Shown here: positions 1-64,000 of the stretch, one piece after another
How positions within the stretch are numbered: position 1 is the stretch's first letter
How the letters are laid out: each line of letters begins with the position of its first letter
NCBI GenBank assembly: GCA_030715195.1
Contig: JAUYVI010000009.1
Location: 62,001-126,000 of the forward strand
Length of the DNA stretch: 64,000 bases
Origin: Dongia sedimenti
GTDB lineage: Bacteria; Pseudomonadota; Alphaproteobacteria; Dongiales; Dongiaceae
Reading direction: 5' to 3'
Translations under genes and position numbers: made by a program
The notes under the pieces: generated by a model
The model's input: the letters and a program-made list of their open reading frames with translations, nothing else
Database searches by the model: none
What the model was told of the DNA's origin: nothing

Positions 1-65
1 CCGGCTATGGCTTGGCCGAGGCGGAAGCGGCGCGACGCCTGCCGAAGCTGGCCAATTTCGTCTAA

Positions 66-179
66 GCTTCCTCGTCTTCGGTTTACGGCGCCAATGAGAC
101 TCCGCCTTTCTCGGTCGCCGATCGGGTGGACGCACCGGTCTCGCTCTATGCCGCCACCAAGCGGTCCGGTGAATTGAGC
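66..179 (+). pseudogene. NAD-dependent sugar epimerase fragment
   Basis: Bases 66-179 translate in one frame to a piece very like the catalytic segment of UDP-glucuronate 4-epimerase type SDR proteins: a SSSSVYG strand-turn, then a [17 protein letters not shown] stretch containing the YxxxK catalytic pair. There is no start codon, no Rossmann N-terminus and no C-terminal half, so this is a decayed remnant. The first 65 bases are a different reading frame ending in TAA at 63-65, the tail of an unidentified ORF entering from the left. Bases 180-238 hold nothing else recognisable apart from the next gene's ribosome binding site. Confidence 0.6.
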
Positions 180-238
180 GTGGGAGAGGTGAGGGACACC
201 ATTTACGCTAGGCTGATGAACATTGCAGGAGTCAGTGC

Positions 239-1015
239 ATGGTGTCGCTGAAACACTCCGAGATGCGTGTCTTTGATGACGCCTTCGATATGAATTCAGG
301 CTATGTGCTCGACTTCACCGATCGCACGATGCGCGAGTTCTTCGACGATGAGTTCGGCATCGATATCTATCAGGAGAAATACAGATTCAACGGCTCTTCG
401 AAGGCAAAGCATCTACGCGCCCTTATCAAGGTCGAAGATGAATACACCGTCGCCAGGGTGGCGCGCGCCTTGTGGCAATATCGCGAGAGCCTGCCGCGCT
501 ATCAACAGGCGGGGCCGGAAGCGGCTGCCCTGAAAATGCGGTTCTTCGACCTGATTTCAAGGATTGAAGGCGGGGGCGCTGTGCCCCGCACCGACGCACT
601 CGACCGGTTCAAGCGCGATGAGACGCTCGAAGAGCTGATCGCGGCGATCGAGCGCGACATTGCCGCGAACAAGCCGGCGGCGGCGCTCGACCGCCTGCAT
701 ACCTACTGCATGAAAAAGTTCGCGCGCCTGCTCGATGAGCGGCGCATCGCCCGTGGCCGCGACGATCCGCTGCAAAGCCGCGTCGGCAAGTATGTGAAAG
801 CCCTGGAGGCGGAGCGGGATCTCCGCGAGATCACGCGGCGCATCATAAAGAGCGCGATCAGCGTCTTTGAGCAATTCAACGACATCCGCAACAACAGGTC
901 TTTTGCGCACGACAACGATCTGATTGACCAGGCGGAGGCGCGGTTCATTTTTGATGCCGTCAGCGCATTCCTGCGCTTCGTAAAGAGCATCGAGGCCTCG
1001 CACTTCGGGGCGTAG
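239..1015 (+). CDS. Abi_C/HEPN-like probable abortive infection protein
   Basis: A 258-aa soluble protein. The last ~70 residues carry [10 protein letters not shown] inside a helical context, the R-x5-6-H signature of HEPN RNases and of the 'abortive infection C-terminus' (Abi_C) family; the N-terminal ~180 residues are helical and unrecognised. HEPN proteins with an intact RxxxxH usually cleave RNA, so a suicidal or translation-blocking role during phage infection is the likely job (inference). The ATG at 239 has CAGGAG eight bases upstream. The next gene is a Shedu nuclease on the same strand and two further defence-like genes follow, which supports the reading. The family assignment is by motif only. 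Confidence 0.7.
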
Positions 1016-1112
1016 GGTAGTCCTCCTGCCGCCCCTGCTCGCATTCAGACGCCCGTTCTGGTGGTGTAGCTTCGTGAAGAGTCGGGCGCTCAGGGCGCCC
1101 GCGCAGGGGGCT

Positions 1113-2306
1113 ATGGCCGGAAGAACGCTGAAGCGGAACGAGAAGGGGAGGATTTTCGTCGATATCAACCGGCAGACCCGGAGCGGCTGGTATCACATTC
1201 TTCCCGAATATTCGCAGTTCAAATACTGCGAAAAGGTCCGGCTGAAAGGCTTCGACCATCTGCCCTCAGGCTTCTACAAGAATGACGGCTACGGCCTGAC
1301 AGGAGCAGGCATCGAGCTCTTTCAGGAAATCTTCGCGAAATACCGCAAGAAGATCGCGCTGACCGTTGCCGCGAGCGGCAAGTTCAGGTTCGACGCGCGC
1401 GGCAGCACCGTTGCCGTCACGATCCCGCACAAGATTCTGACTGACATCAACGCGGAAAAGCGGACAATCAGGTCGCGGCGCGCAAATGAAGTGCAGGCTT
1501 CTGTCCGGGGGTTTCTCGCGACGCATGGACCCCGGCAGTTCAGCCAGTTCCGCAACGCAAAGCCGGAGTACGCGGCGGGTTCGCTCGCGCGCATTCTCTC
1601 CCGCGAGCACGTTACCTCCCGGATGAACCAGGAGGACGAGGCCGCCATGCAGGATTTTATCCCGGCGTACATATCGGCAATTTCGGGAACGATCCGCTCG
1701 ACCAGGAAGATTCAGATCATTGCTGAATCAATCAATGCCGGGCGCAAGGTCTATCTGGAGAAGGTGCTTCGGGAGTTCAGGAAGAAGCTTTCGGGCAAGG
1801 TGCAGAACGAGTCGGCGTGGCAGAAGTTTCTTGCGCAGCATATCCTCGTATTCAGGCATACATACGGCGAAGTGCTCGATCGGGAGAGCATAACCATCAT
1901 CGAGGGCAAATATCCGGACTTCATGCTGGTCGATCCGTACAGCTATGTCGATGTCTATGAGATCAAGACACCGGCGACGCCGCTGATGCTCCTCGACCGC
2001 AGCAGGAACAATCACTATTGGTCGGCCGAGCTCGCCAAGGCAATCGCCCAGGTGGAGAAGTATCTTTACAACATCGAGCGCAATGCCGATACGTTCAAGA
2101 CCGAATTGATGGATGCCAAGGGCATTGAAATCAACGTCGTACGGCCGCGGGGCTATATCGTGGCGGGCAAGCGCGCCGACATAACGACGAGCCGCATGCG
2201 CAAGGATTTCCGCATCCTCAACGATTCGCTCAAGAACATCGACATCATACTGTATGACGATCTCGTCTCGAATCTGGAAGGATTCCTGGCAAAGCTCCGG
2301 GGATAA
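1113..2306 (+). CDS. sduA: Shedu anti-phage nuclease (DUF4263)
   Basis: About 397 aa. The C-terminal half (from about residue 235) matches the DUF4263/Shedu core: an AWQKFLAQHILVF segment, then PDFMLVD, VDVYEIKTP and SAELAKAIAQVEKY. These form the D...E-x-K catalytic series of a PD-(D/E)XK nuclease plus the Q-containing helix that follows it in Shedu. Shedu proteins give single-gene phage protection by nicking DNA. The N-terminal ~200 residues are a variable regulatory region, as is usual for the family. An upstream in-frame GTG (1074) exists, but the ATG at 1113 is preceded by AGGGGG and is preferred. It sits between two HEPN-like genes on one strand, a typical defence-island arrangement. 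Confidence 0.85.
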   Translation: MAGRTLKRNEKGRIFVDINRQTRSGWYHILPEYSQFKYCEKVRLKGFDHLPSGFYKNDGYGLTGAGIELFQEIFAKYRKKIALTVAASGKFRFDARGSTVAVTIPHKILTDINAEKRTIRSRRANEVQASVRGFLATHGPRQFSQFRNAKPEYAAGSLARILSREHVTSRMNQEDEAAMQDFIPAYISAISGTIRSTRKIQIIAESINAGRKVYLEKVLREFRKKLSGKVQNESAWQKFLAQHILVFRHTYGEVLDRESITIIEGKYPDFMLVDPYSYVDVYEIKTPATPLMLLDRSRNNHYWSAELAKAIAQVEKYLYNIERNADTFKTELMDAKGIEINVVRPRGYIVAGKRADITTSRMRKDFRILNDSLKNIDIILYDDLVSNLEGFLAKLRG

Positions 2307-2346
2307 CGCAGGCTGCTGTATGCGCTGACGCAAGAGAGGGGGCGCG

Positions 2347-2802
2347 ATGAATGAAGATGTGCTCGACGAACTTGCCGGCGCGTTGTTTCGGACCTTCGCG
2401 CGGTTTGAGTACGCGCTCAAGGCGGCGGGCTTTCATTGTGGCGATGGAGAGGCCAAGGCCGACTGGACCGCGTTCGCGAAGTCGATTCCAACTGTGTTTG
2501 ACGATCCGCAGGATGACGGCGTGAAGGAGGCTGTTGCCTATATCCTGGCCCATCCGCCGAAAAAGCAGGTCGTTGCCGGAGGCTTGCTCGGCTGGGCCGT
2601 CGCCGATCCCGGCAATAGTCCGAGGTCGGATCAGGCTCTGGTCTATGTGCGGCGGGTGCGGAACAATCTGTTCCATGGCGGCAAGTTTAACGGACGCTGG
2701 ATCGAGCCGCAGCGCAGCGAGGAGCTTCTCCGTCATTCTCTCGCAGTGCTCAGGGCCTGCCTTGAAGCATCCGCGAAGGTCCGGGCCGCCTATGACGGCT
2801 GA
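2347..2802 (+). CDS. Small HEPN-like protein
   Basis: A 151-aa helical protein. Residues ~106-116 read VRRVRNNLFHG, a good R-N-x3-H HEPN active-site motif, in the same position relative to the C-terminus as in MAE_28990/MAE_18760-type HEPN proteins. The ATG at 2347 follows GAGGGGGCG. Its stop codon overlaps the start of the following gene (ATG at 2792), so the two are translationally coupled and probably work together. Likely an RNase-type effector or a toxin-like component (inference). No transmembrane segment or signal peptide is seen. Confidence 0.6.
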   Translation: MNEDVLDELAGALFRTFARFEYALKAAGFHCGDGEAKADWTAFAKSIPTVFDDPQDDGVKEAVAYILAHPPKKQVVAGGLLGWAVADPGNSPRSDQALVYVRRVRNNLFHGGKFNGRWIEPQRSEELLRHSLAVLRACLEASAKVRAAYDG

Positions 2803-4198
2803 GGATACGGGGAAGAGCGCAGAGGCGGCGGATGCTGCGGAACAAGCAGACATCCTGATGCCGATCCCGGAGCGGCGGTTCGACATCTATGCCCTCACGC
2901 TGCCGCGCGGACCGAATTTCGATCCGCGCGAATTCGTTTCAAGCTGGCGGGTTCGCGACGGAAGCGCTGTCGGGGCGGTGTTGGAAGACCTGGAGACTGG
3001 CCGATACGCTATCCTCGTGTTGCGGCGGCGGGTCGATCACAGATTCACGGTTGCCGCCGATGGGGGCGGGTTCGGGTCTGAAGACGCCGCGCTTGCGGCG
3101 CTTGCACAGGCGATGCGGCCAAGCCAGCCGCCCGTGGCGTTGCCTCCCGGCGAGAGACGCCGCGCGCCGCTGCTTGAGACGGACGGGCGTAGCACGAACG
3201 CCTATTTCAACATTCTCACCGGGGACATCAGCCACCTCCCGGCGCTGATGACGATTGGCGAGATCTACCTCGCGATGCCGCGGCCGGACGAGAATTTCGT
3301 GCCCGATTTCCAGACCGAAAATTTCAATGCCAGGCTCTGGGAGCTGCACCTGCTCGCCGCGTTTCGCGAGCAGGACATCGCCGTCAGCCAGCCGATGCGC
3401 TCGCCGGATTTCTTTCTCGAACGGATGGGACACGAATGCTGGGTCGAGGCGGTGACCGCCAATCCGCGCGGCGAGCGGACGCACGGCTATGCGCCGCCCG
3501 TGCACGTGCCAGCGGATCTTGCCGAGCGCCTCACCGGCGCGCCGGCAGAGCGCTTTGCGATGACGCTGCGCAGCAAGATTCAGCGGGAATACGAGAAGGC
3601 GCCCCATGTGCAGGGAAAGGCCTTCGCCCTTGCGATTGCCGACTACCATGCCCCGAGTTCGATGGTGTGGAGCCGGGAAGCGCTGCCCGTCTATCTCTAT
3701 GGCGTCCACCCGAAGGTGAAAGACGGCCCGGACGGCAGGGTTGCCATTGGCGATCCCCTCGACAGGCTGCAGGGAGAGCACGGCATTCCCGCGGGCCTCT
3801 TTCGCGATCCGGCGATGAAGCACCTGTCGGCAGTGATGTTCAGCAACGCGGCGACATTTTCCAAGTTCAACCGGATGGGGTTTCTTGCGGGCTGGCGTCC
3901 GCCGGGGCTTTCCATGGTGCGGGAAGGACTCATATTCGACCGGGAGCCCGGCGCTCTTGAGCCGAAGCAGTTCCGGCTGGATATTCTCAGCGATGAGTAC
4001 ACAGCCCTGTGGCCCGACGGCGAGGCCTGGTGCCAGGAGCTGGAGGTGTTCCACAACCCGCTTGCAGAATACCCGGTCGCTTTCGATCTGATCCCCGGCG
4101 CGACGCACTGGTTCGAAGAGGACGGAGAGCTTTCTTGCTCTGCATACTGGAAAACTTCGGTCCTCTCGTCGGTGACGTATCTCAATCTTGAAAAGTAG
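2792..4198 (+). CDS. PD-(D/E)XK-like protein coupled to the HEPN gene
   Basis: A 468-aa soluble protein. Residues ~195-240 have a helix-strand pattern NARLWELHLLAAF...SPDFFLER...CWVEAVTANP. This resembles restriction-endonuclease-like folds (E in helix 1, D of PDF, then E-x-x in the next strand), but the usual final lysine is replaced, so catalysis is uncertain. The reading frame is open further upstream (to 2534), but that stretch is the HEPN gene read in another frame. The ATG at 2792 overlaps the HEPN stop codon by 11 bases and is the natural start. I do not recognise the rest of the protein. Its position at the end of a four-gene run suggests a nuclease or sensor partner of the same defence unit. 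Confidence 0.6.
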   Translation: MTAEDTGKSAEAADAAEQADILMPIPERRFDIYALTLPRGPNFDPREFVSSWRVRDGSAVGAVLEDLETGRYAILVLRRRVDHRFTVAADGGGFGSEDAALAALAQAMRPSQPPVALPPGERRRAPLLETDGRSTNAYFNILTGDISHLPALMTIGEIYLAMPRPDENFVPDFQTENFNARLWELHLLAAFREQDIAVSQPMRSPDFFLERMGHECWVEAVTANPRGERTHGYAPPVHVPADLAERLTGAPAERFAMTLRSKIQREYEKAPHVQGKAFALAIADYHAPSSMVWSREALPVYLYGVHPKVKDGPDGRVAIGDPLDRLQGEHGIPAGLFRDPAMKHLSAVMFSNAATFSKFNRMGFLAGWRPPGLSMVREGLIFDREPGALEPKQFRLDILSDEYTALWPDGEAWCQELEVFHNPLAEYPVAFDLIPGATHWFEEDGELSCSAYWKTSVLSSVTYLNLEK

Positions 4199-4255
4199 CT
4201 CCCGGATGCATCAAGGAAGCCTCCACGGACAGGCGATGCTCTGGCACTATGACTC

Positions 4256-5032
4256 TCAGGTCCACCCGATGAAGTGAATCTGGCCGGCCCGGTCATTCTG
4301 GGGCTTGATTTGACCGGGGTTCCCCTCGGCATTCAGGAAGCCGCCTTTGACATCGAGCCACGAGTGCTCGGGTGCCGCCAAAGGGGAGCGCAGTCCCTCG
4401 CCGGTCTCACCGGTCTTGGGATTGACCGCTTCGGCCCATCGCGGAATGGCAAGTTTTTCCGGACTTCGCTCGGCACCACTTAGGACGGGAAGGCCGATGT
4501 CCTGAACATGGCCGCCGGCCGGGTCGCAGAGCCGTTCGCAAATCCAGATCTTCGACGCGTACGGAACTAGAGAGTTCAGCAGCTGATCACGCGGAAGCGC
4601 TATGGTGCCGCAGTCGCTGTCTTCGCGCGATCCATCAACATGCCGAACCTCGATCTTTCTGGCCGTGACCGTCAGCGGCAGGTGCTCGTTTACCACAGCG
4701 CTGACGCGCTCGATGATACGCTCGTTGAATCTCTGCCCGTTATCGGGGGCAATCCAGAACTGCGCCCGGTAGCCGGTGCGCGCGTTGAAGAACCAGTCGT
4801 ACAGTTCTGGCTCCACGTGAAACTGAATGATCGCGCGTTGCTCGATGAACGCATTGTTCTTGCTGTCGATCGCAAGACGCACGGCCCCGGAATCACACGC
4901 TTGCGTCAGCGATGCGGAAAGGCTCTCGATGAGCTCATCCGGCGATTCCGCAGACTCCAGCCGCGCCGCGCGGGCTTCATCGCGGTCGCGAATCTTTTCA
5001 AAACTCCAGTCTCTCTCGGCAATCGGCGGCAT
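4256..5032 (-). CDS. Hypothetical protein
   Basis: A 258-aa protein on the minus strand, convergent with the preceding gene (57-base gap). The start ATG at 5032 has AAGGAG about 12 bases upstream, supporting a real gene. The sequence is acidic and soluble, with an N-terminal helical part (residues 1-60) and a mixed middle that includes an IIQFHVEPELYDWFFNAR segment. I recognise no family. It lies between the defence genes and the structured region at 5285-5610, so it is probably accessory DNA as well. The upstream bases 5033-5284 show no further gene. Confidence 0.5.
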   Translation of the reverse strand: MPPIAERDWSFEKIRDRDEARAARLESAESPDELIESLSASLTQACDSGAVRLAIDSKNNAFIEQRAIIQFHVEPELYDWFFNARTGYRAQFWIAPDNGQRFNERIIERVSAVVNEHLPLTVTARKIEVRHVDGSREDSDCGTIALPRDQLLNSLVPYASKIWICERLCDPAGGHVQDIGLPVLSGAERSPEKLAIPRWAEAVNPKTGETGEGLRSPLAAPEHSWLDVKGGFLNAEGNPGQIKPQNDRAGQIHFIGWT

Positions 5033-5284
5033 GCGCGTCGTCGCGCTCCTTGTGCAATCATGCGAATCTGTTCCAGGGGAAAGTCTAGCACGGACAGCGG
5101 ATTCTTCGGAGTGTGAGAGGCAGGCATGGCGCGCGCTCGGCTATGCCGGACCGGGCTCTACGCGTGTGCGCCGAACCCGTGCAGATCCCGTTCGCGCGGG
5201 AAGCACGGTTTCGGCCCATACGGGTGACGATCCCTCGCGCAAGGCCATAAGGTGAGCCCGCGGCCGGTCACGCTCGGTCCCGCG

Positions 5285-5610
5285 CGTTGCAGGCGTTCCT
5301 GCGGGCGCGCCGGTTCCCGCGGCGTAGAGCCGCCGTCCGCAGGCTCGGCGGCGCTTCCCGCCCGGTCAAGGCGGGCTCCTTGCAGCCTTCATTTTCATTT
5401 CTGCCGGCAGTGCCGGCTGAAGCAGGGGGCATCCGCCCCCATGGCCGTCAAGGCCAGGCCCTTTAGGGGCGGACGCGGGGCGTTCCCCGTCTTTCGGGCG
5501 CGCTGCGCCCTGCCAAGACGGGCGATCCCCCTTTCCCCGCGTCCGGCCTGTGGCGGCCTCTCCCCCTCATTGCCGGGTGGCTAGTCGGGTTGCAGCAGCG
5601 CGCAACCCGC
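5285..5610 (+). other. Dense array of nested GC-rich hairpins
   Basis: In this gene-free stretch almost every base can be placed in a short perfect inverted repeat. Arms: 5289-5293/5298-5302, 5329-5334/5347-5352, 5357-5362/5370-5375, 5403-5409/5411-5417, 5425-5430/5435-5440, 5442-5446/5452-5456. A three-tier hairpin follows: outer arms 5471-5480/5535-5544 (10 bp), middle 5486-5493/5515-5522 (8 bp), inner 5496-5501/5505-5510 (6 bp). The last hairpin, 5586-5593/5602-5609 (8 bp), ends 20 bases before a start codon. Possible roles are a single-strand promoter or priming site of a conjugative leading region, or a structured 5' leader RNA. Function is not known from sequence. Confidence 0.65.
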
Positions 5611-5629
5611 AGAACCGAGGGAGAAGACA

Positions 5630-5848
5630 ATGACGATTCGCAACCGCAAGATCAGCCGTACCGGCCGCAGTACCCAGCCTCCGGTACTAATCGCCTATCA
5701 TGTGGCCGAACGTGGTGAGAAGTCCTTATGGACCCGTATCGGTGTCGCCTGGGATCACGAGGACCACAAAGGGTTAACTGTTCAGCTTGACTTAGTGCCA
5801 GTGAACAGCGGGCGTATCATTCTCCGTCAACCCGCTGTGGACGAGTAG
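5630..5848 (+). CDS. Small conserved mobile-element-type protein
   Basis: A 72-aa protein with start ATG at 5630 behind GAGGGAGAAG. The central LIAYHVAERGEKSLWTRIG and DHEDHKGLTVQLD segments resemble a family of ~70-90 aa proteins that I associate with integrative and conjugative elements in alphaproteobacteria (family recall, not searched). It would fold as a small beta-rich protein. No catalytic residues are evident. It is directly preceded by the hairpin array and followed by non-coding DNA, so it looks like the surviving part of a longer mobile-element module; no ArdC-like, DUF736 or Tra gene is present here. Confidence 0.6.
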   Translation: MTIRNRKISRTGRSTQPPVLIAYHVAERGEKSLWTRIGVAWDHEDHKGLTVQLDLVPVNSGRIILRQPAVDE

Positions 5849-5935
5849 CAAAAGGGAAGGGCGCGTGGCACTGCACACTGCAGCTGCCATGCGCAGTCCT
5901 TCACTTCAAAGGTCATTTAAGAGGTGTAATGATAT

Positions 5936-6112
5936 CAATGATATAGGTGTTCATCTCTTTGTTCGAATTGGCACGCCAACGCCACCCCGTATCTGGGAGA
6001 ACGGATATGAACGTTCTCTAGGCTCGGGCCGAAGATCGCCAACAGATCGCCATTCGGTTCGACACTGAAGCGTCCTTGCCTGGCTCTCGAGGGGCCGGTC
6101 AGAGTGGCGAGG
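5936..6112 (-). repeat. Copy A of a diverged ~150-base direct repeat
   Basis: This stretch is clearly homologous to 22074-22212 in the same orientation. A 21-base block is identical at 5981-6001 and 22118-22138, with further matches on both sides and a ~21-base insertion in this copy (about 6002-6022). Read on the minus strand, the better-preserved copy B encodes a tail with GRFSVEL and LLPDTGWRWR motifs, whereas this copy is frame-disrupted. It therefore looks like a degraded C-terminal gene fragment lying just downstream of the minus-strand SRPBCC gene. Bases 5849-5935 show no other feature. Confidence 0.6.
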
Positions 6113-6131
6113 GCCGCTCCTCCCAACAAAC

Positions 6132-6656
6132 CTAGTTGCGCAGCGCCGCGCGCTCGATGCTGGCGGCGAAGAGCGGAGTTTCCTGCTTGTTGTGGGCGAT
6201 GCCCATTGGCTGTCGTTGCGCGGCGAAGACGTCGAGAGGGATGCCCTGGCGGTCGAGGAAGGCGGTGAAATCCTTGGTTGCCGTAGAGCGAACATGGTTG
6301 GTGAATTCCGAGCGCCCGTCGTCGATCGCCTTGGCGCTCAACTCCCAGGTGATGTGCAGCGTCGTCCGTCCGGAAGGCGTGAAGACGTCGGAGACCGATT
6401 CCAGAATCAGGTGATCCTTGCGGCCGAGCTTCTCGACATAGTGCTGGACCATCAGGGACCCGCCGATCACTTCGACATTGATCGACATGCGCTTGCCTTC
6501 CGACGTGGTGGTGAAGCCCGCCGCGACATGGGCCGGCGAGCTGCCCTGGTATTCGTGCTCCGGCAGAGTGAAGCACCATTGCGGGATGTCGATCTTCTCG
6601 ATCGGTGCGTTGATGATAGCGGAGAAGCTGGAATCGACGATGACCGGGTCGGACAT
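6132..6656 (-). CDS. SRPBCC/START-like protein
   Basis: A 174-aa soluble protein. The alternation of beta strands with an aromatic-rich core (IPQWCFTLPEHEYQ, LMVQHYVEKL, TTLHITWELSA) suggests a helix-grip SRPBCC fold that binds a hydrophobic ligand. The assignment rests on pattern, not on a diagnostic motif. The ATG at 6656 follows AGGAGCAG. It is the last gene of a minus-strand run of hydrolases and lies 10 bases after the isochorismatase-like gene, so it is probably co-transcribed with it. Role unknown; a ligand carrier or small cyclase/dehydratase in the detoxification set would fit. Confidence 0.5.
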   Translation of the reverse strand: MSDPVIVDSSFSAIINAPIEKIDIPQWCFTLPEHEYQGSSPAHVAAGFTTTSEGKRMSINVEVIGGSLMVQHYVEKLGRKDHLILESVSDVFTPSGRTTLHITWELSAKAIDDGRSEFTNHVRSTATKDFTAFLDRQGIPLDVFAAQRQPMGIAHNKQETPLFAASIERAALRN

Positions 6657-6666
6657 GGTTCTGCTC

Positions 6667-7320
6667 CTAATTCAGCTGGGGGGTGGAAACGGGTTGCGGG
6701 GCGGGCAGGGCGGCGACCACCTCCGCGGTGGTCCGGATCGCGTGGGCAAAGGTCGGGCCGTTGAGCTCATGCGCGGCATGCATCAGCTCGGCCGAGAAGG
6801 CGGCGGTGGCATCGCGGACCAGCGTCACGTGATAGCCGAGCTCCATGGCGAAGCGAGCCGTCGATTCGATGCAGGTGTTGGCCAGCAGGCCGACGATGAT
6901 CACATGCGTGATCCCCTTCTGCTTCAGGATCATGTCGAGATCGGTGTTGGCGAAGCCGCTCTGCGACCAGTGCTCGTGCGCGACGATGTCGCCGGGCTGA
7001 GGTGCGAAATCCGGGTGCCATTCGCCGCCCCATTCGCCGCGTGCGAAGCTGTGCCGCTTCATGATGGCGAGCTGGGTCGGGTTGGGATGATCCCAGTTTT
7101 CGTAGTCACCCGGTTCCCAACGGCGGTGCGGAACGATGGCAACCTGGATGCCGGCCGCGCGGACCGCCTTGTTGATGCGCCGCAGGTTGTCGAGCAGGTT
7201 CACCGCTTCGGCCACCGCCTTGACGCGGGGAAAGATCTTCCCGCCCTCGGCGAGGAAGTCGTTGTAGGGATCGACGAAGAGCAGTGCGGTTCGTTCGCGC
7301 GGATAATTCATCTCGGACAT
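6667..7320 (-). CDS. Isochorismatase-like cysteine hydrolase
   Basis: A 217-aa protein of the isochorismatase/nicotinamidase superfamily. The catalytic Asp is in LLFVDPYNDFL (~residue 17) and the nucleophilic Cys in LLANTCIESTAR (~residue 147), preceded by HVIIVG; the Lys is probably in the MKRHSFARG region. These enzymes hydrolyse amides, carbamates or vinyl ethers; the substrate cannot be predicted. The ATG at 7320 is preceded by AGGAGA at good spacing; frames that read further upstream overlap the next gene. It is 14 bases downstream of the alpha/beta hydrolase gene and belongs to the same minus-strand operon. Confidence 0.85.
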   Translation of the reverse strand: MSEMNYPRERTALLFVDPYNDFLAEGGKIFPRVKAVAEAVNLLDNLRRINKAVRAAGIQVAIVPHRRWEPGDYENWDHPNPTQLAIMKRHSFARGEWGGEWHPDFAPQPGDIVAHEHWSQSGFANTDLDMILKQKGITHVIIVGLLANTCIESTARFAMELGYHVTLVRDATAAFSAELMHAAHELNGPTFAHAIRTTAEVVAALPAPQPVSTPQLN

Positions 7321-7334
7321 CGACTGTCTCCTGC

Positions 7335-8192
7335 TCAAAGAAAGGCGCGGATGCGTTCGGCGACCGTGTCGGCCGCGGTGTCCATGGCAAAGTGCCCGGC
7401 GTCGAGAATGTGAACCTCGGCCTCCGGCACGTCCCGACGGTAGGAATCCGGCTCCGAGACATCGAAGGAGGGGTCGTATCGGCCCCAGAGCACCAGCATC
7501 CGGGGCCGATGCGCGCGCATCCATTCCTGCCATTTGGGGTAGGAAGCGACGTTGTTGCGGTAGTCGTAGAAGAGCTCGGTTTGGATGTCGGCCTGCCCGG
7601 GCTGACTGAGGAAGGCGAACTCGTCGGTCCAAAGGTCCGGATCATAACGTTCCGGATTGGGATCGCTGCCGAGGTGGCGCTGGCGGGTCGCCTCGAGTGA
7701 AAGGAAGTTCTTGCGCAGCGTCGGCTCGTTCGGCGTGCGGTTGATCCAGAACTGGCGCCGGGCCGCCCAGAGCGAACTCAGGCCGCTGTCATGCGCGACG
7801 GCGTTCTGGATGATCATCGATTGGATGCGCTCCGGCTCCCGCAGTACCATGCGGAAGCCGACGGGGCCGCCGTAGTCCTGCACGAACATGTGATAGCGGC
7901 TGAGTGAGAGCCTCTCGGTGAAGCCGATGATGACTTCCGCCAGCCGTTCGAAGCTGTATTCGAACTCGCCGGGCTTTGGCCAAGCGCTGTGCCCAAAACC
8001 TGGATAGTCCGGTGCGACGAGCCGGTAGCGATCCGCCAAGCGCCGCAGCAACGGCTCGTACATGCGCGAGGAGGAGGGGAAACCATGCAGCAGCAGAATC
8101 ACCGGAGCATCGGCCGGGCCGGCCTCACGATAGAAGATCGGCAAGCCTTCGATCGTCACGGTCCTATAGCGGACCTGCGATTCAACAGTCAC
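7335..8192 (-). CDS. Alpha/beta hydrolase, haloalkane dehalogenase/epoxide hydrolase type
   Basis: A 285-aa cytoplasmic hydrolase. HGFPSSSRMY supplies the oxyanion loop, VQDYGGPVGF (~residue 107) has Asp as the nucleophile, LVLWGRYDP precedes the acid, and DAGHFAMD gives the catalytic His. An Asp nucleophile is typical of haloalkane dehalogenases and epoxide hydrolases rather than esterases. The start is a GTG at 8192 that overlaps the stop codon of the upstream gene (GTGA), indicating tight coupling. Together with its neighbours it forms a set of enzymes that open epoxides or remove halides. Confidence 0.8.
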   Translation of the reverse strand: MTVESQVRYRTVTIEGLPIFYREAGPADAPVILLLHGFPSSSRMYEPLLRRLADRYRLVAPDYPGFGHSAWPKPGEFEYSFERLAEVIIGFTERLSLSRYHMFVQDYGGPVGFRMVLREPERIQSMIIQNAVAHDSGLSSLWAARRQFWINRTPNEPTLRKNFLSLEATRQRHLGSDPNPERYDPDLWTDEFAFLSQPGQADIQTELFYDYRNNVASYPKWQEWMRAHRPRMLVLWGRYDPSFDVSEPDSYRRDVPEAEVHILDAGHFAMDTAADTVAERIRAFL

Positions 8193-9211
8193 AGCTGTCT
8201 CACGTCGATGATCGCCTGCGCGAATTCCCGAGGCGCCTCCTGGGGCAGGTTGTGACCGATGCCGCCGCGGATCGTGCGGTGCCGGTATTTGCCCGAGAAC
8301 TTCTTCGCGTAGGCGGACGGGTCGGGATGCGGCGCGCCGTTGGCATCGCCTTCCAGCGTTATGGTGGGCACGGAGATGGCAGGCGCGGCCGCCAGGAGCT
8401 TTTCCATCGCGTCGTATCTTGGCTCGCCCTCGGCAAGGCCGAGGCGCCAGCGGTAATTGTGGATCACGATCGCGACGTGATCGGGATTGTCGAAAGCCGC
8501 GGCGCTGCGCGCGAATGTCGCGTCGTCGAAGCGCCAATCCGGCGAGGCTGTCTGCCAGATGAGCCGCGCAAAGGCACGGGTGTTCTCCTGGTAGCCCAAC
8601 CGGCCACGCGCGGTGGCGAAATAGTATTGATACCACCAGGCCTGCTCGGCGTTCGGCGACAAGGGCTTGCGGTTCGCGGCCTGGCTGCCGATCAGATAGC
8701 CGCTGACGGAAACCAGGGCGACGCAGCGTTCGGGGGCGAGGGCGGCGACGATGTTGGCGGTGCGCGCACCCCAATCATAACCGGCGATGACGGCCCGCTC
8801 GATCTTGAGCGCATCCATGAAAGCGAGGATGTCGGCGGCGAGAGCCGCCTGCTGTGCGTTCCGCGGCGTTGTCTCCGACAGGAAGCGGGTCGTTCCGTAG
8901 CCGCGAAAATAGGGGATGATGACTCGAAACCCCTGCGCCGTCAGGATCGGCGCCACCGCGGCGTAAGAGTGGATGTCGTAAGGCCAGCCATGGAGCAGGA
9001 TCGCGGCCGGGCCGTTCACCGGACCTGCTTCGGCATAGCCGATGTCGAGCACCCCGGCCTTCACCTGGCGGATCTTGTCGAAGAGCAGATCCGACGATGC
9101 CCGCGCCCGTTTGGCGATTCCGAGTTCCGCCGCAGCGGCGATCATGGCGGCGGTGCCGACAAAGCGCCGGCGGTCCAGGTTGACGGTTTCCGCGCGCGGC
9201 GGCGTCTTCAT
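8189..9211 (-). CDS. TAT-exported alpha/beta hydrolase (epoxide hydrolase-like)
   Basis: A 340-aa protein. Residues ~12-35 form a twin-arginine signal (DRRRFVGTAA followed by an Ala-rich hydrophobic stretch), so it is exported folded to the periplasm. The mature part has HGWPYDIHSY, the nucleophile motif AGYDWGARTA (Asp), and a late GGIGHNLP with the catalytic His. ATG at 9211 with GAGGAAA upstream. It overlaps the following hydrolase gene by 4 bases and follows the Ohr gene by 25 bases, so it is in one operon with them. Substrate unknown; a cofactor-free haloperoxidase or epoxide hydrolase are both possible. Confidence 0.8.
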   Translation of the reverse strand: MKTPPRAETVNLDRRRFVGTAAMIAAAAELGIAKRARASSDLLFDKIRQVKAGVLDIGYAEAGPVNGPAAILLHGWPYDIHSYAAVAPILTAQGFRVIIPYFRGYGTTRFLSETTPRNAQQAALAADILAFMDALKIERAVIAGYDWGARTANIVAALAPERCVALVSVSGYLIGSQAANRKPLSPNAEQAWWYQYYFATARGRLGYQENTRAFARLIWQTASPDWRFDDATFARSAAAFDNPDHVAIVIHNYRWRLGLAEGEPRYDAMEKLLAAAPAISVPTITLEGDANGAPHPDPSAYAKKFSGKYRHRTIRGGIGHNLPQEAPREFAQAIIDVRQL

Positions 9212-9236
9212 GGCGATTTCCTCGGCTGGGTGCTGC

Positions 9237-9659
9237 TCAGACCGCGACGGTCGTCTGGACGTCGATGTTCCCGTGGGTCGCACGGGAATAGGGGCAGAGC
9301 GTGTGCGCTTCATCGACCAGTGCCTGGGCGATATTGCGCGGCAGCCCCGGCAGGATCACGTGCAGCCGGGCGCTGAGGGTGTAGAAGCCGTTGACCAGGC
9401 TGAGATCGACCTCGGCGTCGATCGCGAAGCCCTCGGGCAGGGTGACCTTGGCCCTGCGTGCCGCGATGCCGATCGCGCTCTCGAAACAGGTCGACCAGCC
9501 GGCGGCGAAGAGCTGCTCCGGATTGGTGCCGCCGCCATGCGTTCCCGGCAGCGTGGAGCGGATGTCGAGATTGCCGTCCGAGCTGCGCGAATGACCGCCT
9601 TCGCGACCGCCGTTGGTATGGACTTTCGCCGTATAGATGAGTTTGACTTGCTGATTCAT
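9237..9659 (-). CDS. ohr: Organic hydroperoxide resistance protein
   Basis: A 140-aa OsmC/Ohr-family thiol peroxidase. The two redox cysteines are in WSTCFESAIG (~residue 60) and HTLCPYSRA (~residue 123), and the N-terminal YTAKVHTNGGREG pattern is typical of Ohr. It reduces organic and fatty-acid hydroperoxides using lipoylated proteins. ATG at 9659 with GGGAGAAG upstream. No OhrR gene is adjacent; a strong terminator separates it from the upstream epoxide hydrolase gene, so its own promoter may lie in 9660-9765. Confidence 0.93.
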   Translation of the reverse strand: MNQQVKLIYTAKVHTNGGREGGHSRSSDGNLDIRSTLPGTHGGGTNPEQLFAAGWSTCFESAIGIAARRAKVTLPEGFAIDAEVDLSLVNGFYTLSARLHVILPGLPRNIAQALVDEAHTLCPYSRATHGNIDVQTTVAV

Positions 9660-9707
9660 GACGTTCTTCTCCCGTGACCGGCGCGCATCGCCGGGCCGTT
9701 GGTGTTT

Positions 9708-9756
9708 CAAGACGAAGAAAAAGGGGCGGCGCGGGTGGGGACGACGCGCGCCGCCC
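9708..9756 (-). terminator. Rho-independent terminator after the epoxide hydrolase gene
   Basis: A perfect 10-bp stem (arms 9724-9733 and 9747-9756, GC-only) with a 13-base loop, followed on the minus strand by CCTTTTTCTTC. It begins 9 bases after the stop codon at 9765 and should end the epoxide hydrolase transcript before ohr. Confidence 0.8.
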
Positions 9757-9764
9757 GGCGCCGG

Positions 9765-11045
9765 CTAGGCCCGCAGGGAGCGGAAGGCCGTTCGCAGCTC
9801 GGCGCAGAAGGCTTGGGTCTGCTCCCAGGCGGCGAAATGCCCGCCCTTCGGCAGCCGGTTGAAGTGGATGAGCTTGGGGAAGGCCTTTTCAGCCCAGCTC
9901 CTCGGTGCCGCGTAGATCTCGTCGGGGAAGACGCTGACGGCGACCGGGATCTGTATGTGCTTCGGCGCGAAGAAGGCGAGCTCGTTCTCCCAGTAGAGCC
10001 GGGCCGAGGAGACCGCCGTGCCGGTCAGCCAGTAGAGCGTGACGTTGTCGAGGATGTCATCGCGCGTCAGGCCCTCGCTGGCGCCATCGAAGACCCGGGC
10101 GATCAGTTCGTAGCTGCGGGCATCGTGATCGAGCATCCAGGCGGCAAGCCCGATCGGCGAATCCTCCAGCCCATAGAGCGTCTGTGGACGGTTCGCCATC
10201 TCCTGTGCATAACCGAGGCCGTGCTTGTAGAAGAAGTCGAGCTGGTAATAGGCCTTCTTCTCGTCCTCGGAGAGCCCGGCCGGCGCCTTGCCGCCGACAG
10301 CGAGCGCCTTGGCGATGTCGTCGGGGATGGTCGCCGGCATGTTGGTGTGGATCGCGATCAACTCCGGCGGCGCCTGCACCGCCATCTGCTCGGAGACCGC
10401 GTCGCCCCAGTCGCCGCCCTGGGCGACGAAGCGGGTGTAGCCGAGGCGCTTCATCAAGGTGGTCCAGGCGCGGGCGATGCGCTGCGGGTTCCAGCCGGTC
10501 TCGGTGGGCTTGGCCGAGAAGCCGTGGCCGGGCAGCGACGGGATGACCACGTCGAAGGCCTCGGCCGCGGTGCCGCCGTATGCCGTCGGGTCGGTCAGCG
10601 GACCGATCACCTTCAATTGCTCGATCACCGAGCCGGGCCAGCCATGGGTGATGATGACCGGCAGTGCGTTGGCATGCTTGGAGCGGACGTGAATGAAATG
10701 GATGTCCAGGCCGTCGATCTCGGTCAGGAACTGCGGATAGCTGTTGAGCTTCGCCTCGATCTTGCGCCAGTCGTGGCTGTTCTCCCAGTAGGCGGCGAGC
10801 TTCTGCATGGTGGCGAGCTGCACGCCCTGGGAAGCGTCGTTCACCAGCTCCCGCGTCGGCCATTTGGTGGCGGCGACCCGGCGCTTCAGGTCGGCCAGTG
10901 CCTCATCGGAAAAGCGGACATTGAAGGGGCGAATGTCGTCCGCGGTGGCCGCATAGAGCGCGGATGGGATCATGGTGGCGGCCCCGGCGACGGCCGCGGC
11001 CGCGAGAGCTTCGCGCCGCGTGATTGACAGATGATTCTCCGACAT
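9765..11045 (-). CDS. TAT-exported epoxide hydrolase (EHN type)
   Basis: A 426-aa protein. Residues 1-35 hold a twin-arginine signal (SITRREALAAAAVAG). The mature protein starts with the epoxide hydrolase N-terminal domain (IRPFNVRFSDEALADLKRR, typical of microsomal-type enzymes). The alpha/beta core follows with HGWPGSVIEQ, the Asp nucleophile in AQGGDWGDAVS, and PKGGHFAAWE carrying the catalytic His. It would hydrolyse epoxides in the periplasm. ATG at 11045 with CAGGAGA. A palindrome matching those in front of three other local genes sits 98 bases upstream, suggesting control by the FixJ-type regulator at 16687. Confidence 0.88.
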   Translation of the reverse strand: MSENHLSITRREALAAAAVAGAATMIPSALYAATADDIRPFNVRFSDEALADLKRRVAATKWPTRELVNDASQGVQLATMQKLAAYWENSHDWRKIEAKLNSYPQFLTEIDGLDIHFIHVRSKHANALPVIITHGWPGSVIEQLKVIGPLTDPTAYGGTAAEAFDVVIPSLPGHGFSAKPTETGWNPQRIARAWTTLMKRLGYTRFVAQGGDWGDAVSEQMAVQAPPELIAIHTNMPATIPDDIAKALAVGGKAPAGLSEDEKKAYYQLDFFYKHGLGYAQEMANRPQTLYGLEDSPIGLAAWMLDHDARSYELIARVFDGASEGLTRDDILDNVTLYWLTGTAVSSARLYWENELAFFAPKHIQIPVAVSVFPDEIYAAPRSWAEKAFPKLIHFNRLPKGGHFAAWEQTQAFCAELRTAFRSLRA

Positions 11046-11133
11046 GACGTGTCTCCTGTTCGGCCATCGTTGTGGCTGGCTGCGTTTGACGTAGGTCATA
11101 GTCGGGATCCCGCCGCCCAGCGGCGATTGAACA

Positions 11134-11152
11134 TAGGTATCGGGAAGACCTA
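11134..11152 (-). promoter_or_regulatory. Predicted FixJ-type operator upstream of the epoxide hydrolase
   Basis: TAGGTAT-N5-AGACCTA, an imperfect palindrome matching TAGGTAT-N5-ATACCTA, centred 98 bases from the ATG at 11045. A second half-site (TAGGTAT) follows at 11151. A further ATACCTA half-site at 11232-11238 is followed by TATAAT at 11241-11246, a possible promoter for the divergent kinase gene. No gene lies between 11046 and 11328. Confidence 0.6.
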
Positions 11153-11328
11153 GGTATCGGCCGGAGAGGGTGCCGGCAGGGGCGAAAATGCCCCTGGAAA
11201 GACCCCCAAATGGCCGAAACCTTCCAAACCGATACCTACGTATAATGCGCCACCGCCCGACGGCTGGCGCATCCTTGCCGGACGAGGCGGTCCTCGCTCA
11301 CACCGTCCCCAATTGCCGGCGCATCGAA

Positions 11329-14300
11329 ATGAATCTTCACGTACAGAATGCCGAGAGCGACCCGCTGAAGCGCTGCTTCGCCAGCCTGGGCGCAGTCCTG
11401 GCGGCGGAGTCTGCAGCGGAATCTCCAGTCGCGGCGATCGTGGAAAGCCAGCTCGATTCGGTCCTGGTGGCGCTGGACCTGCAAGTCGCCTGTTTGCGTC
11501 TACAGACGGAAATCGGCGGCGTGCCTGCCGAGATCCTGAGAACGGCTCCGGCCGGTGGCGAGGAGATCACCCTGGCCACGCTGCCGCTCGGCATCGCAGG
11601 CGATATAGGATCGCTGACGTTCGGCGCCACTCGCGCTGGGTTCCCGCTCGATTCTGAGCAGCTGGTTCTGGAGGTCGCGGCGATCAAGGCCGCCAATATC
11701 CTCCTCGCCGCCTTGCGCACCGACGAGGTGCGGAAGGTGAAGGCGGAGGCGGCCGGCTATAAGCAGCATATGCTGCATCAGTTGGTCGACAGCATCGCCG
11801 CCGAAGTCACGGTTTCAACCCCGGAAGGCGAGGTCGTCTTCGTCAACCGGACCTGCATCGAGCGCACCGGACGCCCGTTCAACGGCCATTCGGATTGGGC
11901 GACCAGCGATCTGCTGCACCCCGAGGATCTGCCCCGCGTGCGGGAAGCCTGGGCACGCGCGTTGCAGACGACAGGGACCTATGAGGTCGATGTGCGCTCG
12001 CTTTGCGCGGACGGCGTCTATCGCTGGGTCCATTCGCACGGCTTTCCGATCCGGGCCGCCGACGGTGCGGTGCAAAACTGGTGCACGCTGCATCTCGATA
12101 TCCACGACCGCAAGATGGCCGAGGAGTCGCTCAGGGCAAGCGAGGCGATGCTGAAGTCGATGGTGGACAGCATCGCCGCGCCGCTCGGATTCTTCAAGCC
12201 GACCGGCGAGCTGGAGGTCGTCAACCGCCAGGTCGAAGATTACTTCGGCATTCCCTTCGACGAGCTCTCGAACTGGGACAACGTCGTCCATCCGGAGGAC
12301 GTCACCGGGTCGCGGGCCGCCTGGAATCGCACGCTGGCGACTGGCGAGCCGTATCATTACGAGGCGCGCATCCGCCGAGCGGACGGTGAGTATCGCTGGA
12401 ACGACCACCGCGGCTATCCGATGCGGGACGAGCAAGGTCGCATCGTCCGCTGGTGCGTCCTGCAGACTGATATCCATGACCGACGGCGCGCGGAAGAGGC
12501 GCTGGCGGAGAGCGAGCGGCGGCTGGAGAAGATCATCAACACCATCCCTGCAATGGCCTGGACGGCCAATCCAGACGGCACCTGCGACTTCTTCAACCGA
12601 CACCACCTGCACTATGTCGACCGCGCGCTGAAAGACATGCAGGGCCTCGGCTTCGTTTCTACCTTCCATCCCGACGACGTCGATAGGTTGATGGGCGCGT
12701 GGCAGACGATGCTGGATTCGGGCCGCGGCGGCGAGGTCGAAGGCAGGATCCGCCGGCGTGACGGGGAATATCGCTGGTGCCTGTTCATCACCAATCCCCA
12801 GCATGATGCCCAAGGCCGAGTGGTCAAATGGTTTGGCGTCAACATCGACATCGAGGACCGCAAGCGGGCCGATGAAAGCCTGCGTGCGAGCGAGCTCAAT
12901 CTGCGCGGGCTGACCGAGACGATTCCGCAGAAAATGTTCGGCGCCGCGCCGGACGGCTCGGTCAACTACATCAATAACGAGATGCGCGGCTGGTTCGGGC
13001 GCAGCGACACCGCCATCATGGAGGACTGGGTGAACCTTGTTCACCCGGACGATCGCGAGTCCGCGATCAAGGCCTGGACCGGCACCGTTGCCGCCGGGAC
13101 CCCGTACCATCATCAACTCCGATTTCTCCACCGGCATGGTGAGCATCGGTGGTGCGACGTCAAGGCACGCGCGCTGCGGGACGAGAATGGCGCCATCATC
13201 GCCTGGCATGGCGTCGTCAACGATATCCACGACCAGAAGCTGGCTGAAGATGCGCTCCGCGCCAGCGCCGGCAATCTGTCACAGATCATCAACTCGATCC
13301 CCGGCCTGACCTGGACCGCGCAGCCGGACGGTGCGGCGGAATTCATCAGCAAGCACTATCTGGACTATGTCGGCCTGTCGCTCGAGGGTGCGACCGGGCT
13401 CGGCTGGATCCAGGCGGTTCATCCCGAGGATCGCGACGGCTTGCTTGCCATCTGGAGCCGCGGCTCCGCGTCCGCTCGCCCCGGCGAGGCGGAGGCTCGG
13501 ATCCGGCGAAGCGACGGGGAGTATCGCTGGTTCCTGTTTCGATACAACCCGTTCTTCGACGACAAGGGTCGGCTGGTCAAATGGTTCGGCATCAGCATCG
13601 ACATCGAGGATCGCAGACGCGCCGAGGAAAGAGTGCGCGAGAGCGAGATGAACTTCCGACGCCAGACGGAAACCATCCCGCAAATGCTGTGGAGTGCGAC
13701 GGCGGAAGGGGCGATCGACTATTGCAACGAACGCCTGCTGGAATACAGCGCGCTCACCGCCGAAATCGTGATGAACGGCGGCTGGGTCAATCTGCTGCAT
13801 CCGGATGACCGTGAACCAACCGGAAAGATCTGGCGGCACTGCACCGCCACGGGCGAGCCTTACACGGTGGAGGTTCGTCACTTCCACGTGGCCAGTCAGA
13901 GCTATCGGTGGATCCTTACCATGGCGCTGCCGCTGCGCGATGCCGAGGGCCGGATCCTCAAGTGGTATGGCTCCTGTGTCGATATCCACGACCGGAAGCT
14001 TGCCGACCAGGCGCTGGTCGCGAGTGAGCGCCGGCTGCAATCGATCATCAATGCCATTCCGGCGTTAGTCTGGTCGGCCAAGTCCGATGGGAGTGCGGAT
14101 TTCGCCAATCAGTACTATCGCGACTACGTTGGGAAGCCGATGGACGAGATCTTGGGTTCAGGCTGGGCGGAGGCACTCCACCCGGACGACCTGCACAGCC
14201 TGGCCGCCGACTGGAAAGCGATCCGCGAATCCGGGAAGGCTGGAGAAAGCCAGGCGCGCATGCGGCGGGCCGACGGCGAGTATCGTTGGTTTCTGTTCCG

Positions 14301-16272
14301 CATGAGCCCTGTGGTCGATGAGTTCGGCAACGCCCGATGGTTCGGTGTGAACATCGACATCGAAGAACGCAAGCGGGCCGACGATGCGCTGCGCGCGAGT
14401 GCGCTCAATTTGCGCCGGCAGACCGAGACGATTCCACAGATGCTGTGGAGCGCCTTGCCGGACGGGTCGTTCGACTATTGCAACGCCCGTTTTCTGGACT
14501 ACACCGGTTCGGGATCGAAAGGTGTCATGGGCGATGGCTGGAAACACGCGATCCATCCGGAGGACCGCGAAGCGACGGCGCGCGCCTGGGCACACAGCGT
14601 TGCGACGGGCGAACCCTATTCCGTCGAGGTCCGGAAGTTCTGCGCCGCCGCCGAAGACTATCATTGGTGCCTGACCACAGCACTTCCGCTGCGCGACGAC
14701 GACGGCAACATCATCAAGTGGCACGGGTCCAGCGTCGACATCCATGACCGCAAACTGGCCGAGCAGGCACTGAAGGAGAGCGAGCGCCGGCTGGATCAGA
14801 TCGTCAACACCATCCCGGGAATGGCCTGGTCGGCCAATCCGGACGGCATGTGCGACTTCTTCAACCGATATCATCTCGACTATGTCGGGCTTCCGGTCGA
14901 GGAGATGCGCGGCACCGGCTTCGTGCAGACCTTCCACCCCGACGACCTGCCGCAACTCCTCGGCCCATGGCAGGAGATGCTGGCGACCGGTCGCGGCGGC
15001 GAGGTCGAAGGAAGGATCCGCGATCGCAACGGCCAGTATCGCCGCTTCCTGTTTCGCACCAATCCGCTGTTCGACGCGCACGGCAAGCTGGTCAAGTGGT
15101 TCGGCGTCAATATCGATATCGAGGATCGCAAGCGCGCTGAGGACAAGCTCAGGGAGAGCGAGCTCAACCTGCGTCAGCTGACCGAGACCATCCCGCAGAT
15201 GCTGTGGAGCACCGATCCGGACGGAAAGGTCGAGTACTCCAACACCCGTCTGCAGGAATTTATGGGTATCACGGCGGAAGAGTTCGAGGGCCACAGCTGG
15301 GCGGATTGCCTGCATCCCGACGACCGCGAGCCGACGGCTCGGCTTTGGGCGCATTGCGTCGCGACCGGGACCCCCTATCGCACGGAGGCGCGGTTCTGTT
15401 ACGGCGGCAAGGGCACCTATCGCTGGTGCCTCACCACCGGCCTGCCTCTACGCGACGAAGATGGGCGGATCGTGAAGTGGCACGGTGCCTGCGTCGATCT
15501 CCACGATTGGAAGACCGCGCAGGACGAGCTGCGCGAGACGCAGTCCGAGCTCGCCCATGTCACGCGGGTGATGACCATGGGCCATCTCACGGCCTCGATC
15601 GCCCATGAATTGAATCAGCCCCTGTCTGGCATCATGACGAATGCCGGAACCGGCCTGCGCATGCTGACTGCCGAGCCGCCAAATGTGGAGGGCGCCCGAG
15701 AAACCGCCCGCCGCACGATCCGGGACGCCAAGCGCGCGTCGGAAGTGATCAGCCGCCTGCGCGCGCTGTTCGCCAAGCGAGCCACGGCGTCGGAAATCGT
15801 CGACCTGAACACCGCAGTACAAGAGGTCATTGCATTGTCATCGAATGAATTGCAGCGAAACGGCGTCATCCACCGTGTGAATCTCAAGGATAACCTGCCC
15901 TATGCAATGGGCGATCGCATCCAGCTCCAGCAGGTGATCCTCAATTTCATCCTGAACGGTGCCGAAGCGATGGAGACCGTCGGGGATCGTCCCAGGGAGT
16001 TGGTGATCTCGACGGATGTGGACGACGTCGGCCACGTGCGAGTTTCGGTCAAGGATGTCGGTGTCGGCGTCAAGCCCGAGCTCGCGGAGAAGATCTTCTC
16101 GCCTTTCTACACCACCAAGAGCAGCGGCATGGGCATCGGCCTCTCGGTCAGCCGCACGATCGTCGAGAATCACCAGGGCCGTCTGTGGGCCGAGGGTAAC
16201 GACGGGCCGGGCGCCACCTTCTCCTTCTCCCTGCCTTCGACGCTGGCGACGGGCCAGGTGGGGAAGGCATGA
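11329..16272 (+). CDS. Giant hybrid-free sensor histidine kinase with ten PAS domains
   Basis: About 1647 aa with no transmembrane segment. An N-terminal ~140-residue GAF-like region is followed by ten consecutive PAS_3/PAC modules of ~126 residues each, every one ending in a DIHDRK/DIEDRK-type PAC tail. From the third module they alternate between an ERRL...INTIP type and an ELNLR..TETIPQMLW type, giving four doublets with a ~756-base period. The C-terminus has HisKA with the phospho-His in SIAHELNQPL, then HATPase with N (LNFILNGAEAM), DVGVGV and GMGIGL boxes, close to FixL kinases. The frame is open upstream to a GTG at 11170; the ATG at 11329 begins the recognisable protein. The next gene starts within its stop codon. 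Confidence 0.9.
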   Translation: MNLHVQNAESDPLKRCFASLGAVLAAESAAESPVAAIVESQLDSVLVALDLQVACLRLQTEIGGVPAEILRTAPAGGEEITLATLPLGIAGDIGSLTFGATRAGFPLDSEQLVLEVAAIKAANILLAALRTDEVRKVKAEAAGYKQHMLHQLVDSIAAEVTVSTPEGEVVFVNRTCIERTGRPFNGHSDWATSDLLHPEDLPRVREAWARALQTTGTYEVDVRSLCADGVYRWVHSHGFPIRAADGAVQNWCTLHLDIHDRKMAEESLRASEAMLKSMVDSIAAPLGFFKPTGELEVVNRQVEDYFGIPFDELSNWDNVVHPEDVTGSRAAWNRTLATGEPYHYEARIRRADGEYRWNDHRGYPMRDEQGRIVRWCVLQTDIHDRRRAEEALAESERRLEKIINTIPAMAWTANPDGTCDFFNRHHLHYVDRALKDMQGLGFVSTFHPDDVDRLMGAWQTMLDSGRGGEVEGRIRRRDGEYRWCLFITNPQHDAQGRVVKWFGVNIDIEDRKRADESLRASELNLRGLTETIPQKMFGAAPDGSVNYINNEMRGWFGRSDTAIMEDWVNLVHPDDRESAIKAWTGTVAAGTPYHHQLRFLHRHGEHRWCDVKARALRDENGAIIAWHGVVNDIHDQKLAEDALRASAGNLSQIINSIPGLTWTAQPDGAAEFISKHYLDYVGLSLEGATGLGWIQAVHPEDRDGLLAIWSRGSASARPGEAEARIRRSDGEYRWFLFRYNPFFDDKGRLVKWFGISIDIEDRRRAEERVRESEMNFRRQTETIPQMLWSATAEGAIDYCNERLLEYSALTAEIVMNGGWVNLLHPDDREPTGKIWRHCTATGEPYTVEVRHFHVASQSYRWILTMALPLRDAEGRILKWYGSCVDIHDRKLADQALVASERRLQSIINAIPALVWSAKSDGSADFANQYYRDYVGKPMDEILGSGWAEALHPDDLHSLAADWKAIRESGKAGESQARMRRADGEYRWFLFRMSPVVDEFGNARWFGVNIDIEERKRADDALRASALNLRRQTETIPQMLWSALPDGSFDYCNARFLDYTGSGSKGVMGDGWKHAIHPEDREATARAWAHSVATGEPYSVEVRKFCAAAEDYHWCLTTALPLRDDDGNIIKWHGSSVDIHDRKLAEQALKESERRLDQIVNTIPGMAWSANPDGMCDFFNRYHLDYVGLPVEEMRGTGFVQTFHPDDLPQLLGPWQEMLATGRGGEVEGRIRDRNGQYRRFLFRTNPLFDAHGKLVKWFGVNIDIEDRKRAEDKLRESELNLRQLTETIPQMLWSTDPDGKVEYSNTRLQEFMGITAEEFEGHSWADCLHPDDREPTARLWAHCVATGTPYRTEARFCYGGKGTYRWCLTTGLPLRDEDGRIVKWHGACVDLHDWKTAQDELRETQSELAHVTRVMTMGHLTASIAHELNQPLSGIMTNAGTGLRMLTAEPPNVEGARETARRTIRDAKRASEVISRLRALFAKRATASEIVDLNTAVQEVIALSSNELQRNGVIHRVNLKDNLPYAMGDRIQLQQVILNFILNGAEAMETVGDRPRELVISTDVDDVGHVRVSVKDVGVGVKPELAEKIFSPFYTTKSSGMGIGLSVSRTIVENHQGRLWAEGNDGPGATFSFSLPSTLATGQVGKA
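12514..15528 (+). repeat. Tandem PAS-doublet coding repeat (~756-base unit, four copies)
   Basis: The equivalent ERRL-type codons begin at 12514, ~13267, 14026 and 14782, spacings of 753, 759 and 756 bases. Each unit encodes one A-type and one B-type PAS module. Divergence between copies is moderate, so the duplications are not recent. Confidence 0.8.
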
Positions 16273-16655
16273 TGGCCCAAGGGACATACATCGCCGTGAT
16301 CGACGACGACGAATCCGTGCGCGAGGCCCTGCCGGACCTGATCCGCTTGTTCGGGCACGAGGCCGCCGCCTTCTCCTCGGCGGAGGAGTTCCTGGCGTCG
16401 GACCGCGTCGACCAAGCGAAATGCCTGGTGCTCGACATCGCCATGCCCGGCATGTCGGGCATCGAGCTCCAGCGCGAGCTGGCGAGGCAGGGCAGGAAGA
16501 TCCCGATCATCTTCATCACCGCGCATGGCGACGAGCAGATCTGCCAGCGCCTGCGCCGGCCCGGCGCCGTCGAATGCCTGCTGAAGCCGTTCACCGACAC
16601 GACGCTGCTCGACGCCCTCAACGGGCTGCTCAAATCCTCTCAGTCACCGTCCTGA
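16269..16655 (+). CDS. Stand-alone response-regulator receiver
   Basis: A 128-aa CheY-like receiver with no output domain. The acidic pocket is in VIDDDESVRE, the phospho-acceptor Asp in LVLDIAMPG (~residue 56), with the T of FITAHGD and the K of LLKPF all present, so it should be phosphorylated. The ATG at 16269 overlaps the kinase stop codon (ATGA), so it is made with the kinase. Sequence resembles the FixJ receiver group. It probably acts as a phosphate sink or a phosphorelay intermediate between the kinase and the DNA-binding regulator that follows (inference). Confidence 0.9.
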   Translation: MMAQGTYIAVIDDDESVREALPDLIRLFGHEAAAFSSAEEFLASDRVDQAKCLVLDIAMPGMSGIELQRELARQGRKIPIIFITAHGDEQICQRLRRPGAVECLLKPFTDTTLLDALNGLLKSSQSPS

Positions 16656-16686
16656 AACTTGCGAGCGATCGCGACCGGGGGTTAAC

Positions 16687-17352
16687 ATGCAATGGGAGCG
16701 TTTTGTGACCGCCAAGCCGGACTCCAATATCGTGGCCGAAGTCACGCCGACCGTCTACGTTGTCGATGACGACATTTCGGTGCGCGAAGCCCTGGAAGCC
16801 CTGATCCGCGAGGGCGGCTGGCATCCGCGCGTGTTCGAATCGGCCCGCGCCTTCCTGGCACATCCGCGGCCGCAGGTCCCGAGCTGCCTGGTGCTCGACG
16901 TCTCGCTACCGGATCTCAACGGCCTCGAGCTGCAGCAGCAGATCGCGAGCGGTGACGAGCTGCCGATCATCTTCATCACCGGATACGGCGACGTGCCGAT
17001 GACCGTCCGGGCGATGAAGGCGGGCGCCATCGAGTTCCTGACCAAGCCGTTCGAGGACCAGTCACTGCTGGACGCGATCCGCGGCGCGGTCGCGCGCAGC
17101 ACCGCGGCGCTCGCCGAGGACGCCGAGCTCGACAAGCTCCGCCGGCGCCATGCGTCGCTCAGCCAGCGGGAGCGCGAAGTCATGTCGCTGGTGGTCACCG
17201 GCTTGATGAACAAGCAGGTCGGCGGCCGGCTCGGGATCAGCGAGATCACGGTGAAGGCGCATCGCGGCAAGGTGATGCAGAAGATGGGCGCGACCTCGCT
17301 GGCCGACCTCGTCAACATCGCGGCTCGGCTCGGCATTTCCAGCCGCAACTGA
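16687..17352 (+). CDS. FixJ-type two-component regulator with LuxR HTH
   Basis: A 221-aa regulator. Receiver: YVVDDDISVRE, phospho-Asp in LVLDVSLPD, FITGYGD, LTKPF. Output: a GerE/LuxR helix-turn-helix at ~155-210 (LSQREREVMSLVV...ISEITVKAHRGKVMQKM). It follows the stand-alone receiver by 31 bases and is therefore the likely DNA-binding end of the PAS-kinase pathway. The ATG at 16687 lies behind GGGGG. Palindromes repeated in front of neighbouring genes, one of them 13 bases after this gene's stop, are its probable binding sites. Confidence 0.92.
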   Translation: MQWERFVTAKPDSNIVAEVTPTVYVVDDDISVREALEALIREGGWHPRVFESARAFLAHPRPQVPSCLVLDVSLPDLNGLELQQQIASGDELPIIFITGYGDVPMTVRAMKAGAIEFLTKPFEDQSLLDAIRGAVARSTAALAEDAELDKLRRRHASLSQREREVMSLVVTGLMNKQVGGRLGISEITVKAHRGKVMQKMGATSLADLVNIAARLGISSRN

Positions 17353-17364
17353 TCTCCTGCGATA

Positions 17365-17387
17365 CCAAGGTGTCGGCGATACCTTGG
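17365..17387 (+). promoter_or_regulatory. Predicted FixJ-type operator upstream of the crotonase gene
   Basis: Arms CCAAGGTGTC and GATACCTTGG separated by three bases, one mismatch between the 10-base arms. The centre is 94 bases before the ATG at 17470. It shares the core GGTGTCGGCGATACC with the site at 19728. Confidence 0.7.
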
Positions 17388-17469
17388 TTGGATGGAAGCC
17401 ACGCGGCGCCTCTGTCATCAAGGGTCGCCCGGGGATCGGCTCCGGTGCATTCGGTCACCGGAGGATTCC

Positions 17470-18309
17470 ATGTACGACAGCGAGCTCGAGAATCAGATCC
17501 GCCTCGAACGACGCTCTGCCGGTTATTGGCGCGTCACCTTTGATATCCAGCCCCTGAACATCTTCGGCCCCAAGAACATGTCGGCGCTGCAGGCCATCGT
17601 ATCCGCGCTCGAAACCGACAAGGACGTCAAGGTCGTGGTCTTCGACAGCGCTATCGAAGGCTTCTTCCTCAGCCATTACGACTTTCTCGCCAGTCCCGAG
17701 GACACACTCGGCCTGCCGCTCGGCCCGACCGGCCTGCAGCAGCTGCCCGATGCCTTGTGCCGCCTCAGCCGCGCACCGGTCGCCTCGATCGCCAAGATCC
17801 GCGGCCGCTGCACGGGCGTCGGCGGCGAGCTGGCCGCCGCCTGCGACATGCGCTTCGCGAGCCGGGAGAAGGCATTCTTGTCGCAATGGGAGGTTGGCGC
17901 CGGACTGGTTCCCGGCGGCGGGCCGATGGCACGGCTGCCGCGCCTGATTGGCCGGGGCAGGGCATTGGAGGTGCTGCTCGGTTCGGACGACATTCCGGGC
18001 GACGTGGCCGAGCTCTATGGCTATGTGAACCGGTCCTTCCCGGATGAGGACCTGGACGGCTTCGTCGAGGACCTGGCCCAGCGGATCGCCTCTTTCGAGA
18101 AGCATGCGATCGCCGAAACCAAGCGCCTCACCAACCTGGCCGATCTTCCGCCGGATTCGGAAATTGAGCCGGAATGGAACGCTTTCATGTCGTCGCTGGC
18201 GCGCCCGGCGACCCAGGCGCGGATCAAGAGGCTGATGGAGAAAGGCTTTCATCAGCCCGGCGATGTCGAATCCCGTCTGACCTATCATACCGGCCAGCTC
18301 GGCCGCTGA
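17470..18309 (+). CDS. Enoyl-CoA hydratase/isomerase-family protein
   Basis: A 279-aa crotonase-fold protein. It has the oxyanion-hole region SIAKIRGRCTGVGGELAAACDMRFAS split as in crotonases, the loop EGFFLSHYDF near residue 65, and the trimer helix with EVGAGLVPGGGP. The usual catalytic Glu pair is not obvious, so the reaction could be hydratase, isomerase or hydrolase. ATG at 17470 behind GGAGGA; the frame stays open to 17392 but without a ribosome binding site. It is preceded by the palindrome at 17365 and followed by a terminator, so it is probably monocistronic and under control of the FixJ-type regulator. Confidence 0.8.
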   Translation: MYDSELENQIRLERRSAGYWRVTFDIQPLNIFGPKNMSALQAIVSALETDKDVKVVVFDSAIEGFFLSHYDFLASPEDTLGLPLGPTGLQQLPDALCRLSRAPVASIAKIRGRCTGVGGELAAACDMRFASREKAFLSQWEVGAGLVPGGGPMARLPRLIGRGRALEVLLGSDDIPGDVAELYGYVNRSFPDEDLDGFVEDLAQRIASFEKHAIAETKRLTNLADLPPDSEIEPEWNAFMSSLARPATQARIKRLMEKGFHQPGDVESRLTYHTGQLGR

Positions 18310-18325
18310 ATCGCCGCTGTCCAAA

Positions 18326-18367
18326 GGCCCGGGTGCCGGATGACTGCCGGCGCTCGGGCCTGTTTTA
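18326..18367 (+). terminator. Rho-independent terminator after the crotonase gene
   Basis: A 14-bp GC stem (18326-18339 / 18347-18360, two mismatched or G-T pairs) with a 7-base loop, followed by TGTTTTAT. It lies 17 bases after the stop codon. Confidence 0.75.
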
Positions 18368-18407
18368 TGAGGTCTTCTTGCAGACGTCCGGCCGACCTAT
18401 CCAAACG

Positions 18408-18426
18408 TAGGTATCGCCAATACCTA
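18408..18426 (+). promoter_or_regulatory. Predicted FixJ-type operator upstream of the small-protein/cupin operon
   Basis: A perfect palindrome TAGGTAT-CGCCA-ATACCTA, centred 93 bases before the ATG at 18510. It is the most symmetric member of the local set. Confidence 0.75.
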
Positions 18427-18509
18427 TGGTGAATGGCCCCACCACCCATCGTCGTGAGATCACAGTGCGAGGCGCGCCGGTGCGCCGTTCCGCAAGGGAG
18501 GAGTTTGCG

Positions 18510-18686
18510 ATGGTATTGAGATCAAGAGCTCCGGAACCCCTCGAAGAGATCGAAGACCTCTATCCCTCGCTGTTTGCAGGCGTTCATCCGCTTCCGCCCG
18601 TCCATGACCGCCCGGAGCCGAGGCAAGGCAACCGCGACGGCCAGGGACGCGTCGCCCCGATCCGGTCCAAGGAGCGCGTCCAGTGA
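18510..18686 (+). CDS. 58-aa small protein of unknown function
   Basis: Start ATG at 18510 has an excellent AAGGGAGGAG seven bases upstream. The frame is also open to 18426, but that stretch overlaps the operator. The protein starts with acidic LEEIEDLYPSLFAG and continues with a Pro/Arg-rich, probably disordered tail; no cysteine, no membrane segment. Its stop codon overlaps the cupin start (TGATG), so it is the first gene of the cupin operon. I recognise no family. The strong ribosome binding site and regulated promoter argue that it is really made. Confidence 0.6.
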   Translation: MVLRSRAPEPLEEIEDLYPSLFAGVHPLPPVHDRPEPRQGNRDGQGRVAPIRSKERVQ

Positions 18687-19141
18687 TGCAGCGTTCCAGC
18701 AAAGCGCCGCAATGGCGGTCGATCCGCCCGAACGTTCACCCACCACTGAAGTTCGTCCTGCCCGAGGCGATGGACTGGCGGCCGTTCGCGGCCTTTCCAC
18801 CGGAAGCGCGGCTGGCGATCGTCGCCGGCCGTCCGACCGAAGCTGGCATGTATGTGATCCGGGTAAAGGTGCCGAACGGCATCAAGCTGATGCCGCATCG
18901 CCACCCTGAGAACCGGATCTACACCGTCATGTCCGGCGTGTTCTACGTCGGGGTGGGCGAGCGCTTCGACGAGACCGCGCTGGTCGCCTATCCGCCCGGC
19001 AGCGTCGTGCTGCTACCCGGCGATACGCCGCATTTCCATTGGGCCAAGTCCGGCGAATACATCACCCAGGTCATGGGCACGGGTCCGCTTGGCATCGAAT
19101 ACCTCGACTGGACGGACGATCCGAGGAGCTATCACCGATGA
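18686..19141 (+). CDS. Cupin-domain protein
   Basis: A 151-aa single-domain cupin. The metal-binding motif 1 is MPHRHPENRIYTVMSG (His, His, Glu) and motif 2 is PGDTPHFHW (His), so a metal-dependent dioxygenase or small-molecule sensor role is likely. A GTG at 18683 is also in frame; the ATG at 18686 overlaps the previous stop. The following gene starts inside this gene's stop codon (ATGA). Expression should follow the palindrome at 18408. Confidence 0.85.
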   Translation: MQRSSKAPQWRSIRPNVHPPLKFVLPEAMDWRPFAAFPPEARLAIVAGRPTEAGMYVIRVKVPNGIKLMPHRHPENRIYTVMSGVFYVGVGERFDETALVAYPPGSVVLLPGDTPHFHWAKSGEYITQVMGTGPLGIEYLDWTDDPRSYHR

Positions 19142-19716
19142 GCGAGCTTGCACGCCGGTTTACATCACGCAGGTCCGACATGGCGCCCGGCGCCTCTCGG
19201 ATGGGGATTGCGTCGATCGAGTGCTGGCCCGCGGCCGGCGGCGGATTGCTGGTCGGGCTGGCCGATCCGATGCTGGCGGGCGACGCCCCGTTGCGGGCTC
19301 CGATCAAGACGGTGTTCCTGCGGCTCGACGGCAACGGCGAGATTCGCTGCATCCTGCCTTATGTCACGGTGGATGCGGAGCCTTCCGCATGCATCCGTGC
19401 CCTGATCGCCGAAGAGCTCGCCGTTTCGGAAGGTTCGGTCACCGTCGATGACGCGGCCTCCAGTTACGGGATTGTGGACCTGCATCCCAGCGTCGAGCAC
19501 AACCTGCAGGTACTGGCGGCGGCGACGCGCGCCCTGCTCATCGCCGCCGCTGCTGATAACTGGCAAATTCCGGCCCTGGCCTGCGAAGTCCAGGGCGGGA
19601 AGGTTCGAAGCTCCGGCCGAGCCGCCTCCTATCGCGAGATCGCCGTGGACGCGGCGCTTGCCGCCGTGCCACGCACGTTGCAGTTGCGCTGCGGCCGGCC
19701 GGTCGACATCGCATGA
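19138..19716 (+). CDS. Stand-alone fragment-like protein related to molybdopterin oxidoreductase beta subunits
   Basis: A 192-aa protein. The pattern RCILPYVTVDAE...IAEELAVSEGSVTVDDA followed by LQVLAAATRALLIAAAAD and GRAASYREIAVDAA matches a segment of isoquinoline 1-oxidoreductase beta (IorB)-type molybdenum hydroxylases, normally ~730 aa. The catalytic and cofactor-contact parts are absent, and no small [2Fe-2S] subunit gene is near. Yet the gene has an intact frame, an ATGA overlap with the cupin and lies inside a regulated operon, so it seems a maintained domain rather than debris. A ligand-binding or chaperone-like use is possible. Family reading is from pattern only. Confidence 0.55.
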   Translation: MSELARRFTSRRSDMAPGASRMGIASIECWPAAGGGLLVGLADPMLAGDAPLRAPIKTVFLRLDGNGEIRCILPYVTVDAEPSACIRALIAEELAVSEGSVTVDDAASSYGIVDLHPSVEHNLQVLAAATRALLIAAAADNWQIPALACEVQGGKVRSSGRAASYREIAVDAALAAVPRTLQLRCGRPVDIA

Positions 19717-19727
19717 GCAGGAATACC

Positions 19728-19746
19728 AAGGTGTCGGCGATACCTA
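19728..19746 (+). promoter_or_regulatory. Predicted FixJ-type operator upstream of the DJ-1/PfpI operon
   Basis: AAGGTGT-CGGCG-ATACCTA, centred 85 bases before the ATG at 19822. Its left half and spacer are identical to the site at 17365, and its right half matches the site at 18408. Confidence 0.7.
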
Positions 19747-19821
19747 TGTGCAAGTGATTTGCGGCGCCGGCCAGCGCCATATCTCCTTCAGTTGAACCGC
19801 CTGATTGCAAGGAGATGCGCA

Positions 19822-20532
19822 ATGAAGATCCTGATGGTGCTGACCTCCCATGACAAGCTCGGCAATACCGGCCGCAAGACCGGTTTCTGGCTCGAGGAGT
19901 TCGCCGCACCGTACTACGTGTTCAAGGATGCCGGCGTCGAGCTGACCTTGGTCTCGGTCAAGGGCGGCCAGCCGCCGATCGATCCCAAGAGCGATTTGCC
20001 GGAGAACCAGACCGACGCCATGACCCGGTTCAAGAACGACCCGGCGGCGCAGAAGGACCTGGCGAATACCGGCACACTCAACGGCGTGCGGTCGGAGAGT
20101 TTCGACGCCGTGTTCTATCCGGGCGGCCATGGACCGATGTGGGATCTGGTCGACAATGCCGATTCCATCGCCCTGGTGGAATCCTTCTACAATGCCGGCA
20201 AGCCGGTCGCGGCTGTCTGCCATGCACCGGCGGTGCTGCACCGCGTCACCTACAAGGGCGCGCCGATCGTCCAGGGCAAGCGGGTCACCGGCTTCGCCAA
20301 CAGCGAGGAAGAAGCGGTGCAGCTCACGAATATCGTGCCTTTCCTGGTCGAAGACGAGTTGAAGCGGCTCGGCGGCAAGTTCGAGAAGGCCGCGAAGGAC
20401 TGGGCGCCGCATGTGGTCACCGATGGGCGGCTGATCACCGGCCAGAATCCGGCTTCGTCCACCGGCGGGGCGGAGGCTTTGGTGAAACTGCTCCGGGATA
20501 TGCAGTCGTCCCGCGGCGCGACGGCGGCGTGA
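19822..20532 (+). CDS. DJ-1/PfpI-family (Hsp31-like) protein
   Basis: A 236-aa protein of the class I glutamine amidotransferase-like superfamily. The nucleophile elbow is AAVCHAPAVL (~residue 133, Cys), preceded by FYPGGHGPMWDL, and the acidic partner lies in KTGFWLEEFAAPYY; this combination is typical of Hsp31/glyoxalase III relatives. Likely functions are methylglyoxal detoxification or protein deglycation and repair under carbonyl stress. ATG at 19822 behind AAGGAGATGCGCA. It heads an operon with the flavodoxin and GlcG/HbpS genes and sits behind the 19728 palindrome. Confidence 0.88.
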   Translation: MKILMVLTSHDKLGNTGRKTGFWLEEFAAPYYVFKDAGVELTLVSVKGGQPPIDPKSDLPENQTDAMTRFKNDPAAQKDLANTGTLNGVRSESFDAVFYPGGHGPMWDLVDNADSIALVESFYNAGKPVAAVCHAPAVLHRVTYKGAPIVQGKRVTGFANSEEEAVQLTNIVPFLVEDELKRLGGKFEKAAKDWAPHVVTDGRLITGQNPASSTGGAEALVKLLRDMQSSRGATAA

Positions 20533-20536
20533 AGCC

Positions 20537-21196
20537 ATGCCTTTGGACAACGTCATTGATGCCACGGTCACGGTCGCAGTCGTCTACCACAGCGGCTACG
20601 GCCACACGGCCAAGCAGGCCGAGGCGGTCAAGCGAGGAGCCGGAAGAATCCCCGGCGTCTCCGTCCTGATGCTGACCTCCGACGAGGCCCAGCGGCAGCT
20701 GGAGGCGCTCGACGGAGCCGACGCGATCATTTTCGGAGCGCCGACCTATATGGGGAAGGCTTCCGCCCAGTTCTGCGCCTTCATGGATGCGACCTCGAAG
20801 GTGTTCGCGACGGGTGCGTGGAAAGACAAGATCGCGGCCGGCTTCACCAACTCGGCCTCACGCTCCGGGGACAAGCTCGCGACCTTGACGCAGTTCGCCA
20901 TACTGGCCGCGCAGCTCGGGATGCATTGGGTGAGCCTCGGTCTGGTGGCCGGCAACAATTCATCCGACGGTTCGGAGGAGGATCTCAACCGGCTCGGCTT
21001 CTTCCTCGGCGCCGCCGCGCAATCCAACTTCGACGAAGGCCCGGACCGCGCGCCGCCACCCGCCGATCTCCGGACCGCCGAGCATCTCGGGGAGCGTGTC
21101 GCCCGAGTGGCGCAGCAATTCGTCCGCGGCCGGCTGCCGGCCCAGCCCGACGGAGTACGTGAGGATCATCTTCGACGACAAGGAGTTGAGCGATGA
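20537..21196 (+). CDS. Flavodoxin-fold NAD(P)H:quinone reductase-like protein
   Basis: A 219-aa protein. VVYHSGYGHTAKQAEAV is the FMN phosphate-binding loop, and GAPTYMGKASAQFCAFMD and FTNSASRSGDK contact the isoalloxazine ring as in WrbA/NAD(P)H dehydrogenase (quinone) proteins. It probably does two-electron quinone reduction to avoid redox cycling. Starts 4 bases after the DJ-1 stop. The last ~25 residues are hydrophilic and unusual for the family. The next gene begins inside its stop codon. Confidence 0.88.
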   Translation: MPLDNVIDATVTVAVVYHSGYGHTAKQAEAVKRGAGRIPGVSVLMLTSDEAQRQLEALDGADAIIFGAPTYMGKASAQFCAFMDATSKVFATGAWKDKIAAGFTNSASRSGDKLATLTQFAILAAQLGMHWVSLGLVAGNNSSDGSEEDLNRLGFFLGAAAQSNFDEGPDRAPPPADLRTAEHLGERVARVAQQFVRGRLPAQPDGVREDHLRRQGVER

Positions 21197-21720
21197 CTAG
21201 GCTTCGGCTTGCGCAACTGTGCCTCCCCGTTACCTTGATCGCAACCCTGGTGACGCCGGCGACCGCCGGCGCGGTTCCGCAGGGTTATAGCTACAGCGTC
21301 CCCTTGGACCTGGCATTGGAGGCCGCACGCGAGGCGATCCGCGTTTGCGAATCCAATGGCTATCGCGTCACCGCTACGGTGGTCGACATGGCTGGAACGC
21401 CAAAGGTCGTGCTTCGCGGCGACAAAGCCACAGTGCATACGGGCGAATCGAGCTTCAGAAAAGCTTTCACCGTGGTCACGCTCGGACCAGAGTTCAATTT
21501 CGATGCGTCGAGCGGCTTTTTCCAGATGCAAAAGACCAATCCCTTCGCGAGCCAACTCGCGACGGTGCACAACGTGATGGCACTGCCGGGTGCCGTAGCC
21601 TTCATGAGCAAGGGCGAGATGATTGGCGCCCTGGGCATCGGCGGTGCTCCCGGCGGCGACAAAGACGAGGTTTGCGCCCGCGCCGGCGTCAACAAGGTGA
21701 AGAGCAGGCTCCCACAATAG
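21193..21720 (+). CDS. Secreted GlcG/HbpS-family heme-binding-like protein
   Basis: A 175-aa protein with a Sec signal (residues 1-26, hydrophobic core ending in ATAGA). The mature part is a GlcG/HbpS domain: ALEAAREAIRVCESNGYRV, VVDMAGTPKVVLRGD, then SFRKAFTVVTLG and GALGIGGAPGGDKDEVCA. Such proteins bind heme or cobalamin-like ligands and often accompany redox-stress sensors. ATG at 21193 overlaps the previous stop (ATGA); it ends the operon. Confidence 0.87.
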   Translation: MTRLRLAQLCLPVTLIATLVTPATAGAVPQGYSYSVPLDLALEAAREAIRVCESNGYRVTATVVDMAGTPKVVLRGDKATVHTGESSFRKAFTVVTLGPEFNFDASSGFFQMQKTNPFASQLATVHNVMALPGAVAFMSKGEMIGALGIGGAPGGDKDEVCARAGVNKVKSRLPQ

Positions 21721-21768
21721 GTCCTCGCAGCTATTGGGTAGATATGAGATCCAAGAAGCGTCGGCAAT

Positions 21769-21954
21769 GTCCGCTTCTCGCGGATTGTGTTGAAAAACTC
21801 CGAGCCAAGGAATCTCGCGAAACAATCATTCTCCCACAGATCGTGGCGAGCAAGTTTGATTCAACAACGCAATTCTTCTTGAATCATTGTTTCGCGAAGG
21901 GCCGATTGCTCGACGCTCGGAAGAGTTTTTCAACACAATCGGCGCGAAGCGGAC
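21769..21954. mobile_element. MITE-like element with long terminal inverted repeats
   Basis: Arms 21769-21800 and 21923-21954 are inverted repeats. The 18 bases 21783-21800 and 21923-21940 are perfect complements (GATTGTGTTGAAAAACTC), and the outer 14 bases match at 12. Inside are secondary inverted repeats (21813-21831 against 21879-21898, CGCGAAACAAT core). There is no coding capacity. Length (~186 bases), nested hairpins and lack of a gene are those of a miniature inverted-repeat element or the ends of a deleted IS; the TTGTGTTGAAAA end recalls several proteobacterial IS ends. A clear target duplication is not visible. Confidence 0.75.
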
Positions 21955-22073
21955 GTGAGGGACTTCGGCGGGCGAGTTAGTGTCTGTGGTCGGCAATCAG
22001 CTTCAAGCTCTCCGCCCGAGTGACGGGGCAATCCACGAAGGTTGAGGTTCAACTCCAGTTACGTCGCAATTTC

Positions 22074-22212
22074 AATAACATAGGTGTTCGTGTCTAGTTT
22101 CGGAGCGGCACGCCACCGCCACCCCGTATCTGGGAGAAGCTTGGGCCGGAAATCTTGCGTCAGTTCGACGCTGAAGCGTCCTTCGTCCGGCTTTGGGGGC
22201 AGCGGTCGGCCA
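22074..22212 (-). repeat. Copy B of a diverged ~150-base direct repeat
   Basis: Homologous to 5936-6112 in the same orientation (identical 21-base block at 22118-22138). On the minus strand it reads openly as a protein tail with GRFSVEL, LLPDTGWRWR and NTYVIEIAT, but has no start codon and is not fused to the monooxygenase gene. It looks like a gene remnant present twice, 16.1 kb apart. Bases 21955-22073 show nothing else. Confidence 0.6.
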
Positions 22213-22222
22213 GCGCCGATCA

Positions 22223-24034
22223 CTAATTCAGATGATGCACCTTTCCCAGGCCGTAAACCGGCGTCGGCAATCCTTCCATCCGGGCTTTCAGCTGCAGCGC
22301 CAGGAATTGGGAGTAGTGGCGCGACTGATGCAGGTTGCCGCCATGGAACCAGAGGCCCTCCTGCTGGGTCGGCTTCCACATGTTCCGGAGCTCGCCTTCC
22401 CAGGGACCTGGATCCTTCGTGGTGTTTGAACCGAGGCCCCAGCACTTGCCAACCTTGTCCGCGACCTCTTTCGAGATCAGCTGTGCCGCCCAGCCGTTCA
22501 TCGAGCCATAGCCGGTGGCGTAGACGATGAGATCGGCCGGCAACTCCGTGCCGTCGCTCAGCAGCACGGAATGCTCCTTGATCCGTTCGACACCGACGCC
22601 GCTCTTCAGCTTGATCGAGCCGTTGCAGATCAGCTCCGAGGCACCGACGTCGATGTAGTAGCCGGACCCGCGCCGCAGATACTTCATGAACAGGCCGGAG
22701 CCGTCTTCGCCCCAATCCAGCATGAAGCCGGCCTTTTCCAGGCGCCCGTAGAAGTCGGCGTCGCGCTTCGCCATCTCCTGGTAGATCGGCTTTTGAAATC
22801 CGGCCAGCAGGCCATATGGGATCGAAGCGAAGATGAGATCGGCCTTGTCGGTGGTGATGCCGTTGGCGACCGCCGCTTCCGAGTAGAGTGCGCCCATACC
22901 GAGATCCATCAAGGAATCCGAGCGCGCGATGTGGGTGGACGAGCGCTGCACCATGGTGACGTCGGCGCCGTTCTCCCAGAGATCGGCGCAGATGTCATGG
23001 GCGGAATTGTTGGAGCCGATGACCACGCATTTCTGGCCGCCCCAGCCTTCGCCGCCGGGATGCTTGCTGGAATGGTGCTGCGTGCCCTTGAAGCTGTCCA
23101 TGCCGGGATAGCTTGGCAGGTTCGGCACGGCGGACATGCCCGTGGCGATCACCAGCTGCTTGGGCCGCAGCGTGACCGGCTTGCCGTTGCGTTCGACCTC
23201 GACCGTCCATTCGCCCTTGGCTTCGTCGTATCTGGCGCTCTTGCAGGTCGTGGAGCTCCAGTAGTTGAGCTCCATGACTTTCGCATACATCTCGAGCCAA
23301 TCGCCGATCTTGTCCTTGGGCGAGAATACCGGCCAGTGGTCCGGAAAAGGCAGATAAGGCAGATGATCGTACCACACCGGATCGTGCAGGCAGAGCGACT
23401 TGTAGCGCTTGCGCCAGGAATCGCCGGCGCGCTCGTTCTTCTCGACGATGATGGTGGGAACGCCCAGCCGCTTAAGCCTGGCCCCCAAGGCGAGGCCGCC
23501 CTGGCCGCCGCCGACGATGACGACATAAGGCTGCTTGGTGTAGCCGAGCGTCGCCTCTTCCTCGGATTTCAGTTCCGCCCAGTTCTTGCGTCCGGGATGG
23601 ATGCCATGATCGGTGCCGAAGGGCCGGGTCGGGCCCTTTTTCTCTTCGAAACCTTTCAGTTCCTGGGCCGTGGTCAGAAGGGTCCAGCATTTGTCGCTCT
23701 TGAGACGGAGATGGCCCTTGCCCCGTGCGAATGCGGTTTCGAACGTGAACCAGGCTTCCGTTACGCCGTTGCTGTCGGTGGCATCGCCGTCGAGCTTCCA
23801 ATTCGTAGGCCGCACGGTCGCCAGCGTCGCCTTCAGCATCTCGGTGATCGCGCCGCGGCCTTCGCTGGTCTTGATGTTCCAGGTGAAGGCTATGAGGTCG
23901 CGCCAATAGCATTCGGAGTCGAACAGCGCCGCGGCGGCCGCCGCATCATCGCGCGCCAGGGCAGCGGCGAACGCCGATAGCCAGCGATTGGCAGATTGGG
24001 TCGATCTCGATTGCGGCGATACCACTTCGTTCAT
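22223..24034 (-). CDS. Flavin-containing monooxygenase with N-terminal SnoaL-like domain
   Basis: A 603-aa protein. Residues 1-140 form an NTF2/SnoaL-like domain (ALARDDAAAAAALFDSECYW). The remainder is a class B flavin monooxygenase: FAD site VVIVGGGQGGLALGARLK (~170), the SWRKRYKSLCLHDPVW segment typical of YUCCA-type FMOs, NADP site VIGSNNSAHDICADLW, and LIVYATGYGSMNGW near the C-terminus. It would use NADPH and O2 to oxygenate a nucleophilic N/S centre or do a Baeyer-Villiger oxidation. ATG at 24034 with GGGAGGCACC. Transcribed away from the carbohydrate locus; 411 gene-free bases separate the divergent starts. Confidence 0.88.
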   Translation of the reverse strand: MNEVVSPQSRSTQSANRWLSAFAAALARDDAAAAAALFDSECYWRDLIAFTWNIKTSEGRGAITEMLKATLATVRPTNWKLDGDATDSNGVTEAWFTFETAFARGKGHLRLKSDKCWTLLTTAQELKGFEEKKGPTRPFGTDHGIHPGRKNWAELKSEEEATLGYTKQPYVVIVGGGQGGLALGARLKRLGVPTIIVEKNERAGDSWRKRYKSLCLHDPVWYDHLPYLPFPDHWPVFSPKDKIGDWLEMYAKVMELNYWSSTTCKSARYDEAKGEWTVEVERNGKPVTLRPKQLVIATGMSAVPNLPSYPGMDSFKGTQHHSSKHPGGEGWGGQKCVVIGSNNSAHDICADLWENGADVTMVQRSSTHIARSDSLMDLGMGALYSEAAVANGITTDKADLIFASIPYGLLAGFQKPIYQEMAKRDADFYGRLEKAGFMLDWGEDGSGLFMKYLRRGSGYYIDVGASELICNGSIKLKSGVGVERIKEHSVLLSDGTELPADLIVYATGYGSMNGWAAQLISKEVADKVGKCWGLGSNTTKDPGPWEGELRNMWKPTQQEGLWFHGGNLHQSRHYSQFLALQLKARMEGLPTPVYGLGKVHHLN

Positions 24035-24276
24035 CTGGTGCCTCCCAGCAGGCTGTTTGAGCTGTGCTTCAGCTTCTGTCGGTTTGTCGCGTCGATTCTC
24101 GGCGCGGGGTCTGCGGTGCCTGAACTTTGCCCTTGGCTATGCGCCACGCGCCGGCAACCCGCCCATGCAAAGTTCTATCTCTCGCGTGTGAAAATATCCA
24201 CCCAAAATTTTTATGTAATATCAAACGACTAACTATTCAGCGCTCTGAAAATATCGCGGTTTGTGATCAAGGAAAA

Positions 24277-24287
24277 AAATAATTTAC
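24277..24287. promoter_or_regulatory. Candidate RpiR operator upstream of the binding-protein gene
   Basis: AAATAATTTAC in the otherwise gene-free divergent region 24035-24445. It shares the AAATAATTT core with 34919-34927 and resembles the reverse complement of 29220-29232. Two GAAAATATC blocks (24190-24198, 24247-24255) are also present in this AT-rich patch. Confidence 0.4.
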
Positions 24288-24445
24288 AAGATATGCGCTT
24301 TGCCGCTAGGTTCGACACAACAACAGATTTGGGGGTCGGGCGGGCGCGAAGACGCATCCGAACACCTCGGTCCGGGTCGCAGGTCCGGCAAACGAATCAA
24401 CAAGAAGAGATCTCCAGACGGAGTCTCAAGCTGGGAGGAAGAGGG

Positions 24446-25972
24446 ATGTTCTATACGCCGAAGGATGCGATTTTCAAACGCGTGAGCCGCAGGAAGTTTC
24501 TTGAGCTCGGGGGCGGCGCGGCCTCCGCTCTGGGTGTGGGGTCGCTGACCCTCGGCCTGGGTTCGACGATCACCCGCAGCCGAGCGCAAGCAGCTTCTTC
24601 CGACGACGCCAAGTGGAAGCAGTATGCCGGCTCGAAGCTGGTCTTCATGTCGGAGAATACGCCGCCGTCATTCGCGATCCGCGACAATATCAAAGCCTTC
24701 ACCGACCTGACCGGCATCGAGGTGACCATTCTCACCGACGATCTGCCGGTCGTGCAGCAGAAGCTCGGCATCGATCTCCGCGGCGGCAAGGCCGACTACG
24801 TGCTGGGTTACGTGCAGGACAAGCCGATCGGCGCGCCGTTCGCCGACTTCTTTGCCGACATGACGCCGATGTTCGGCGACGACACGCTGCCGCAGGATCC
24901 GGAAGGCTATGGCGACAGCGCCTGGTTCGACAACTTCCTCACGGTCTGCGGCCGCTTCTACGACAAGGGCAAGGTCATCGCGCTGCCCTATGACGCGGCG
25001 ATCGCTTGCACCTTCTACCGGCAGGACCTGTTCGAGGCCAACAGCAAGGATTTCGAGGCGGAGTACGGCTATCGGCTGGAGTTCAACAAGGACTCGACCT
25101 GGCAGCACGTCACCGACATGGCGACCTTCTTCAAGAAGGCGAAGGAAGCCGGCAAGGACGTGCCCTACGGCTATGCCCAGCACCAGGGTTCCTTCGCCTG
25201 GACGACGCAGCTCGACATCCAGCGTATGCTGTTCGCCAACGGCCAGTGGATCGATTGGGCCATCGACGACAAGCTGGGCTCCAAGACGCCGGGCAAGACC
25301 AATTGGGGCGACGAGCAGTCGATCCTGATCATGACCAAGTTCAAGGAATTGGCCGACGTCTGCCACCCGGACAACCTGGCCAACGGCACGCTCGAGCTGA
25401 ACACCGTCTACCAGTCCGGCAACATCGCGATGCAGACCCAGTATCACGAGTTTGCCGCTTCGATCGAAGATGAGTCGAAGTCGCGTGCGGCTGGCGGCAA
25501 GACCGCCTATGCCCCATGCCCGAAGGGCGATCCGTCCTGGATCAAGAACGGCGGCATGGCGGTGAACGGCACCAGCTGCGGCATCGGCGGCATCGGAATC
25601 AACGGCAATGCGTCCGAGGACCTCAAGCGCGCGGCCTATATCTTTGCCATCTGGTCGGTCTCGCGCGAAAACCAGTTCAACGTGCTGAAGGGTCTGGGCG
25701 GCACACCGACCCGCAAGTCAGTCGTCGAGATGCCCGAGGTCAAGAAGGCCATGGTGCGCCCCACCACAATGCCGAATGCGCTGACCTTCGATCCGGTCTA
25801 CAACTACGGCATCAAGGATCCGCATCTCGTCATGGGTCCGAAAATCCCACAGGCCAATGAGTACCACTCGATCATTGCGGCGGAGATCCAGAAATGCTGC
25901 TCGGGCGAGCAAACGCCGGAGCAGACCTGCAAGTCGCTGCAGACCCAGCTCGACGAGCTGAACGGCGCCTAG
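24446..25972 (+). CDS. TAT-exported sugar-type ABC binding protein
   Basis: A 508-aa family 1 extracellular solute-binding protein. Residues 12-50 form a twin-arginine signal (RVSRRKFLELGGGAAS). The mature part has SKLVFMSENTPPSFAIRDNIKAF, an interdomain KGKVIALPYDAAI segment and WTTQLDIQRMLF. The ligand is presumably a sugar, polyol or polyamine-like compound. ATG at 24446 behind GGAGGAAGAGGG; the frame is open back to 24263 but that part is unlike protein. It heads the transporter operon, and a strong hairpin follows before the permease genes. Confidence 0.9.
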   Translation: MFYTPKDAIFKRVSRRKFLELGGGAASALGVGSLTLGLGSTITRSRAQAASSDDAKWKQYAGSKLVFMSENTPPSFAIRDNIKAFTDLTGIEVTILTDDLPVVQQKLGIDLRGGKADYVLGYVQDKPIGAPFADFFADMTPMFGDDTLPQDPEGYGDSAWFDNFLTVCGRFYDKGKVIALPYDAAIACTFYRQDLFEANSKDFEAEYGYRLEFNKDSTWQHVTDMATFFKKAKEAGKDVPYGYAQHQGSFAWTTQLDIQRMLFANGQWIDWAIDDKLGSKTPGKTNWGDEQSILIMTKFKELADVCHPDNLANGTLELNTVYQSGNIAMQTQYHEFAASIEDESKSRAAGGKTAYAPCPKGDPSWIKNGGMAVNGTSCGIGGIGINGNASEDLKRAAYIFAIWSVSRENQFNVLKGLGGTPTRKSVVEMPEVKKAMVRPTTMPNALTFDPVYNYGIKDPHLVMGPKIPQANEYHSIIAAEIQKCCSGEQTPEQTCKSLQTQLDELNGA

Positions 25973-25987
25973 TTCCTCATCCGCGCA

Positions 25988-26013
25988 ATCCGGCGGCCGC
26001 ATGGCCGCCGGAT
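25988..26013 (+). terminator. Hairpin between binding-protein and permease genes
   Basis: A perfect 11-bp stem (25988-25998 / 26003-26013) with a 4-base GCAT loop, 15 bases after the binding-protein stop. It is followed by ATGCGTTC rather than a T-run, so it is more likely an mRNA-stabilising or processing hairpin that favours the binding protein than a full terminator. Confidence 0.7.
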
Positions 26014-26044
26014 ATGCGTTCAAAGTTTCGGTCCCCTGGGATCG

Positions 26045-27058
26045 ATGAAGCCTGAGCGGCATATGACCGACACCGTTTTGTCCGACCAATCCATTCCCGG
26101 CCAGAGCCAGGGCCTGTTCCGTGTTCGCCAGATCACCGACAATGTCGAGGCGCGACCGGTCCCGTCGATCGCGACCGAGCCGAAGCTCAATCCACCGGCG
26201 TCGCGGGCGTATTTCTTCGGCCTCATGGCGCCGGCGATCGCGCTGCTCGCCTGCATTTCGCTCTATCCGTTCTGCTGGCTGATCTACATGAGCCTGCACG
26301 ACGTCGAGATCGGCTCGGCGGTGTGGAACAATTTCGAGAATTTCACCAAGCTCGCTTCCGATTCACGCTATCTGAACGGCTGGTGGCTGCTGATCCAGTA
26401 CAGTGTGATGTGCTTGGCGCTGCAGATCGGCATCGGCGTGTTCCTCGCCGTCGCCCTCAACGGCGCGCGCTTTGAGAAGATCCTGGTCACCACTCTCCTG
26501 ATGCCGATGATGATGGCGCCGATCGTCGCCGGCCTGGTGTGGTACTTCCTCTACAACGGTACGTTCGGCTGGTACCATTGGTTGCTGCAGAGCGTCGGCA
26601 TCCTCGGCCCGAAGTCGATCCTCGCCAGCACCGGCACCGCGCTCATCGGCATCGTCATCGTCGATGTCTGGCAATGGACGCCGCTGATCACGCTGATCAC
26701 GCTGGCCGGGTTGAAGCGGGTGCCGCAGGACCAGCTCGAGGCCAACATGGTCGACGGCGCGTCGCAGGTGCGCAACTTCTTCGCCATCACCTTGCCCAAC
26801 CTCTATCCGGTGCTGGTGATTGCCGTGATGCTGCGCTTCATGGACAACTTCCGCTTCATCGATTCGGTCCTGGCTCTCACCGGCGGCGGACCCGGCAACG
26901 CGACCAAGATTCTGCCGGTCTACCTGTTCGAGGTGTCGTTCAAGTTCTTCAAACTGGGCCGCGGCGCGGCCATCGCGCTCACCCTGCTCGTCGTCACTAT
27001 CATACTCGGCATGATCCTGGTCCGGGTCTTCGACCGCCAGCAAACGCGAAAGGCCTGA
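26045..27058 (+). CDS. ABC sugar permease, MalF/UgpA type
   Basis: A 337-aa inner-membrane protein with six or seven hydrophobic segments: FFGLMAPAIALLACISLYPF (~65), then a core of five segments. The EAA loop reads DQLEANMVDGASQVRNFFAITLPNL. A ~55-residue hydrophilic N-terminal extension precedes the first segment. ATGs at 26045 and 26063 are both possible starts. It forms a heterodimer with the next gene product. Confidence 0.9.
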   Translation: MKPERHMTDTVLSDQSIPGQSQGLFRVRQITDNVEARPVPSIATEPKLNPPASRAYFFGLMAPAIALLACISLYPFCWLIYMSLHDVEIGSAVWNNFENFTKLASDSRYLNGWWLLIQYSVMCLALQIGIGVFLAVALNGARFEKILVTTLLMPMMMAPIVAGLVWYFLYNGTFGWYHWLLQSVGILGPKSILASTGTALIGIVIVDVWQWTPLITLITLAGLKRVPQDQLEANMVDGASQVRNFFAITLPNLYPVLVIAVMLRFMDNFRFIDSVLALTGGGPGNATKILPVYLFEVSFKFFKLGRGAAIALTLLVVTIILGMILVRVFDRQQTRKA

Positions 27059-27062
27059 ACCC

Positions 27063-27941
27063 ATGGCTTCCCGCGAGGTCGTCCATTACGAGACACCGAT
27101 CACCAAGGCGCTCCGCTGGTTCTCGGTCGCCTTCATCATTGTCTACCTGATCTGGACGCTGCTGCCGATCCTGGTGATGTTCGCTTCCTCCTTTAAGGAC
27201 CTGCTGGAGGCATTCAAGATTCCGGCGGTGGGCGACTGGGCGGGCATCGGCGTGTTCTTCGAGTTCACGCCCACGCTGAAGCATTACAACGACCTGTTCG
27301 CAAACCTCAACTTCAGCAGCTACATCCTGAACAGCCTGGTTGCCGCCGGCGGTTCGGCGGTTATCTCGGTTGTTCTCGGGTCGATGGCGGCCTATTCGCT
27401 GTCGCGCATCAGCTTCAAGGGCAAGAACGACCTGTTCTTCTGGATTATCTCCACCCGCATGGCGCCGGCCGTCGCCGTGATGGTGCCTTTGTATTCGATC
27501 TTCCGCTCGCTCGATCTGGTGGGCACGCTGCCCGGGCTGATCCTCGCCTACACCACGTTCAACCTGCCGTTCGCCATCTGGATCCTGAAGGGCTTCTTCG
27601 ACAATGTGCCCTATGCGATCGAAGAGGCGCAGATGGTGGACGGTGCGACCCGGCCGCAGGCCTTGATGGCGATCCTGCCGCTGGTCGCGCCCGGCATCGG
27701 CGCCTTCATCGTGCTCTGCATACTCTTCGCGTGGAACGACTTCCTGTTCGCCGCGATCATCGGGTCCGGCGGCGCCAAGACTCTGCCGGTCGCCACCCGC
27801 GAGCTGGTCCAACCGCAGAACATCCAATGGGGATCGATCATGGCCGCCGGTGTCGTCACCACCGTACCCATGATGCTTCTCGGTCTGGTCATCAGAAAAT
27901 ATCTTGTCACCGGTCTCACCATGGGCGCGGTCAAGGAGTAA
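27063..27941 (+). CDS. ABC sugar permease, MalG/UgpE type
   Basis: A 292-aa inner-membrane protein with six predicted membrane segments. The EAA loop is YAIEEAQMVDGATRPQALMAILPLVAPG, and the ISTRMAPAVAVMVPLYSIFR stretch is typical of the MalG/UgpE group. It starts 4 bases after the first permease gene and is followed 12 bases later by the ATPase gene. Confidence 0.92.
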   Translation: MASREVVHYETPITKALRWFSVAFIIVYLIWTLLPILVMFASSFKDLLEAFKIPAVGDWAGIGVFFEFTPTLKHYNDLFANLNFSSYILNSLVAAGGSAVISVVLGSMAAYSLSRISFKGKNDLFFWIISTRMAPAVAVMVPLYSIFRSLDLVGTLPGLILAYTTFNLPFAIWILKGFFDNVPYAIEEAQMVDGATRPQALMAILPLVAPGIGAFIVLCILFAWNDFLFAAIIGSGGAKTLPVATRELVQPQNIQWGSIMAAGVVTTVPMMLLGLVIRKYLVTGLTMGAVKE

Positions 27942-27953
27942 CCGGAGGTAAGC

Positions 27954-29045
27954 ATGGCCAAAGTATCGTTCCGCAGCGTCTGGAAGAAATACGGCGAGTT
28001 GGCCGCGGTCAAAGATCTGAACATCGAATGCGCCGATGGCACTTTCCTGTCGATTCTCGGGCCGTCGGGCTGCGGCAAGTCCTCGACCATGCGCATGATC
28101 GCCGGGTTGGAGCATATCAGCGCGGGCGATATTCTGTTCGACGACCAGCGCATCAACGACATGGCACCGCGGGACCGCGACGTCGCCATGGTGTTCGAGA
28201 ACTACGCGCTTTATCCGCACAAGACCGTATTCGAGAACATGGCGAATCCCCTGAAGCTGCGCGGGCAGAGCACCGATCGTATCCGGGAGCGGGTGAATGC
28301 GGCCGCCAATCTGCTGGAAATCGGTCAGCTACTCCGGCGTCGACCGCAAGAGCTGTCGGGCGGCCAGAAGCAGCGCGTTGCCATCGGTCGCGCCATCGTT
28401 CGCGAGCCCAAGCTGTTTTTATTCGACGAGCCGATTGCCCATCTCGATGCCAAGCTTCGCGCTCATATGCGCGGCGAGATCAAGCATATGCAGCGCACGC
28501 TCGGTACCACGATGATCTACGTGACCCACGACCAGCTGGAAGCCATGTCGATGGCCGATCTCATCGCGGTCATGCATGACGGCGAGCTGCAGCAGCTGGG
28601 AACGCCGCGCGAGGTCTACAACCAGCCGGTCAACGCCTGGGTGGCGGGCTTCGTCGGTGAGCCTGCGATGAACTTTCTCACCTGCGAAGTGCAGGCGCGC
28701 CGCGACGACGTGCTGCTGACGCATTCCAATTTCGCCTTACCCTTGCTACCGCAGCAGGTGCAGCGGCTCAACGGCCACGCCGCGGGTCCGGTGCGCATGG
28801 GCGTGCGCCCCGATGGCCTCAGCATCACCATGCGCAAGCCGAGCGAGCCGGTCATCACCGGCGAGATCTTCGTGAACGAGCTGTTGGGCGGCGACATGAT
28901 CGTGGACGTGCAGCTCGCCGATGCCCGCATCCGCGTGAAGACGGCGCCGGAGTTCGAAGGCGTGCCGGGCGAGGCCTGTTACGTCACGGTCAATCGGGAG
29001 AAGTGGCATGCCTTCGACGTGGAGAACGGCCGCGCCTTCTTCTGA
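27954..29045 (+). CDS. ABC transporter ATPase, UgpC/MalK type
   Basis: A 363-aa ATPase. Walker A GPSGCGKSSTMR (~39), Q-loop replaced by MVFENYALYPHK (E where Q is usual), signature LSGGQKQRVAIGRAI, Walker B LFLFDEPIAHLD, H-loop VTHDQLE. The C-terminal ~120 residues are the TOBE/OB regulatory domain (MGVRPDGLSI). ATG at 27954 with GGAGGT. A 'FENYALYP' Q-to-E change in the Q-loop also occurs in other members of this transporter group as I recall them, so it is probably functional. Confidence 0.92.
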   Translation: MAKVSFRSVWKKYGELAAVKDLNIECADGTFLSILGPSGCGKSSTMRMIAGLEHISAGDILFDDQRINDMAPRDRDVAMVFENYALYPHKTVFENMANPLKLRGQSTDRIRERVNAAANLLEIGQLLRRRPQELSGGQKQRVAIGRAIVREPKLFLFDEPIAHLDAKLRAHMRGEIKHMQRTLGTTMIYVTHDQLEAMSMADLIAVMHDGELQQLGTPREVYNQPVNAWVAGFVGEPAMNFLTCEVQARRDDVLLTHSNFALPLLPQQVQRLNGHAAGPVRMGVRPDGLSITMRKPSEPVITGEIFVNELLGGDMIVDVQLADARIRVKTAPEFEGVPGEACYVTVNREKWHAFDVENGRAFF

Positions 29046-29062
29046 CCACTTGATCCACCGAT

Positions 29063-29082
29063 CGACCCGGTCGTCCGGGTCG
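29063..29082 (+). terminator. Hairpin after the ABC ATPase gene
   Basis: A perfect 8-bp stem (CGACCCGG / CCGGGTCG) with a TCGT loop, 17 bases after the stop. No strong T-tract follows, so termination would be partial or Rho-assisted. Confidence 0.45.
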
Positions 29083-29133
29083 CTGGCCGTTTCAGCCGGC
29101 GGGAACGGCGCCGTCCTGGTGGCAGGCCATCTC

Positions 29134-29147
29134 GAAAACTAATTTTC
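29134..29147. promoter_or_regulatory. AT-rich palindrome upstream of the kinase operon
   Basis: GAAAACTAATTTTC, a near-perfect palindrome in the 275-base gap between the transporter operon and the downstream catabolic operon. A plausible operator for the RpiR regulator encoded at 33809. Confidence 0.45.
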
Positions 29148-29219
29148 AGTGGTAAGGATTCTGGCAGCGGTACGGGCCAACTCCCGGGATTCTATCCCTC
29201 GAATGTCGCGTTCTTTTTT

Positions 29220-29232
29220 GAAAATTATCTTC
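29220..29232. promoter_or_regulatory. Candidate RpiR operator upstream of the kinase operon
   Basis: GAAAATTATCTTC, 11 of 13 bases like the reverse complement of 34917-34929. RpiR-family regulators commonly bind GAAAnTnATTTTC-like AT-rich palindromes (family knowledge, not tested here). Confidence 0.45.
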
Positions 29233-29320
29233 ACGAAGCCTGGACGCCTTTCGGGGCATGGGGCATAATCTTCTGCAACAAGAAACAAGAAAAAATTTGT
29301 TTCAGGGAGGAGGCGCACGC

Positions 29321-29389
29321 ATGGCCTGCAAGGGTGCATCGGTGGTTTTGGCGCAAGGCCGGTTGGCTGGCGTCGGCGCCATCCGCTGA
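29321..29389 (+). CDS. 22-aa possible leader peptide ORF
   Basis: ATG at 29321 is preceded by CAGGGAGGAGG, the best ribosome binding site of the area. The 22-codon frame (MACKGASVV...) ends at 29389, six bases before the GTG start of the next gene, which has no ribosome binding site of its own. Either this is a coupling leader peptide, or the site serves the downstream gene by reinitiation. Confidence 0.4.
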   Translation: MACKGASVVLAQGRLAGVGAIR

Positions 29390-29395
29390 ACAGAC

Positions 29396-30004
29396 GTGTC
29401 CGGTTCGCTTCCCTATCCCCAATTGCTCGACACGTTCCTGAACGGTCTGCGGCAAACCGGTCGCGAGATCTCGGTCCCGGCTGTTTTCGACGCAGTGCGC
29501 AACCTTGCCTATGCCTCGAATGGCCAGCGACGGCCGGAGATCGTTATCGAGACGCGCAGCGGCTCCTGCACCGGCAAGCATATCCTGCTGCGCGATCTGT
29601 TGCGGCACCTCGGCGAGACCGCCGAAGTCGAGCTGGTCGAAGGTGATTTCGCCGCGGGCATGCCGGCGGTGGAATCGATGCCGATTGCGTTGCAGGAGCA
29701 GATCCGTTCCGCCGGCGTCACCGACATTCACTGCTATGTCGTATGGCGCAGCCGCGAGCGTGAATTGAAACTCGATGCAACTTGGCCCGATTCGCTTCGG
29801 GACATGGGTTTTCCGGTCAACGACCGTTGGGACGGCACAGGCGACACCGAGATCGCCCTGACGCCCGTGGCCATCAAAGGCCGGCCGGACGATGTGATCG
29901 GCAAGAAGGAATCGCTTTTGGCGAGCCTGTCCGAGGAGCAGCAGGCGCGGCGTCGCGCTTTTCTGGCGCTTCTGACGCAATGGCTTGCGGCGAACGAAGA
30001 TTAA
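29396..30004 (+). CDS. Transglutaminase-like protein
   Basis: A 202-aa protein starting with GTG. It holds a Cys in RSGSCTGKHILLRDLLR (~residue 60), a His in DIHCYVVW (~110) and an Asp in LKLDATWP (~122). Order and spacing fit the Cys-His-Asp series of transglutaminase-like folds, although His and Asp are closer than usual. No signal peptide. Translation probably depends on the short ORF just upstream. It is the first protein-coding gene of the kinase/aldolase operon. Role in carbohydrate use is unknown; an amide- or glycosamide-cleaving activity is one possibility. Confidence 0.55.
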   Translation: MSGSLPYPQLLDTFLNGLRQTGREISVPAVFDAVRNLAYASNGQRRPEIVIETRSGSCTGKHILLRDLLRHLGETAEVELVEGDFAAGMPAVESMPIALQEQIRSAGVTDIHCYVVWRSRERELKLDATWPDSLRDMGFPVNDRWDGTGDTEIALTPVAIKGRPDDVIGKKESLLASLSEEQQARRRAFLALLTQWLAANED

Positions 30005-30017
30005 GAAGGGGAGAGAC

Positions 30018-31583
30018 ATGTCGGGGGCGAAGACGAAAGCATTCGTCGGCATCGATGCCGGAACCACGGGATGCACCGTGATGATCTTTGACGAGCGCGG
30101 CATCGCGCTCGGCCACGGCTATGAGGAGTATCCCTGCGTATCGCCCAATCCAGGCTGGAGCGAGCAGGACGTGGAGGCGGTCTGGGCCGGCATCTGCAGC
30201 GCCTCGCGGCAAGCCGTCGCGAAAGCCAATCTGCCGCCGGAAGCATATCAATCGATCGGACTCTCGAGCCAGCGCGGCACATTCATGATGCTCGACGAGC
30301 AGAAGAGGCCGTTGGCCAACTCGATCGTCTGGAACTGCGGCCGCGCGCTGAAGTACCAGCAGACCATGGCCGAGCAGATCTTGCCCGAAGAACACCACCT
30401 CCACACCGGCATGCAGCTGAGCCCCCTCTGGGTAGCGGCGAAGATCTGCTGGCTGCGCGACAACGAGCCGGAGCTGTTCGAAAAGACCCGCTGGTTCGCC
30501 AATGGCCAGGAGTTCTTCCTGCATCGCCTCGGCGCCGAGGAATGGGTGACCGATCCGGCGTCGCTCACGCTGAACGGCATGATGGAGATCCGCAAGCTCG
30601 ATTGGAGCGACCGGATTCTGTCGATCTGCGGAATCACCCGGGATCGCCTTCCCCCGGTCGGCATCCCGTCGGGCGTGGCCGGCGTCGTGTCCAAGGCGGC
30701 TTCGGAAGCGACCGGCTTTCCGGTCGGCGTCACGCTATGCCGCGGCGCCGGAGACCAGCAATGCGCGGCCATCGGGGCGGGCGTGATCAAGCAGGGCATG
30801 GCGGAGTTCACGGTCGGCACTTCGGGCGTCATGGTCGCGCATCTCGACAGTCTCGACCGCATCAAGGGCCGCAACCTGTGGTGGGGCGGCCATGGCGTGC
30901 CCCACGCCTGGAACATCGAGGGCGCGGCCTTTAGTCTCGGCGCCTGCCTCAAGTGGTGGCGTAACAATCTCGGACGCAACGAGCTCGAGGAGAGCGACCG
31001 TATCGGCAGAAGTCCTTATTCGATCATGGTCGAGCAGGCCGGCAAGTCGCCGCCCGGCGCGAAGGGACTTATCTTTCATTCGTTTCTTTCGAGTCAGGTG
31101 ACGCCGTATTACGACGCGGCGTCCCGAGGCGGCTTCCTTGGAGTGGGGCTCTATCACGATCGCCAAGACATGATTCGCGCATTGCTGGAAGGCTGCTCAC
31201 ACGAGATGAAGATGGTGGTGGACTCCTTCCAGAGCGATATCGATGGAGGGATCAGCGACTTCCGGCTGACCGGCGGCGGCACCAAGTCGAACGGATTCGT
31301 CCAGATCATGACCGACATCATCGGCAAGCCGTCACGGGTGACGCGGGAGCGGGAATGCACGGTGCTCGGTGCCGCCATTCTCGGCGCTTTCGGATCCGGC
31401 GCCTTCCGCAGCATCGACGAGGCCGTCGACGCGATGGTCAAGGTGGAGGCTGAGTTCGAGCCGAACCGAAAGAACGAGAATCTCTATACCGACCAGCACG
31501 AAATCTATCGCGGCCTATACGAAGCGATTGCCGGCGGTGGCCAATACCAGCGGCTGGCGGATTTCGCCGCCCGCTATCACTGA
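30018..31583 (+). CDS. FGGY-family carbohydrate kinase (xylulokinase-like)
   Basis: A 521-aa kinase. The N-terminal phosphate loop is GIDAGTTGCTVMIFD (~10), SIGLSSQRGTFMMLD provides the sugar-binding region, GAGDQQCAAIGAG and FTVGTSG lie at the domain hinge, and FRLTGGGTKSNGF is the adenosine motif. It phosphorylates a sugar, ketose or polyol, presumably the transported substrate. ATG at 30018 with AAGGGGAGAG. The neighbours (class II aldolase, transaldolase) suggest a ketose phosphate product that is then cleaved. Confidence 0.9.
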   Translation: MSGAKTKAFVGIDAGTTGCTVMIFDERGIALGHGYEEYPCVSPNPGWSEQDVEAVWAGICSASRQAVAKANLPPEAYQSIGLSSQRGTFMMLDEQKRPLANSIVWNCGRALKYQQTMAEQILPEEHHLHTGMQLSPLWVAAKICWLRDNEPELFEKTRWFANGQEFFLHRLGAEEWVTDPASLTLNGMMEIRKLDWSDRILSICGITRDRLPPVGIPSGVAGVVSKAASEATGFPVGVTLCRGAGDQQCAAIGAGVIKQGMAEFTVGTSGVMVAHLDSLDRIKGRNLWWGGHGVPHAWNIEGAAFSLGACLKWWRNNLGRNELEESDRIGRSPYSIMVEQAGKSPPGAKGLIFHSFLSSQVTPYYDAASRGGFLGVGLYHDRQDMIRALLEGCSHEMKMVVDSFQSDIDGGISDFRLTGGGTKSNGFVQIMTDIIGKPSRVTRERECTVLGAAILGAFGSGAFRSIDEAVDAMVKVEAEFEPNRKNENLYTDQHEIYRGLYEAIAGGGQYQRLADFAARYH

Positions 31584-31610
31584 CTTCGAACGCAAAGAGG
31601 GGAGAACAAG

Positions 31611-32162
31611 ATGCCGATTCCGGGAATGCGCGGTATGGAGCACATCGGCTTCACCGTGCCTGACATCAACGCTGCCTGCGACTTCTTCGTGAACATCCTG
31701 GGCGCCGAGGTGCTTTACACCGCCGCGACCGATTTCAAGGCAAACGACGATTGGATGAAGGTGCATCTCAACGTCAATCCACGCTGCGTCATCAAGGAGT
31801 TTCGCTACCTGCGATGCGGCAACGGCACCAATCTCGAAGTCTTCCAATACGAGGCGCCGGACCAGAATCCGAACCCGCCCAAGAACAGCGACATCGGTGG
31901 CCATCACTTCGCTTTCTATGTCGATGACATGGATGCGGCGATCGCCTTCCTGAAGAAGAACGGCGTGAAGGTGCTCGGCGAGCCGACCTCCTATACCGAG
32001 GGGCCGAATATCGGCCTGACCTGGTGCTATTTCATGGCGCCCTGGGGGGCCCAGCTTGAAATCGTCTCGGCGCCGAAGGGCACTGTCTACGATAACGAGG
32101 CCAAGAAATCCGGCAAGACCCGGCTGTTCCATCCGAAATACGTGGCGGAAACCACGATCTGA
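31611..32162 (+). CDS. VOC/glyoxalase-family protein
   Basis: A 183-aa protein with two beta-alpha-beta-beta-beta modules. Candidate metal ligands are the His of MEHIGFTV (~10), Glu of NLEVFQYE (~77), His of GGHHFAFYV (~98) and Glu of AQLEIVS (~150), a complete H/E set. Could be a dioxygenase, an epimerase or a lactoylglutathione-lyase-like enzyme; in this operon an isomerase/epimerase or aldehyde scavenger would make sense (inference). Good ribosome binding site GAGGGGAG. Confidence 0.8.
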   Translation: MPIPGMRGMEHIGFTVPDINAACDFFVNILGAEVLYTAATDFKANDDWMKVHLNVNPRCVIKEFRYLRCGNGTNLEVFQYEAPDQNPNPPKNSDIGGHHFAFYVDDMDAAIAFLKKNGVKVLGEPTSYTEGPNIGLTWCYFMAPWGAQLEIVSAPKGTVYDNEAKKSGKTRLFHPKYVAETTI

Positions 32163-32193
32163 TTCGGAAATATGCGAACCTGAAGGAGGATCC

Positions 32194-33075
32194 ATGCCCC
32201 TGATCTCCATGCGGCCCATGTTGAAGCAGGCCAGGGCCGGCCGCTACGGCATCGCCGCCTTCAACATGATCGACTACAACAGCGCCCGCGCCATCGTCGA
32301 AGGCGCCGCGGAACTGGAAGCGCCGATCATCGTGCAGGCCTCGGTGAAAACCGTGAAGCACTGGGGATACAAGCCGGTCGCGAGCTGGGTGCGCCTGCTC
32401 GCGGAATCCGTGGATGTGCCGGTCGGCCTGCATCTCGACCATTGCACCGACCTGGAAGTCATCAAGCGTTGCATCGATGCCGGCTGGACATCGGTGATGT
32501 TCGACGGGTCCGCGCTGCCCTTCGCCGACAACCTGGCGAAGTCGTTGCAGGTCTATGCCCTGACCGAGCAGGCCGGCATCGGGCTCGAGGCCGAGATGGG
32601 CGCCATCGGCGGGGTCGAGGACGACAAGATCGTCAAGGAGGGCATGGCCGCCCTGGCGAACTACGACGAGTGCGTCGCCTTCTGCAAGGAGTTGCCGCAT
32701 CTCGCGGTGTTCGCTCCGGCAATCGGCACCGCGCACGGTTTTTACAAGGGCGAGCCGAAGATCGCCTACGACCTGCTGGAAAGCGTTGCCAAGAAGACCG
32801 GCATGCCGATCGCACTCCACGGGGGCACGGGACTCTCCCAGGAACAGTTCGACCGCTGCATCGCCGGCGGCTGCGCCAAGGTCAACATCTCGACCATGCA
32901 CAAACATTGTTTCATCGAGGGCTTCATCTCGGTGCAGCGTGAGAACCCGAAGCAATCCGAGCCGCTCCCCTTCATCGCCCATCAATACGAGGCAATGAAG
33001 CGCGACGTGAAGGACATGGTGCGGGCCTTCGGTTCGGCGGGGAAGGCCACTCATGCCCATGCGGCGGCCGAGTAG
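32194..33075 (+). CDS. Class II ketose-bisphosphate aldolase
   Basis: A 293-aa zinc aldolase of the FbaA/GatY/KbaY group. LHLDHCTDLE (~82) holds the catalytic Asp and first Zn His, GLEAEMGAIGG a Glu, APAIGTAHGFYKG (~180) and IALHGGTGLS (~208) the other Zn His residues, and KVNISTMHKH the phosphate site. It cleaves a ketose (bis)phosphate to DHAP and an aldehyde. ATG at 32194 behind AAGGAGGA. The exact substrate cannot be told from sequence. Confidence 0.92.
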   Translation: MPLISMRPMLKQARAGRYGIAAFNMIDYNSARAIVEGAAELEAPIIVQASVKTVKHWGYKPVASWVRLLAESVDVPVGLHLDHCTDLEVIKRCIDAGWTSVMFDGSALPFADNLAKSLQVYALTEQAGIGLEAEMGAIGGVEDDKIVKEGMAALANYDECVAFCKELPHLAVFAPAIGTAHGFYKGEPKIAYDLLESVAKKTGMPIALHGGTGLSQEQFDRCIAGGCAKVNISTMHKHCFIEGFISVQRENPKQSEPLPFIAHQYEAMKRDVKDMVRAFGSAGKATHAHAAAE

Positions 33076-33081
33076 GGCACC

Positions 33082-33789
33082 ATGCAGGCGTTGATCTTCG
33101 ATTGCGACGGCGTGCTGGTCGATACCGAGCGCGACGGGCACCGGGTCTCCTTCAACCGGGCCTTTGCCGGACTGGGCATCGACGCCGAATGGTCCGTTGA
33201 TCGCTACGGCACCTTGCTCACCACCGCGGGCGGCAAGGAGCGCATGGCCCGGCATTTCAAGGAAACCGGCTGGCCAGCGGCCTTCGCGGACCATGATGCG
33301 CTCATCGCGCAGTTGCATAAGCGCAAGACCGATCTCTTCATGGAGTTGATCGCGGCCGGAGATCTACCGCTGCGGCCGGGCGTGAAGCGCCTGGTCGACG
33401 AAGCGATCGCCGCCAAGATCAAGCTCGCCGTCTGTTCCACATCGAACGAGCGTGCGGTGCAGGCGCTGGTCGATGTCATGCTGGGGCCTGCCCGCGCGGC
33501 GCAAATCTCGGTTTTCGCCGGCGACGTCGTTCCGGCGAAGAAGCCCGACCCGGCGATCTACCTGCTGGCGGCGCGGACGCTCGGACTGGACCCGTCGCAA
33601 TGCGTCGTTGTCGAAGACAGCCACATCGGCCTGACGGCGGCGAAAGCGGCAGGCATGTCGTGCATCGTGACCAAATCCTCCTATACGGCAGAAGAGGATT
33701 TCAGCCAGGCGGACCGCGTCGTGCCGGATCTCGATGCCGGCATCACATTGGCGACCTGCCGTTCTCTCGCGGCGCGTCGCGTCGCCTGA
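33082..33789 (+). CDS. HAD phosphatase, CbbY/beta-phosphoglucomutase group
   Basis: A 235-aa HAD protein with motif I DCDGVLVDTE (~9), a helical cap, motif II CSTSNE, motif III Lys in VPAKKPDP and motif IV VVEDSHIGLTAAKAAG. The group dephosphorylates or isomerises sugar phosphates such as xylulose 1,5-bisphosphate. It starts 6 bases after the aldolase gene and ends the plus-strand operon before the convergent rpiR gene. Confidence 0.85.
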   Translation: MQALIFDCDGVLVDTERDGHRVSFNRAFAGLGIDAEWSVDRYGTLLTTAGGKERMARHFKETGWPAAFADHDALIAQLHKRKTDLFMELIAAGDLPLRPGVKRLVDEAIAAKIKLAVCSTSNERAVQALVDVMLGPARAAQISVFAGDVVPAKKPDPAIYLLAARTLGLDPSQCVVVEDSHIGLTAAKAAGMSCIVTKSSYTAEEDFSQADRVVPDLDAGITLATCRSLAARRVA

Positions 33790-33808
33790 TCCGGACCTCA
33801 TTGCGGGT

Positions 33809-34717
33809 TTAGCGCTCGCTGCGCTCACGCGACTGGTAATGCTTCTCCAGGGCGAGGCCGGTCGCAAGCAGATGCTTGGTCGTTTCGGTGCCGGAACGGA
33901 AGACCAGTCCAAGATAGAGCAGATCGATCAGGAAGAGCTGGCTGATGCGGCCTTCCAGAAAATCGCCATAGAGGGGGGTCGGTGGCGTGGACGAGTTCCA
34001 TGTCGTCAGGCACACATCCGCCGCCTTGGCGACGGGTGAGCCTGCATCGCTGGTAATGCCGATGGTCAAGGCGCCGTTTTCGCGCGCGATCCGCATCGCC
34101 GCCGCGACGGTCTCCGTCATCCCGGTATGCGAGACGCCGATCATCACGTCGCCGGCAGACATGTTGGCGGCACCGATGGTCTGCGTGTAGCCGTCCCGGT
34201 AGGAGGCGACATCAAGGCCGGCCTTCAGAAAGAGATGCGCCGCCTCGTCGCAAATGGAGGCCGCGCCGCCGACGCCAACGAACAGGATCTTCTTGGCGGC
34301 GATCAGCGCTTCCACGGCGCGCTCCAGCCGGTCGCCATCGAGCAAACGCTGGGTGCCCTGCAGTCCGGCGGCCAGCAACGATGCGAGATTGCCGCTGGTG
34401 GTGATGAGGGAATCACCCTCGTCGATTTCCGTCGGAATGTTGGCAAAGGCATTGCGGTGCCGCGAGCCTTCCGCCAGCGAGAGCTTCAGGTCCGGATACC
34501 CCTGATAGCCGAGCGCCCGGCTCACGCGGCTGATCGTTGCCTCGCTGACGCTCAGCAGCTGGCCGAGCTCTGTGATCGAAGCATTGAGCCGGCTGCCGGC
34601 ATGCTGCCGCAGGTAATCGGCGACGATCCGCTCGGATTTCCGCAGCCTGCCGTAGCGCTCTTGGATCCGGTGCAGCAGATCGCCGTCGGCCGGCGGCGTT
34701 ACGTTCACGTCTGTCAT
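33809..34717 (-). CDS. RpiR/MurR-family transcriptional regulator
   Basis: A 302-aa regulator. The N-terminal HTH_6 domain (RLRKSERIVADYLRQHAG, ITELGQLLSVSEATISRVSR) is followed by a SIS sugar-phosphate domain (~115-260) with ILFVGVGGAASICDEAAHLF and MIGVSHTGMTETV. It probably senses a phosphosugar intermediate of the surrounding pathway. The gene is divergent to the E1 genes and convergent with the aldolase operon. ATG at 34717 has only a weak GAAGCGGC upstream; the frame reads on to 34777. Confidence 0.92.
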   Translation of the reverse strand: MTDVNVTPPADGDLLHRIQERYGRLRKSERIVADYLRQHAGSRLNASITELGQLLSVSEATISRVSRALGYQGYPDLKLSLAEGSRHRNAFANIPTEIDEGDSLITTSGNLASLLAAGLQGTQRLLDGDRLERAVEALIAAKKILFVGVGGAASICDEAAHLFLKAGLDVASYRDGYTQTIGAANMSAGDVMIGVSHTGMTETVAAAMRIARENGALTIGITSDAGSPVAKAADVCLTTWNSSTPPTPLYGDFLEGRISQLFLIDLLYLGLVFRSGTETTKHLLATGLALEKHYQSRERSER

Positions 34718-34916
34718 GCCGCTTCTATGAATACCTCGGGAAGGCGGCAATTTAGCGTCCGCCGGTTCAGAAGGCAATTTTCCTTCAATTCACCGATCGG
34801 CCGGATCGCACCCCGAAAATAGCCGATCTGATTCAATGGCTTCCAGGAGCGCTCCGGGAAAGGCGGCGCCATAGGCAAAAAAGCGCATTGCGGCCGACTA
34901 GGTCGCCGGGGCGTAT

Positions 34917-34931
34917 GCAAATAATTTTCTC
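34917..34931. promoter_or_regulatory. Candidate RpiR operator in the rpiR/E1 divergent region
   Basis: GCAAATAATTTTCTC lies 80 bases before the E1-alpha start at 35011. Its core AAATAATTTTC is shared with the sites at 24277 and (reverse complement) 29220. The rest of 34718-35010 holds no gene. Confidence 0.45.
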
Positions 34932-35010
34932 GACAAAGATCGCGTTCCTCGGTAGGAAAAGTCATTACCAAGCGCATGTTTCAGCACGAAAACGGGGAGC
35001 TCTGCGGGGA

Positions 35011-36000
35011 ATGTCGGCAAACCGGACCGCAATGCAAAACGCACCATCACGGGAGATTTTGGAGAAAATTTTCCGCACAGCCTACCGGATCCGGGTCTTC
35101 GAAACGGAAGGCATCAAGCTCTATCGGCAAGGTCTGATCCGCGGCTACTTCCACCCCTATCTCGGCCAGGAAGGCATCGCGACCGGCGTCTGCGCCGCGC
35201 TCAACGAAGGCGATTATGTCGCCTCGACGCATCGCGGCCATGGCCACTGCATCGCCTGGGGCGCCGATGTGAAGCGCATGGTGGCGGAACTGCTGCAAAA
35301 GGAAACCGGCTACTGCCGCGGCTACGGCGGATCGATGCATATTGCAGACATTCACCGCGGCAATCTCGGCGCGAACGGGATCGTGGGCGCCGGCACACCC
35401 TTGGGCGTGGGGGCGGCCTTGGCGGCGCAGATACGCGGTTCGGATGCCGTGACCGTCACCTTCAGCACCGACGGCGCCAGCAACAATGGAACCTTCCTGG
35501 AATCGCTCAACTTGGCAGCGATCTGGAATCTCAATTTCATCCTGGTCATCGAGAACAACCAATACGCGGTGTCGACGCGGATCGAAGAATCGACCCGCGA
35601 CGTCGACCTCTACAAGCGCGGCACCAGCATCGGCGTCGAAAGCCATCAGGTGGACGGCAATGATCCGCTCGCGGTCTATCGGCTGACGCAGGAAGCCGCG
35701 GAAAAGTGCCGTGCCGGCAAGGGACCGATCCTGATCGAGGCCAAGACCTTCCGCCACATGGGCCACCACGTGAACGATCCCGGCAAGTACATGCCGGAAG
35801 ACCGGCTCGCCTACTACAAGGCCCGCGATCCGGTGGATCGCGCCCGCAATGCCCTGGTCGAGATTTGCGGGGCACCGCAGGCGGAGATCGACGCGATCGA
35901 AGGAGAGATCGCGGCCGAGTTCTCCGATGCGGTGGAATTTGCCAGGAACAGCCGCGAGATTACCGCCGCGGAATTCAGGCAGTTCGTGGCCGACTACTAA
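35011..36000 (+). CDS. TPP-dependent dehydrogenase E1 component, alpha subunit
   Basis: A 329-aa protein of the acetoin/pyruvate dehydrogenase E1-alpha group. Substrate-channel start YRIRVFETEGIKLYRQG, HRGHGHCIAWG, and the TPP/Mg motif STDGASNNGTFLE...VIENNQYAVST (DG...NN) are present, with a phosphorylation-loop-like HGHHVNDPG-region later (FRHMGHHVNDPG). It decarboxylates a 2-oxo acid or cleaves an alpha-diketone/acetoin-like compound. ATG at 35011 was chosen because the protein homology begins just after it. Divergent from rpiR and followed 27 bases later by the beta subunit. Confidence 0.9.
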   Translation: MSANRTAMQNAPSREILEKIFRTAYRIRVFETEGIKLYRQGLIRGYFHPYLGQEGIATGVCAALNEGDYVASTHRGHGHCIAWGADVKRMVAELLQKETGYCRGYGGSMHIADIHRGNLGANGIVGAGTPLGVGAALAAQIRGSDAVTVTFSTDGASNNGTFLESLNLAAIWNLNFILVIENNQYAVSTRIEESTRDVDLYKRGTSIGVESHQVDGNDPLAVYRLTQEAAEKCRAGKGPILIEAKTFRHMGHHVNDPGKYMPEDRLAYYKARDPVDRARNALVEICGAPQAEIDAIEGEIAAEFSDAVEFARNSREITAAEFRQFVADY

Positions 36001-36027
36001 GAATAAACAGCTGCCTGGGAAAATGCC

Positions 36028-37035
36028 GTGACCCGAGAGATTATGTATCGCGAGGCTTTGCGCGAAGCCATCGACGAAGAAATGGAGCGCAACAAGCTGG
36101 TCTTCATCATCGGAGAAGGCATCGCCGAGCGCGGCGGTTCCTACAAGGTGACCGAGGGGCTGCTGGCGAAGTACGGTTCGCTCCGTGTGCGCGACACGCC
36201 GATCGCCGAGGCCGGCATGATCGGCGTCGGTGTCGGCGCGGCGATTGCCGGTGCGCGGCCGATCGTTGAGATTCTCTATATCGACTTCGCCATGCTCGGC
36301 ATGGATATGATCGTGAACCAGGCTGCGAAGTTCCGCTTGATGACCGGCGGTGACGGCCGCGTTCCTTTCGTGATGCGCACCCAGGGCGGCGCCGGCGGCG
36401 GTGTCGCGGCGCAACACTCGCAGAGCCTCGAGGCGCTGTTCTATCACATCCCGGGACTGAAGGTGGTGATGCCATCGGTGCCCGCGGACGCAAAGGGCTT
36501 GCTCAAATATGCCCTGCGCCAGGACGACCCGGTGATGTTCCTGGAGCACAAGCATCTCTACATGTCCAAGGGGCCGGTGCCGGACGGCGAGCATATCGTC
36601 GAGTTCGGCAAGGGCGACATCAAGCGCAGCGGCAAGGACGTGACGCTCATCGCCTGGTCGAACATGATCCCGCGCTCGCTTGAGGCCGCCGAGGCTCTGG
36701 CCAAGGAGGGGATCGACGTCGAGGTCGTCGATCCTCGGACACTGGTGCCGCTGGACAAGGAACTGATTCTGACCTCCGTGGCGAAGACCAACCGCGTGGT
36801 CATCGTTCAGGAGGCGGTGCGCCGCGGCGGCGTCGCTTCCGATATCGCCTCGATCATTCAGGAAGAAGCTTTCTACGACCTCGACGCGCCGATCGAGATC
36901 GTTGCCGGCCTCAACATCCCGATCCCGTTCAACCTGGAACTGGAAAAAGCCAGTGTGCCGCAAAAGGACGACGTGATCGCGGCGGTGAAGCGCTGCCTGC
37001 ATCCGGAACAATTCACGGCGCGTGCCGCGAATTGA
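36028..37035 (+). CDS. TPP-dependent dehydrogenase E1 component, beta subunit
   Basis: A 335-aa transketolase-like protein. Start GTG at 36028 gives the usual REIMYREALREAIDEEM opening. GEGIAERGGSYKVTEGL, RDTPIAEAGMIGVGVGAAIAG, the LEHKHLY loop and VVDPRTLVPLDKELI are all typical of E1-beta subunits. It forms the alpha2beta2 enzyme with the previous gene product. The transaldolase gene follows after 28 bases. Confidence 0.92.
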   Translation: MTREIMYREALREAIDEEMERNKLVFIIGEGIAERGGSYKVTEGLLAKYGSLRVRDTPIAEAGMIGVGVGAAIAGARPIVEILYIDFAMLGMDMIVNQAAKFRLMTGGDGRVPFVMRTQGGAGGGVAAQHSQSLEALFYHIPGLKVVMPSVPADAKGLLKYALRQDDPVMFLEHKHLYMSKGPVPDGEHIVEFGKGDIKRSGKDVTLIAWSNMIPRSLEAAEALAKEGIDVEVVDPRTLVPLDKELILTSVAKTNRVVIVQEAVRRGGVASDIASIIQEEAFYDLDAPIEIVAGLNIPIPFNLELEKASVPQKDDVIAAVKRCLHPEQFTARAAN

Positions 37036-37063
37036 TCGGGTTTCGCAGGCGAAAGGATACGAG

Positions 37064-38284
37064 ATGAGTCTACACGTTCTGGAAAAGCTCGCCGCCACCA
37101 ATCCGGATTGCGAGATCTGGTGGGATTCCTCGCCGCTGGTCTATGACGGGTGGAAGGCCGAGGTGCTGGGTCGGGCGCCGACCGAGAAGCGTGCGTCCTG
37201 GTCGGCCCAGCTGACGCGCCTGTTCGACGCGGGCACGGTGGAGAAGGAGGGCGCCATGGGCTTTCGTGGCGTCACGACCAATCCGCCCCTGTCACTGCAG
37301 GCCCTGCAGGCCAATCCGGAATTCTGGACGGGCGAGATCCACAGAATTGCTGCGGACCTGCCGGAGCCCGGCGTCGAGGCGACCTATTGGGCGCTCTATC
37401 TGGAAATCGTGCGGCGCGGCGCCGAGATGATCCGGCCAGCCTACGAGCGATCAGGTGGAAGATACGGATTCCTTTCTGGCCAGGTGGATCCACGCTTCTT
37501 CTCCGACAAGGCGCGTATGCTGGAGCAAGGCCTGCAACTCGCGGCCCTTGGCCCGAATGTCATGGTGAAGATCCCCGGCTCCAAGGAAGGCTATGAAGTC
37601 ATCGCCGCCTTGACGGCACGCGGCATTTCCACGAACAACACGACCTCCTTTACCATCCCGCAATATGTCGCCTGCATGCGGGCGGTCTCCGAAGGGCTGG
37701 CCAAGGCCAAAGCGGCCGGTGTGGATCTGGGGCGATGGCGTTCGGTGATTACGCATATGTGCGCCCGCCTTGGCAATATCGGCGATCTCAAAGCACAAGC
37801 CGAAGCGCGGGGAATCGCCCTTTCGCCGGAAGAGATCATGCTGGGCGAGCTCGCGGTCATGAAGCGCGCCTATCGGTTGGGTAAGGACCAGAATCATCCG
37901 AGCAAGATGCTGCAGTGCTCGATGCGGGTCATCGATCCCGGCACCGGCAAGCCGGCGTCGAGCTGGCATATCTCCAAGCTCGCCGGCGGCGATTTCGTCT
38001 ACACTTGCCCGCCCGGCTATATCGAGCAGTTGATGCAGGCCGAAGACCGACTGCCGGCATTCGATCCGCGGTCCATCGATGAGGATGCGCCGGACGCCGT
38101 CATCGCCAAGCTGATGCACATTCCCTATTTCCGGCAGGCCTATGAGATCGACGGCATGGCGCCGGAAGAATTCAGTACATTCGGGGCCTTCGCCGCGACA
38201 GCAACGGAGTTTGCTGCGGCGACGCGCAAGACGGTCGATTTTGTCGCCCGCGCCCTTGAAATGACGCAGCGTCGAGTGGCCTAG
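37064..38284 (+). CDS. Transaldolase-family protein
   Basis: A 406-aa protein with a TIM-barrel transaldolase core: GFRGVTTNPPLSL (~67), VMVKIPGSKEGYE (~170, Schiff-base Lys) and ISTNNTTSFTIPQY. It is longer than the common ~320-aa transaldolases because of a C-terminal ~110-residue extension (SSWHISKLAGGDFVYTCPPGY and on). It may transfer or release dihydroxyacetone from a ketose phosphate. Start ATG at 37064 behind AAAGGA. The position between E1-beta and the lipoyl protein is unusual for a transaldolase and ties it to the same pathway. Confidence 0.88.
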   Translation: MSLHVLEKLAATNPDCEIWWDSSPLVYDGWKAEVLGRAPTEKRASWSAQLTRLFDAGTVEKEGAMGFRGVTTNPPLSLQALQANPEFWTGEIHRIAADLPEPGVEATYWALYLEIVRRGAEMIRPAYERSGGRYGFLSGQVDPRFFSDKARMLEQGLQLAALGPNVMVKIPGSKEGYEVIAALTARGISTNNTTSFTIPQYVACMRAVSEGLAKAKAAGVDLGRWRSVITHMCARLGNIGDLKAQAEARGIALSPEEIMLGELAVMKRAYRLGKDQNHPSKMLQCSMRVIDPGTGKPASSWHISKLAGGDFVYTCPPGYIEQLMQAEDRLPAFDPRSIDEDAPDAVIAKLMHIPYFRQAYEIDGMAPEEFSTFGAFAATATEFAAATRKTVDFVARALEMTQRRVA

Positions 38285-38303
38285 GTCGGCGGCGGGAGCA
38301 GAT

Positions 38304-39581
38304 ATGGCAGATTCAATTCTCGTTCCCCAGGTCGGTCAGGATCTGACCGAAGCCAAAGTCGTGGCTCTCCACGTCAAGCTGGGCGATATCGTAAAGAAGG
38401 GCGACGTGGTCGCCGAAGTCGAATCGGAGAAGGCCAGCTTCGAGGTTGAAGCCTTCGCCGCCGGCACGGTCATTCAATTGCCCTATGGCGTCGGCGACAC
38501 CGCCACGGTGTTGCAGCCGCTGGTGATCCTCGGCAATCCCGGCGAAACGGTGGGCAAGGCAGAGACGGTCGGCACTTCAGGCACTGCGCCTCAGGCGCTT
38601 CAGCCGGAATCCAAACCGACGGCGGACGCGCCGCCGCTGTCGCAGACCGGCGACGGCTTCCGGTCGTCGCCGCTCGCTCGGAGGGTTGCGGCGGTCAACG
38701 GGATCGACATCAAGCGACTGAACGGCAGCGGTCCTAAGGGTGCCATTGTCCTGCGCGACGTCAAGTCGGTGCTCCAAGGCGGGATGCGCTCGCTCGCATC
38801 GCCGGGGCAACACGCTGACGCGAGCAGCATCAACACGCGCAGTCTGCGCACCGGCACCGGTGATCCCATCGTTTTCATCCACGGTTTCGGTGCCGAGCTG
38901 GCAGCCTGGCGTCCGCTGGTCGACAGCATCCCGGTCGACAACCTGATGGTCGGTCTCGACCTGCCGGCGCATGGGGCCTCGCCCGCACCGGGGCAGGCGG
39001 GCTTCGAGCAGATGGTCGCTTCGGTCGCCGTGGCCCTGATTGCGGCGGGACGGACGCGCCTGCACCTCGTTGGGCATTCATTGGGCGCCGCCGTCGCCGC
39101 GGTGCTCGCGACACAGCAAGGGCTGGACGTGCGTTCATTGACCCTGATGTCGCCCGCCGGTCTCGGGCCGAAGATCAATGGCGACTTCCTCAGCGGGTTT
39201 CTGGACGCAAAGTCGGAACCGGCGCTGAAGGCCTGGATGCTGAGCCTGGTCCATGAGCCGGCAAGCCTGCCTGGCGCCATGGTGCGCGCGACCCTCAACG
39301 CACGCGAAGGGACCGAGCTGGCCGCCGGCCAGAGTCGCCTGGCAAAGTCGCTGTTCAGCGGATCCACTCAGCTCTTCTCCATCCGAGACGCGCTGAAGCA
39401 GGTCGGTGTCCCTTGCCGCATCATCGTCGGTCGCGAAGACGCCATCATCCCGTCCGACCAGACCGAGAATTTGCCGGGTCACGTCGCGATCCATAAGCTC
39501 GCCCGGATTGGGCACCTGCCGTTCCTAGAGGCCGCGCCGCTCGTGGGGCGGCTGGTCGCCGAGACCGTGCGCGCAGGCTGA
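38304..39581 (+). CDS. Lipoyl/E1-E3-binding domain fused to an alpha/beta hydrolase (AcoC-like)
   Basis: A 425-aa fusion. Residues 1-75 are a lipoyl domain with the modified Lys in ESEKASFE; ~118-155 a peripheral subunit-binding domain (SSPLARRVAAVNGIDI). Residues ~175-425 are an alpha/beta hydrolase with VFIHGFGAELAAW, nucleophile LVGHSLGAAVA (Ser), GREDAIIP (acid) and RIGHLPFLE (His). The CATase acyltransferase domain of ordinary E2 proteins is missing, the same arrangement as AcoC of acetoin dehydrogenase systems. It accepts the acyl group from E1. No dihydrolipoamide dehydrogenase (E3) gene is in the window, so E3 must come from elsewhere. Confidence 0.88.
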   Translation: MADSILVPQVGQDLTEAKVVALHVKLGDIVKKGDVVAEVESEKASFEVEAFAAGTVIQLPYGVGDTATVLQPLVILGNPGETVGKAETVGTSGTAPQALQPESKPTADAPPLSQTGDGFRSSPLARRVAAVNGIDIKRLNGSGPKGAIVLRDVKSVLQGGMRSLASPGQHADASSINTRSLRTGTGDPIVFIHGFGAELAAWRPLVDSIPVDNLMVGLDLPAHGASPAPGQAGFEQMVASVAVALIAAGRTRLHLVGHSLGAAVAAVLATQQGLDVRSLTLMSPAGLGPKINGDFLSGFLDAKSEPALKAWMLSLVHEPASLPGAMVRATLNAREGTELAAGQSRLAKSLFSGSTQLFSIRDALKQVGVPCRIIVGREDAIIPSDQTENLPGHVAIHKLARIGHLPFLEAAPLVGRLVAETVRAG

Positions 39582-40292
39582 ATGACCGTGCAATATCCGC
39601 CTGCGGTGTCGCACGGCACCATCATCTTCGATCTCGACGGCACGCTGGTGGACAGCGCGCCCGATTTGGCCGATGCGCTGGATACATTGCTCCTGGAGCA
39701 ACAGCTTGCGCCGCTCGGGCTCGATGTGGCGCGCCGGCTGATCGGGCACGGCATCACCAACCTGGTGCGCCGCGGCCTCGAACTGCGCGGGGTTGCTCTC
39801 CAGCCGGAGGATCTCGCCAGCCATAGCGGACGATTCTTGGAGCTCTATTCGGCCAATCTTTCCCGTAAGACCCGCCCATATCCCGGCGTGGCGGCGGCGC
39901 TAGCCCAGTTGCATGCCGAGGGCTGGCGTCTCGGCGTCTGCACCAACAAGCTGGAGCGCTATGCCCGGCAGATCCTTTCCGATCTTGATCTCATTCGATA
40001 CTTTGACGTCGTTGCCGGGCCGGATACCTTCGGTGTGAGCAAGCCGGACCCGGTGCACCTGATGCGCGCGGTGGAGTCTCTCCACGGCACCGTCGCCCGG
40101 TCGATTGTCGTCGGGGATTCAGAAGTTGACGTCGCCACAGCCAAGGCTGCCGGAATTCCCATAGTGGCCGTCAGCTACGGCTACTCCAGAACTCCGCTCC
40201 CAGCGCTGGAGCCGGAATTGATCGTCGACGATTTCCGAGCGGTGCCTGCCGCAATTAACACGCTGCGCTCGGCCTGGGAGCGAGTAACGTAG
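39582..40292 (+). CDS. HAD phosphatase, phosphoglycolate phosphatase-like
   Basis: A 236-aa protein. FDLDGTLVDSAPDLADALD is motif I with the Gph-type continuation, CTNKLERYARQIL motif II, SKPDPVHLM the Lys of motif III, VVGDSEVDVATAKAAGIP motif IV. Likely hydrolyses 2-phosphoglycolate or another small phosphate that arises in the pathway. It begins directly after the fusion gene's stop and ends the operon. Confidence 0.85.
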   Translation: MTVQYPPAVSHGTIIFDLDGTLVDSAPDLADALDTLLLEQQLAPLGLDVARRLIGHGITNLVRRGLELRGVALQPEDLASHSGRFLELYSANLSRKTRPYPGVAAALAQLHAEGWRLGVCTNKLERYARQILSDLDLIRYFDVVAGPDTFGVSKPDPVHLMRAVESLHGTVARSIVVGDSEVDVATAKAAGIPIVAVSYGYSRTPLPALEPELIVDDFRAVPAAINTLRSAWERVT

Positions 40293-40303
40293 CCCATCGC
40301 GTG

Positions 40304-40447
40304 CTACCGAAAGCTCGATCCTGTAGAGGGGAAGCGCCGATCCAGCTCCTCTATCGTACTCTTATCCCGCGCGACGCCCCAGATGGCGAGCATCATGCCC
40401 GCATCGGCCATCGCGGTTCCCACGATGGCGAGCGCACGTTCGACCAT
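40304..40447 (-). pseudogene. Short degenerate ORF downstream of the AraC remnant
   Basis: A 47-codon minus-strand frame (MVERALAIVGTAMADAGMM...) overlapping the end of the AraC remnant in another frame. No ribosome binding site and no recognised family; probably decayed coding DNA. Confidence 0.25.
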
Positions 40448-40635
40448 CCGCGCGAGAGCTTTACGTTGCGTCGATCGTCGCGATTTCCGTGTAGTGGCGT
40501 AGTGCGGCGATTGCGCCGGTGGAACTCGCCGGGCGACAAGCCCATGCGCTTCAAGAACGCCGCGCCAAAGGAACCGAGGCTATAAAAGCCGATCATGCGC
40601 GCGACGGTGTCGACCGAGATATCGCCTTTCACCAC
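40393..40635 (-). pseudogene. AraC-family regulator C-terminal remnant
   Basis: The first ~45 codons read ISVDTVARMIGFYSLGSFG followed by LKRMGLSPGEFHRR, the second helix-turn-helix and the signature tail of AraC/XylS regulators. The ~200-residue N-terminal part and the first HTH are missing, and the C-terminal reading after HRR is unrelated, so it is a broken gene. Nothing indicates it is expressed. Confidence 0.7.
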
Positions 40636-40712
40636 AGCTCCTGCCGGTGTGGATATTCTTAGGCCGCCCTCAGCCGTGTCTGGCTTTAACCGTCAGATAT
40701 CTAACCAGATTT

Positions 40713-40901
40713 TTATCGTAACGACCGATACGGGGGAACGGCTGAATCCCGTTGGGGACGCCAAGAATCCTTCCGGTCCGGATCGGGTGGTGCGGCCCCC
40801 TCGAAGACGGTTGAGAGATCGATCTGCTGGCGGCCCAGGCCGATGCGGCCGCGAATCGTGATGCGGATCTCCGCCCGGTCCTCGACAAGTTCTCTTGTCA
40901 T
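40713..40901 (-). CDS. Small uncertain ORF
   Basis: A 62-aa minus-strand frame, MTRELVEDRAEIRITIRGRIG..., with GGAAC upstream. The charged, alternating start looks protein-like, but no family is recognised and the downstream half is Pro/Arg-rich low complexity. It lies between the AraC remnant and the phn promoter and may be decayed as well. Confidence 0.25.
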   Translation of the reverse strand: MTRELVEDRAEIRITIRGRIGLGRQQIDLSTVFEGAAPPDPDRKDSWRPQRDSAVPPYRSLR

Positions 40902-40908
40902 CTAGTTC

Positions 40909-40926
40909 CTGTCATAGAACTGCTGC
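40909..40926 (+). promoter_or_regulatory. Pho-box-like site upstream of phnC
   Basis: CTGTCATAGAACTGCTGC: a perfect first CTGTCAT and a weaker second repeat at the expected 11-base offset. Another TTGTCAT lies 14 bases upstream (40895). It is 126 bases before the phnC start, consistent with PhoB activation of the transporter under phosphate limitation. Confidence 0.55.
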
Positions 40927-41051
40927 GCAGCTTTAACCGAACCGCCGACGCCGTCAGGCGATGCCTCCCGCCAAAATCCTGCCAATGAGTCGCGGCACCC
41001 GCACAGATGCGTGCCAAGTCGTGGCCGGGAACAGGAACAGCGGAGAAGCGC

Positions 41052-41927
41052 ATGACTCATTGGGCCGTGGAAGTCCGCAATCTCAGCAAGACGTTCGGCG
41101 GCGGGCGTAAGGCGCTGGACGGTGTCAGTATCACCGTTGCGGCCGGAGAGATGGTCGCGCTGATCGGGGCTTCGGGTTCAGGCAAGTCCACGCTGCTGCG
41201 CCACCTCTCCGGGTTGGTCGCGGGCGACCGGCGCGCCGGTGCCGGCGCCATCAAGATCGGCGGCGCGGCGGTCCAGGCGAACGGCCGGCTGAGCGCGGAT
41301 GTCCGGCGGATCCGCGGCGATGTCGGCTTCGTGTTTCAGCAATTCAATCTGGTGAACCGGCTGACCGTGATCACCAACGTGCTGATCGGCACGCTCGGTC
41401 GTCTGCCGCTCTGGCGCACGCTGCTGTTCCGGTTTCCGGAGACCGAGCGGCGCCGTGCGATCGCCGCGCTGCAACGGGTCGGGATCGCCGATTGGGCGTT
41501 CCAGCGCGCCGCAACTCTTTCCGGCGGACAGCAGCAGCGCGCCGCGATCGCGCGCGCCATGGTGCAGGGCGCGAAGCTGGTCCTGGCGGACGAGCCGATC
41601 GCCTCGCTCGATCCGGAAGCGGCGCGCCGGGTGATGGAATCGCTGGCAGAATTGAACCGCGGCGATGGCGTCACCGTCATCGTCTCGCTGCACCAGGTGC
41701 AGTTTGCCATGCGCTATTGCCCGCGCACCATTGCGCTGCGCAGCGGCCAGGTCGTGTTCGACGGCCCGAGCGCGGCGCTGACACCGCAGAAGCTGGCCGA
41801 GCTCTATGGCGCCGAGGCCGAGGAACTCCTGCTGGGGGAGGCGCCGACACCGGCGAAGACGTCGCCGCGCGGCACGATCGGCTTTCCACGGCCGGTGGAA
41901 GCGCTCGCCATCGCGGCCGCCGGCTAG
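41052..41927 (+). CDS. phnC: Phosphonate ABC transporter ATPase
   Basis: A 291-aa ATPase. Walker [13 protein letters not shown] (~37), Q-loop [13 protein letters not shown], PhnC-typical [20 protein letters not shown], signature [15 protein letters not shown], Walker [23 protein letters not shown]-loop [10 protein letters not shown]. It has a ~30-residue C-terminal extension beyond common PhnC. ATG at 41052 with GGAGAAG. First gene of the phnCDE transport operon. Confidence 0.93.
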
Positions 41928-41977
41928 GCCGACACAGATTTGCACATCGTCATCTCCCCTCAACCAAGGAGCCATCC

Positions 41978-42979
41978 ATGATCGGGAAACGATTTAGATC
42001 CGCCGTGCTTTCGCTCGCCCTGGCCGCCGGATTCGGCGCGGCCCCCGCCCTGGCGGACGACCTCAAGGAGCTGAACTTCGGCATCATCTCCACCGAATCT
42101 TCGCAGAACCTGAAGCCGGTCTGGGATCCGTTCCTCGCCGACATGACCAGGAAGCTGGGCATCAAGGTGAACGCGTTCTTCGCCCCGGATTACGCCGGTG
42201 TGATCGAGGGCATGCGCTTCGGCAAGGTCGATGTCGCCTGGTACGGCAACAAGGCCGCGATGGAAGCGGTCGATCGTGCCAACGGCGAGATCTTCGTGCA
42301 GACGGTCGCCGCCGACGGCAGCCCGGGCTACTGGTCGCTGCTGCTGGCGCACAAGGACAATGCCAAGCTGAATTCGGTCGACGACGTGATCAAGCTCGGC
42401 AAGGAACTCACCTTCTCGAACGGCGATCCGAACTCGACCTCGGGCTTCCTGGTGCCGGGGTACTACGTGTTCGGCCTTAACAAGATCGACCCGAAGAGCT
42501 ATTTCAAGCACACGGTCAGCGGCAACCACGAATCCAACGCGCTGGCGGTCGCCAACAAGCAGGTCGATTTCGCGACCGGCAACACCGAGAACATGGCCAA
42601 GCTCGAGAAGAACTTCCCCGAGAAGTTCCAGCAAATCAAGATCATCTGGAAGTCGCCGCTGATCCCCTCGGATCCGATCGTCTGGCGCAAGGATCTGACC
42701 GACGGCGACAAGGCGAAGATCAAGGACTTCTTCATGACCTATGGGGTCAAGGGAACCGATGCCGCCAAGGAAAAGGAAATCCTCGCCGGCCTGCAATGGG
42801 CGCCGTTCAAGGAATCGAACGACGACCAGCTGGTCCCGATCCGCATCCTTTCCCTCTTCAAGACCCGCATGGGCGTCGAGGCCGACACCACCCTGGCCGA
42901 GGCCGACAAGCAGCAGAAGCTGGCGGAGATCGACGCCAAGCTCGACGAGCTGAAGAAGAAGCAGCCGGTCACCAACTGA
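41978..42979 (+). CDS. phnD: Phosphonate-binding periplasmic protein
   Basis: A 333-aa protein with a Sec signal (residues 1-25, AAPALADD cleavage region). [28 protein letters not shown] opens the PhnD fold; [19 protein letters not shown] and [12 protein letters not shown] form the ligand pocket, and [18 protein letters not shown] follows. It binds 2-aminoethylphosphonate or related phosphonates. ATG at 41978 with AAGGAG. Followed by a strong hairpin before phnE. Confidence 0.93.
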
Positions 42980-42991
42980 TCGGATCATTCA

Positions 42992-43019
42992 GGGCGCCGG
43001 CGCATTTCCGCCGGCGCCC
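42992..43019 (+). terminator. Hairpin between phnD and phnE
   Basis: A perfect 11-bp GC stem (42992-43002 / 43009-43019), six-base loop, then TTTCC. It is in the same place as the hairpin after the sugar-binding protein at 25988 and probably protects the phnD message or lowers phnE expression. Confidence 0.7.
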
Positions 43020-43044
43020 TTTCCGCATGCGGGAGACACCGACC

Positions 43045-43851
43045 ATGGCGCAGGCCATCGCCGATCCGGCGCCCTCCACGCGTCCGCCGGATGCTCTGCG
43101 CCGCTCGCTCGGCAGCGCGCTGCTCTACGGGCTCGGTTTCGCGATCCTGGTCTGGTCCTACCAGGGGGCGGATATCCGGCCGATGGCGCTGTTCGCCGAT
43201 GCTGGCAACATGGCGACCTTCGCCGCCGAGTTCTTCCCTCCCGATTTTGCGCAGTGGCGCTACTACATCTCCGAGATCCTGATCACGCTTCAGATCGCCG
43301 TCTGGGGCACGTTCCTCGCCATCATCTTCGCCATCCCCTTCGGTCTGATGGCGGCGGAGAACCTGTCGCCGCTCTGGCTGCGTCAGCCGGTGCGGCGCCT
43401 GATGGACTCGTTTCGCGCCATCAACGAGATGGTGTTCGCGATGCTGTTCGTGGTGGCGGTCGGGCTCGGGCCGTTCGCCGGCGTGCTGGCGATCTTCGTC
43501 CACACCACCGGCATCCTGGCGAAGTTGTTCTCCGAGGCCGTGGAGGCGATCGATCCCCGGCCGGTCGAGGGCATCCGGGCCACCGGCGCCAATGTTCTGG
43601 AGGAGATCCTCTACGGCGTCATTCCGCAAGTGATCCCGCTCTGGGTCTCCTATTCGCTTTATCGCTTCGAATCGAACGTGCGCTCGGCGACGGTGGTCGG
43701 GATGGTGGGGGCGGGCGGGATCGGCGTCGTGCTGTGGGAGGTGATCCGCGGCTTCTATTTCGCCCAGACCTGCGCGGTGATGCTGATGATCATCGTCACG
43801 GTGTCGCTGCTCGACATGCTGTCGTCCTGGCTGCGGAGGCGGTTTCTCTAG
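43045..43851 (+). CDS. phnE: Phosphonate ABC transporter permease
   Basis: A 268-aa permease. A first membrane segment (~25-45, [11 protein letters not shown]) and a core of about five more, with the EAA-loop [24 protein letters not shown] and the PhnE-typical [21 protein letters not shown] at 43045 behind GGGAGACACC; an in-frame ATG at 43027 is less well placed. Its stop codon overlaps tail-to-tail with phnN on the other strand (CTAG at 43848-43851). Confidence 0.92.
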
Positions 43852-44423
43852 AGGCTGCGCAGCAGCGCGAGGAAGGCTTCGCCGGCCTCGACCAGCGGTC
43901 CGTCATTGGCGATCTCGACGAGATCGCGATGGGCCACCTGTTCGAAGGCCATGGCGCGGCGCACCCGCGCTTCGATCTCCGCCGCCGATTCCCGGCCGCG
44001 ACCTGCCAGGCGCTCGCGCAGCACCGCGGGATCGATGCGGATCAGGACCGGCATCAGGCCGGGGTAACGCGCGGCCGCTTCCGGCAGGTAAGCGCGCGAG
44101 CCGTTGAGCACCGCGTGACGCCCGGCGCCGAGGGAAAGGTCGATCTCCGTCTCGACGCCGTAGCCATGCCCGTTGCCGCGCCAGGCGAGGGCGAAGCGCC
44201 CGGCGATGCAGGCTTGCTCGAAATCCGACGGGCTGATCGGGATATGATCCTCGCCGCCGCTCTCGGCCGGCCGCGTGATGTGCCGCCGGACGAAGACCGG
44301 CGCATCGGGATCGTCGGCCAGGCGCGCGCGAGCATAGGCGATGATGCTGTCCTTGCCCGAGCCGGAGGGGCCGATCACATAGACCAGCCGCCCGCTGCGC
44401 GCGATGCTTGCGGCCGCTCTCAT
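43848..44423 (-). CDS. phnN: Ribose 1,5-bisphosphate phosphokinase
   Basis: A 191-aa P-loop kinase of the PhnN/guanylate kinase group: Walker [18 protein letters not shown] (~16), [15 protein letters not shown], and [13 protein letters not shown] as in PhnN. It converts ribose 1,5-bisphosphate to PRPP at the end of C-P lyase phosphonate degradation. Start overlaps the stop of the DUF1045 gene by 4 bases; last gene of the long minus-strand phn operon. Confidence 0.92.
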
Positions 44424-45115
44424 GAGCCGAAAGAAAAGCGTTCGATCAGGCGGAAGGGCGCCGCACGATCGGGCTGCCGGAACATACAGAGCGCATCGAC
44501 CGCGATCGGTTCGGCCAGCACCGGTTCCAGCAGCGGCGCCAAAGCGGCCTGGAGCGCGTCGCGCGCCGCCGGCTCGGTGACGTCGCCTGTCAGGGTCAGG
44601 TGGAAGCGGAATTCGTCGAGCACGTAAGGATAGCCCCAGCGCGCGAGCAGCTCGGCCTGACGCGGCGTCAGTCCCGTCGCGGCGCGCTTCGCCAAGTCTG
44701 CGGGTTCCGGCGGAGCCCGGAAGTCGTCGAAGGTCTCCACACAGGCGGCGGCGAGCGCATTGAGCGCCGGGACGGGCGAAGCGGGTGCCAGCGCGAGGAA
44801 ACGGCCGATCGTCTTCAGCTTCAGCTCGGGAACGGCAAACTTCGCCTGGCGCGCCGCAAATCGGGCCAGGGACGCGTGCAGCCTCCTGGTATCGTTGCCG
44901 TCCGCCAGCTGGAAAGGCGCCTTCAGCGTGCCATGGAATCCGTAGTGCCGCGGTGCCTCCGTGAGCTCTGCCATGCGATCGGCGGACAGCGTCGCAAGGA
45001 CCGGCTGCGGCAAGGCGCGACCGGTCTCGACATCGCGCCCGAGCCAGGCATCGCCGAAGCGTGCCAGGGCCGTGTCGCGGCGCGGCGCGAAGTAGATCGC
45101 GAAGCGCGCCGTCAT
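44420..45115 (-). CDS. DUF1045 2H-phosphoesterase-like phosphonate protein
   Basis: A 231-aa protein of the 'putative phosphonate metabolism protein' (DUF1045) group. It has the two HxT/S-type motifs of 2H phosphoesterases, FHGTLKAPF (~61) and FHLTLTGDV (~175). No phnP cyclic phosphodiesterase gene is in this cluster, so this protein is a candidate for opening the ribosyl 1,2-cyclic phosphate made by C-P lyase (inference from family context). Overlaps phnN by 4 bases and starts directly after phnM. Confidence 0.85.
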   Translation of the reverse strand: MTARFAIYFAPRRDTALARFGDAWLGRDVETGRALPQPVLATLSADRMAELTEAPRHYGFHGTLKAPFQLADGNDTRRLHASLARFAARQAKFAVPELKLKTIGRFLALAPASPVPALNALAAACVETFDDFRAPPEPADLAKRAATGLTPRQAELLARWGYPYVLDEFRFHLTLTGDVTEPAARDALQAALAPLLEPVLAEPIAVDALCMFRQPDRAAPFRLIERFSFGS

Positions 45116-46252
45116 CTAGGCGACTCGCTCCCCGGCGCGCCAGACCTGGCGCACCACCGGCAGATCGCCGTGCAGCCGCACGCGCACCAGGTCGGCGCGC
45201 TGGCCCGGTGCGATCTCGCCACGGTCGGTGAGACCGATCGCCCGCGCGGGATTGGAAGCCACCACGGCGATGGCGTCGGGCAGGGTCATATGGGCGCGTT
45301 CGTTGAGCAGGAAGGCGGCATGCAGCAGGCTCGCCGGCACATAGTCGGAAGACAGGATGTCGAGCATCCCCGCTTCCGCCAGGGACAGCGCCGAGATGTT
45401 GCCGGAATGCGAGCCGCCGCGCACGACATTGGGGGCGCCCATCACGTTCATCATGCCGTAGCTGCGCGCCCGCTCAGCCGCGGCCAGGGTCGTCGGGAAC
45501 TCGGAGATGGCGATGCCCTCGTCATGGGCCTGGGCGACATGTTCCTCGGTCGTATCGTCATGGCTGGCGAGCGGCACGTCGAGGCCGCGACAGAGATCCA
45601 GGATCTGCCGGCGGTTGACGTCGGAATGCCGCGCCATCTTTTCCTGATAGTCGGCGATCACGGCGGCGAGTTCCTGGTCGTTCCAGCTCTTGTCGCGATG
45701 GAAGCGACGGAAGCTCTCGAGATCGCGCCATTGCCGCTGTCCGGGCGTGTGGTCCATGAGCGAAACCAGGCGCAGCAGTGGATGATCGGCGTGCGGCGCG
45801 AACATCTCGACGACACCGGGATCGGAAATCTCGCAGCGGAGATGAAAGAGGTGGTCGGCGCGCAGCAAGCCGCCGGCCCGCGCCTCACTCACGCTTTCGA
45901 TCGAATCGGCCAGAATGCGCCGCCGCTTGCCGCTGTCGCGGTAGTCGCCGACGCAGATCGCGTCGAGCACCGTCGTGATGCCGGCGCCGATGACCTGGGA
46001 ATCATGGGCCAGCACCGCCGCCATCGCGGAGGGCCATAACGCCCCCGGACGCGGCTCGAAATGCTTCTCCATATTGTCAGTATGGATCTCGACCAGGCCC
46101 GGCACTAGGTAATCGCCTTCGAGATCCTGGCCGGCGGCGGTAGGCCCGGGGCAGAGTTCGACGATCCGGCCCTCGGCGACGCGCACCGCACCCTCGATCA
46201 CGGCGTCGGTCGTGACGATCCGTGCATTGCCGAGAATCACTTCTTCCGTCAT
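45116..46252 (-). CDS. phnM: Alpha-D-ribose 1-methylphosphonate 5-triphosphate diphosphatase
   Basis: A 378-aa amidohydrolase-fold enzyme. LVPGLVEIHTDNMEKHFEPRPG carries the metal-binding His with the PhnM-type TDNxEKH continuation; ASHDDTTEEHV and GAPNVVRGGSHSGN are further conserved blocks. It removes pyrophosphate from the triphosphate intermediate before C-P cleavage. Start ATG at 46252 overlaps the phnL stop. Confidence 0.95.
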   Translation of the reverse strand: MTEEVILGNARIVTTDAVIEGAVRVAEGRIVELCPGPTAAGQDLEGDYLVPGLVEIHTDNMEKHFEPRPGALWPSAMAAVLAHDSQVIGAGITTVLDAICVGDYRDSGKRRRILADSIESVSEARAGGLLRADHLFHLRCEISDPGVVEMFAPHADHPLLRLVSLMDHTPGQRQWRDLESFRRFHRDKSWNDQELAAVIADYQEKMARHSDVNRRQILDLCRGLDVPLASHDDTTEEHVAQAHDEGIAISEFPTTLAAAERARSYGMMNVMGAPNVVRGGSHSGNISALSLAEAGMLDILSSDYVPASLLHAAFLLNERAHMTLPDAIAVVASNPARAIGLTDRGEIAPGQRADLVRVRLHGDLPVVRQVWRAGERVA

Positions 46253-46950
46253 GCCGCCACCTTGAAGGGTGCGATCTCGAACAACCGGTCGCAGACCTGG
46301 GCGCGGATCTCGGCGTCGTGGAAGATGCCGACGATAGCGGTTCCGGCACGCTTGCGCTCGAGGATCAGATCGGCCACCACCGCGCGATTGGCGGCGTCGA
46401 GCGCCGCGGTCGGCTCGTCCAGCAGCAGGATCGGCATCTCGGCGATGAAGCCGCGGGCGATGTTCACCCGCTGCTGCTCGCCGCCGGAGAAGGTCGCGGG
46501 CGCCAGGCCCCAGAGCCGCTCCGGCACATTGAGCCGCGCCAGCATGGCGCCCGCGCGGCTGTGCGCCTCTTCGGCGGCGATGCCGCGCTGGCGCAGCGGC
46601 TCGGCGACGATCTCGAGTGCGGGCACCCGGGGGATCACGCGCAGGAACTGGCTGACATAGCCCATGGTTCGGCGACGCACGTCCAGAATGGCGCGTGGCT
46701 CCGCCCGCGCCATGTCGGCCCAGCCTTTTGCGTGCCGGACGCGGATCGAGCCCGCATCGACCGCGTAATTGGCATAGAGGGCGCGGAGCAGCGTGGACTT
46801 GCCGCAGCCCGAGGGGCCATGCAGCGCCACGCATTCGCCGGCGCGCACGGCGAGGTCGAGATCGCGGAAGACCTCGATCTCCACGCCGCCCTGGGTGTGG
46901 AGGCGGAACCTCTTGGCGAGGCCGCCGACTTCGAGCGCCAGTTCGTTCAT
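46249..46950 (-). CDS. phnL: C-P lyase ABC-type protein PhnL
   Basis: A 233-aa ABC ATPase: HGPSGCGKSTLLRALYANY (Walker A, PhnL-like), MGYVSQFLRVIPRVP, signature FSGGEQQRVNIARGF, LLLDEPTAALD, and FHDAEIR. PhnL associates with PhnK on the C-P lyase core complex and is not a membrane transporter. Overlaps phnK by 4 bases. Confidence 0.93.
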   Translation of the reverse strand: MNELALEVGGLAKRFRLHTQGGVEIEVFRDLDLAVRAGECVALHGPSGCGKSTLLRALYANYAVDAGSIRVRHAKGWADMARAEPRAILDVRRRTMGYVSQFLRVIPRVPALEIVAEPLRQRGIAAEEAHSRAGAMLARLNVPERLWGLAPATFSGGEQQRVNIARGFIAEMPILLLDEPTAALDAANRAVVADLILERKRAGTAIVGIFHDAEIRAQVCDRLFEIAPFKVAA

Positions 46951-47729
46951 GCCTGCAACACCGAGGAAACCAGCAATTGGGTATAGGGGTGCTGCGGATC
47001 GTCGAGCACCTGGTCGGTCAGACCTGCTTCCACCACTTCGCCCTGGCGCATGACCAGCAGCCGGTGCGCCAGCAGCCGCACCACGGCGAGATCGTGGGTC
47101 ACGATGACGACCGAGAGATGCAACTCGCGCACCAGCTCCCGCAGCAGGTCGAGCAGGCGGGCCTGGACCGAGACGTCGAGTCCGCCGGTCGGCTCGTCCA
47201 TGAAGACGATGCGCGGGGCGGTGACGAGGTTGCGGGCGATCTGCAGCCGCTGCTGCATGCCGCCGGAAAAAGCGCGTGGCCGGTCGTCGATCCGGGAAAG
47301 GTCGATCTCGACCCGCCCGAGCCATGCCGAAGCGGCATCGCGGATTTCGCCGTAGTGCCGCGCGCCGACCGCCATCAGCCGCTCGCCGATATTGGCCCCC
47401 GCACTGACGCCCATGCGCAGGCCGTCGCGGGGATTCTGATGCACCAGGCCCCAGTCGGTGCGCATCAGCAGGCGCCGCTCCGCCTCGCGCAGGTCATAGA
47501 TGTCGACCACACCTTCGTGCCGCGTCTGATAGAGCACGCGCCCGGCGTCCGGCCGCAACCGGGCGGAGAGGCAGTTGAGCAGGGTGGTCTTGCCGGATCC
47601 GGATTCGCCGACCACGCCCATGACCTCGCCTGGCCAGAGGTCGAAACTGACATCGCGGCAAGCGGCGCGCGCACCAAAATATCGGGTCAGGCTCTCGACC
47701 CGCAGCAGGGGCTGATCAACGGCGCTCAT
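46947..47729 (-). CDS. phnK: C-P lyase ABC-type protein PhnK
   Basis: A 260-aa ABC ATPase: VVGESGSGKTTLLNCLSARL, WGLVHQNPRDGLRM, FSGGMQQRLQIARNL, IVFMDEPTGGLDVSVQARLLD, VTHDLAVVRLL. It resembles dipeptide-type ATPases, as PhnK does, and docks on PhnGHIJ. Overlaps phnJ by 4 bases. Confidence 0.93.
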   Translation of the reverse strand: MSAVDQPLLRVESLTRYFGARAACRDVSFDLWPGEVMGVVGESGSGKTTLLNCLSARLRPDAGRVLYQTRHEGVVDIYDLREAERRLLMRTDWGLVHQNPRDGLRMGVSAGANIGERLMAVGARHYGEIRDAASAWLGRVEIDLSRIDDRPRAFSGGMQQRLQIARNLVTAPRIVFMDEPTGGLDVSVQARLLDLLRELVRELHLSVVIVTHDLAVVRLLAHRLLVMRQGEVVEAGLTDQVLDDPQHPYTQLLVSSVLQA

Positions 47730-48580
47730 TCCGCCGCCTCCTTGGACCGCGCGGCCTGCCGATCCTGGCAGTAATCGCTGTCGGAACAGACGAACATGCG
47801 GTCGCCGCGGTCGCTGGTGATGATCTCGTCGAGGAAGCTGTCGCCGGCGCCGCAGAGGGCGCAGGATTGATCCCAGCTTTGCACCTCGAAGGGATAGTCG
47901 TCGAAATCGAGACTCTTCACCTTGGTGTAGGGCGGGACGGCGTAGATGCGCTTCTCGCGGCCGGCGCCGAACAGCTGCAAGGCGGGGTTCATGTCCATCT
48001 TCGGATTGTCGAATTTCGGGATCGGCGACGGCCGCATCATGTAGCGGTCGTTGACCTGCACTGGATAGTCGTAGGAGGTGGCGATACGGCCATGGGTCGC
48101 GATGTCCTCGTAGAGGCGCACATGCATGATCCCGTATTCGGAGAGCGCGTGCATCTTCCGTGTCTCGGTCTCGCGCGGCTCCAGCCAGCGCAACGGCTCC
48201 GGGATCGGCACCTGGTAGACCAGGATCTGCCCTTCGTGCAGCGGCTTCTCCGGAATGCGGTGGCGCGTCTGCACGATCGTCGCGTCCTCGGTCCGGGTCG
48301 TGGTCGCGACGCCGGCGGTCTTGGCGAAGAACTTGCGGATCGAGACAGCGTTGGTCGTGTCGTCCGCACCCTGGTCGATCACCTTGAGGACGTCGTCCGG
48401 CCCGATGATCGCCGCGGTCACCTGGATGCCGCCGGTGCCCCAGCCATGCGGCATCGGCATCTCGCGATCGCCGAACGGGACCTGATAGCCGGGAATGGCG
48501 ACGGCCTTCAGGATGGTGCGGCGGAGCATCCGCTTGGTCTGCTCGTCGAGATAGGCGAAGTTGTAGCCGCCGGTGTTCAT
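47726..48580 (-). CDS. phnJ: C-P lyase catalytic subunit (radical SAM)
   Basis: A 284-aa protein. The 4Fe-4S-binding cysteines are in SCALCGAGDSFLDE (~240) and VCSDSDYCQDR (~265), the unusual PhnJ arrangement. PMPHGWGTGGIQVTAA and YGIMHVRLYEDI are conserved. It makes the SAM radical that cuts the C-P bond of ribosyl phosphonate. Start ATG at 48580; overlaps phnI by 4 bases. Confidence 0.96.
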   Translation of the reverse strand: MNTGGYNFAYLDEQTKRMLRRTILKAVAIPGYQVPFGDREMPMPHGWGTGGIQVTAAIIGPDDVLKVIDQGADDTTNAVSIRKFFAKTAGVATTTRTEDATIVQTRHRIPEKPLHEGQILVYQVPIPEPLRWLEPRETETRKMHALSEYGIMHVRLYEDIATHGRIATSYDYPVQVNDRYMMRPSPIPKFDNPKMDMNPALQLFGAGREKRIYAVPPYTKVKSLDFDDYPFEVQSWDQSCALCGAGDSFLDEIITSDRGDRMFVCSDSDYCQDRQAARSKEAAE

Positions 48581-49680
48581 TCCGCCGCCTCCGCTTTCGG
48601 CGCGGCCTCGGCCGCCGCCTTGCGCATCTCGCGCACCATCACCAGCTCGGACTGGAAGTCCACGTAGTGCGGCAGTTTCAGGTGCTGCACGAAGCCAGAG
48701 GCTTCGAGACTGTCGCAATGATAGAGCACGAATTCTTCGTCCTGCGCCGGGCCGACGGCCTCCTCGCCGAGCTCGCGGCAGCGTAGCGCGCGATCGACCA
48801 GCGCCATGGCCATGGCCTTGCGCTCGCCATGGCCGAAGGTGAGGCCGTAGCCGCGGGTGAACTGTGCCGGCTTGGTCTTCGACCCCTTGAAGCTGTTGAC
48901 CATCTGGCACTCGGTCACCTCGATGTCGCCGATCTCGACCGTGAAGGGCAGGTCGTCGGGCTGGATCTCCACCGTGACGTCGCCCATCCGGATCTCGCCA
49001 GCGAAGGGATGGTTGCGGCCGTAGCCGCGCTGCGTCGAGTAGCCGAGCGCCAGCAGGAAGCCCTCGTCGCCGCGGGCCAGCGCCTGCAGCCGCGCATCAC
49101 GCTCCGCCGGAAAGGAGAGCGGGGCGCGCGTGAGGTCGGCGACCGGTGCAGCGTCGTCACCGGGCACTTCACGCTCGAGCAGGCCTTCCTCGCCCAGGAT
49201 CCGCGCGACCGAGGGCAGGGGCCTGGCGGGAGCCGGCTCGCCGGACGGACGCGCCGCGTCGCCCTGCGCCGATGGCTGCGCCAGGTCGAAATCGAGCAGC
49301 CGATGGGTGTAGTCGAAGGTCGGCCCCAGGACCTGCCCGCCGGGAATGTCCTTGAAGGTCGCCGAGATCCGGCGCCGCACCGCCATGCGGTCGGTGTCGA
49401 CCGGCAGGCTGGTTGCGAGGCGGGGCAGGGTGGTGCGGTAGGCACGCAGCAGGAAGATCGCCTCGACCAGATCGCCGCGCGCCTGCTTGATCGCGAGCGC
49501 CGCCAGTTCCCGGTCGTAGAGCGCGCCTTCGCTCATCACGCGCGCCACGCCGAGGCTCAGTTGCTCGGCGATCTGGTCGAGCCCGAGCTCCGGCACCGCG
49601 GGATCGCCGCGGCGCTCCTCGGCGAGCAGCGCATGTGCCGCCTCGATCGCCTTCTCGCCGCCTTTGACGGAAACATACAT
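48577..49680 (-). CDS. phnI: C-P lyase subunit PhnI
   Basis: A 367-aa protein beginning MYVSVKGGEKAIEAAHALL, with GYSTQRGYGRNHPF, ECQMVNSFKG and a late YHCDSLEASGFVQHLKLPHYVDFQ block, all typical PhnI. Together with PhnG, H and J it attaches the phosphonate to the ribose of ATP. The C-terminus has an Ala/Glu-rich tail of ~15 residues. Confidence 0.96.
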   Translation of the reverse strand: MYVSVKGGEKAIEAAHALLAEERRGDPAVPELGLDQIAEQLSLGVARVMSEGALYDRELAALAIKQARGDLVEAIFLLRAYRTTLPRLATSLPVDTDRMAVRRRISATFKDIPGGQVLGPTFDYTHRLLDFDLAQPSAQGDAARPSGEPAPARPLPSVARILGEEGLLEREVPGDDAAPVADLTRAPLSFPAERDARLQALARGDEGFLLALGYSTQRGYGRNHPFAGEIRMGDVTVEIQPDDLPFTVEIGDIEVTECQMVNSFKGSKTKPAQFTRGYGLTFGHGERKAMAMALVDRALRCRELGEEAVGPAQDEEFVLYHCDSLEASGFVQHLKLPHYVDFQSELVMVREMRKAAAEAAPKAEAAE

Positions 49681-49683
49681 GCT

Positions 49684-50292
49684 TCAAGCCTCCTCGGCAT
49701 CGAGGATGACGGTGCGCGGCAGGCCGAGCACGGACCGGCCGGTCACCAGGAACGTGTCGAAGCCGAGCGGGAAGCGCTTCCGGTTCAGCTTGAGCGCGTC
49801 CCAGAACGCATCGGCGATGCCGTCGACCCTGACGTCGATGTGGCCGGAGATGCCGGGTCCGCGCAGCCGCTGGCCTGGACCGGCCTCTAAGTGCTCCACC
49901 TGGATGATCAGGGTTGCAGCCCGTTCCGGATCTTCCGCGTCGCCGAAGTCGATCGCCGAGAGGTCGGGCAGATGGTTGCCGTTGCCGACCAGGACGAAGC
50001 TTGCGGCACCGACCGTCGCGGCAAGCGGCGCGCCGGTGTGGAAGGCGAGGTAGTCGAAGGTCGCCCCGCGCAGATCTTCGGAAAGCGCGACCGGCGTCTC
50101 GAGATCGCACAGTGCCAGGGCCAGCGCCGCCGCGGCGGCACCGAGCGGCGCCGGCGGCTCGGGCAGGCGGTCGAGGGTCTGGATCTGTCCCGGCCGCGCC
50201 AGTGCCTGCAGCGCGGTGCGAAACACCAGTTGCGAGTCGAGCTGCGGATCCTGGAAGCCGGGCGCGAGGTTCTGGAGGGTGATCTGGTTCAT
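49684..50292 (-). CDS. phnH: C-P lyase subunit PhnH
   Basis: A 202-aa protein with LAPGFQDPQLDSQLVFR at the start, LCDLETPVAL, and late FPLGFDTFLVTG and LPRT, matching PhnH. Structural dimer subunit of the core complex. ATG at 50292 overlaps the phnG stop. Confidence 0.93.
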   Translation of the reverse strand: MNQITLQNLAPGFQDPQLDSQLVFRTALQALARPGQIQTLDRLPEPPAPLGAAAAALALALCDLETPVALSEDLRGATFDYLAFHTGAPLAATVGAASFVLVGNGNHLPDLSAIDFGDAEDPERAATLIIQVEHLEAGPGQRLRGPGISGHIDVRVDGIADAFWDALKLNRKRFPLGFDTFLVTGRSVLGLPRTVILDAEEA

Positions 50293-50795
50293 GCCCGGTC
50301 CTCGCCGCGCACCACGGTGAAGAAGTCGACCCGCGTCGGCGCCGAGCGCGCGACTCTCCGGTCGCGCTGCTGCGCCTGCGCACGTGCCAGCGGCTCGATG
50401 ACGAGGCTGAGGATCCGGTCCCGTCGTGCCGGATCCTGCAACAGGGCGTCGAGCAATGCCGCAAGCTCGGCCTGGCGCTGATCGCGCCCGGCGACATAGC
50501 TTGAGCCGACGAAACCGTCCGCGGTCTGTAGCGTGCAACGGGTCATGGTGATCTCGCCGAGATTGAAGGCGCGCCCGGTGCCACCGGCCCGGCCGCGCAC
50601 CATGGCCATGCCGATCTCCGGCCGGCGGATCAGGCGATGGCTCGGCAGCGCGCCGATAGCGCCGCGCAGTGTCGACAGGGCGTCTTCCAGTGCCGCGGCC
50701 GACGCCCGTGCCAGCACCGACATCCAGCGCCGCCGCGCCTGTTGCTCCGGCGGCAAGGTCGGCTCATGCGGGCCGGAAGCGGTCGCGCCTTCCAT
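50289..50795 (-). CDS. phnG: C-P lyase subunit PhnG
   Basis: A 168-aa protein with RRRWMSVLARASAAALED, GMAMVRGRAGGTGRAFNLGE and RCTLQTADGFVGSSYVAGRD, typical PhnG. The ATG at 50795 has GGAAGAG upstream; another in-frame ATG at 50846 lies inside the palindromic PhnF site and is rejected. First gene of the minus-strand operon phnG-H-I-J-K-L-M, DUF1045, phnN. Confidence 0.93.
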   Translation of the reverse strand: MEGATASGPHEPTLPPEQQARRRWMSVLARASAAALEDALSTLRGAIGALPSHRLIRRPEIGMAMVRGRAGGTGRAFNLGEITMTRCTLQTADGFVGSSYVAGRDQRQAELAALLDALLQDPARRDRILSLVIEPLARAQAQQRDRRVARSAPTRVDFFTVVRGEDRA

Positions 50796-50835
50796 CTGTT
50801 CATCTCTTCCAGGGTCGTTGGACAAGCGATTAATT

Positions 50836-50845
50836 TGTCTAGACA
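50836..50845. promoter_or_regulatory. PhnF operator palindrome
   Basis: TGTCTAGACA, a perfect 10-base palindrome in the phnG-phnF divergent region (50796-50951), in the style of HutC/GntR-family operators with a TAGA/TCTA centre. It would let PhnF repress both phnG and itself. Confidence 0.65.
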
Positions 50846-50951
50846 TCTATATCCACGTAAGCTAGTGAAGGGGCCGCGCGGCTGTCAAAGGTCGATTTTT
50901 GATCCTTTTGTGAAAGCCGACGTTGTCGTGCGAGACGGAGGTGGCTGCCCG

Positions 50952-51674
50952 ATGGAGATCATCCGTGACGGCGGGATCGCCATATGGCGGCAGATCCGGC
51001 AGATCCTCGAGCGCGAGATCCGCGAGCGCGTCTTCAAGCCCGGCGACCGTCTGCCGACCGAGGCGGATTTCGCCAAGCGCTTCATGGTCAATCGCCACAC
51101 CGTGCGGCAGGCGCTGGCGCAGCTCGAGGAGCGCGGCTTGCTGCGCACCGATCAGGGCCGCGGCACCTTCGTCCAGGAAGCGGTGATCGACTACCAGGTC
51201 TCGCGCAAGACCCGGTTCAGCGAGAATCTGTCGAAGCAGAACCGCAGCTCCGACCGCGTGCTGCTGCACACGGCCGAAATGCCGGCCGGCACCGAGGTGG
51301 CGCGCAACCTGCGCCTGCGGCGCGGCGCGGCGGTGGCCTATGTGTTTTGTGCCGGCGAATCGGATGGCCGGCGCATCAGCGTCTCGGCGCACTACTTTCC
51401 GCTGCCGCGTTTCGCCGGCATCCGCGACATGATGACGGAGACCAAGTCCTTCACCCAGGCGATGCGCCGGCTCGGCGTCGACGACTATGCGCGGGAAAGC
51501 ACGCGCATCCTGGCGAAGATGCCGACCGGCGACGAGGCGCGTCTGCTGGCGATGCCGCGCAACCGCCCGCTGGTCGTGACCGAAGGCGTGAACGTGGACG
51601 GGAAGGGCACGCGCATCGAATACTGCGTCACCAAGTTCGTCGGCGACCTGGTGCAGGTCCTGGTCGAACACTGA
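50952..51674 (+). CDS. phnF: GntR/HutC-family phosphonate regulator
   Basis: A 240-aa regulator. N-terminal winged HTH (IAIWRQIRQILEREIRERVFKP region, LPTEADFAKRF, NRHTVRQALAQLEERGLLR) and a C-terminal UTRA ligand domain. ATG at 50952 with GGAGGTGG. Divergent from the C-P lyase operon with the palindrome between, the normal phnF position. Confidence 0.92.
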   Translation: MEIIRDGGIAIWRQIRQILEREIRERVFKPGDRLPTEADFAKRFMVNRHTVRQALAQLEERGLLRTDQGRGTFVQEAVIDYQVSRKTRFSENLSKQNRSSDRVLLHTAEMPAGTEVARNLRLRRGAAVAYVFCAGESDGRRISVSAHYFPLPRFAGIRDMMTETKSFTQAMRRLGVDDYARESTRILAKMPTGDEARLLAMPRNRPLVVTEGVNVDGKGTRIEYCVTKFVGDLVQVLVEH

Positions 51675-51691
51675 GCGTCCGACCGCACCTG

Positions 51692-52348
51692 TCATCGCCG
51701 GATCGCGGTCAGGTGCCAGTGCCAGCTGCCGGGCTTGCTGTGCACGCGGTCGGCCAGCGTCAAGAGCTCGAATCCGGCGAAGATTTCCACCAGCGCGCCG
51801 GCGTCGCAGTAGAAATGCGGATGTGCCTTGTCGCTGACCTCGTCGATTACGAAAGTATCCGCGGCGACCGCGCGGCCTCGGCCGAAGTTGCCGTTCCGCT
51901 TCGAGAGCATGGTGCCTTGATAGAGGCCGCCCGGCCGCAGCACCCGCGCGAGCTCTGCGACGCAGCCTTCCACCACCCCGCGATCGCCGTGATAGATCAC
52001 GTTCCAGGCCAGCGCGTAATCGCAGGACGCATCCGGCACAGGCAGTTCGAGCATCGAAGCATTGCGCAGGTCGATGGCGAGTCCGCGTTTCTCCGCTTCG
52101 GCCGTCGCAAAGGCGATGCCGCTGTCGCTGCCGTCGATCCCGGTGACGCGGTAGCCCATCTCGGCAAGCGCCAAGGCATGCCGTCCGACCCCGCAACCGA
52201 TGTCGAGGGCGGTCCGCGCACCGGCGGCAAAGCGTTCGCCGGCGGCCGCGATCACCTCAGGCTCGGGCCTGAGCCAGTCGGCACGGCCATCTTCGGCCTG
52301 CCAGCGCCGGTCCCATTCGGCGGCCGCGGTGGCGAGTGGATGCTGCAT
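51692..52348 (-). CDS. Class I SAM-dependent methyltransferase
   Basis: A 218-aa enzyme: motif I ALDIGCGVGRHALALA (~47), acidic residue in VTGIDGSD, motif IV-like YALAWNVIYHGD. The group resembles TehB/UbiE-like methyltransferases. It ends the second transporter operon, 11 bases after phnE2, so a role with phosphonates (for example making or unmaking a methylated compound) is possible but unproven. Confidence 0.8.
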   Translation of the reverse strand: MQHPLATAAAEWDRRWQAEDGRADWLRPEPEVIAAAGERFAAGARTALDIGCGVGRHALALAEMGYRVTGIDGSDSGIAFATAEAEKRGLAIDLRNASMLELPVPDASCDYALAWNVIYHGDRGVVEGCVAELARVLRPGGLYQGTMLSKRNGNFGRGRAVAADTFVIDEVSDKAHPHFYCDAGALVEIFAGFELLTLADRVHSKPGSWHWHLTAIRR

Positions 52349-52359
52349 GAGGAGACTCC

Positions 52360-53169
52360 TTATTTGAGGATCAGGCGCCGCAGCGACGAGCTCAGCCGTT
52401 CCACCAGCAAGACCAGTAGGAAGACGCTGATGATGATGGTGGCGGCCTGCTCGTACTGGAACAGGTCCATGGCGACCTTGAGTTCGATACCGATGCCGCC
52501 GGCGCCGACCAGCCCCAACACGACCGAGGCGCGGGTCGCCTTCTCCAGGGTGAAGAGCGAGGAATTGATCATCGAGGGCAGGGCGGCCGGCAGGACGGCG
52601 GAGAACACCACCTCGCTGCGCCCAGCGCCGAGCGCGGAGAGCGCCTCCTGCGGGCCCTTGTCGGTTTCCTCCATCGCCTCGGCGAAGAACCGGCCGCAGA
52701 AGCCGATCGCATCCACCACCAGGGTCAGCATCCCGGCGAAGGGGCCGAGCCCGACCGTCACGACGAAGAACAGGGCCCAGACCAGGTCCGGCACGGTGCG
52801 GAACAGCGCGATCAGCCAGCGCGCGGCGTAATAGAGCGCCGGATGCGGGGAGAGGCTGCGCGCGGCGAGGATCGCGAGCGGCACGCTGAGGATGACGCCG
52901 ATCACGGTGCCGGCGAAGGCCATCTGGAAGGTCTCCAGCATGGCACCGGCGATGGACTGGATCCGTGCGAAGCTCGGCGGAAACATCTCGCCGATCAGCC
53001 GGAACATGTTGGGCAGGCCGTCCACCAGCTTCGACAGCGACATGTCGCTGCCATAGAGCGAGAAGACGAAGAAGGCGCCGGCGCCGACATAAAGCGCGAA
53101 CATCGCGGCGCTCGGCCGCATGAGGCGGGGCGGCGGCGCGTGGAGCGGACGGATGACGGCGTCAGTCAT
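52360..53169 (-). CDS. phnE: Second phosphonate ABC permease
   Basis: A 269-aa permease with about six membrane segments, the loop GPQEALSALGAGRSEVVFSAVLP and LGLVGAGGIGIELKVAMDLF, as in PhnE. ATG at 53169 overlaps the end of the ATPase gene. It is clearly divergent from the phnE at 43045, so this is a separate transporter and not a recent copy. Confidence 0.88.
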   Translation of the reverse strand: MTDAVIRPLHAPPPRLMRPSAAMFALYVGAGAFFVFSLYGSDMSLSKLVDGLPNMFRLIGEMFPPSFARIQSIAGAMLETFQMAFAGTVIGVILSVPLAILAARSLSPHPALYYAARWLIALFRTVPDLVWALFFVVTVGLGPFAGMLTLVVDAIGFCGRFFAEAMEETDKGPQEALSALGAGRSEVVFSAVLPAALPSMINSSLFTLEKATRASVVLGLVGAGGIGIELKVAMDLFQYEQAATIIISVFLLVLLVERLSSSLRRLILK

Positions 53170-53983
53170 AGATCTGCCGGATGGTCTGGGCATCGAGGGC
53201 GGCGGCGGCGGAATCGATGACAATGGCGCCTTGGCGCAACGCCACCACCCGGTCACCGAAGCGCAAGGCATGATCGACGTGATGCGAGGTGAAGACCAGA
53301 GTGAGACCCTGACGCCGGATCAGATCGGAGAACAGCTCCATCACCTCTTCGCCGGCGACCGGATCGAGGCTGGCCACAGGCTCATCGGCAAACATCAGGC
53401 GCGGACGCTGCATCAGCGTGCGGGCGATGGCCACCCGCTGCGACTGGCCGCCTGAGAGACGATCCGCCCGGCGTGCGGCGAAGTCGGCGAGGCCCACCTG
53501 TTCCAGGCATTGCATTGCCTCTTCGCGCAGGTTGCGCGGCGACAGCGTCTGGTACCAGACATGCGGCCCGGCATGCCGCGCCTGCGCACCATGCAGCACG
53601 TTGCTCAGCACCGAGAGCTGCGTCACCAGGTTGTGCCGCTGAAACACGAAGCCGACTTCGGCGCGGAGGCTGCGCAGTGCGGCACGGCGCAAGTTCCGCA
53701 CCTCGCGGCCGAGCAGGGTGATGCGGCCGCGATCGGGCTCGATGAGCCGCAGGCAGCAGCGCAGCAAGGTCGATTTTCCGGTTCCGTTGGCGCCCACCAG
53801 GGCCACCGCCTGGCCTTTGGGCACGCGCAGCGAGACGTCGCGCAGGACCTGCCGCCCACGGTCGAAGCTCTTGCAGAGACCGGCGACCTCCAGGTCCGTT
53901 GCCGTCCCCGCTGCGACGGCGGCTCCGGTCGGCACCGGAACCGCCGCGGGCGTCAGGTTGATCGCAAGGCGGGCGACGGGCAT
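53162..53983 (-). CDS. phnC: Second phosphonate ABC ATPase
   Basis: A 273-aa ATPase: Walker A VGANGTGKSTLLRCC, VFQRHNLVTQLSVLSNVLHG (PhnC-type Q-loop), LSGGQSQRVAIARTL, LMFADEPVASLDPVAGEEVME, FTSHHVDHAL. A ~35-residue Ala/Pro-rich N-terminal extension precedes the ATPase fold. Overlaps phnE2 by 8 bases. Confidence 0.88.
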   Translation of the reverse strand: MPVARLAINLTPAAVPVPTGAAVAAGTATDLEVAGLCKSFDRGRQVLRDVSLRVPKGQAVALVGANGTGKSTLLRCCLRLIEPDRGRITLLGREVRNLRRAALRSLRAEVGFVFQRHNLVTQLSVLSNVLHGAQARHAGPHVWYQTLSPRNLREEAMQCLEQVGLADFAARRADRLSGGQSQRVAIARTLMQRPRLMFADEPVASLDPVAGEEVMELFSDLIRRQGLTLVFTSHHVDHALRFGDRVVALRQGAIVIDSAAAALDAQTIRQIYD

Positions 53984-53987
53984 TTTC

Positions 53988-54875
53988 TTACTGCCCGACG
54001 AACTCGGCGTATTGCGGATGGCCGATCGTCGCATACATGCTGCGCACGTAGTCGTAGTCCTTGTCCTCGATCGCTGCGAGGAAGTGCATGCCTTGGTATT
54101 TCTGCGTGTCCTCACCCTTCAGGATCGCCTCGATCAGGGCCGGAGACTGATCGACGAAAGCAGCGCGCATCTTGTCCACCACCGCCTGATCGACATGGGC
54201 GCCGGCCAGCAGCGGATCGTTCGGCAGATCGCGGCCGCGGGCAATCACCTTGAAGGCGGTATCGGGGAACTTCTTGCGGATGCCGGCGAGATGGGTGGAG
54301 TTCATCCCGATGGCGGCGATATCGCCCTTGATCAGGCTCTCGACCGCGACATTGCGGTTGACGTGGAGCGCCTCGATATCCGACAGCGGGTTGATGCCGA
54401 AATCGGCGAGCAGCTGCATCGGCCCGAGATGCTGGGAGGTGGAACCGATGTCGCCGAAGGCCACCTTCTTGCCCTTGAGATCGCTGACGCCCTGCACCGG
54501 CGAGTCGGCGAGGGTCACGATCATCGCGAAATAGTCCGGTCGTTGGAAGCCGACCACCACCTTGGCATCTGAGCGCTTCTTGAAGACGACGTATTCCGCC
54601 GGGCCGGTCAGGACGAAATCGACCTGCTTGGCACGCATCGCCTCGACCGCGGCGGTGCGGCTGCTGACCGCCGAGAACTCGATCTCATATCCCGTTGCCT
54701 TCGCCAGCGTATCGCGGAACGCGCCGTATTCCCGCTGCAGATCTTCCAACCCGGCGATATCGGTCACGGCGAAGCGGACGGTCTCTGCGGCTTCGGCAAA
54801 GCTCGCGGACGCGATCAGGGGCAGGGCGGCGACGCCGGCCAGCACCAGGCGACGAGTCACGGAGATCAAGCTCAT
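53988..54875 (-). CDS. phnD: Second phosphonate/phosphate-type binding protein
   Basis: A 295-aa PhnD-family protein with a Sec signal (residues 1-30, FAEAAE end). TVRFAVTDIAGLEDLQREYGAF, EAMRAKQVDFVLTGPAEYVVF and FGDIGSTSQHLGPMQLL line the pocket. The usual acidic and aromatic contacts of aminoethylphosphonate binders differ, so its ligand may be another phosphonate or phosphite. ATG at 54875 with AAAGGA. First gene of phnD2-C2-E2-methyltransferase. Confidence 0.87.
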   Translation of the reverse strand: MSLISVTRRLVLAGVAALPLIASASFAEAAETVRFAVTDIAGLEDLQREYGAFRDTLAKATGYEIEFSAVSSRTAAVEAMRAKQVDFVLTGPAEYVVFKKRSDAKVVVGFQRPDYFAMIVTLADSPVQGVSDLKGKKVAFGDIGSTSQHLGPMQLLADFGINPLSDIEALHVNRNVAVESLIKGDIAAIGMNSTHLAGIRKKFPDTAFKVIARGRDLPNDPLLAGAHVDQAVVDKMRAAFVDQSPALIEAILKGEDTQKYQGMHFLAAIEDKDYDYVRSMYATIGHPQYAEFVGQ

Positions 54876-55026
54876 GGACGTTCCTTTCGGGCTCGAGACA
54901 CGAAGCTGTGCTCGCCGAGACCGTAGGGCCGCTGGCGTGACGCGGCGCTTACTCAAGTGTGTCCGTTCGATGACGACCCGTAGACAAGCGCGACCGGCGT
55001 CCAAGAAATCGACCGTCCGGCACGCC

Positions 55027-55044
55027 TTGTCATCGTCCTGTCGC
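55027..55044 (+). promoter_or_regulatory. Pho-box-like site upstream of the second phnM gene
   Basis: TTGTCAT-CGTC-CTGTCGC: two repeats with the exact 11-base offset of a Pho box, 82 bases before the GTG at 55126, in the divergent region between phnD2 (54875) and phnM2. Confidence 0.55.
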
Positions 55045-55125
55045 TGGCACGGCGCGGCGGTGCCGGAGATGATCCTTGTCACGCGCGACGAGAATGACGA
55101 GACAGCACGAAGGAATCGAATCACC

Positions 55126-56286
55126 GTGGAGACCGAGATCGTCGGAGCCCGCGTCCTGCTGCAGGACGGAACCCTCGCGGAGACCGAAGTGACCATGGGT
55201 GAGGGCCGTGTCGTTTCGATCGGCAAGGAGCCGGCGGGTGCCGTGCGACGCTGGAATGCGACCGGGCTGCTCTTGCTCCCGGGCATGATCGATCTGCACG
55301 GAGACGCATTCGAGCGGCAATTGATGCCGCGACCGGGCGTGCGCTTCCCGGACGAAATCGCGCTGCTCGAAACCGACCGCCAGATGTTGGCCAACGGCAT
55401 CACCACCGCCTATCACGGCCTCACCTATTCCTGGGAGCCCGGTCTGCGCGATGCACATTCGGCGCGGCGTTTCGTGGCGAAGCTGCATGAGATGCGGCCG
55501 CGCCTCGCCTGCGACACGCGACTGCACCTCCGCCTCGAGACCTTCAATCTCGACGCCGAGCCCGAAGTCCTGGGCTGGATCGCCGACGGCCTGGTCGATC
55601 TCTTCGCCTTCAACGACCACACCGACGACATTGCGGCCAAGCTCGGCGACCACAACAAGCTCTCAACCTACGCCGCCCGGACCGGATTGAGCGCGACCGA
55701 ATTTGCCGCCTTGCTGGCCGCGGTGAAAGGGCGCGCCGGCGAAGTTCCGGGTTCGATGCAGCGCCTTGCGCAAGCGGCGCGGCGGCGCGGCGTGCCCATG
55801 GCCTCCCATGACGACATGACTCCGGCCGTGCAAGCCGCCTACCAGGCGCTTGGTTGCCGGATCTGCGAGTTTCCCTTCGACCGGAAGACCGCCCGGGCGG
55901 CGCTCGACAGCGGCGCCTATACCGTCCTCGGCGCGCCGAACGTCGTACGGGGCGGCAGCCATGCCGCACGGCTCGGCGGTCGCGAGGCGGTCGCCGAAAG
56001 CCTCTGCAGCGTGCTCACCTCGGACTACTACTATCCGGCGCTGATGGCGGCGGCCTTCACCCTGGTCGATCTCGAGCATATCGATCTGACCGGCGCCTGG
56101 AATCTGGTTTCCGCCAATGCCGCGGATGCCGTCGGTCTCGCCGACCGCGGCCGCATCGCGCCGGGACAGCGGGCCGACCTCGTTATGGTCGATTGGCAGC
56201 CGGGGCGCGCGCCCCGCGTCATCGCAACCTTCATCGCCGGCGAAGCCGTCTTCACCGCCGAAAATCCGCTGCGCATGATCGCTTAG
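55126..56286 (+). CDS. Second PhnM-like amidohydrolase
   Basis: A 386-aa protein with LLPGMIDLHGDAFERQLMPRPG (PhnM-type, with HGDAFERQ in place of HTDNMEKH), TRLHLRLETFN, ASHDDMTPAV and GAPNVVRGGSHAARLGG. The GTG at 55126 follows AAGGAATC; an ATG at 55069 is in frame but lacks spacing. It is separated from the main phn operon and is divergent from phnD2C2E2, so it may process a different phosphonate-ribose intermediate or serve a specialised route. Bases 56287-56441 after it hold no gene. Confidence 0.85.
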   Translation: METEIVGARVLLQDGTLAETEVTMGEGRVVSIGKEPAGAVRRWNATGLLLLPGMIDLHGDAFERQLMPRPGVRFPDEIALLETDRQMLANGITTAYHGLTYSWEPGLRDAHSARRFVAKLHEMRPRLACDTRLHLRLETFNLDAEPEVLGWIADGLVDLFAFNDHTDDIAAKLGDHNKLSTYAARTGLSATEFAALLAAVKGRAGEVPGSMQRLAQAARRRGVPMASHDDMTPAVQAAYQALGCRICEFPFDRKTARAALDSGAYTVLGAPNVVRGGSHAARLGGREAVAESLCSVLTSDYYYPALMAAAFTLVDLEHIDLTGAWNLVSANAADAVGLADRGRIAPGQRADLVMVDWQPGRAPRVIATFIAGEAVFTAENPLRMIA

Positions 56287-56441
56287 GGCGACGGGGCGGG
56301 AATCGCCGGGCCGCCATCATGCTCAGGTTCATGCAAGATGCTTGTCGAACCATTGGTCACGCCGTCACTCAGAGAGCCCGAGGTCGGGATGGCTGCGCCA
56401 TTGCCGGTCTAGTTCCTGGATAGCTGACCAGATTTTTCTTG

Positions 56442-57245
56442 TCAGACCGATTTCGGATCGGCGTCCAGGCGGACGACGAGATCTTCCAGGCCCGGTGCGG
56501 CCGCTGGGTACTGCTTCATCACCAGCGGATCGTGCCCCGGAATGATCGCGTCGGGCGCGGCGGCCAGGGCGTACATCGTGCGATAACCCTCCAGCATCTC
56601 GACCACATTGGCGACCACCGGGAACGGGCGGGACTGCTGGAAATTGGCATAGAAATGCGCGGCGTCCGAGGCCAGCACCATCCAGCCCCGGCGCGTCATG
56701 ACCCGGGTGATCTGCAGACCGCTGGTATGTCCGCCCACCCGATGCACGGTGATGCCGGGTGCGACCTGACCCTCCCCGTCGTGGAACTGCGTCCGCCCCG
56801 TGAAGATCCGCCGCACCATCGCGACCACATCTTCGGCTTCGAAGGCGCCGCGCAGGTTCGCATGCCCCATGCAGCGCCCGGTGCAATAGGCCATCTCGCG
56901 GTCCTGCAGGTGGTAATGCGCGTTCGGGAACAGGTCGTGGTTGCCCGAATGGTCGTAGTGCATGTGGGAGATGATGACGTCCTGCACCTGATCGGGCTCG
57001 ATGCCGATCGCCTTCAAGCCGACGGCCGGCGAGCGGAGATGCTGCCGCTTGCGCTTGGCGCCCATTTCCGGCGAGAAGCCGGTGTCCAGGATGAAGCTGC
57101 GGTCCTGGCCCTTGATCGCCCAGACGAAATAGTCGAGCGGCATCGGCACGTCATGCTCGTCGCCGCCGATGAAGTTTTCCGGAGAGTGGCGGAAGAGATG
57201 CGCGTACTTGACGGCATAGATCTCGTAGACCGGCAGCTCGGGCAT
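56442..57245 (-). CDS. Metallo-beta-lactamase-fold hydrolase (lactonase-like) 1
   Basis: A 267-aa protein. Zn motif SHMHYDHSGN (HxHxDH, ~110), later His in RVGGHTSGLQ, Asp in LASDAAHFY and His in IPGHDPLV, a full two-metal MBL set in the AttM/AhlD N-acyl-homoserine lactonase arrangement. It probably opens a lactone; a sugar lactone is as likely as a quorum signal given the context. ATG at 57245 with GGGGGAGGGG. Divergent from the LacI-family regulator, sharing the operator at 57345. Confidence 0.85.
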   Translation of the reverse strand: MPELPVYEIYAVKYAHLFRHSPENFIGGDEHDVPMPLDYFVWAIKGQDRSFILDTGFSPEMGAKRKRQHLRSPAVGLKAIGIEPDQVQDVIISHMHYDHSGNHDLFPNAHYHLQDREMAYCTGRCMGHANLRGAFEAEDVVAMVRRIFTGRTQFHDGEGQVAPGITVHRVGGHTSGLQITRVMTRRGWMVLASDAAHFYANFQQSRPFPVVANVVEMLEGYRTMYALAAAPDAIIPGHDPLVMKQYPAAAPGLEDLVVRLDADPKSV

Positions 57246-57344
57246 GCGCCCCTCCCCCTGACTTGCACCCGTTGGGCGGTTTCTGCACATTGCTTGGCGA
57301 CGGGCGCCCGGAACAGAGTCGCGGTACCCGTTTGCAGATTATTG

Positions 57345-57358
57345 TGTTACGCGTAACA
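57345..57358. promoter_or_regulatory. GntR-type LacI operator 1
   Basis: TGTTACGCGTAACA, a perfect palindrome between the divergent lactonase gene and its regulator; the best-formed of four related sites (57345, 58483, 63244, 63545). Confidence 0.75.
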
Positions 57359-57393
57359 TGGATCTGGCATGCAGGCAATATCCGGGGGATCGA

Positions 57394-58437
57394 GTGGCCA
57401 AGCCTTCTGAGCCGAAGCGGAAGAAACGCAACGGCGGCACCACGACTTCCCGCATGCGCGACGTCGCGCGCAAGGCCGGCGTCTCGGTGATGACCGTCTC
57501 GCGCGCGCTCAACGATCCCGACAAGGTTTCGAAGGAGATGCGCCTCAAGGTGCGGGCGGTGGTGGACGAGATCGGCTATGTGCCGAACCGCCTCGCGCGA
57601 AGCCTCTCCTCAAATCGCTCCAACCTGCTCGGCCTCATCGTGCCGAGCATCCGCAACTCGCTGTTCGCCGAGACCATCAAGGGCATCTCCGACGTCGCCA
57701 GCGGCAACGGCTACCGCCTCATGATCGCGGATAGCGGCCCGGGGCTGCACGAGGAGGAAGAGGCGATCACAGCGTTTCTGCAGCAGCGCGTGGCCGGGCT
57801 GGTCCTGCACAACACCAGCCATACGGCAAACGCGATCGAGATGATCGGCAAAGCCGGGATCCCCGTGGTGGAGAACGGGAATCTGACCAGCACGCCGCTC
57901 GATTCCGTGGTCAGCTATTCCAACTACGAGGCGGCACGGGCGATGACTCTGCACCTCGCGCGCATGGGCTACAAGCAGATCGCCTTCGTCAGCCTGGTGC
58001 GCCGGGAGAACGATCGCGCGCGCGAACGCCTGCGCGGCTATCTGGCAGCGCTGAAGGAACTCGGCCGGAAGCCCGATGACGCGCTGATCCTGGAGCGCCC
58101 GCCCGGCTTCAGCGCCGGCGCCGAGGCCGTCATGCACTTGGTGGAGTCCGTGCCGCAGGTCGATGCCATCTTCTTCGCCGGCGACGTGCTGGCGGTCGGC
58201 GCGGCGCTGGAATGCCAGCGCCGCGGCTGGAAGGTGCCCGGCCGGGTCGCGCTGGCGAGCTTCGACGATCTCGATATCCTGCGCCACGTCAACCCGCCGC
58301 TGACCACGATCCGCCTGCCGCGCTATGAGATCGGCCGGCGCAGTGCCGAATGCCTGCTCGACCGTATCGCCGGACGCGCGACCGAGCGGGTCAGCCTCGA
58401 TCTCAAGTTCGAGATCATCCAGCGCGAAAGCGCCTGA
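57394..58437 (+). CDS. LacI-family regulator, GntR (gluconate repressor) group
   Basis: A 347-aa regulator. HTH MRDVARKAGVSVMTVSRALNDP and hinge VPNRLARSLSS, then a periplasmic-binding-protein-like domain (LLGLIVPSIRNSLFAETIKGI, FFAGDVLAVGAALECQ, LASFDDLDILRH). VSxMTVSRALNDPDKVS and the hinge resemble E. coli GntR/IdnR. A GTG at 57394 with GGGGGAT is preferred to the ATG at 57358, which lies in the operator. It likely controls the local catabolic genes in answer to an acid sugar or lactone. Confidence 0.88.
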   Translation: MAKPSEPKRKKRNGGTTTSRMRDVARKAGVSVMTVSRALNDPDKVSKEMRLKVRAVVDEIGYVPNRLARSLSSNRSNLLGLIVPSIRNSLFAETIKGISDVASGNGYRLMIADSGPGLHEEEEAITAFLQQRVAGLVLHNTSHTANAIEMIGKAGIPVVENGNLTSTPLDSVVSYSNYEAARAMTLHLARMGYKQIAFVSLVRRENDRARERLRGYLAALKELGRKPDDALILERPPGFSAGAEAVMHLVESVPQVDAIFFAGDVLAVGAALECQRRGWKVPGRVALASFDDLDILRHVNPPLTTIRLPRYEIGRRSAECLLDRIAGRATERVSLDLKFEIIQRESA

Positions 58438-58481
58438 TCCGCCGGAGCTTGCCGGGGCCAGGCGCCAAAGCCCACCGCGGT

Positions 58482-58496
58482 AGTTACCGGTATCAT
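58482..58496. promoter_or_regulatory. GntR-type LacI operator 2
   Basis: AGTTACCGGTATCAT; its reverse complement TGATACCGGTAACT matches the site at 63244. It lies in the 230-base gap before the MmgE/PrpD operon. Confidence 0.65.
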
Positions 58497-58667
58497 ATTT
58501 CTGCTTGAAACCGACCGCCATGGCTGCAAAGATGCCTAAATAACGGGGTTCTGAGCCCTGACGGCCTGGGAGCGATACCAAATGAAGATCCATGATTGGC
58601 GGCCGGCTGCGTGTCCGGGCCGCGCGGTGCTGCCACATCCAAGTCGAGACGCCGGAGCAGAAGCCGC

Positions 58668-60083
58668 ATGTCGGTGATCGCGCCGCAGCCGGCAACCTGC
58701 TCGGACCGGCTCTCGCACTGGGTCTCCGGGGTCCGGTTCGGCGATCTCCCGCGCGACGTCGTAGAGCAGACGTCGCTCCGGGTGCTGGACGTACTCGGTC
58801 TGGTGCTGGCGGGACTGGGCACGCCGTTCGGCCGATCCGTCCGCGAGGCCGTTCTGGCGCTCAACCCCGGCGGCCCCAGCCGGATCTTCGGGCGTGGCGA
58901 TGCGACGACCGCGCCCGGCGCCGCTTTCGCCAATGGCGCGCTCTCCCAGGCGCTCGAGTTCGACGACACGCACAACGAATCCATCGTCCATATGAGCAGC
59001 CCGGCGGTGGCCGCAGCGTTTGCCCTGGCTGAATCGCGGAAAGCCGGCGGCGGGGAACTCATCACGGCGATCGCGATCGGCAACGAAATTTCCTGCAGGG
59101 TCGGCAGCGTCTCGCCCGGGCAGTTTCACCGCCGCGGCTATCATCCGACCGGTCTGTTCGCGACCTTCGGCGCGACCTGGCTCGCGGGATATATGCTCGG
59201 ACTGACCCGAGAGCAGATGAACAACGCCGCCGGGATCGCGGGCAGCTTCGCCTCCGGCCTGCTGCAATGCTGGGTCGATGGCACGCAGTCGAAGTTCCTG
59301 CATCCGGGTTGGTCGGCGCAGAGCGGCATCGTCGCGGCGACCCTGGGCAAGACCGGGACGACCGGCCCGGCGGCCGTCTTCGAGGGACGGTTCGGCCTGT
59401 TCGCGTCGCACCTGCAAGAGGAGAGCGTCGTGCGCGACTACGGCCGGATCACCGAGGGGCTCGGCGAGCACTGGGAGAGCCGAAACGCCTCGTTCAAGCC
59501 GTTTCCGGTCGCCCATGTGATCCATCCCTATATCGACGCCTTGCTCCGCCTGCGCGCGGCGCACGGCATCGATCCGGCGCAGGTCGAGCGGATCGTCTGT
59601 CCGGTCGCGGCCTATATCGTCGGGATCGTCTGCGAACCCGTCGCCGAGAAGCGGCGCCCGCGCTCGGACTCGCATGGCCGCGTCAGCATGCAGTACACGC
59701 TGGCCGAGGCGCTGGTGCTCGGCCGCATCGACAAGAACGCCTATCGAGCGGAATCCCTCGCCGATCCGCGGATTCTCGGCGTCGCCGACCGCGTCGAGAT
59801 CGAGGTCGATCCGGAGTTTCCGGGACCGGAGCGCTTCAAGGGAGCGATCAGGATCATCATGAAGGACGGGTCCGTCTATGAGACGGTCGAAGAGCACAAT
59901 CGCGGCTCCGCCGCGAACCCGATGGCCGTCTCCGACATCGTCGCCAAGTTCGACGCCAATGCCGCGGAAGTCCTAAGCGCGCCGCAGCGGCGCGCGCTGG
60001 TGGATGCCGTGCTGTCGCTGCCGGAGGCGAAGGACGCCACGAGGATTGTCGACCTCACGATCGGCAGCGGGGCCGCGGGATGA
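58668..60083 (+). CDS. MmgE/PrpD-family protein
   Basis: A 471-aa protein with DVVEQTSLRVLDVLGLVLAG, the conserved QALEFDDTHNESIVHMSSP block (~98), GYHPTGLFATFGATW and SFKPFPVAHVIHPYIDALL. Family members are 2-methylcitrate dehydratases, immune-responsive cis-aconitate decarboxylases and others; the substrate here is open. ATG at 58668 is chosen; a TTG at 58596 is in frame but lacks a ribosome binding site. Start codon of the next SDR gene is inside its stop (ATGA). Confidence 0.87.
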   Translation: MSVIAPQPATCSDRLSHWVSGVRFGDLPRDVVEQTSLRVLDVLGLVLAGLGTPFGRSVREAVLALNPGGPSRIFGRGDATTAPGAAFANGALSQALEFDDTHNESIVHMSSPAVAAAFALAESRKAGGGELITAIAIGNEISCRVGSVSPGQFHRRGYHPTGLFATFGATWLAGYMLGLTREQMNNAAGIAGSFASGLLQCWVDGTQSKFLHPGWSAQSGIVAATLGKTGTTGPAAVFEGRFGLFASHLQEESVVRDYGRITEGLGEHWESRNASFKPFPVAHVIHPYIDALLRLRAAHGIDPAQVERIVCPVAAYIVGIVCEPVAEKRRPRSDSHGRVSMQYTLAEALVLGRIDKNAYRAESLADPRILGVADRVEIEVDPEFPGPERFKGAIRIIMKDGSVYETVEEHNRGSAANPMAVSDIVAKFDANAAEVLSAPQRRALVDAVLSLPEAKDATRIVDLTIGSGAAG

Positions 60084-60862
60084 TCAAGGGCAAGAATGCG
60101 CTGGTCACCGGCTCGACCAGCGGGCTCGGGCTCGCCGTGGTCGAGGGGTTGGCGCGCGCCGGATGCAATGTAATGGTTCATGGGCTCGAGCCCGCGAGCG
60201 CCGTCGCAGAGCAGGTCGCCGCGCTGACGCGCGATCATGGCGTCGAGATCGGCTACCATCAGGCGGACCTGTCGACTATGGCCGGCGTGGAGGGCCTGAT
60301 CGCGGCGAGCCGAAAGCGCCTGGGGACGCTCGACATCCTGGTCAACAATGCGGTCACCCGGCACTTCGCGAGAGTCGAGGACTATCCGACCGAGAAATGG
60401 GACCAGGCCCTGGCGGTCAATCTCTCCGCCGCTTTCCACGCGATCCGCCTGACACTGCCCGACATGCGGGCGAAGAAGTGGGGGCGCATCATCAACATGG
60501 CCTCGGTCTATAGCAGCTTTGCCGTGGCCAATCGCGTGGACTACGTCACGACCAAGACCGCGTTGATCGGCATGACGCGGGTCGTGGCCTTGGAGAATGT
60601 CGACCTCGACATCACCTGCAACGCGGTCTGCCCCGGCGCGATCCACACCCCCTACAGCGAGGCGAAGATCGTCGATCTGATGAAGGCCGAGAATCTCGGT
60701 CGCGCGGCGGCCGAGCGCAAGTTCCTGGAGGTCCGCCAGCCGACCGGCCGCTTCATCGCCGCGGAGGGTGTGGCCGACCTAGTGGTTTTCCTCTGCGGAC
60801 CCAATGCCCGGGACATCACCGGCTCGACCATGCCGATCGATGCCGGCTGGACCGCCGGCTGA
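60080..60862 (+). CDS. SDR oxidoreductase, 3-hydroxybutyrate dehydrogenase-like
   Basis: A 260-aa short-chain dehydrogenase: ALVTGSTSGLGLAVVEGLA (NAD site), LVNNAVTRHFA, catalytic Ser in INMASVYSSF and YVTTKTALIG (Tyr, Lys), PGAIHTPYSE. It most resembles 3-hydroxybutyrate dehydrogenases. Coupled by overlap to the MmgE/PrpD gene. Confidence 0.9.
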   Translation: MIKGKNALVTGSTSGLGLAVVEGLARAGCNVMVHGLEPASAVAEQVAALTRDHGVEIGYHQADLSTMAGVEGLIAASRKRLGTLDILVNNAVTRHFARVEDYPTEKWDQALAVNLSAAFHAIRLTLPDMRAKKWGRIINMASVYSSFAVANRVDYVTTKTALIGMTRVVALENVDLDITCNAVCPGAIHTPYSEAKIVDLMKAENLGRAAAERKFLEVRQPTGRFIAAEGVADLVVFLCGPNARDITGSTMPIDAGWTAG

Positions 60863-60874
60863 GGGCGGGCGGTG

Positions 60875-61429
60875 ATGAAACTCTCACCGCGTGACGGCAG
60901 ACGGTTCGCGGATCGACTGATCGATCCGCCGGAGTTTCCAGCGGCCGAATTCGCGCCGGAACCGGCAGGCTATTCGACGGCCGGGATCGACGACGCGACT
61001 GCAGCCTATATGGCGGAGTTGCGCGATCCGTTCGAATTGCTGCGCCAGGCCGAGGCGCAACTCGCCGGGTTGATGGTGCTGGCGACGGCGAGCGGCCAGG
61101 CGATCGCCGCGCATCCGATGCTGGATCTTGCCGCCGGGGCGATGCGCGAAGCGGAAGACGGCATCCGCGCCGCGAAGGTGCCGGCGCCGGCGCGCCATCA
61201 TCATACTCATGTGCTGCAGGCGATGCGGGATATGCAGGGGGCGGTCACCGCCGCGCGGCGTTGCTTCCTGCGCGGCGATGAGACCGCGATCGACGCGGTC
61301 CTGGCTCCGCTGCGGGCCGCGCATCAGCATCTGCTCTGGGCGACCGGGGCGCTTCCCGGGTTCGAGATCGTGGCGCTTTCGCAGTCCTGCTGCGCGCAAC
61401 ACGCGGCCAAGAAGCGGCCGGAACAATAA
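60875..61429 (+). CDS. Hypothetical protein
   Basis: A 184-aa soluble, mainly helical protein. An H-rich patch ARHHHTHVLQAMRDM (~110) and a helical LLRQAEAQLAGLMVLATASG stretch are visible; the C-terminus ends with QSCCAQHAAKK. I recognise no family. It starts 12 bases after the SDR gene (GTG-ATG pair at 60872/60875) and is followed 26 bases later by the second lactonase-like gene, so it belongs to the same operon and may be a pathway-specific accessory or metal-binding protein. Confidence 0.7.
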   Translation: MKLSPRDGRRFADRLIDPPEFPAAEFAPEPAGYSTAGIDDATAAYMAELRDPFELLRQAEAQLAGLMVLATASGQAIAAHPMLDLAAGAMREAEDGIRAAKVPAPARHHHTHVLQAMRDMQGAVTAARRCFLRGDETAIDAVLAPLRAAHQHLLWATGALPGFEIVALSQSCCAQHAAKKRPEQ

Positions 61430-61455
61430 GAACGCTAGATTGGGAGAGAACGGGC

Positions 61456-62334
61456 ATGTCGGACTATTCGATCTGGGTGCTGGAATACGGCGCGGTGCCG
61501 AATGCACCGAAGGGCGTGACGGTGCATGGCACCTTCAATCAGGGCACGGTCAAGCTTCCCTACTGCTATGTCGTGATCAAGGGCAGGGGCCACGTCGCCA
61601 TGGTGGATGTGGGCTATAACAACAAGGATTACGGCAAGGTCATCGCCGACAACTACGGCGTCCAGAACTGGCACGCACCGGCGCCGGTGCTGGCCGAGGT
61701 CGGGGTCAAGCCGGAGCAGGTGACCGAGGCCTTCATCACTCATGCGCATTTCGACCACATGGGCAACACCGACGATTTTCCGAAGGCGACCTTCTATGTG
61801 CAGGAGCGCGAGATCTCGAAATGGATCTGGTCGCTCTCGCTCAATCGCAAGTTCCGCTGGCTGAATGCCGCCACCGATCCCGGCGACATCATGCGCGTGG
61901 TGGATCTCGCCCGGCAGGGCCGGTTGGTCAGCGTCCAGGGCGATCGGCCTGACGCAATTCCCGGCATCGACCTGCACGAGGCCTTCGACACGCACACCTG
62001 GGGTTCAATGTTCGTCAACGTGCGCAATGACGGGAAGGCGGGCAGCGAGGATTGCTGGGTCTTCGCCGGCGACCTGATCTACAGCTACGCCAACCTCGAG
62101 GGCTTCGAGCCCAATGATCCGCAATACATTCCGATCGGGCTCGCCACCGGCAGCCAGACCAATGTGATGCTGAAGATCGAGGAAATGATCAAGCTCGCCC
62201 ACGGTCAGGTGAAGCGCGTCATCCCGATCCATGACGAGGCGTTGAAGGACATGTTTCCCTCGCGCATCACAGCGAAAGGGCTGCGCATCACCGAGCTCGC
62301 GCTCGCCAAGGGCGACACGTCGCGGGTTCACTGA
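61456..62334 (+). CDS. Metallo-beta-lactamase-fold hydrolase (lactonase-like) 2
   Basis: A 292-aa protein. THAHFDHMGN gives the HxHxDH motif (~98), with ATFYVQEREISKW as in AhlD/AttM lactonases, His in FDTHTWGSM, Asp in FAGDLIYSY and His in IPIHDEAL. ATG at 61456 with GGGAGAG. It is only distantly similar to lactonase 1 at 56442. Two lactone-opening enzymes in one regulon suggest a lactone intermediate or substrate. Confidence 0.87.
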   Translation: MSDYSIWVLEYGAVPNAPKGVTVHGTFNQGTVKLPYCYVVIKGRGHVAMVDVGYNNKDYGKVIADNYGVQNWHAPAPVLAEVGVKPEQVTEAFITHAHFDHMGNTDDFPKATFYVQEREISKWIWSLSLNRKFRWLNAATDPGDIMRVVDLARQGRLVSVQGDRPDAIPGIDLHEAFDTHTWGSMFVNVRNDGKAGSEDCWVFAGDLIYSYANLEGFEPNDPQYIPIGLATGSQTNVMLKIEEMIKLAHGQVKRVIPIHDEALKDMFPSRITAKGLRITELALAKGDTSRVH

Positions 62335-62353
62335 TCGGTCGGGACGGCGCCGG

Positions 62354-63138
62354 CTAAAGCTGGTCGGCGCCGGCGACGAACCCGCCGCCATCGATCACAA
62401 TGGCCTGGCCGGTGATGAATGAAGCCGCATCCGAGCTGAGGAACAGCACAAGTTGCGCGATCTCGGCCGGGTCGCTGATGCGGCCCATGGGGATCATCGG
62501 CAGGACCGTGTCCCTGGCCGCCTGCTCGCCGCCGAACATGTCCCTGATCAGCGGCGTCATCACCGATCCCGGCGCAATGGCATTGACGCGGATGTTCTTG
62601 CGGGCCACCTCGAGCGCCACGGAGTTCGTCAGGCCGATGACACCCCATTTGCTGGCGCAATAGACCGCGGTCGTGGCGAATCCCATGACGCCGAACAGAG
62701 ACGAGGTGTTGACGACGGCTCCGCCACCCTTCGCGATCATGTGGGGAATCTGGTGTTTCAATCCGTAGAAAATGCCTTTGAGATTGACCTCCATCAGCAG
62801 GTCGTAATCGGCGTCCTCAAGCTCATGCACGGGCGCGGTCTTTCCCGAAACGCCGGCATTGTTGAAGGCGACGTCGATGCGGCCGAAGCGCTCAAAGGCC
62901 TCCTCGTGGAGCCGCTTCATAGCCTTGCCGTCCCGGACGTTCACCTCGCGGAACTCAAAATCCCTGCCGATGTCCTTGACTTCGGCACCGAGGCTGCGTC
63001 CATGCTCGGCACCGAGGCCGGCGACGAAAAGATTGGCGCCGGCCCGGGCAAAGGCCAGCACCGTTGCCCGGCCAATGCCGGTGGTGCCGCCGACCACGAG
63101 CACGCTCTTTCCCGAAAAGTCGTATTTCACCTGCGCCA
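62354..63138 (-). CDS. SDR oxidoreductase
   Basis: A 261-aa short-chain dehydrogenase: VLVVGGTTGIGRATVLAFARAGA, FNNAGVSGK, VVNTSSLFGVMG (Ser) and YCASKWGVIG (Tyr, Lys), PGSVMTPLIRDMF, ITGQAIVIDGGG. Convergent with lactonase 2 and divergent from the binding-protein gene. The reading frame continues upstream to 63532 but the ATG at 63138 starts the domain. Operator 3 lies 106 bases upstream. Confidence 0.9.
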
Positions 63139-63243
63139 TGTCAGTCCCCTGTGCCTGCGCGCCGCGCCGGTCCCAGGGCCAGCGTCCGCGTGTAAGTTGA
63201 TACGGCCCGCGACTTCGCGCCGGCCCGCGCCCCTGAACGTATT

Positions 63244-63257
63244 TGATACCGATAACA
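63244..63257. promoter_or_regulatory. GntR-type LacI operator 3
   Basis: TGATACCGATAACA, upstream of the minus-strand SDR gene and close to the consensus TGTTACCGNTAACA of gluconate-repressor operators (family recall). Confidence 0.65.
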
Positions 63258-63544
63258 TTCTCTAGTGAAAAAAGCTGGACGTGTGCCCTGGTGAGGCCCG
63301 TGTCGAGCCGCTCTGCCGGGGGAGCGGCACCGCGCCAAGCCGAGCCCGGGGACCGTGCGGTCACCGGCTGCGGGCGTGCTTCGGGCTGCGCGATTTCGCT
63401 GCGTATACTGGCGATAGTGATCCATTTCCTTGGATGTACCTTCCGGCTGGAGCGCCGATGCGCCGCGCAATCGACGCGATGGCAAAAGCCGGTCGCCACC
63501 CAGCCAAGGGAAGGGCCTGTTGCCAGGTTCACGAAGCTGCTTTA

Positions 63545-63558
63545 TGGTACCGCTATCA
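63545..63558. promoter_or_regulatory. GntR-type LacI operator 4
   Basis: TGGTACCGCTATCA, 69 bases before the binding-protein start; matches TGATACCGGTATCA at 12 of 14 positions. The rest of 63139-63626 holds no gene. Confidence 0.55.
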
Positions 63559-63626
63559 AAGGTCGGATCATCGGCCTCATAAACGCTGCCCCGGCAAGGG
63601 GCGGCAGCATCAAGGGGAGGAACAAG

Positions 63627-64000
63627 ATGCGTAAACTGTCTTTCGCCGCCGCAGCCATCGCCTGCGTGCTTTCCGCAAGCGCCGCCAACGCCAAGACGCT
63701 CGGTATCGTCGCGCTTCTGGCCAATGACGCGCTGAATATCGATGTGATCGGCGGTGCAACAGAAGCCGCCAAGGCAGCCGGTTGGGACGTCAAGGTCGTC
63801 GATACCCAGGCCAGCGCCGACAAGGCCAACGCGGCCATGAACACGCTCGCCGTCGAGCATGTGGACGCCATCTTCGTCCTGGCCTTCGCCAGCAGCTCGA
63901 TCGGCTCCGGTCTCGAGGCGGCGCGGCAGGCGCATATCCCGGTCGCGACCTGGGGCGGCGAGCTGGTGCCCGGTATCGTCGTCACGACCAGCGGCCGGCA
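63627..64000 (+). CDS. Sugar ABC transporter periplasmic binding protein (partial)
   Basis: The first 124 codons of a protein that runs off the window. Sec signal at residues 1-22 (ASAANA), then KTLGIVALLANDALNIDVIGGATEAAKAAGW, a type I periplasmic binding fold like RbsB. Good ribosome binding site AAGGGGAGG. Behind operator 4, so it is probably the uptake side of the same pathway; permease and ATPase genes are expected just outside. Confidence 0.88.
   Translation, partial: MRKLSFAAAAIACVLSASAANAKTLGIVALLANDALNIDVIGGATEAAKAAGWDVKVVDTQASADKANAAMNTLAVEHVDAIFVLAFASSSIGSGLEAARQAHIPVATWGGELVPGIVVTTSGR

Follow-up and report, generated by a model that had tools for sequence, protein, structure and literature searches.

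A predicted double-box operator shared by detoxification genes around a many-PAS kinase and a FixJ/StyR-like regulator

The window (the whole 64,000-nucleotide stretch of Dongia sedimenti DNA that was analysed) contains a two-component system with several enzyme genes on either side, and operator-like elements upstream of them (Table 1). The kinase, which has no clear Shine-Dalgarno sequence at its start, matched the Pfam models PAS, HisKA and HATPase_c and, weakly, FecR_C, and the single-domain receiver encoded directly after it could be its main partner. The recognition helix of the 221-aa regulator, SEITVKAHRG, comprises residues 185-194. The closest solved chain to this regulator is 1yio (E = 1.3e-61; PDB name 'response regulatory protein'), which we take to be StyR. 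Its residue numbering agrees with that of PMC5874301. The N-terminus of the epoxide hydrolase resembles a Tat signal when read by eye. No tRNA was found in the window, and base composition has no sharp edge at the locus.

Table 1. Genes and predicted regulatory elements of the locus, in window coordinates; bits are from the relatives' matrix and E values from the 65-position model
Feature	Position	Strand	Details
Two alpha/beta hydrolases, isochorismatase-fold enzyme, one protein without family	6132..9217	-	Epoxide hydrolase operon (inferred)
OsmC-like protein	9237..9665	-	OsmC; epoxide hydrolase operon (inferred)
Epoxide hydrolase	9765..11045	-	EHN; predicted target
Double-box operator, epoxide hydrolase operon	11126..11160	-	27.0 bits, E = 1.5e-3; GTTCAAT end towards gene
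Single proximal box CGATACCTACGTATAAT, kinase operon	11230..11246	+	23.8 bits; 99-100 bases from kinase ATG
Histidine kinase (P0003), 1647 aa	11329..16272	+	Ten PAS stretches, HisKA, HATPase_c (Pfam); start codon inferred
Single-domain receiver, 128 aa	16269..16655	+	Response_reg, nearly full-length; overlapping weak FleQ match
FixJ/NarL-type regulator (P0001), 221 aa	16687..17352	+	Response_reg and GerE; overlapping Sigma70_r4 matches
Double-box operator, crotonase gene	17359..17393	+	31.9 bits, E = 2.9e-6
Crotonase-fold enzyme	17470..18309	+	ECH_1; predicted target
Double-box operator, small ORF/cupin operon	18400..18434	+	21.1 bits, E = 0.077; weakest of the four
Small ORF	18510..18686	+	No family; predicted target
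Cupin	18686..19141	+	Weak Cupin_7 (E = 5.6e-6, 26.6 bits against a cut-off of 27); small-ORF operon (inferred)
192-aa protein	19138..19716	+	No family; small-ORF/cupin operon (inferred)
Double-box operator, DJ-1/WrbA-like/HbpS-like genes	19720..19754	+	34.2 bits, E = 2.1e-6
DJ-1/PfpI protein	19822..20532	+	DJ-1_PfpI; predicted target
WrbA-like quinone oxidoreductase	20537..21196	+	FMN_red; NCBIfam PRK03767 below cut-off; probably DJ-1 operon
HbpS-like protein	21193..21720	+	HbpS-like match; possibly DJ-1 operon

A sequence-only reading had proposed four palindromes at a near-constant distance from start codons, and both the sites and the distances were borne out. Searching with TAGGTATNNNNNATACCTA and up to three mismatches returned exactly four places in the window, starting at 11134, 17367 (not 17365, as first given), 18408 and 19728, while dinucleotide shuffles yielded a mean of 0.08 matches, with four matches in none of 100. 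Read from the sequence, the epoxide hydrolase ATG (11045, minus strand) is 98 bases from the operator centre at 11143; the corresponding distances are 94 bases for the crotonase (ATG 17470, centre 17376), 93 for the small ORF (ATG 18510, centre 18417) and 85 for the DJ-1 gene (ATG 19822, centre 19737). The palindrome is real, but it is only the inner part, the junction of two adjacent boxes, of an element whose true length is 35 bp.

This larger element emerged from 80 relatives' loci that were selected by the regulator: an operator of 35 or 36 bp, made of two back-to-back 17-bp boxes (CGATAC-N4-GTATCG-like), was detected in 51 of them, in three phyla. The half-site matrix, seeded from the window's inner core, with its outer parts learned from relatives and refined on relatives' loci only, found 104 sites of at least 16 bits in these 51 loci, and at the same threshold there were zero double sites in reversed sequence and zero in 28 FixJ-paralogue loci (short, 100 kb in total). 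Single boxes were less specific than double ones, with 2 at 16 bits in the reversed controls and 2 in the 100 kb of the paralogue loci. The gap between the arms is 1 base in 76 of the 104 sites and 2 bases in 28, giving box centres 17-18 bp apart, and since the outer parts are conserved while this gap varies, the rigid unit is the arm; TAGGTAT-N5-ATACCTA was accordingly rejected as the unit. The inner AGGTAT-N5/6-ATACCT palindrome is symmetric in itself. The arm ending in GTNCAAT tends to face a gene start, counted as an ATG accompanied by a Shine-Dalgarno-like stretch at a distance of 60-130 bases from the site: of 101 oriented sites, 39 had a start on the CAAT side alone and 6 on the opposite side alone, 7 had one on each side and 49 had none. 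A -10-like block follows the operator at a fixed offset, conservation stops beyond these two parts, and the near-constant spacing to the ATGs is explained by this predicted promoter being built into the element.

Run on the window, the relatives' matrix scored the four sites as listed in Table 1 and the next-best place at 14.4 bits. A genome-wide scan, the check proposed in the sequence-only reading against random scatter, revealed no scatter of strong matches in the 6.13-Mb genome. The pattern drawn from the window sites, a circular choice, had no further place with 0-1 mismatch, and a 65-position model built from 81 relatives' operators recovered three of the four sites clearly and one weakly, the site at 18400-18434 being outranked by one other genomic place (E = 0.054). 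A scattered repeat was rejected on the whole-genome model scan. The related idea that the sites have no regulatory role and were left behind by a dispersed repeat or mobile element draws on the patchy, partly plasmid-borne occurrence of the system, but is very improbable given the lack of scatter, the confinement of conservation to the operator and -10-like region, and the direction of the sites towards gene starts.

The comparison supports both the earlier prediction of a strong operator, by conservation of the element and its direction to gene starts, and the proposal that the FixJ-type regulator binds it, by an association with the recognition helix. Of the 221 columns, residue 191 was the one most closely associated with a strong proximal box when relatedness was ignored, followed by residue 45 in the receiver; such a box accompanied 49 of 53 regulators with Ala191, 4 of 4 with Thr and 6 of 12 with Val, and none of those with Met (6), Ile (3), Gly (1) or Phe (1). 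Residue 191 aligns with StyR Val176, which has a putative role in operator contact (PMC5874301, in the part available). On this comparison the operator is tied to regulators whose residue 191 is Ala or Thr and to their vicinity, and the 221-aa regulator is probably the protein that binds the element. The double operator was absent from 29 of the 80 loci, and 21 had no strong proximal box at all, a regulator relative notwithstanding, as might be expected if a different DNA-binding protein, encoded nearby or elsewhere, bound the element and the FixJ-like regulator were merely linked. Four of these 21 carry Ala191; among them, L106 does have a double site, another has a broken gene and a third is cut 200 bases before the regulator. 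Exact-palindrome discovery in the 12 loci with Met or Val191 gave only short palindromes, common to at most 7. We regard a different binder as quite improbable, because the top association is a recognition-helix residue, the box has the StyR-type AC-N4-GT spacing, and in 5 of the 6 loci of the Val191/Arg194 group the best boxes have TTA or TAA at their start in place of CGA.

Beyond these loci, scanning 289 genomes of the class with the motif alone detected operators (E <= 1e-4) in 3, all of them among the 6 with a P0001 match at E <= 1e-60, a co-occurrence of limited value because the fitting regulator in G322 is a weaker match and no fitting helix is readable in G289. In G322 a SEITVKAHRG regulator only 48% identical to P0001 is flanked by the sites, while a paralogue with 54% identity and KLYRA sits on a separate contig; in G289 the closest relative that is intact carries Val191, and two more stop at contig edges before the helix. 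In both G322 and the pSymA case below, where another paralogue had been found first, an Ala191 regulator lies beside the operators. Some operator matches in other genomes lie away from the regulator. Four plasmid loci outside the training set held eight double sites, with zero in their reversed sequences. The distribution of the system is patchy and includes rhizobial plasmids, among them a pSymA of Sinorhizobium meliloti, where the regulator through which the locus was reached has Ile191, but the operator adjoins a second kinase with its own, unannotated SEITVKAHRG regulator.

We suggest, with a probability of roughly 80%, that the adjacent two-component system uses these sites as activator operators. 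The ten-PAS kinase would sense a signal, probably a small organic one, and phosphorylate the FixJ/StyR-like regulator, one dimer of which may occupy each 17-bp box, making two dimers per full operator. Judged from the fixed -10-like block, the gene-side box would lie at about -51 to -35, abutting the -35 region and recruiting RNA polymerase (class II activation), so that each operator could drive one detoxification operon. In the window, -10-like GACTAT and CCATAT occur at the expected offset from the epoxide hydrolase and DJ-1 operators, respectively; the -10-like hexamers are poor in three of five promoters, and the -35-like hexamers are poor as well, as expected for activator-dependent promoters. 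It is unlikely that the element instead serves as a repressor or dual operator, with the regulator (perhaps using the inner palindrome as its single site) holding transcription off in the absence of a signal: StyR is described as repressing when STY1 and STY3 are also occupied (PMC2442086, in the part available), and the inner palindrome is symmetrical, but the element is placed on the upstream side of the -10-like block, adjoining the -35 region and leaving the start uncovered as with the activator box ACTU, and the poor -35-like hexamers point the same way.

Activation may also extend to the system itself. The earlier count of four holds for double-box sites but overlooked a probable fifth, the single box before the kinase, which has the top proximal-arm score of the window, a score not reached anywhere in 2.3 million positions of reversed control sequence. 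A box of at least 14 bits occurs near the 5' end of the frame in 17 of 60 relatives' kinases; the two-box model R1 gave no match at the kinase box here. Its position before the kinase makes self-regulation of the kinase operon likely, and this single box would provide feedback control.

The gene content (epoxide hydrolase, OsmC-like, DJ-1 and WrbA-like proteins) fits the stress regulon proposed earlier. The commonest recognised targets are alpha/beta hydrolases (many of them epoxide hydrolases), short-chain dehydrogenases and crotonases. The comparison likewise favours a local regulon around the kinase, but one not peculiar to it, as a related kinase and single-domain receiver both stand directly upstream of the regulator in 41 of the 80 loci of relatives, and 31 of these also carry the operator. 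We give about even odds to the broader idea of an undescribed, portable regulon spread across phyla and plasmids, combining a many-PAS sensor, a StyR-like regulator whose recognition helix has switched to Ala at its second base-reading position, and detoxification operons tagged with double boxes that hold two dimers side by side; the operator would have been altered or lost in sub-clades where residue 191 changed. The operator and its promoter would be a readable tag for the targets of a large uncharacterised sensor family, allowing the targets in any genome to be listed and the signal to be sought through gene content. With residue 191 and the operator changing together in nature, DNA-recognition switching in the FixJ/NarL family can be tested one residue at a time, and the rhizobial plasmids mean that tractable hosts exist.

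Among known systems, and going by the parts of the sources available for all but our own sequence comparisons, StyS/StyR and TodS/TodT likewise join a PAS-containing kinase to a regulator with a receiver and a GerE/LuxR-type helix-turn-helix, and systems of this type have an activating box near -40. Their box, ATAAACN4GTTTAT, shares the AC-N4-GT core and spacing with the window boxes and differs in the outer bases, and the StyR recognition residues Lys175, Val176 and His179 are not matched by K190, A191 and G194. Unlike these systems, the one described here has back-to-back boxes, a ten-PAS kinase and several operons tagged in one neighbourhood. The ACTU box of CrbR in the acs promoter, TACTACCATCGTCGAAT, has 13 of 17 bases in common with the relatives' proximal-arm consensus, CGATACCATCGTCCAAT, and lies at -52 to -36, directly before an RpoD promoter (PMC5715377), so that an ACTU-like box next to a promoter, at the position inferred above, is a feature also found here. 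ACTU is, however, described as a single imperfect inverted repeat whereas the present element has two boxes, CrbS/CrbR of Gammaproteobacteria has acetate-utilisation targets unlike those of the window, and CrbS has an SLC5 transporter domain that is absent from the Pfam matches of P0003.

FixJ belongs to the same superfamily as the 221-aa regulator (NCBIfam FixJ model, E = 6.9e-60), but the regulator scores 202.1 bits against the FixJ equivalog NF006900, under its curated cut-off of 255, and its recognition helix differs from that of FixJ chain 5xso. TdiS/TdiR also combines a PAS kinase with a NarL/FixJ-type regulator and a palindrome upstream of the -35 region, but the palindrome proposed there is GGTGTTCGCACC. 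BiofilmReg of Burkholderia contaminans (PMC5192318) was rejected as a match because, in the part available, its regulator comes from a different family, and the available part of PMC6456745 held nothing useful on the box. Among the titles and abstract openings listed for searches of the open literature on this gene set, none describes it, and six consensus strings had no match there. The kind of switch is known, namely StyR/TodT- or CrbR-like activation, and the version at this locus differs in its recognition residues and its doubled operator.

The four palindromes that the sequence-only reading had proposed as operators were all present in the window, starting at 11134, 17367 (not 17365, as first placed), 18408 and 19728. 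At up to three mismatches their pattern matched four times against 0.08 expected, a count reached by none of 100 shuffles. As that reading had it, their centres lie 98, 94, 93 and 85 bases from the starts of the epoxide hydrolase, crotonase, small-ORF and DJ-1 genes, respectively, and the gene for P0001, a FixJ/StyR-like receiver-GerE regulator, lies among them. The palindromes are real and their role as operators is well supported by sequence comparison; each is part of a conserved element, though as the junction of two boxes set back to back rather than as the operator unit itself.

This element emerged from loci fetched with P0001, where 376 stretches fit a pattern, 341 of these encode a relative, and the best 80 of the 341 were kept. 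The inner palindrome AGGTAT-N5/6-ATACCT was enriched in the 80 loci, and its matches have long flanks in common. A half-site matrix refined on the relatives' loci alone, but seeded with the window's inner core (making its inner part, not its outer parts, partly circular for the window), found 104 sites of at least 16 bits spread over 51 of the 80 loci. At that threshold no double site was detected in the reversed sequences of the 80 loci, which gave two at 8 bits, or in 28 FixJ-paralogue loci (short, 100 kb in total). After the four operators, the next-best place in the window scored 14.4 bits, at 47489.

Regulatory genes and predicted operators in the window (bits with the relatives' half-site matrix)
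Feature	Position	Domains	Bits
Histidine kinase	11329-16272	ten PAS stretches, HisKA, HATPase_c	
Single-domain receiver	16269-16655		
P0001, 221-aa regulator	16687-17352	receiver + GerE	
Operator	11126-11160		27.0
Operator	17359-17393		31.9
Operator	18400-18434		21.1
Operator	19720-19754		34.2

We oriented 101 of the 104 sites, dropping three ties, by which arm ends CAAT-like and which ATCGG-like; this asymmetry is therefore partly by construction; the side of the start codon and a -10-like block played no part in the orientation. In the proximal, gene-side arm the consensus is CGATACC[A/T]TCGT[C/G]CAAT, with a weaker NGATT after it; that of the distal arm is CGATACCTTNGTATCGG. Taken alone, either arm is an inverted repeat with the pattern GATAC-N4-GTATC. 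Because the gap between arms varies, with one base in 76 of the 104 sites and two in 28, the arm is the rigid unit of the operator.

Single arms were also detected. In the window, the proximal arm is matched best by CGATACCTACGTATAAT at 11230-11246 (23.8 bits), a fifth site that the sequence-only reading missed, 99-100 bases before the kinase ATG at 11329. A good distal arm is lacking there, the double-box model gives no match, and no single box as strong was found in a reversed control of 2.3 million positions. Specificity is lower for single boxes than for double ones: with the threshold at 16 bits, single boxes numbered 169 across the 80 loci and 2 in reversed sequence, and 2 more turned up in the 28 paralogue loci (L049, L050). 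An oriented box of at least 14 bits lay near the 5' end of the frame in 17 of 60 relatives' kinases, against about 0.2 expected from the reversed control (10 matches per 2.3 million positions), and in the annotated kinases of S. fredii and S. meliloti pSymA the box-to-start distances are 81 and 78 bases. The simplest interpretation of this predicted site is that the regulator feeds back on the kinase operon.

Starts were counted where an ATG 60-130 bases from the operator centre has a Shine-Dalgarno-like stretch and opens a frame of 70 codons. They fell on the proximal side only at 39 of the 101 oriented sites, on the distal side only at 6, on both at 7 and on neither at 49 (39 versus 6, p = 5e-7, with sites of related loci not independent). 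The oriented relatives' sites carry an A/T-rich, -10-like block about 40-45 bases from the proximal-arm start; taken as the -10 box, it would place the proximal arm at roughly -51 to -35 and the transcription start about 50 bases from the operator centre, with a leader of 30-50 bases. Such a fixed offset would explain the window's 85-98-base spacing. The window hexamers at this offset are GACTAT at the epoxide hydrolase site and CCATAT at the DJ-1 site, and are poor at the other three sites. Operator-to-start distances in the relatives spread more loosely, from 43 to 295 bases (median 109; 98 ORFs by a simple start rule, gene-calling errors included). On annotated plasmids, two hydrolase genes start 88 and 86 bases from the operator, and two others 174 and 212 bases from it.

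Among the 221 alignment columns, residue 191 in the P0001 recognition helix showed the closest association with whether the locus has a strong proximal box (Fisher p = 2.6e-7, ignoring relatedness). Such boxes accompanied Ala in 49/53 loci, Thr in 4/4 and Val in 6/12, and were absent with Met (0/6), Ile (0/3), Gly (0/1) and Phe (0/1). With double sites as the label, residue 191 again came first (p = 5e-8), with receiver residue 45 almost equal, relatedness again being ignored. In the best solved relative, 1yio, K175, V176 and H179 align with P0001 K190, A191 and G194, and these StyR residues are named as putative operator contacts in PMC5874301. In the tree, the main Met191 group (L068, L075, L091, L096) and the Val191/Arg194 group both nest inside a 69-row group containing the window, and other Val and Met rows fall outside. 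Five of the six loci of the Val191/Arg194 group have best proximal boxes that start TTA or TAA, not CGA; L119, the remaining locus, lacks a strong box. The four Met191 loci carry symmetric boxes such as TAATACCTTGGTATTAA, lacking the CAAT end, and this sub-clade possibly has a different operator. At L093:8001-8789 (Cupriavidus lacunae) the regulator match spans a longer stretch than its own length accounts for and its best frame stops within the HTH, so this is probably a broken gene.

For genome-wide scans we used a model built purely from the sequences of 81 operators taken from the 101 oriented sites, with those below 28 bits, cut off or duplicated excluded. In the window's genome, the scan proposed by the sequence-only reading recovered the four sites, their reverse-strand echoes and three other places; the best of these three (E = 0.054) outranks the weakest window site (0.077). 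A paralogous regulator, at C24:159750, lies about 7 kb from that best place, C24:167138-167167. Matches at E <= 0.01 occurred in 24 of 29 relatives' genomes, where one site can score on both strands. Among the matches listed, all 10 in G048 fall within 31 kb on the contig of locus L083, nearly all of those in G047 (28 matches) are on one contig with two regulators, one in G041 is 0.9 Mb from the regulator, some in G043 and G050 are on other contigs or far off, and those in fragmented G052 are spread across several contigs. The highest count in any genome searched, 28 with both strands included, was that of Granulicella sp. L46, whose two regulators (L074, L079) lie on one contig. The five genomes without matches at this threshold comprise three Met191, one Gly191 and one Ala191, the last (L081) having a single box. 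Across 41 near relatives, matches were found only in the window's genome and, weakly, at a single place in G005 (E = 0.0042), and 3 of 289 genomes of the class, the window's own included, match at E <= 1e-4. In G322 the sites (249,830-269,808) enclose a regulator at 254,915 with the P0001 helix SEITVKAHRG, looked for only after the sites were found; the helix pattern did not match another relative, at 237,323. In G289, a fragmented assembly with operators, Val191 is found in the closest relative that is intact, and two relatives with 59-60% identity are cut by contig edges before the helix.

The 98 ORFs after oriented sites include 18 Abhydrolase_1, 13 epoxide hydrolase N-terminus, 9 short-chain dehydrogenase, 5 crotonase and 5 ECF sigma region 2 matches (overlapping counts, among the best 25 of 74 families). 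Two LysR and three histidine kinase domains also appear among these families, and together with the ECF matches they suggest that the system may feed further regulators. In raw counts that ignore relatedness and locus length, homologues occurred in loci with versus without sites as follows: epoxide hydrolase 16/51 versus 2/29, crotonase 12/51 versus 2/29, OsmC 8/51 versus 0/29, the alpha/beta hydrolase at 8189 12/51 versus 8/29, DJ-1 1/51 versus 0/29 and cupin 0/51 versus 1/29. Epoxide hydrolase is thus typical of the system, and the DJ-1 and cupin genes are not. The minus-strand alpha/beta hydrolases at 9765-11045 and 8189-9217 have N-termini resembling twin-arginine export signals, so detoxification may be partly periplasmic.

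Plasmid operators were read in four loci. On S. meliloti pSymA, the regulator that fetched the locus has Ile191, and the operator adjoins a second PAS kinase and receiver followed by an unannotated frame with SEITVKAHRG; this frame (L169:2002-2691) is missing from a gene table known to be incomplete. In the other three plasmid loci the operators occur together with SEITVKAHRG regulators. The Mesorhizobium ciceri regulator is followed by a large gene for a serine/threonine kinase-histidine kinase (L142:16725-22223). Glutathione S-transferase, VOC protein, MsrA/MsrB and NADPH-dependent FMN reductase genes lie near the system on plasmids, and with the targets this content suggests defence against, or use of, reactive organics such as epoxides and aldehydes. 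Double-site loci span Pseudomonadota (Alpha-, Beta- and Gamma-), Acidobacteriota and one Armatimonadota bin, although a bin may contain contigs that do not belong to it. Six congeners were sampled: the best match reaches 42% identity in two of them, and the other four show none at E <= 1e-40. Relatives at E <= 1e-50 occur in 282 plasmid records, with 60-80% identity in 9 of these. Transfer of the system is likely.

According to PMC5874301, StyR-type regulators recognise ATAAACN4GTTTAT, which shares an AC-N4-GT core with the operator arm. The CrbR ACTU box of the acs promoter, TACTACCATCGTCGAAT, is placed at -52 to -36 in PMC5715377 and, as given there, agrees with the proximal-arm consensus at 13 of 17 bases. 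Given the common core and this likeness, the operator reads as two dimer boxes of StyR/ACTU type, and we infer that two regulator dimers would occupy one operator. No description of this system was found in the open-access literature searched for it and its consensus strings. The system resembles StyR/TodT and CrbR in its way of working, but departs from them in its recognition residues, in the sequence of its box and in the double-box layout; we therefore regard it as a variant of their kind and not as a member.
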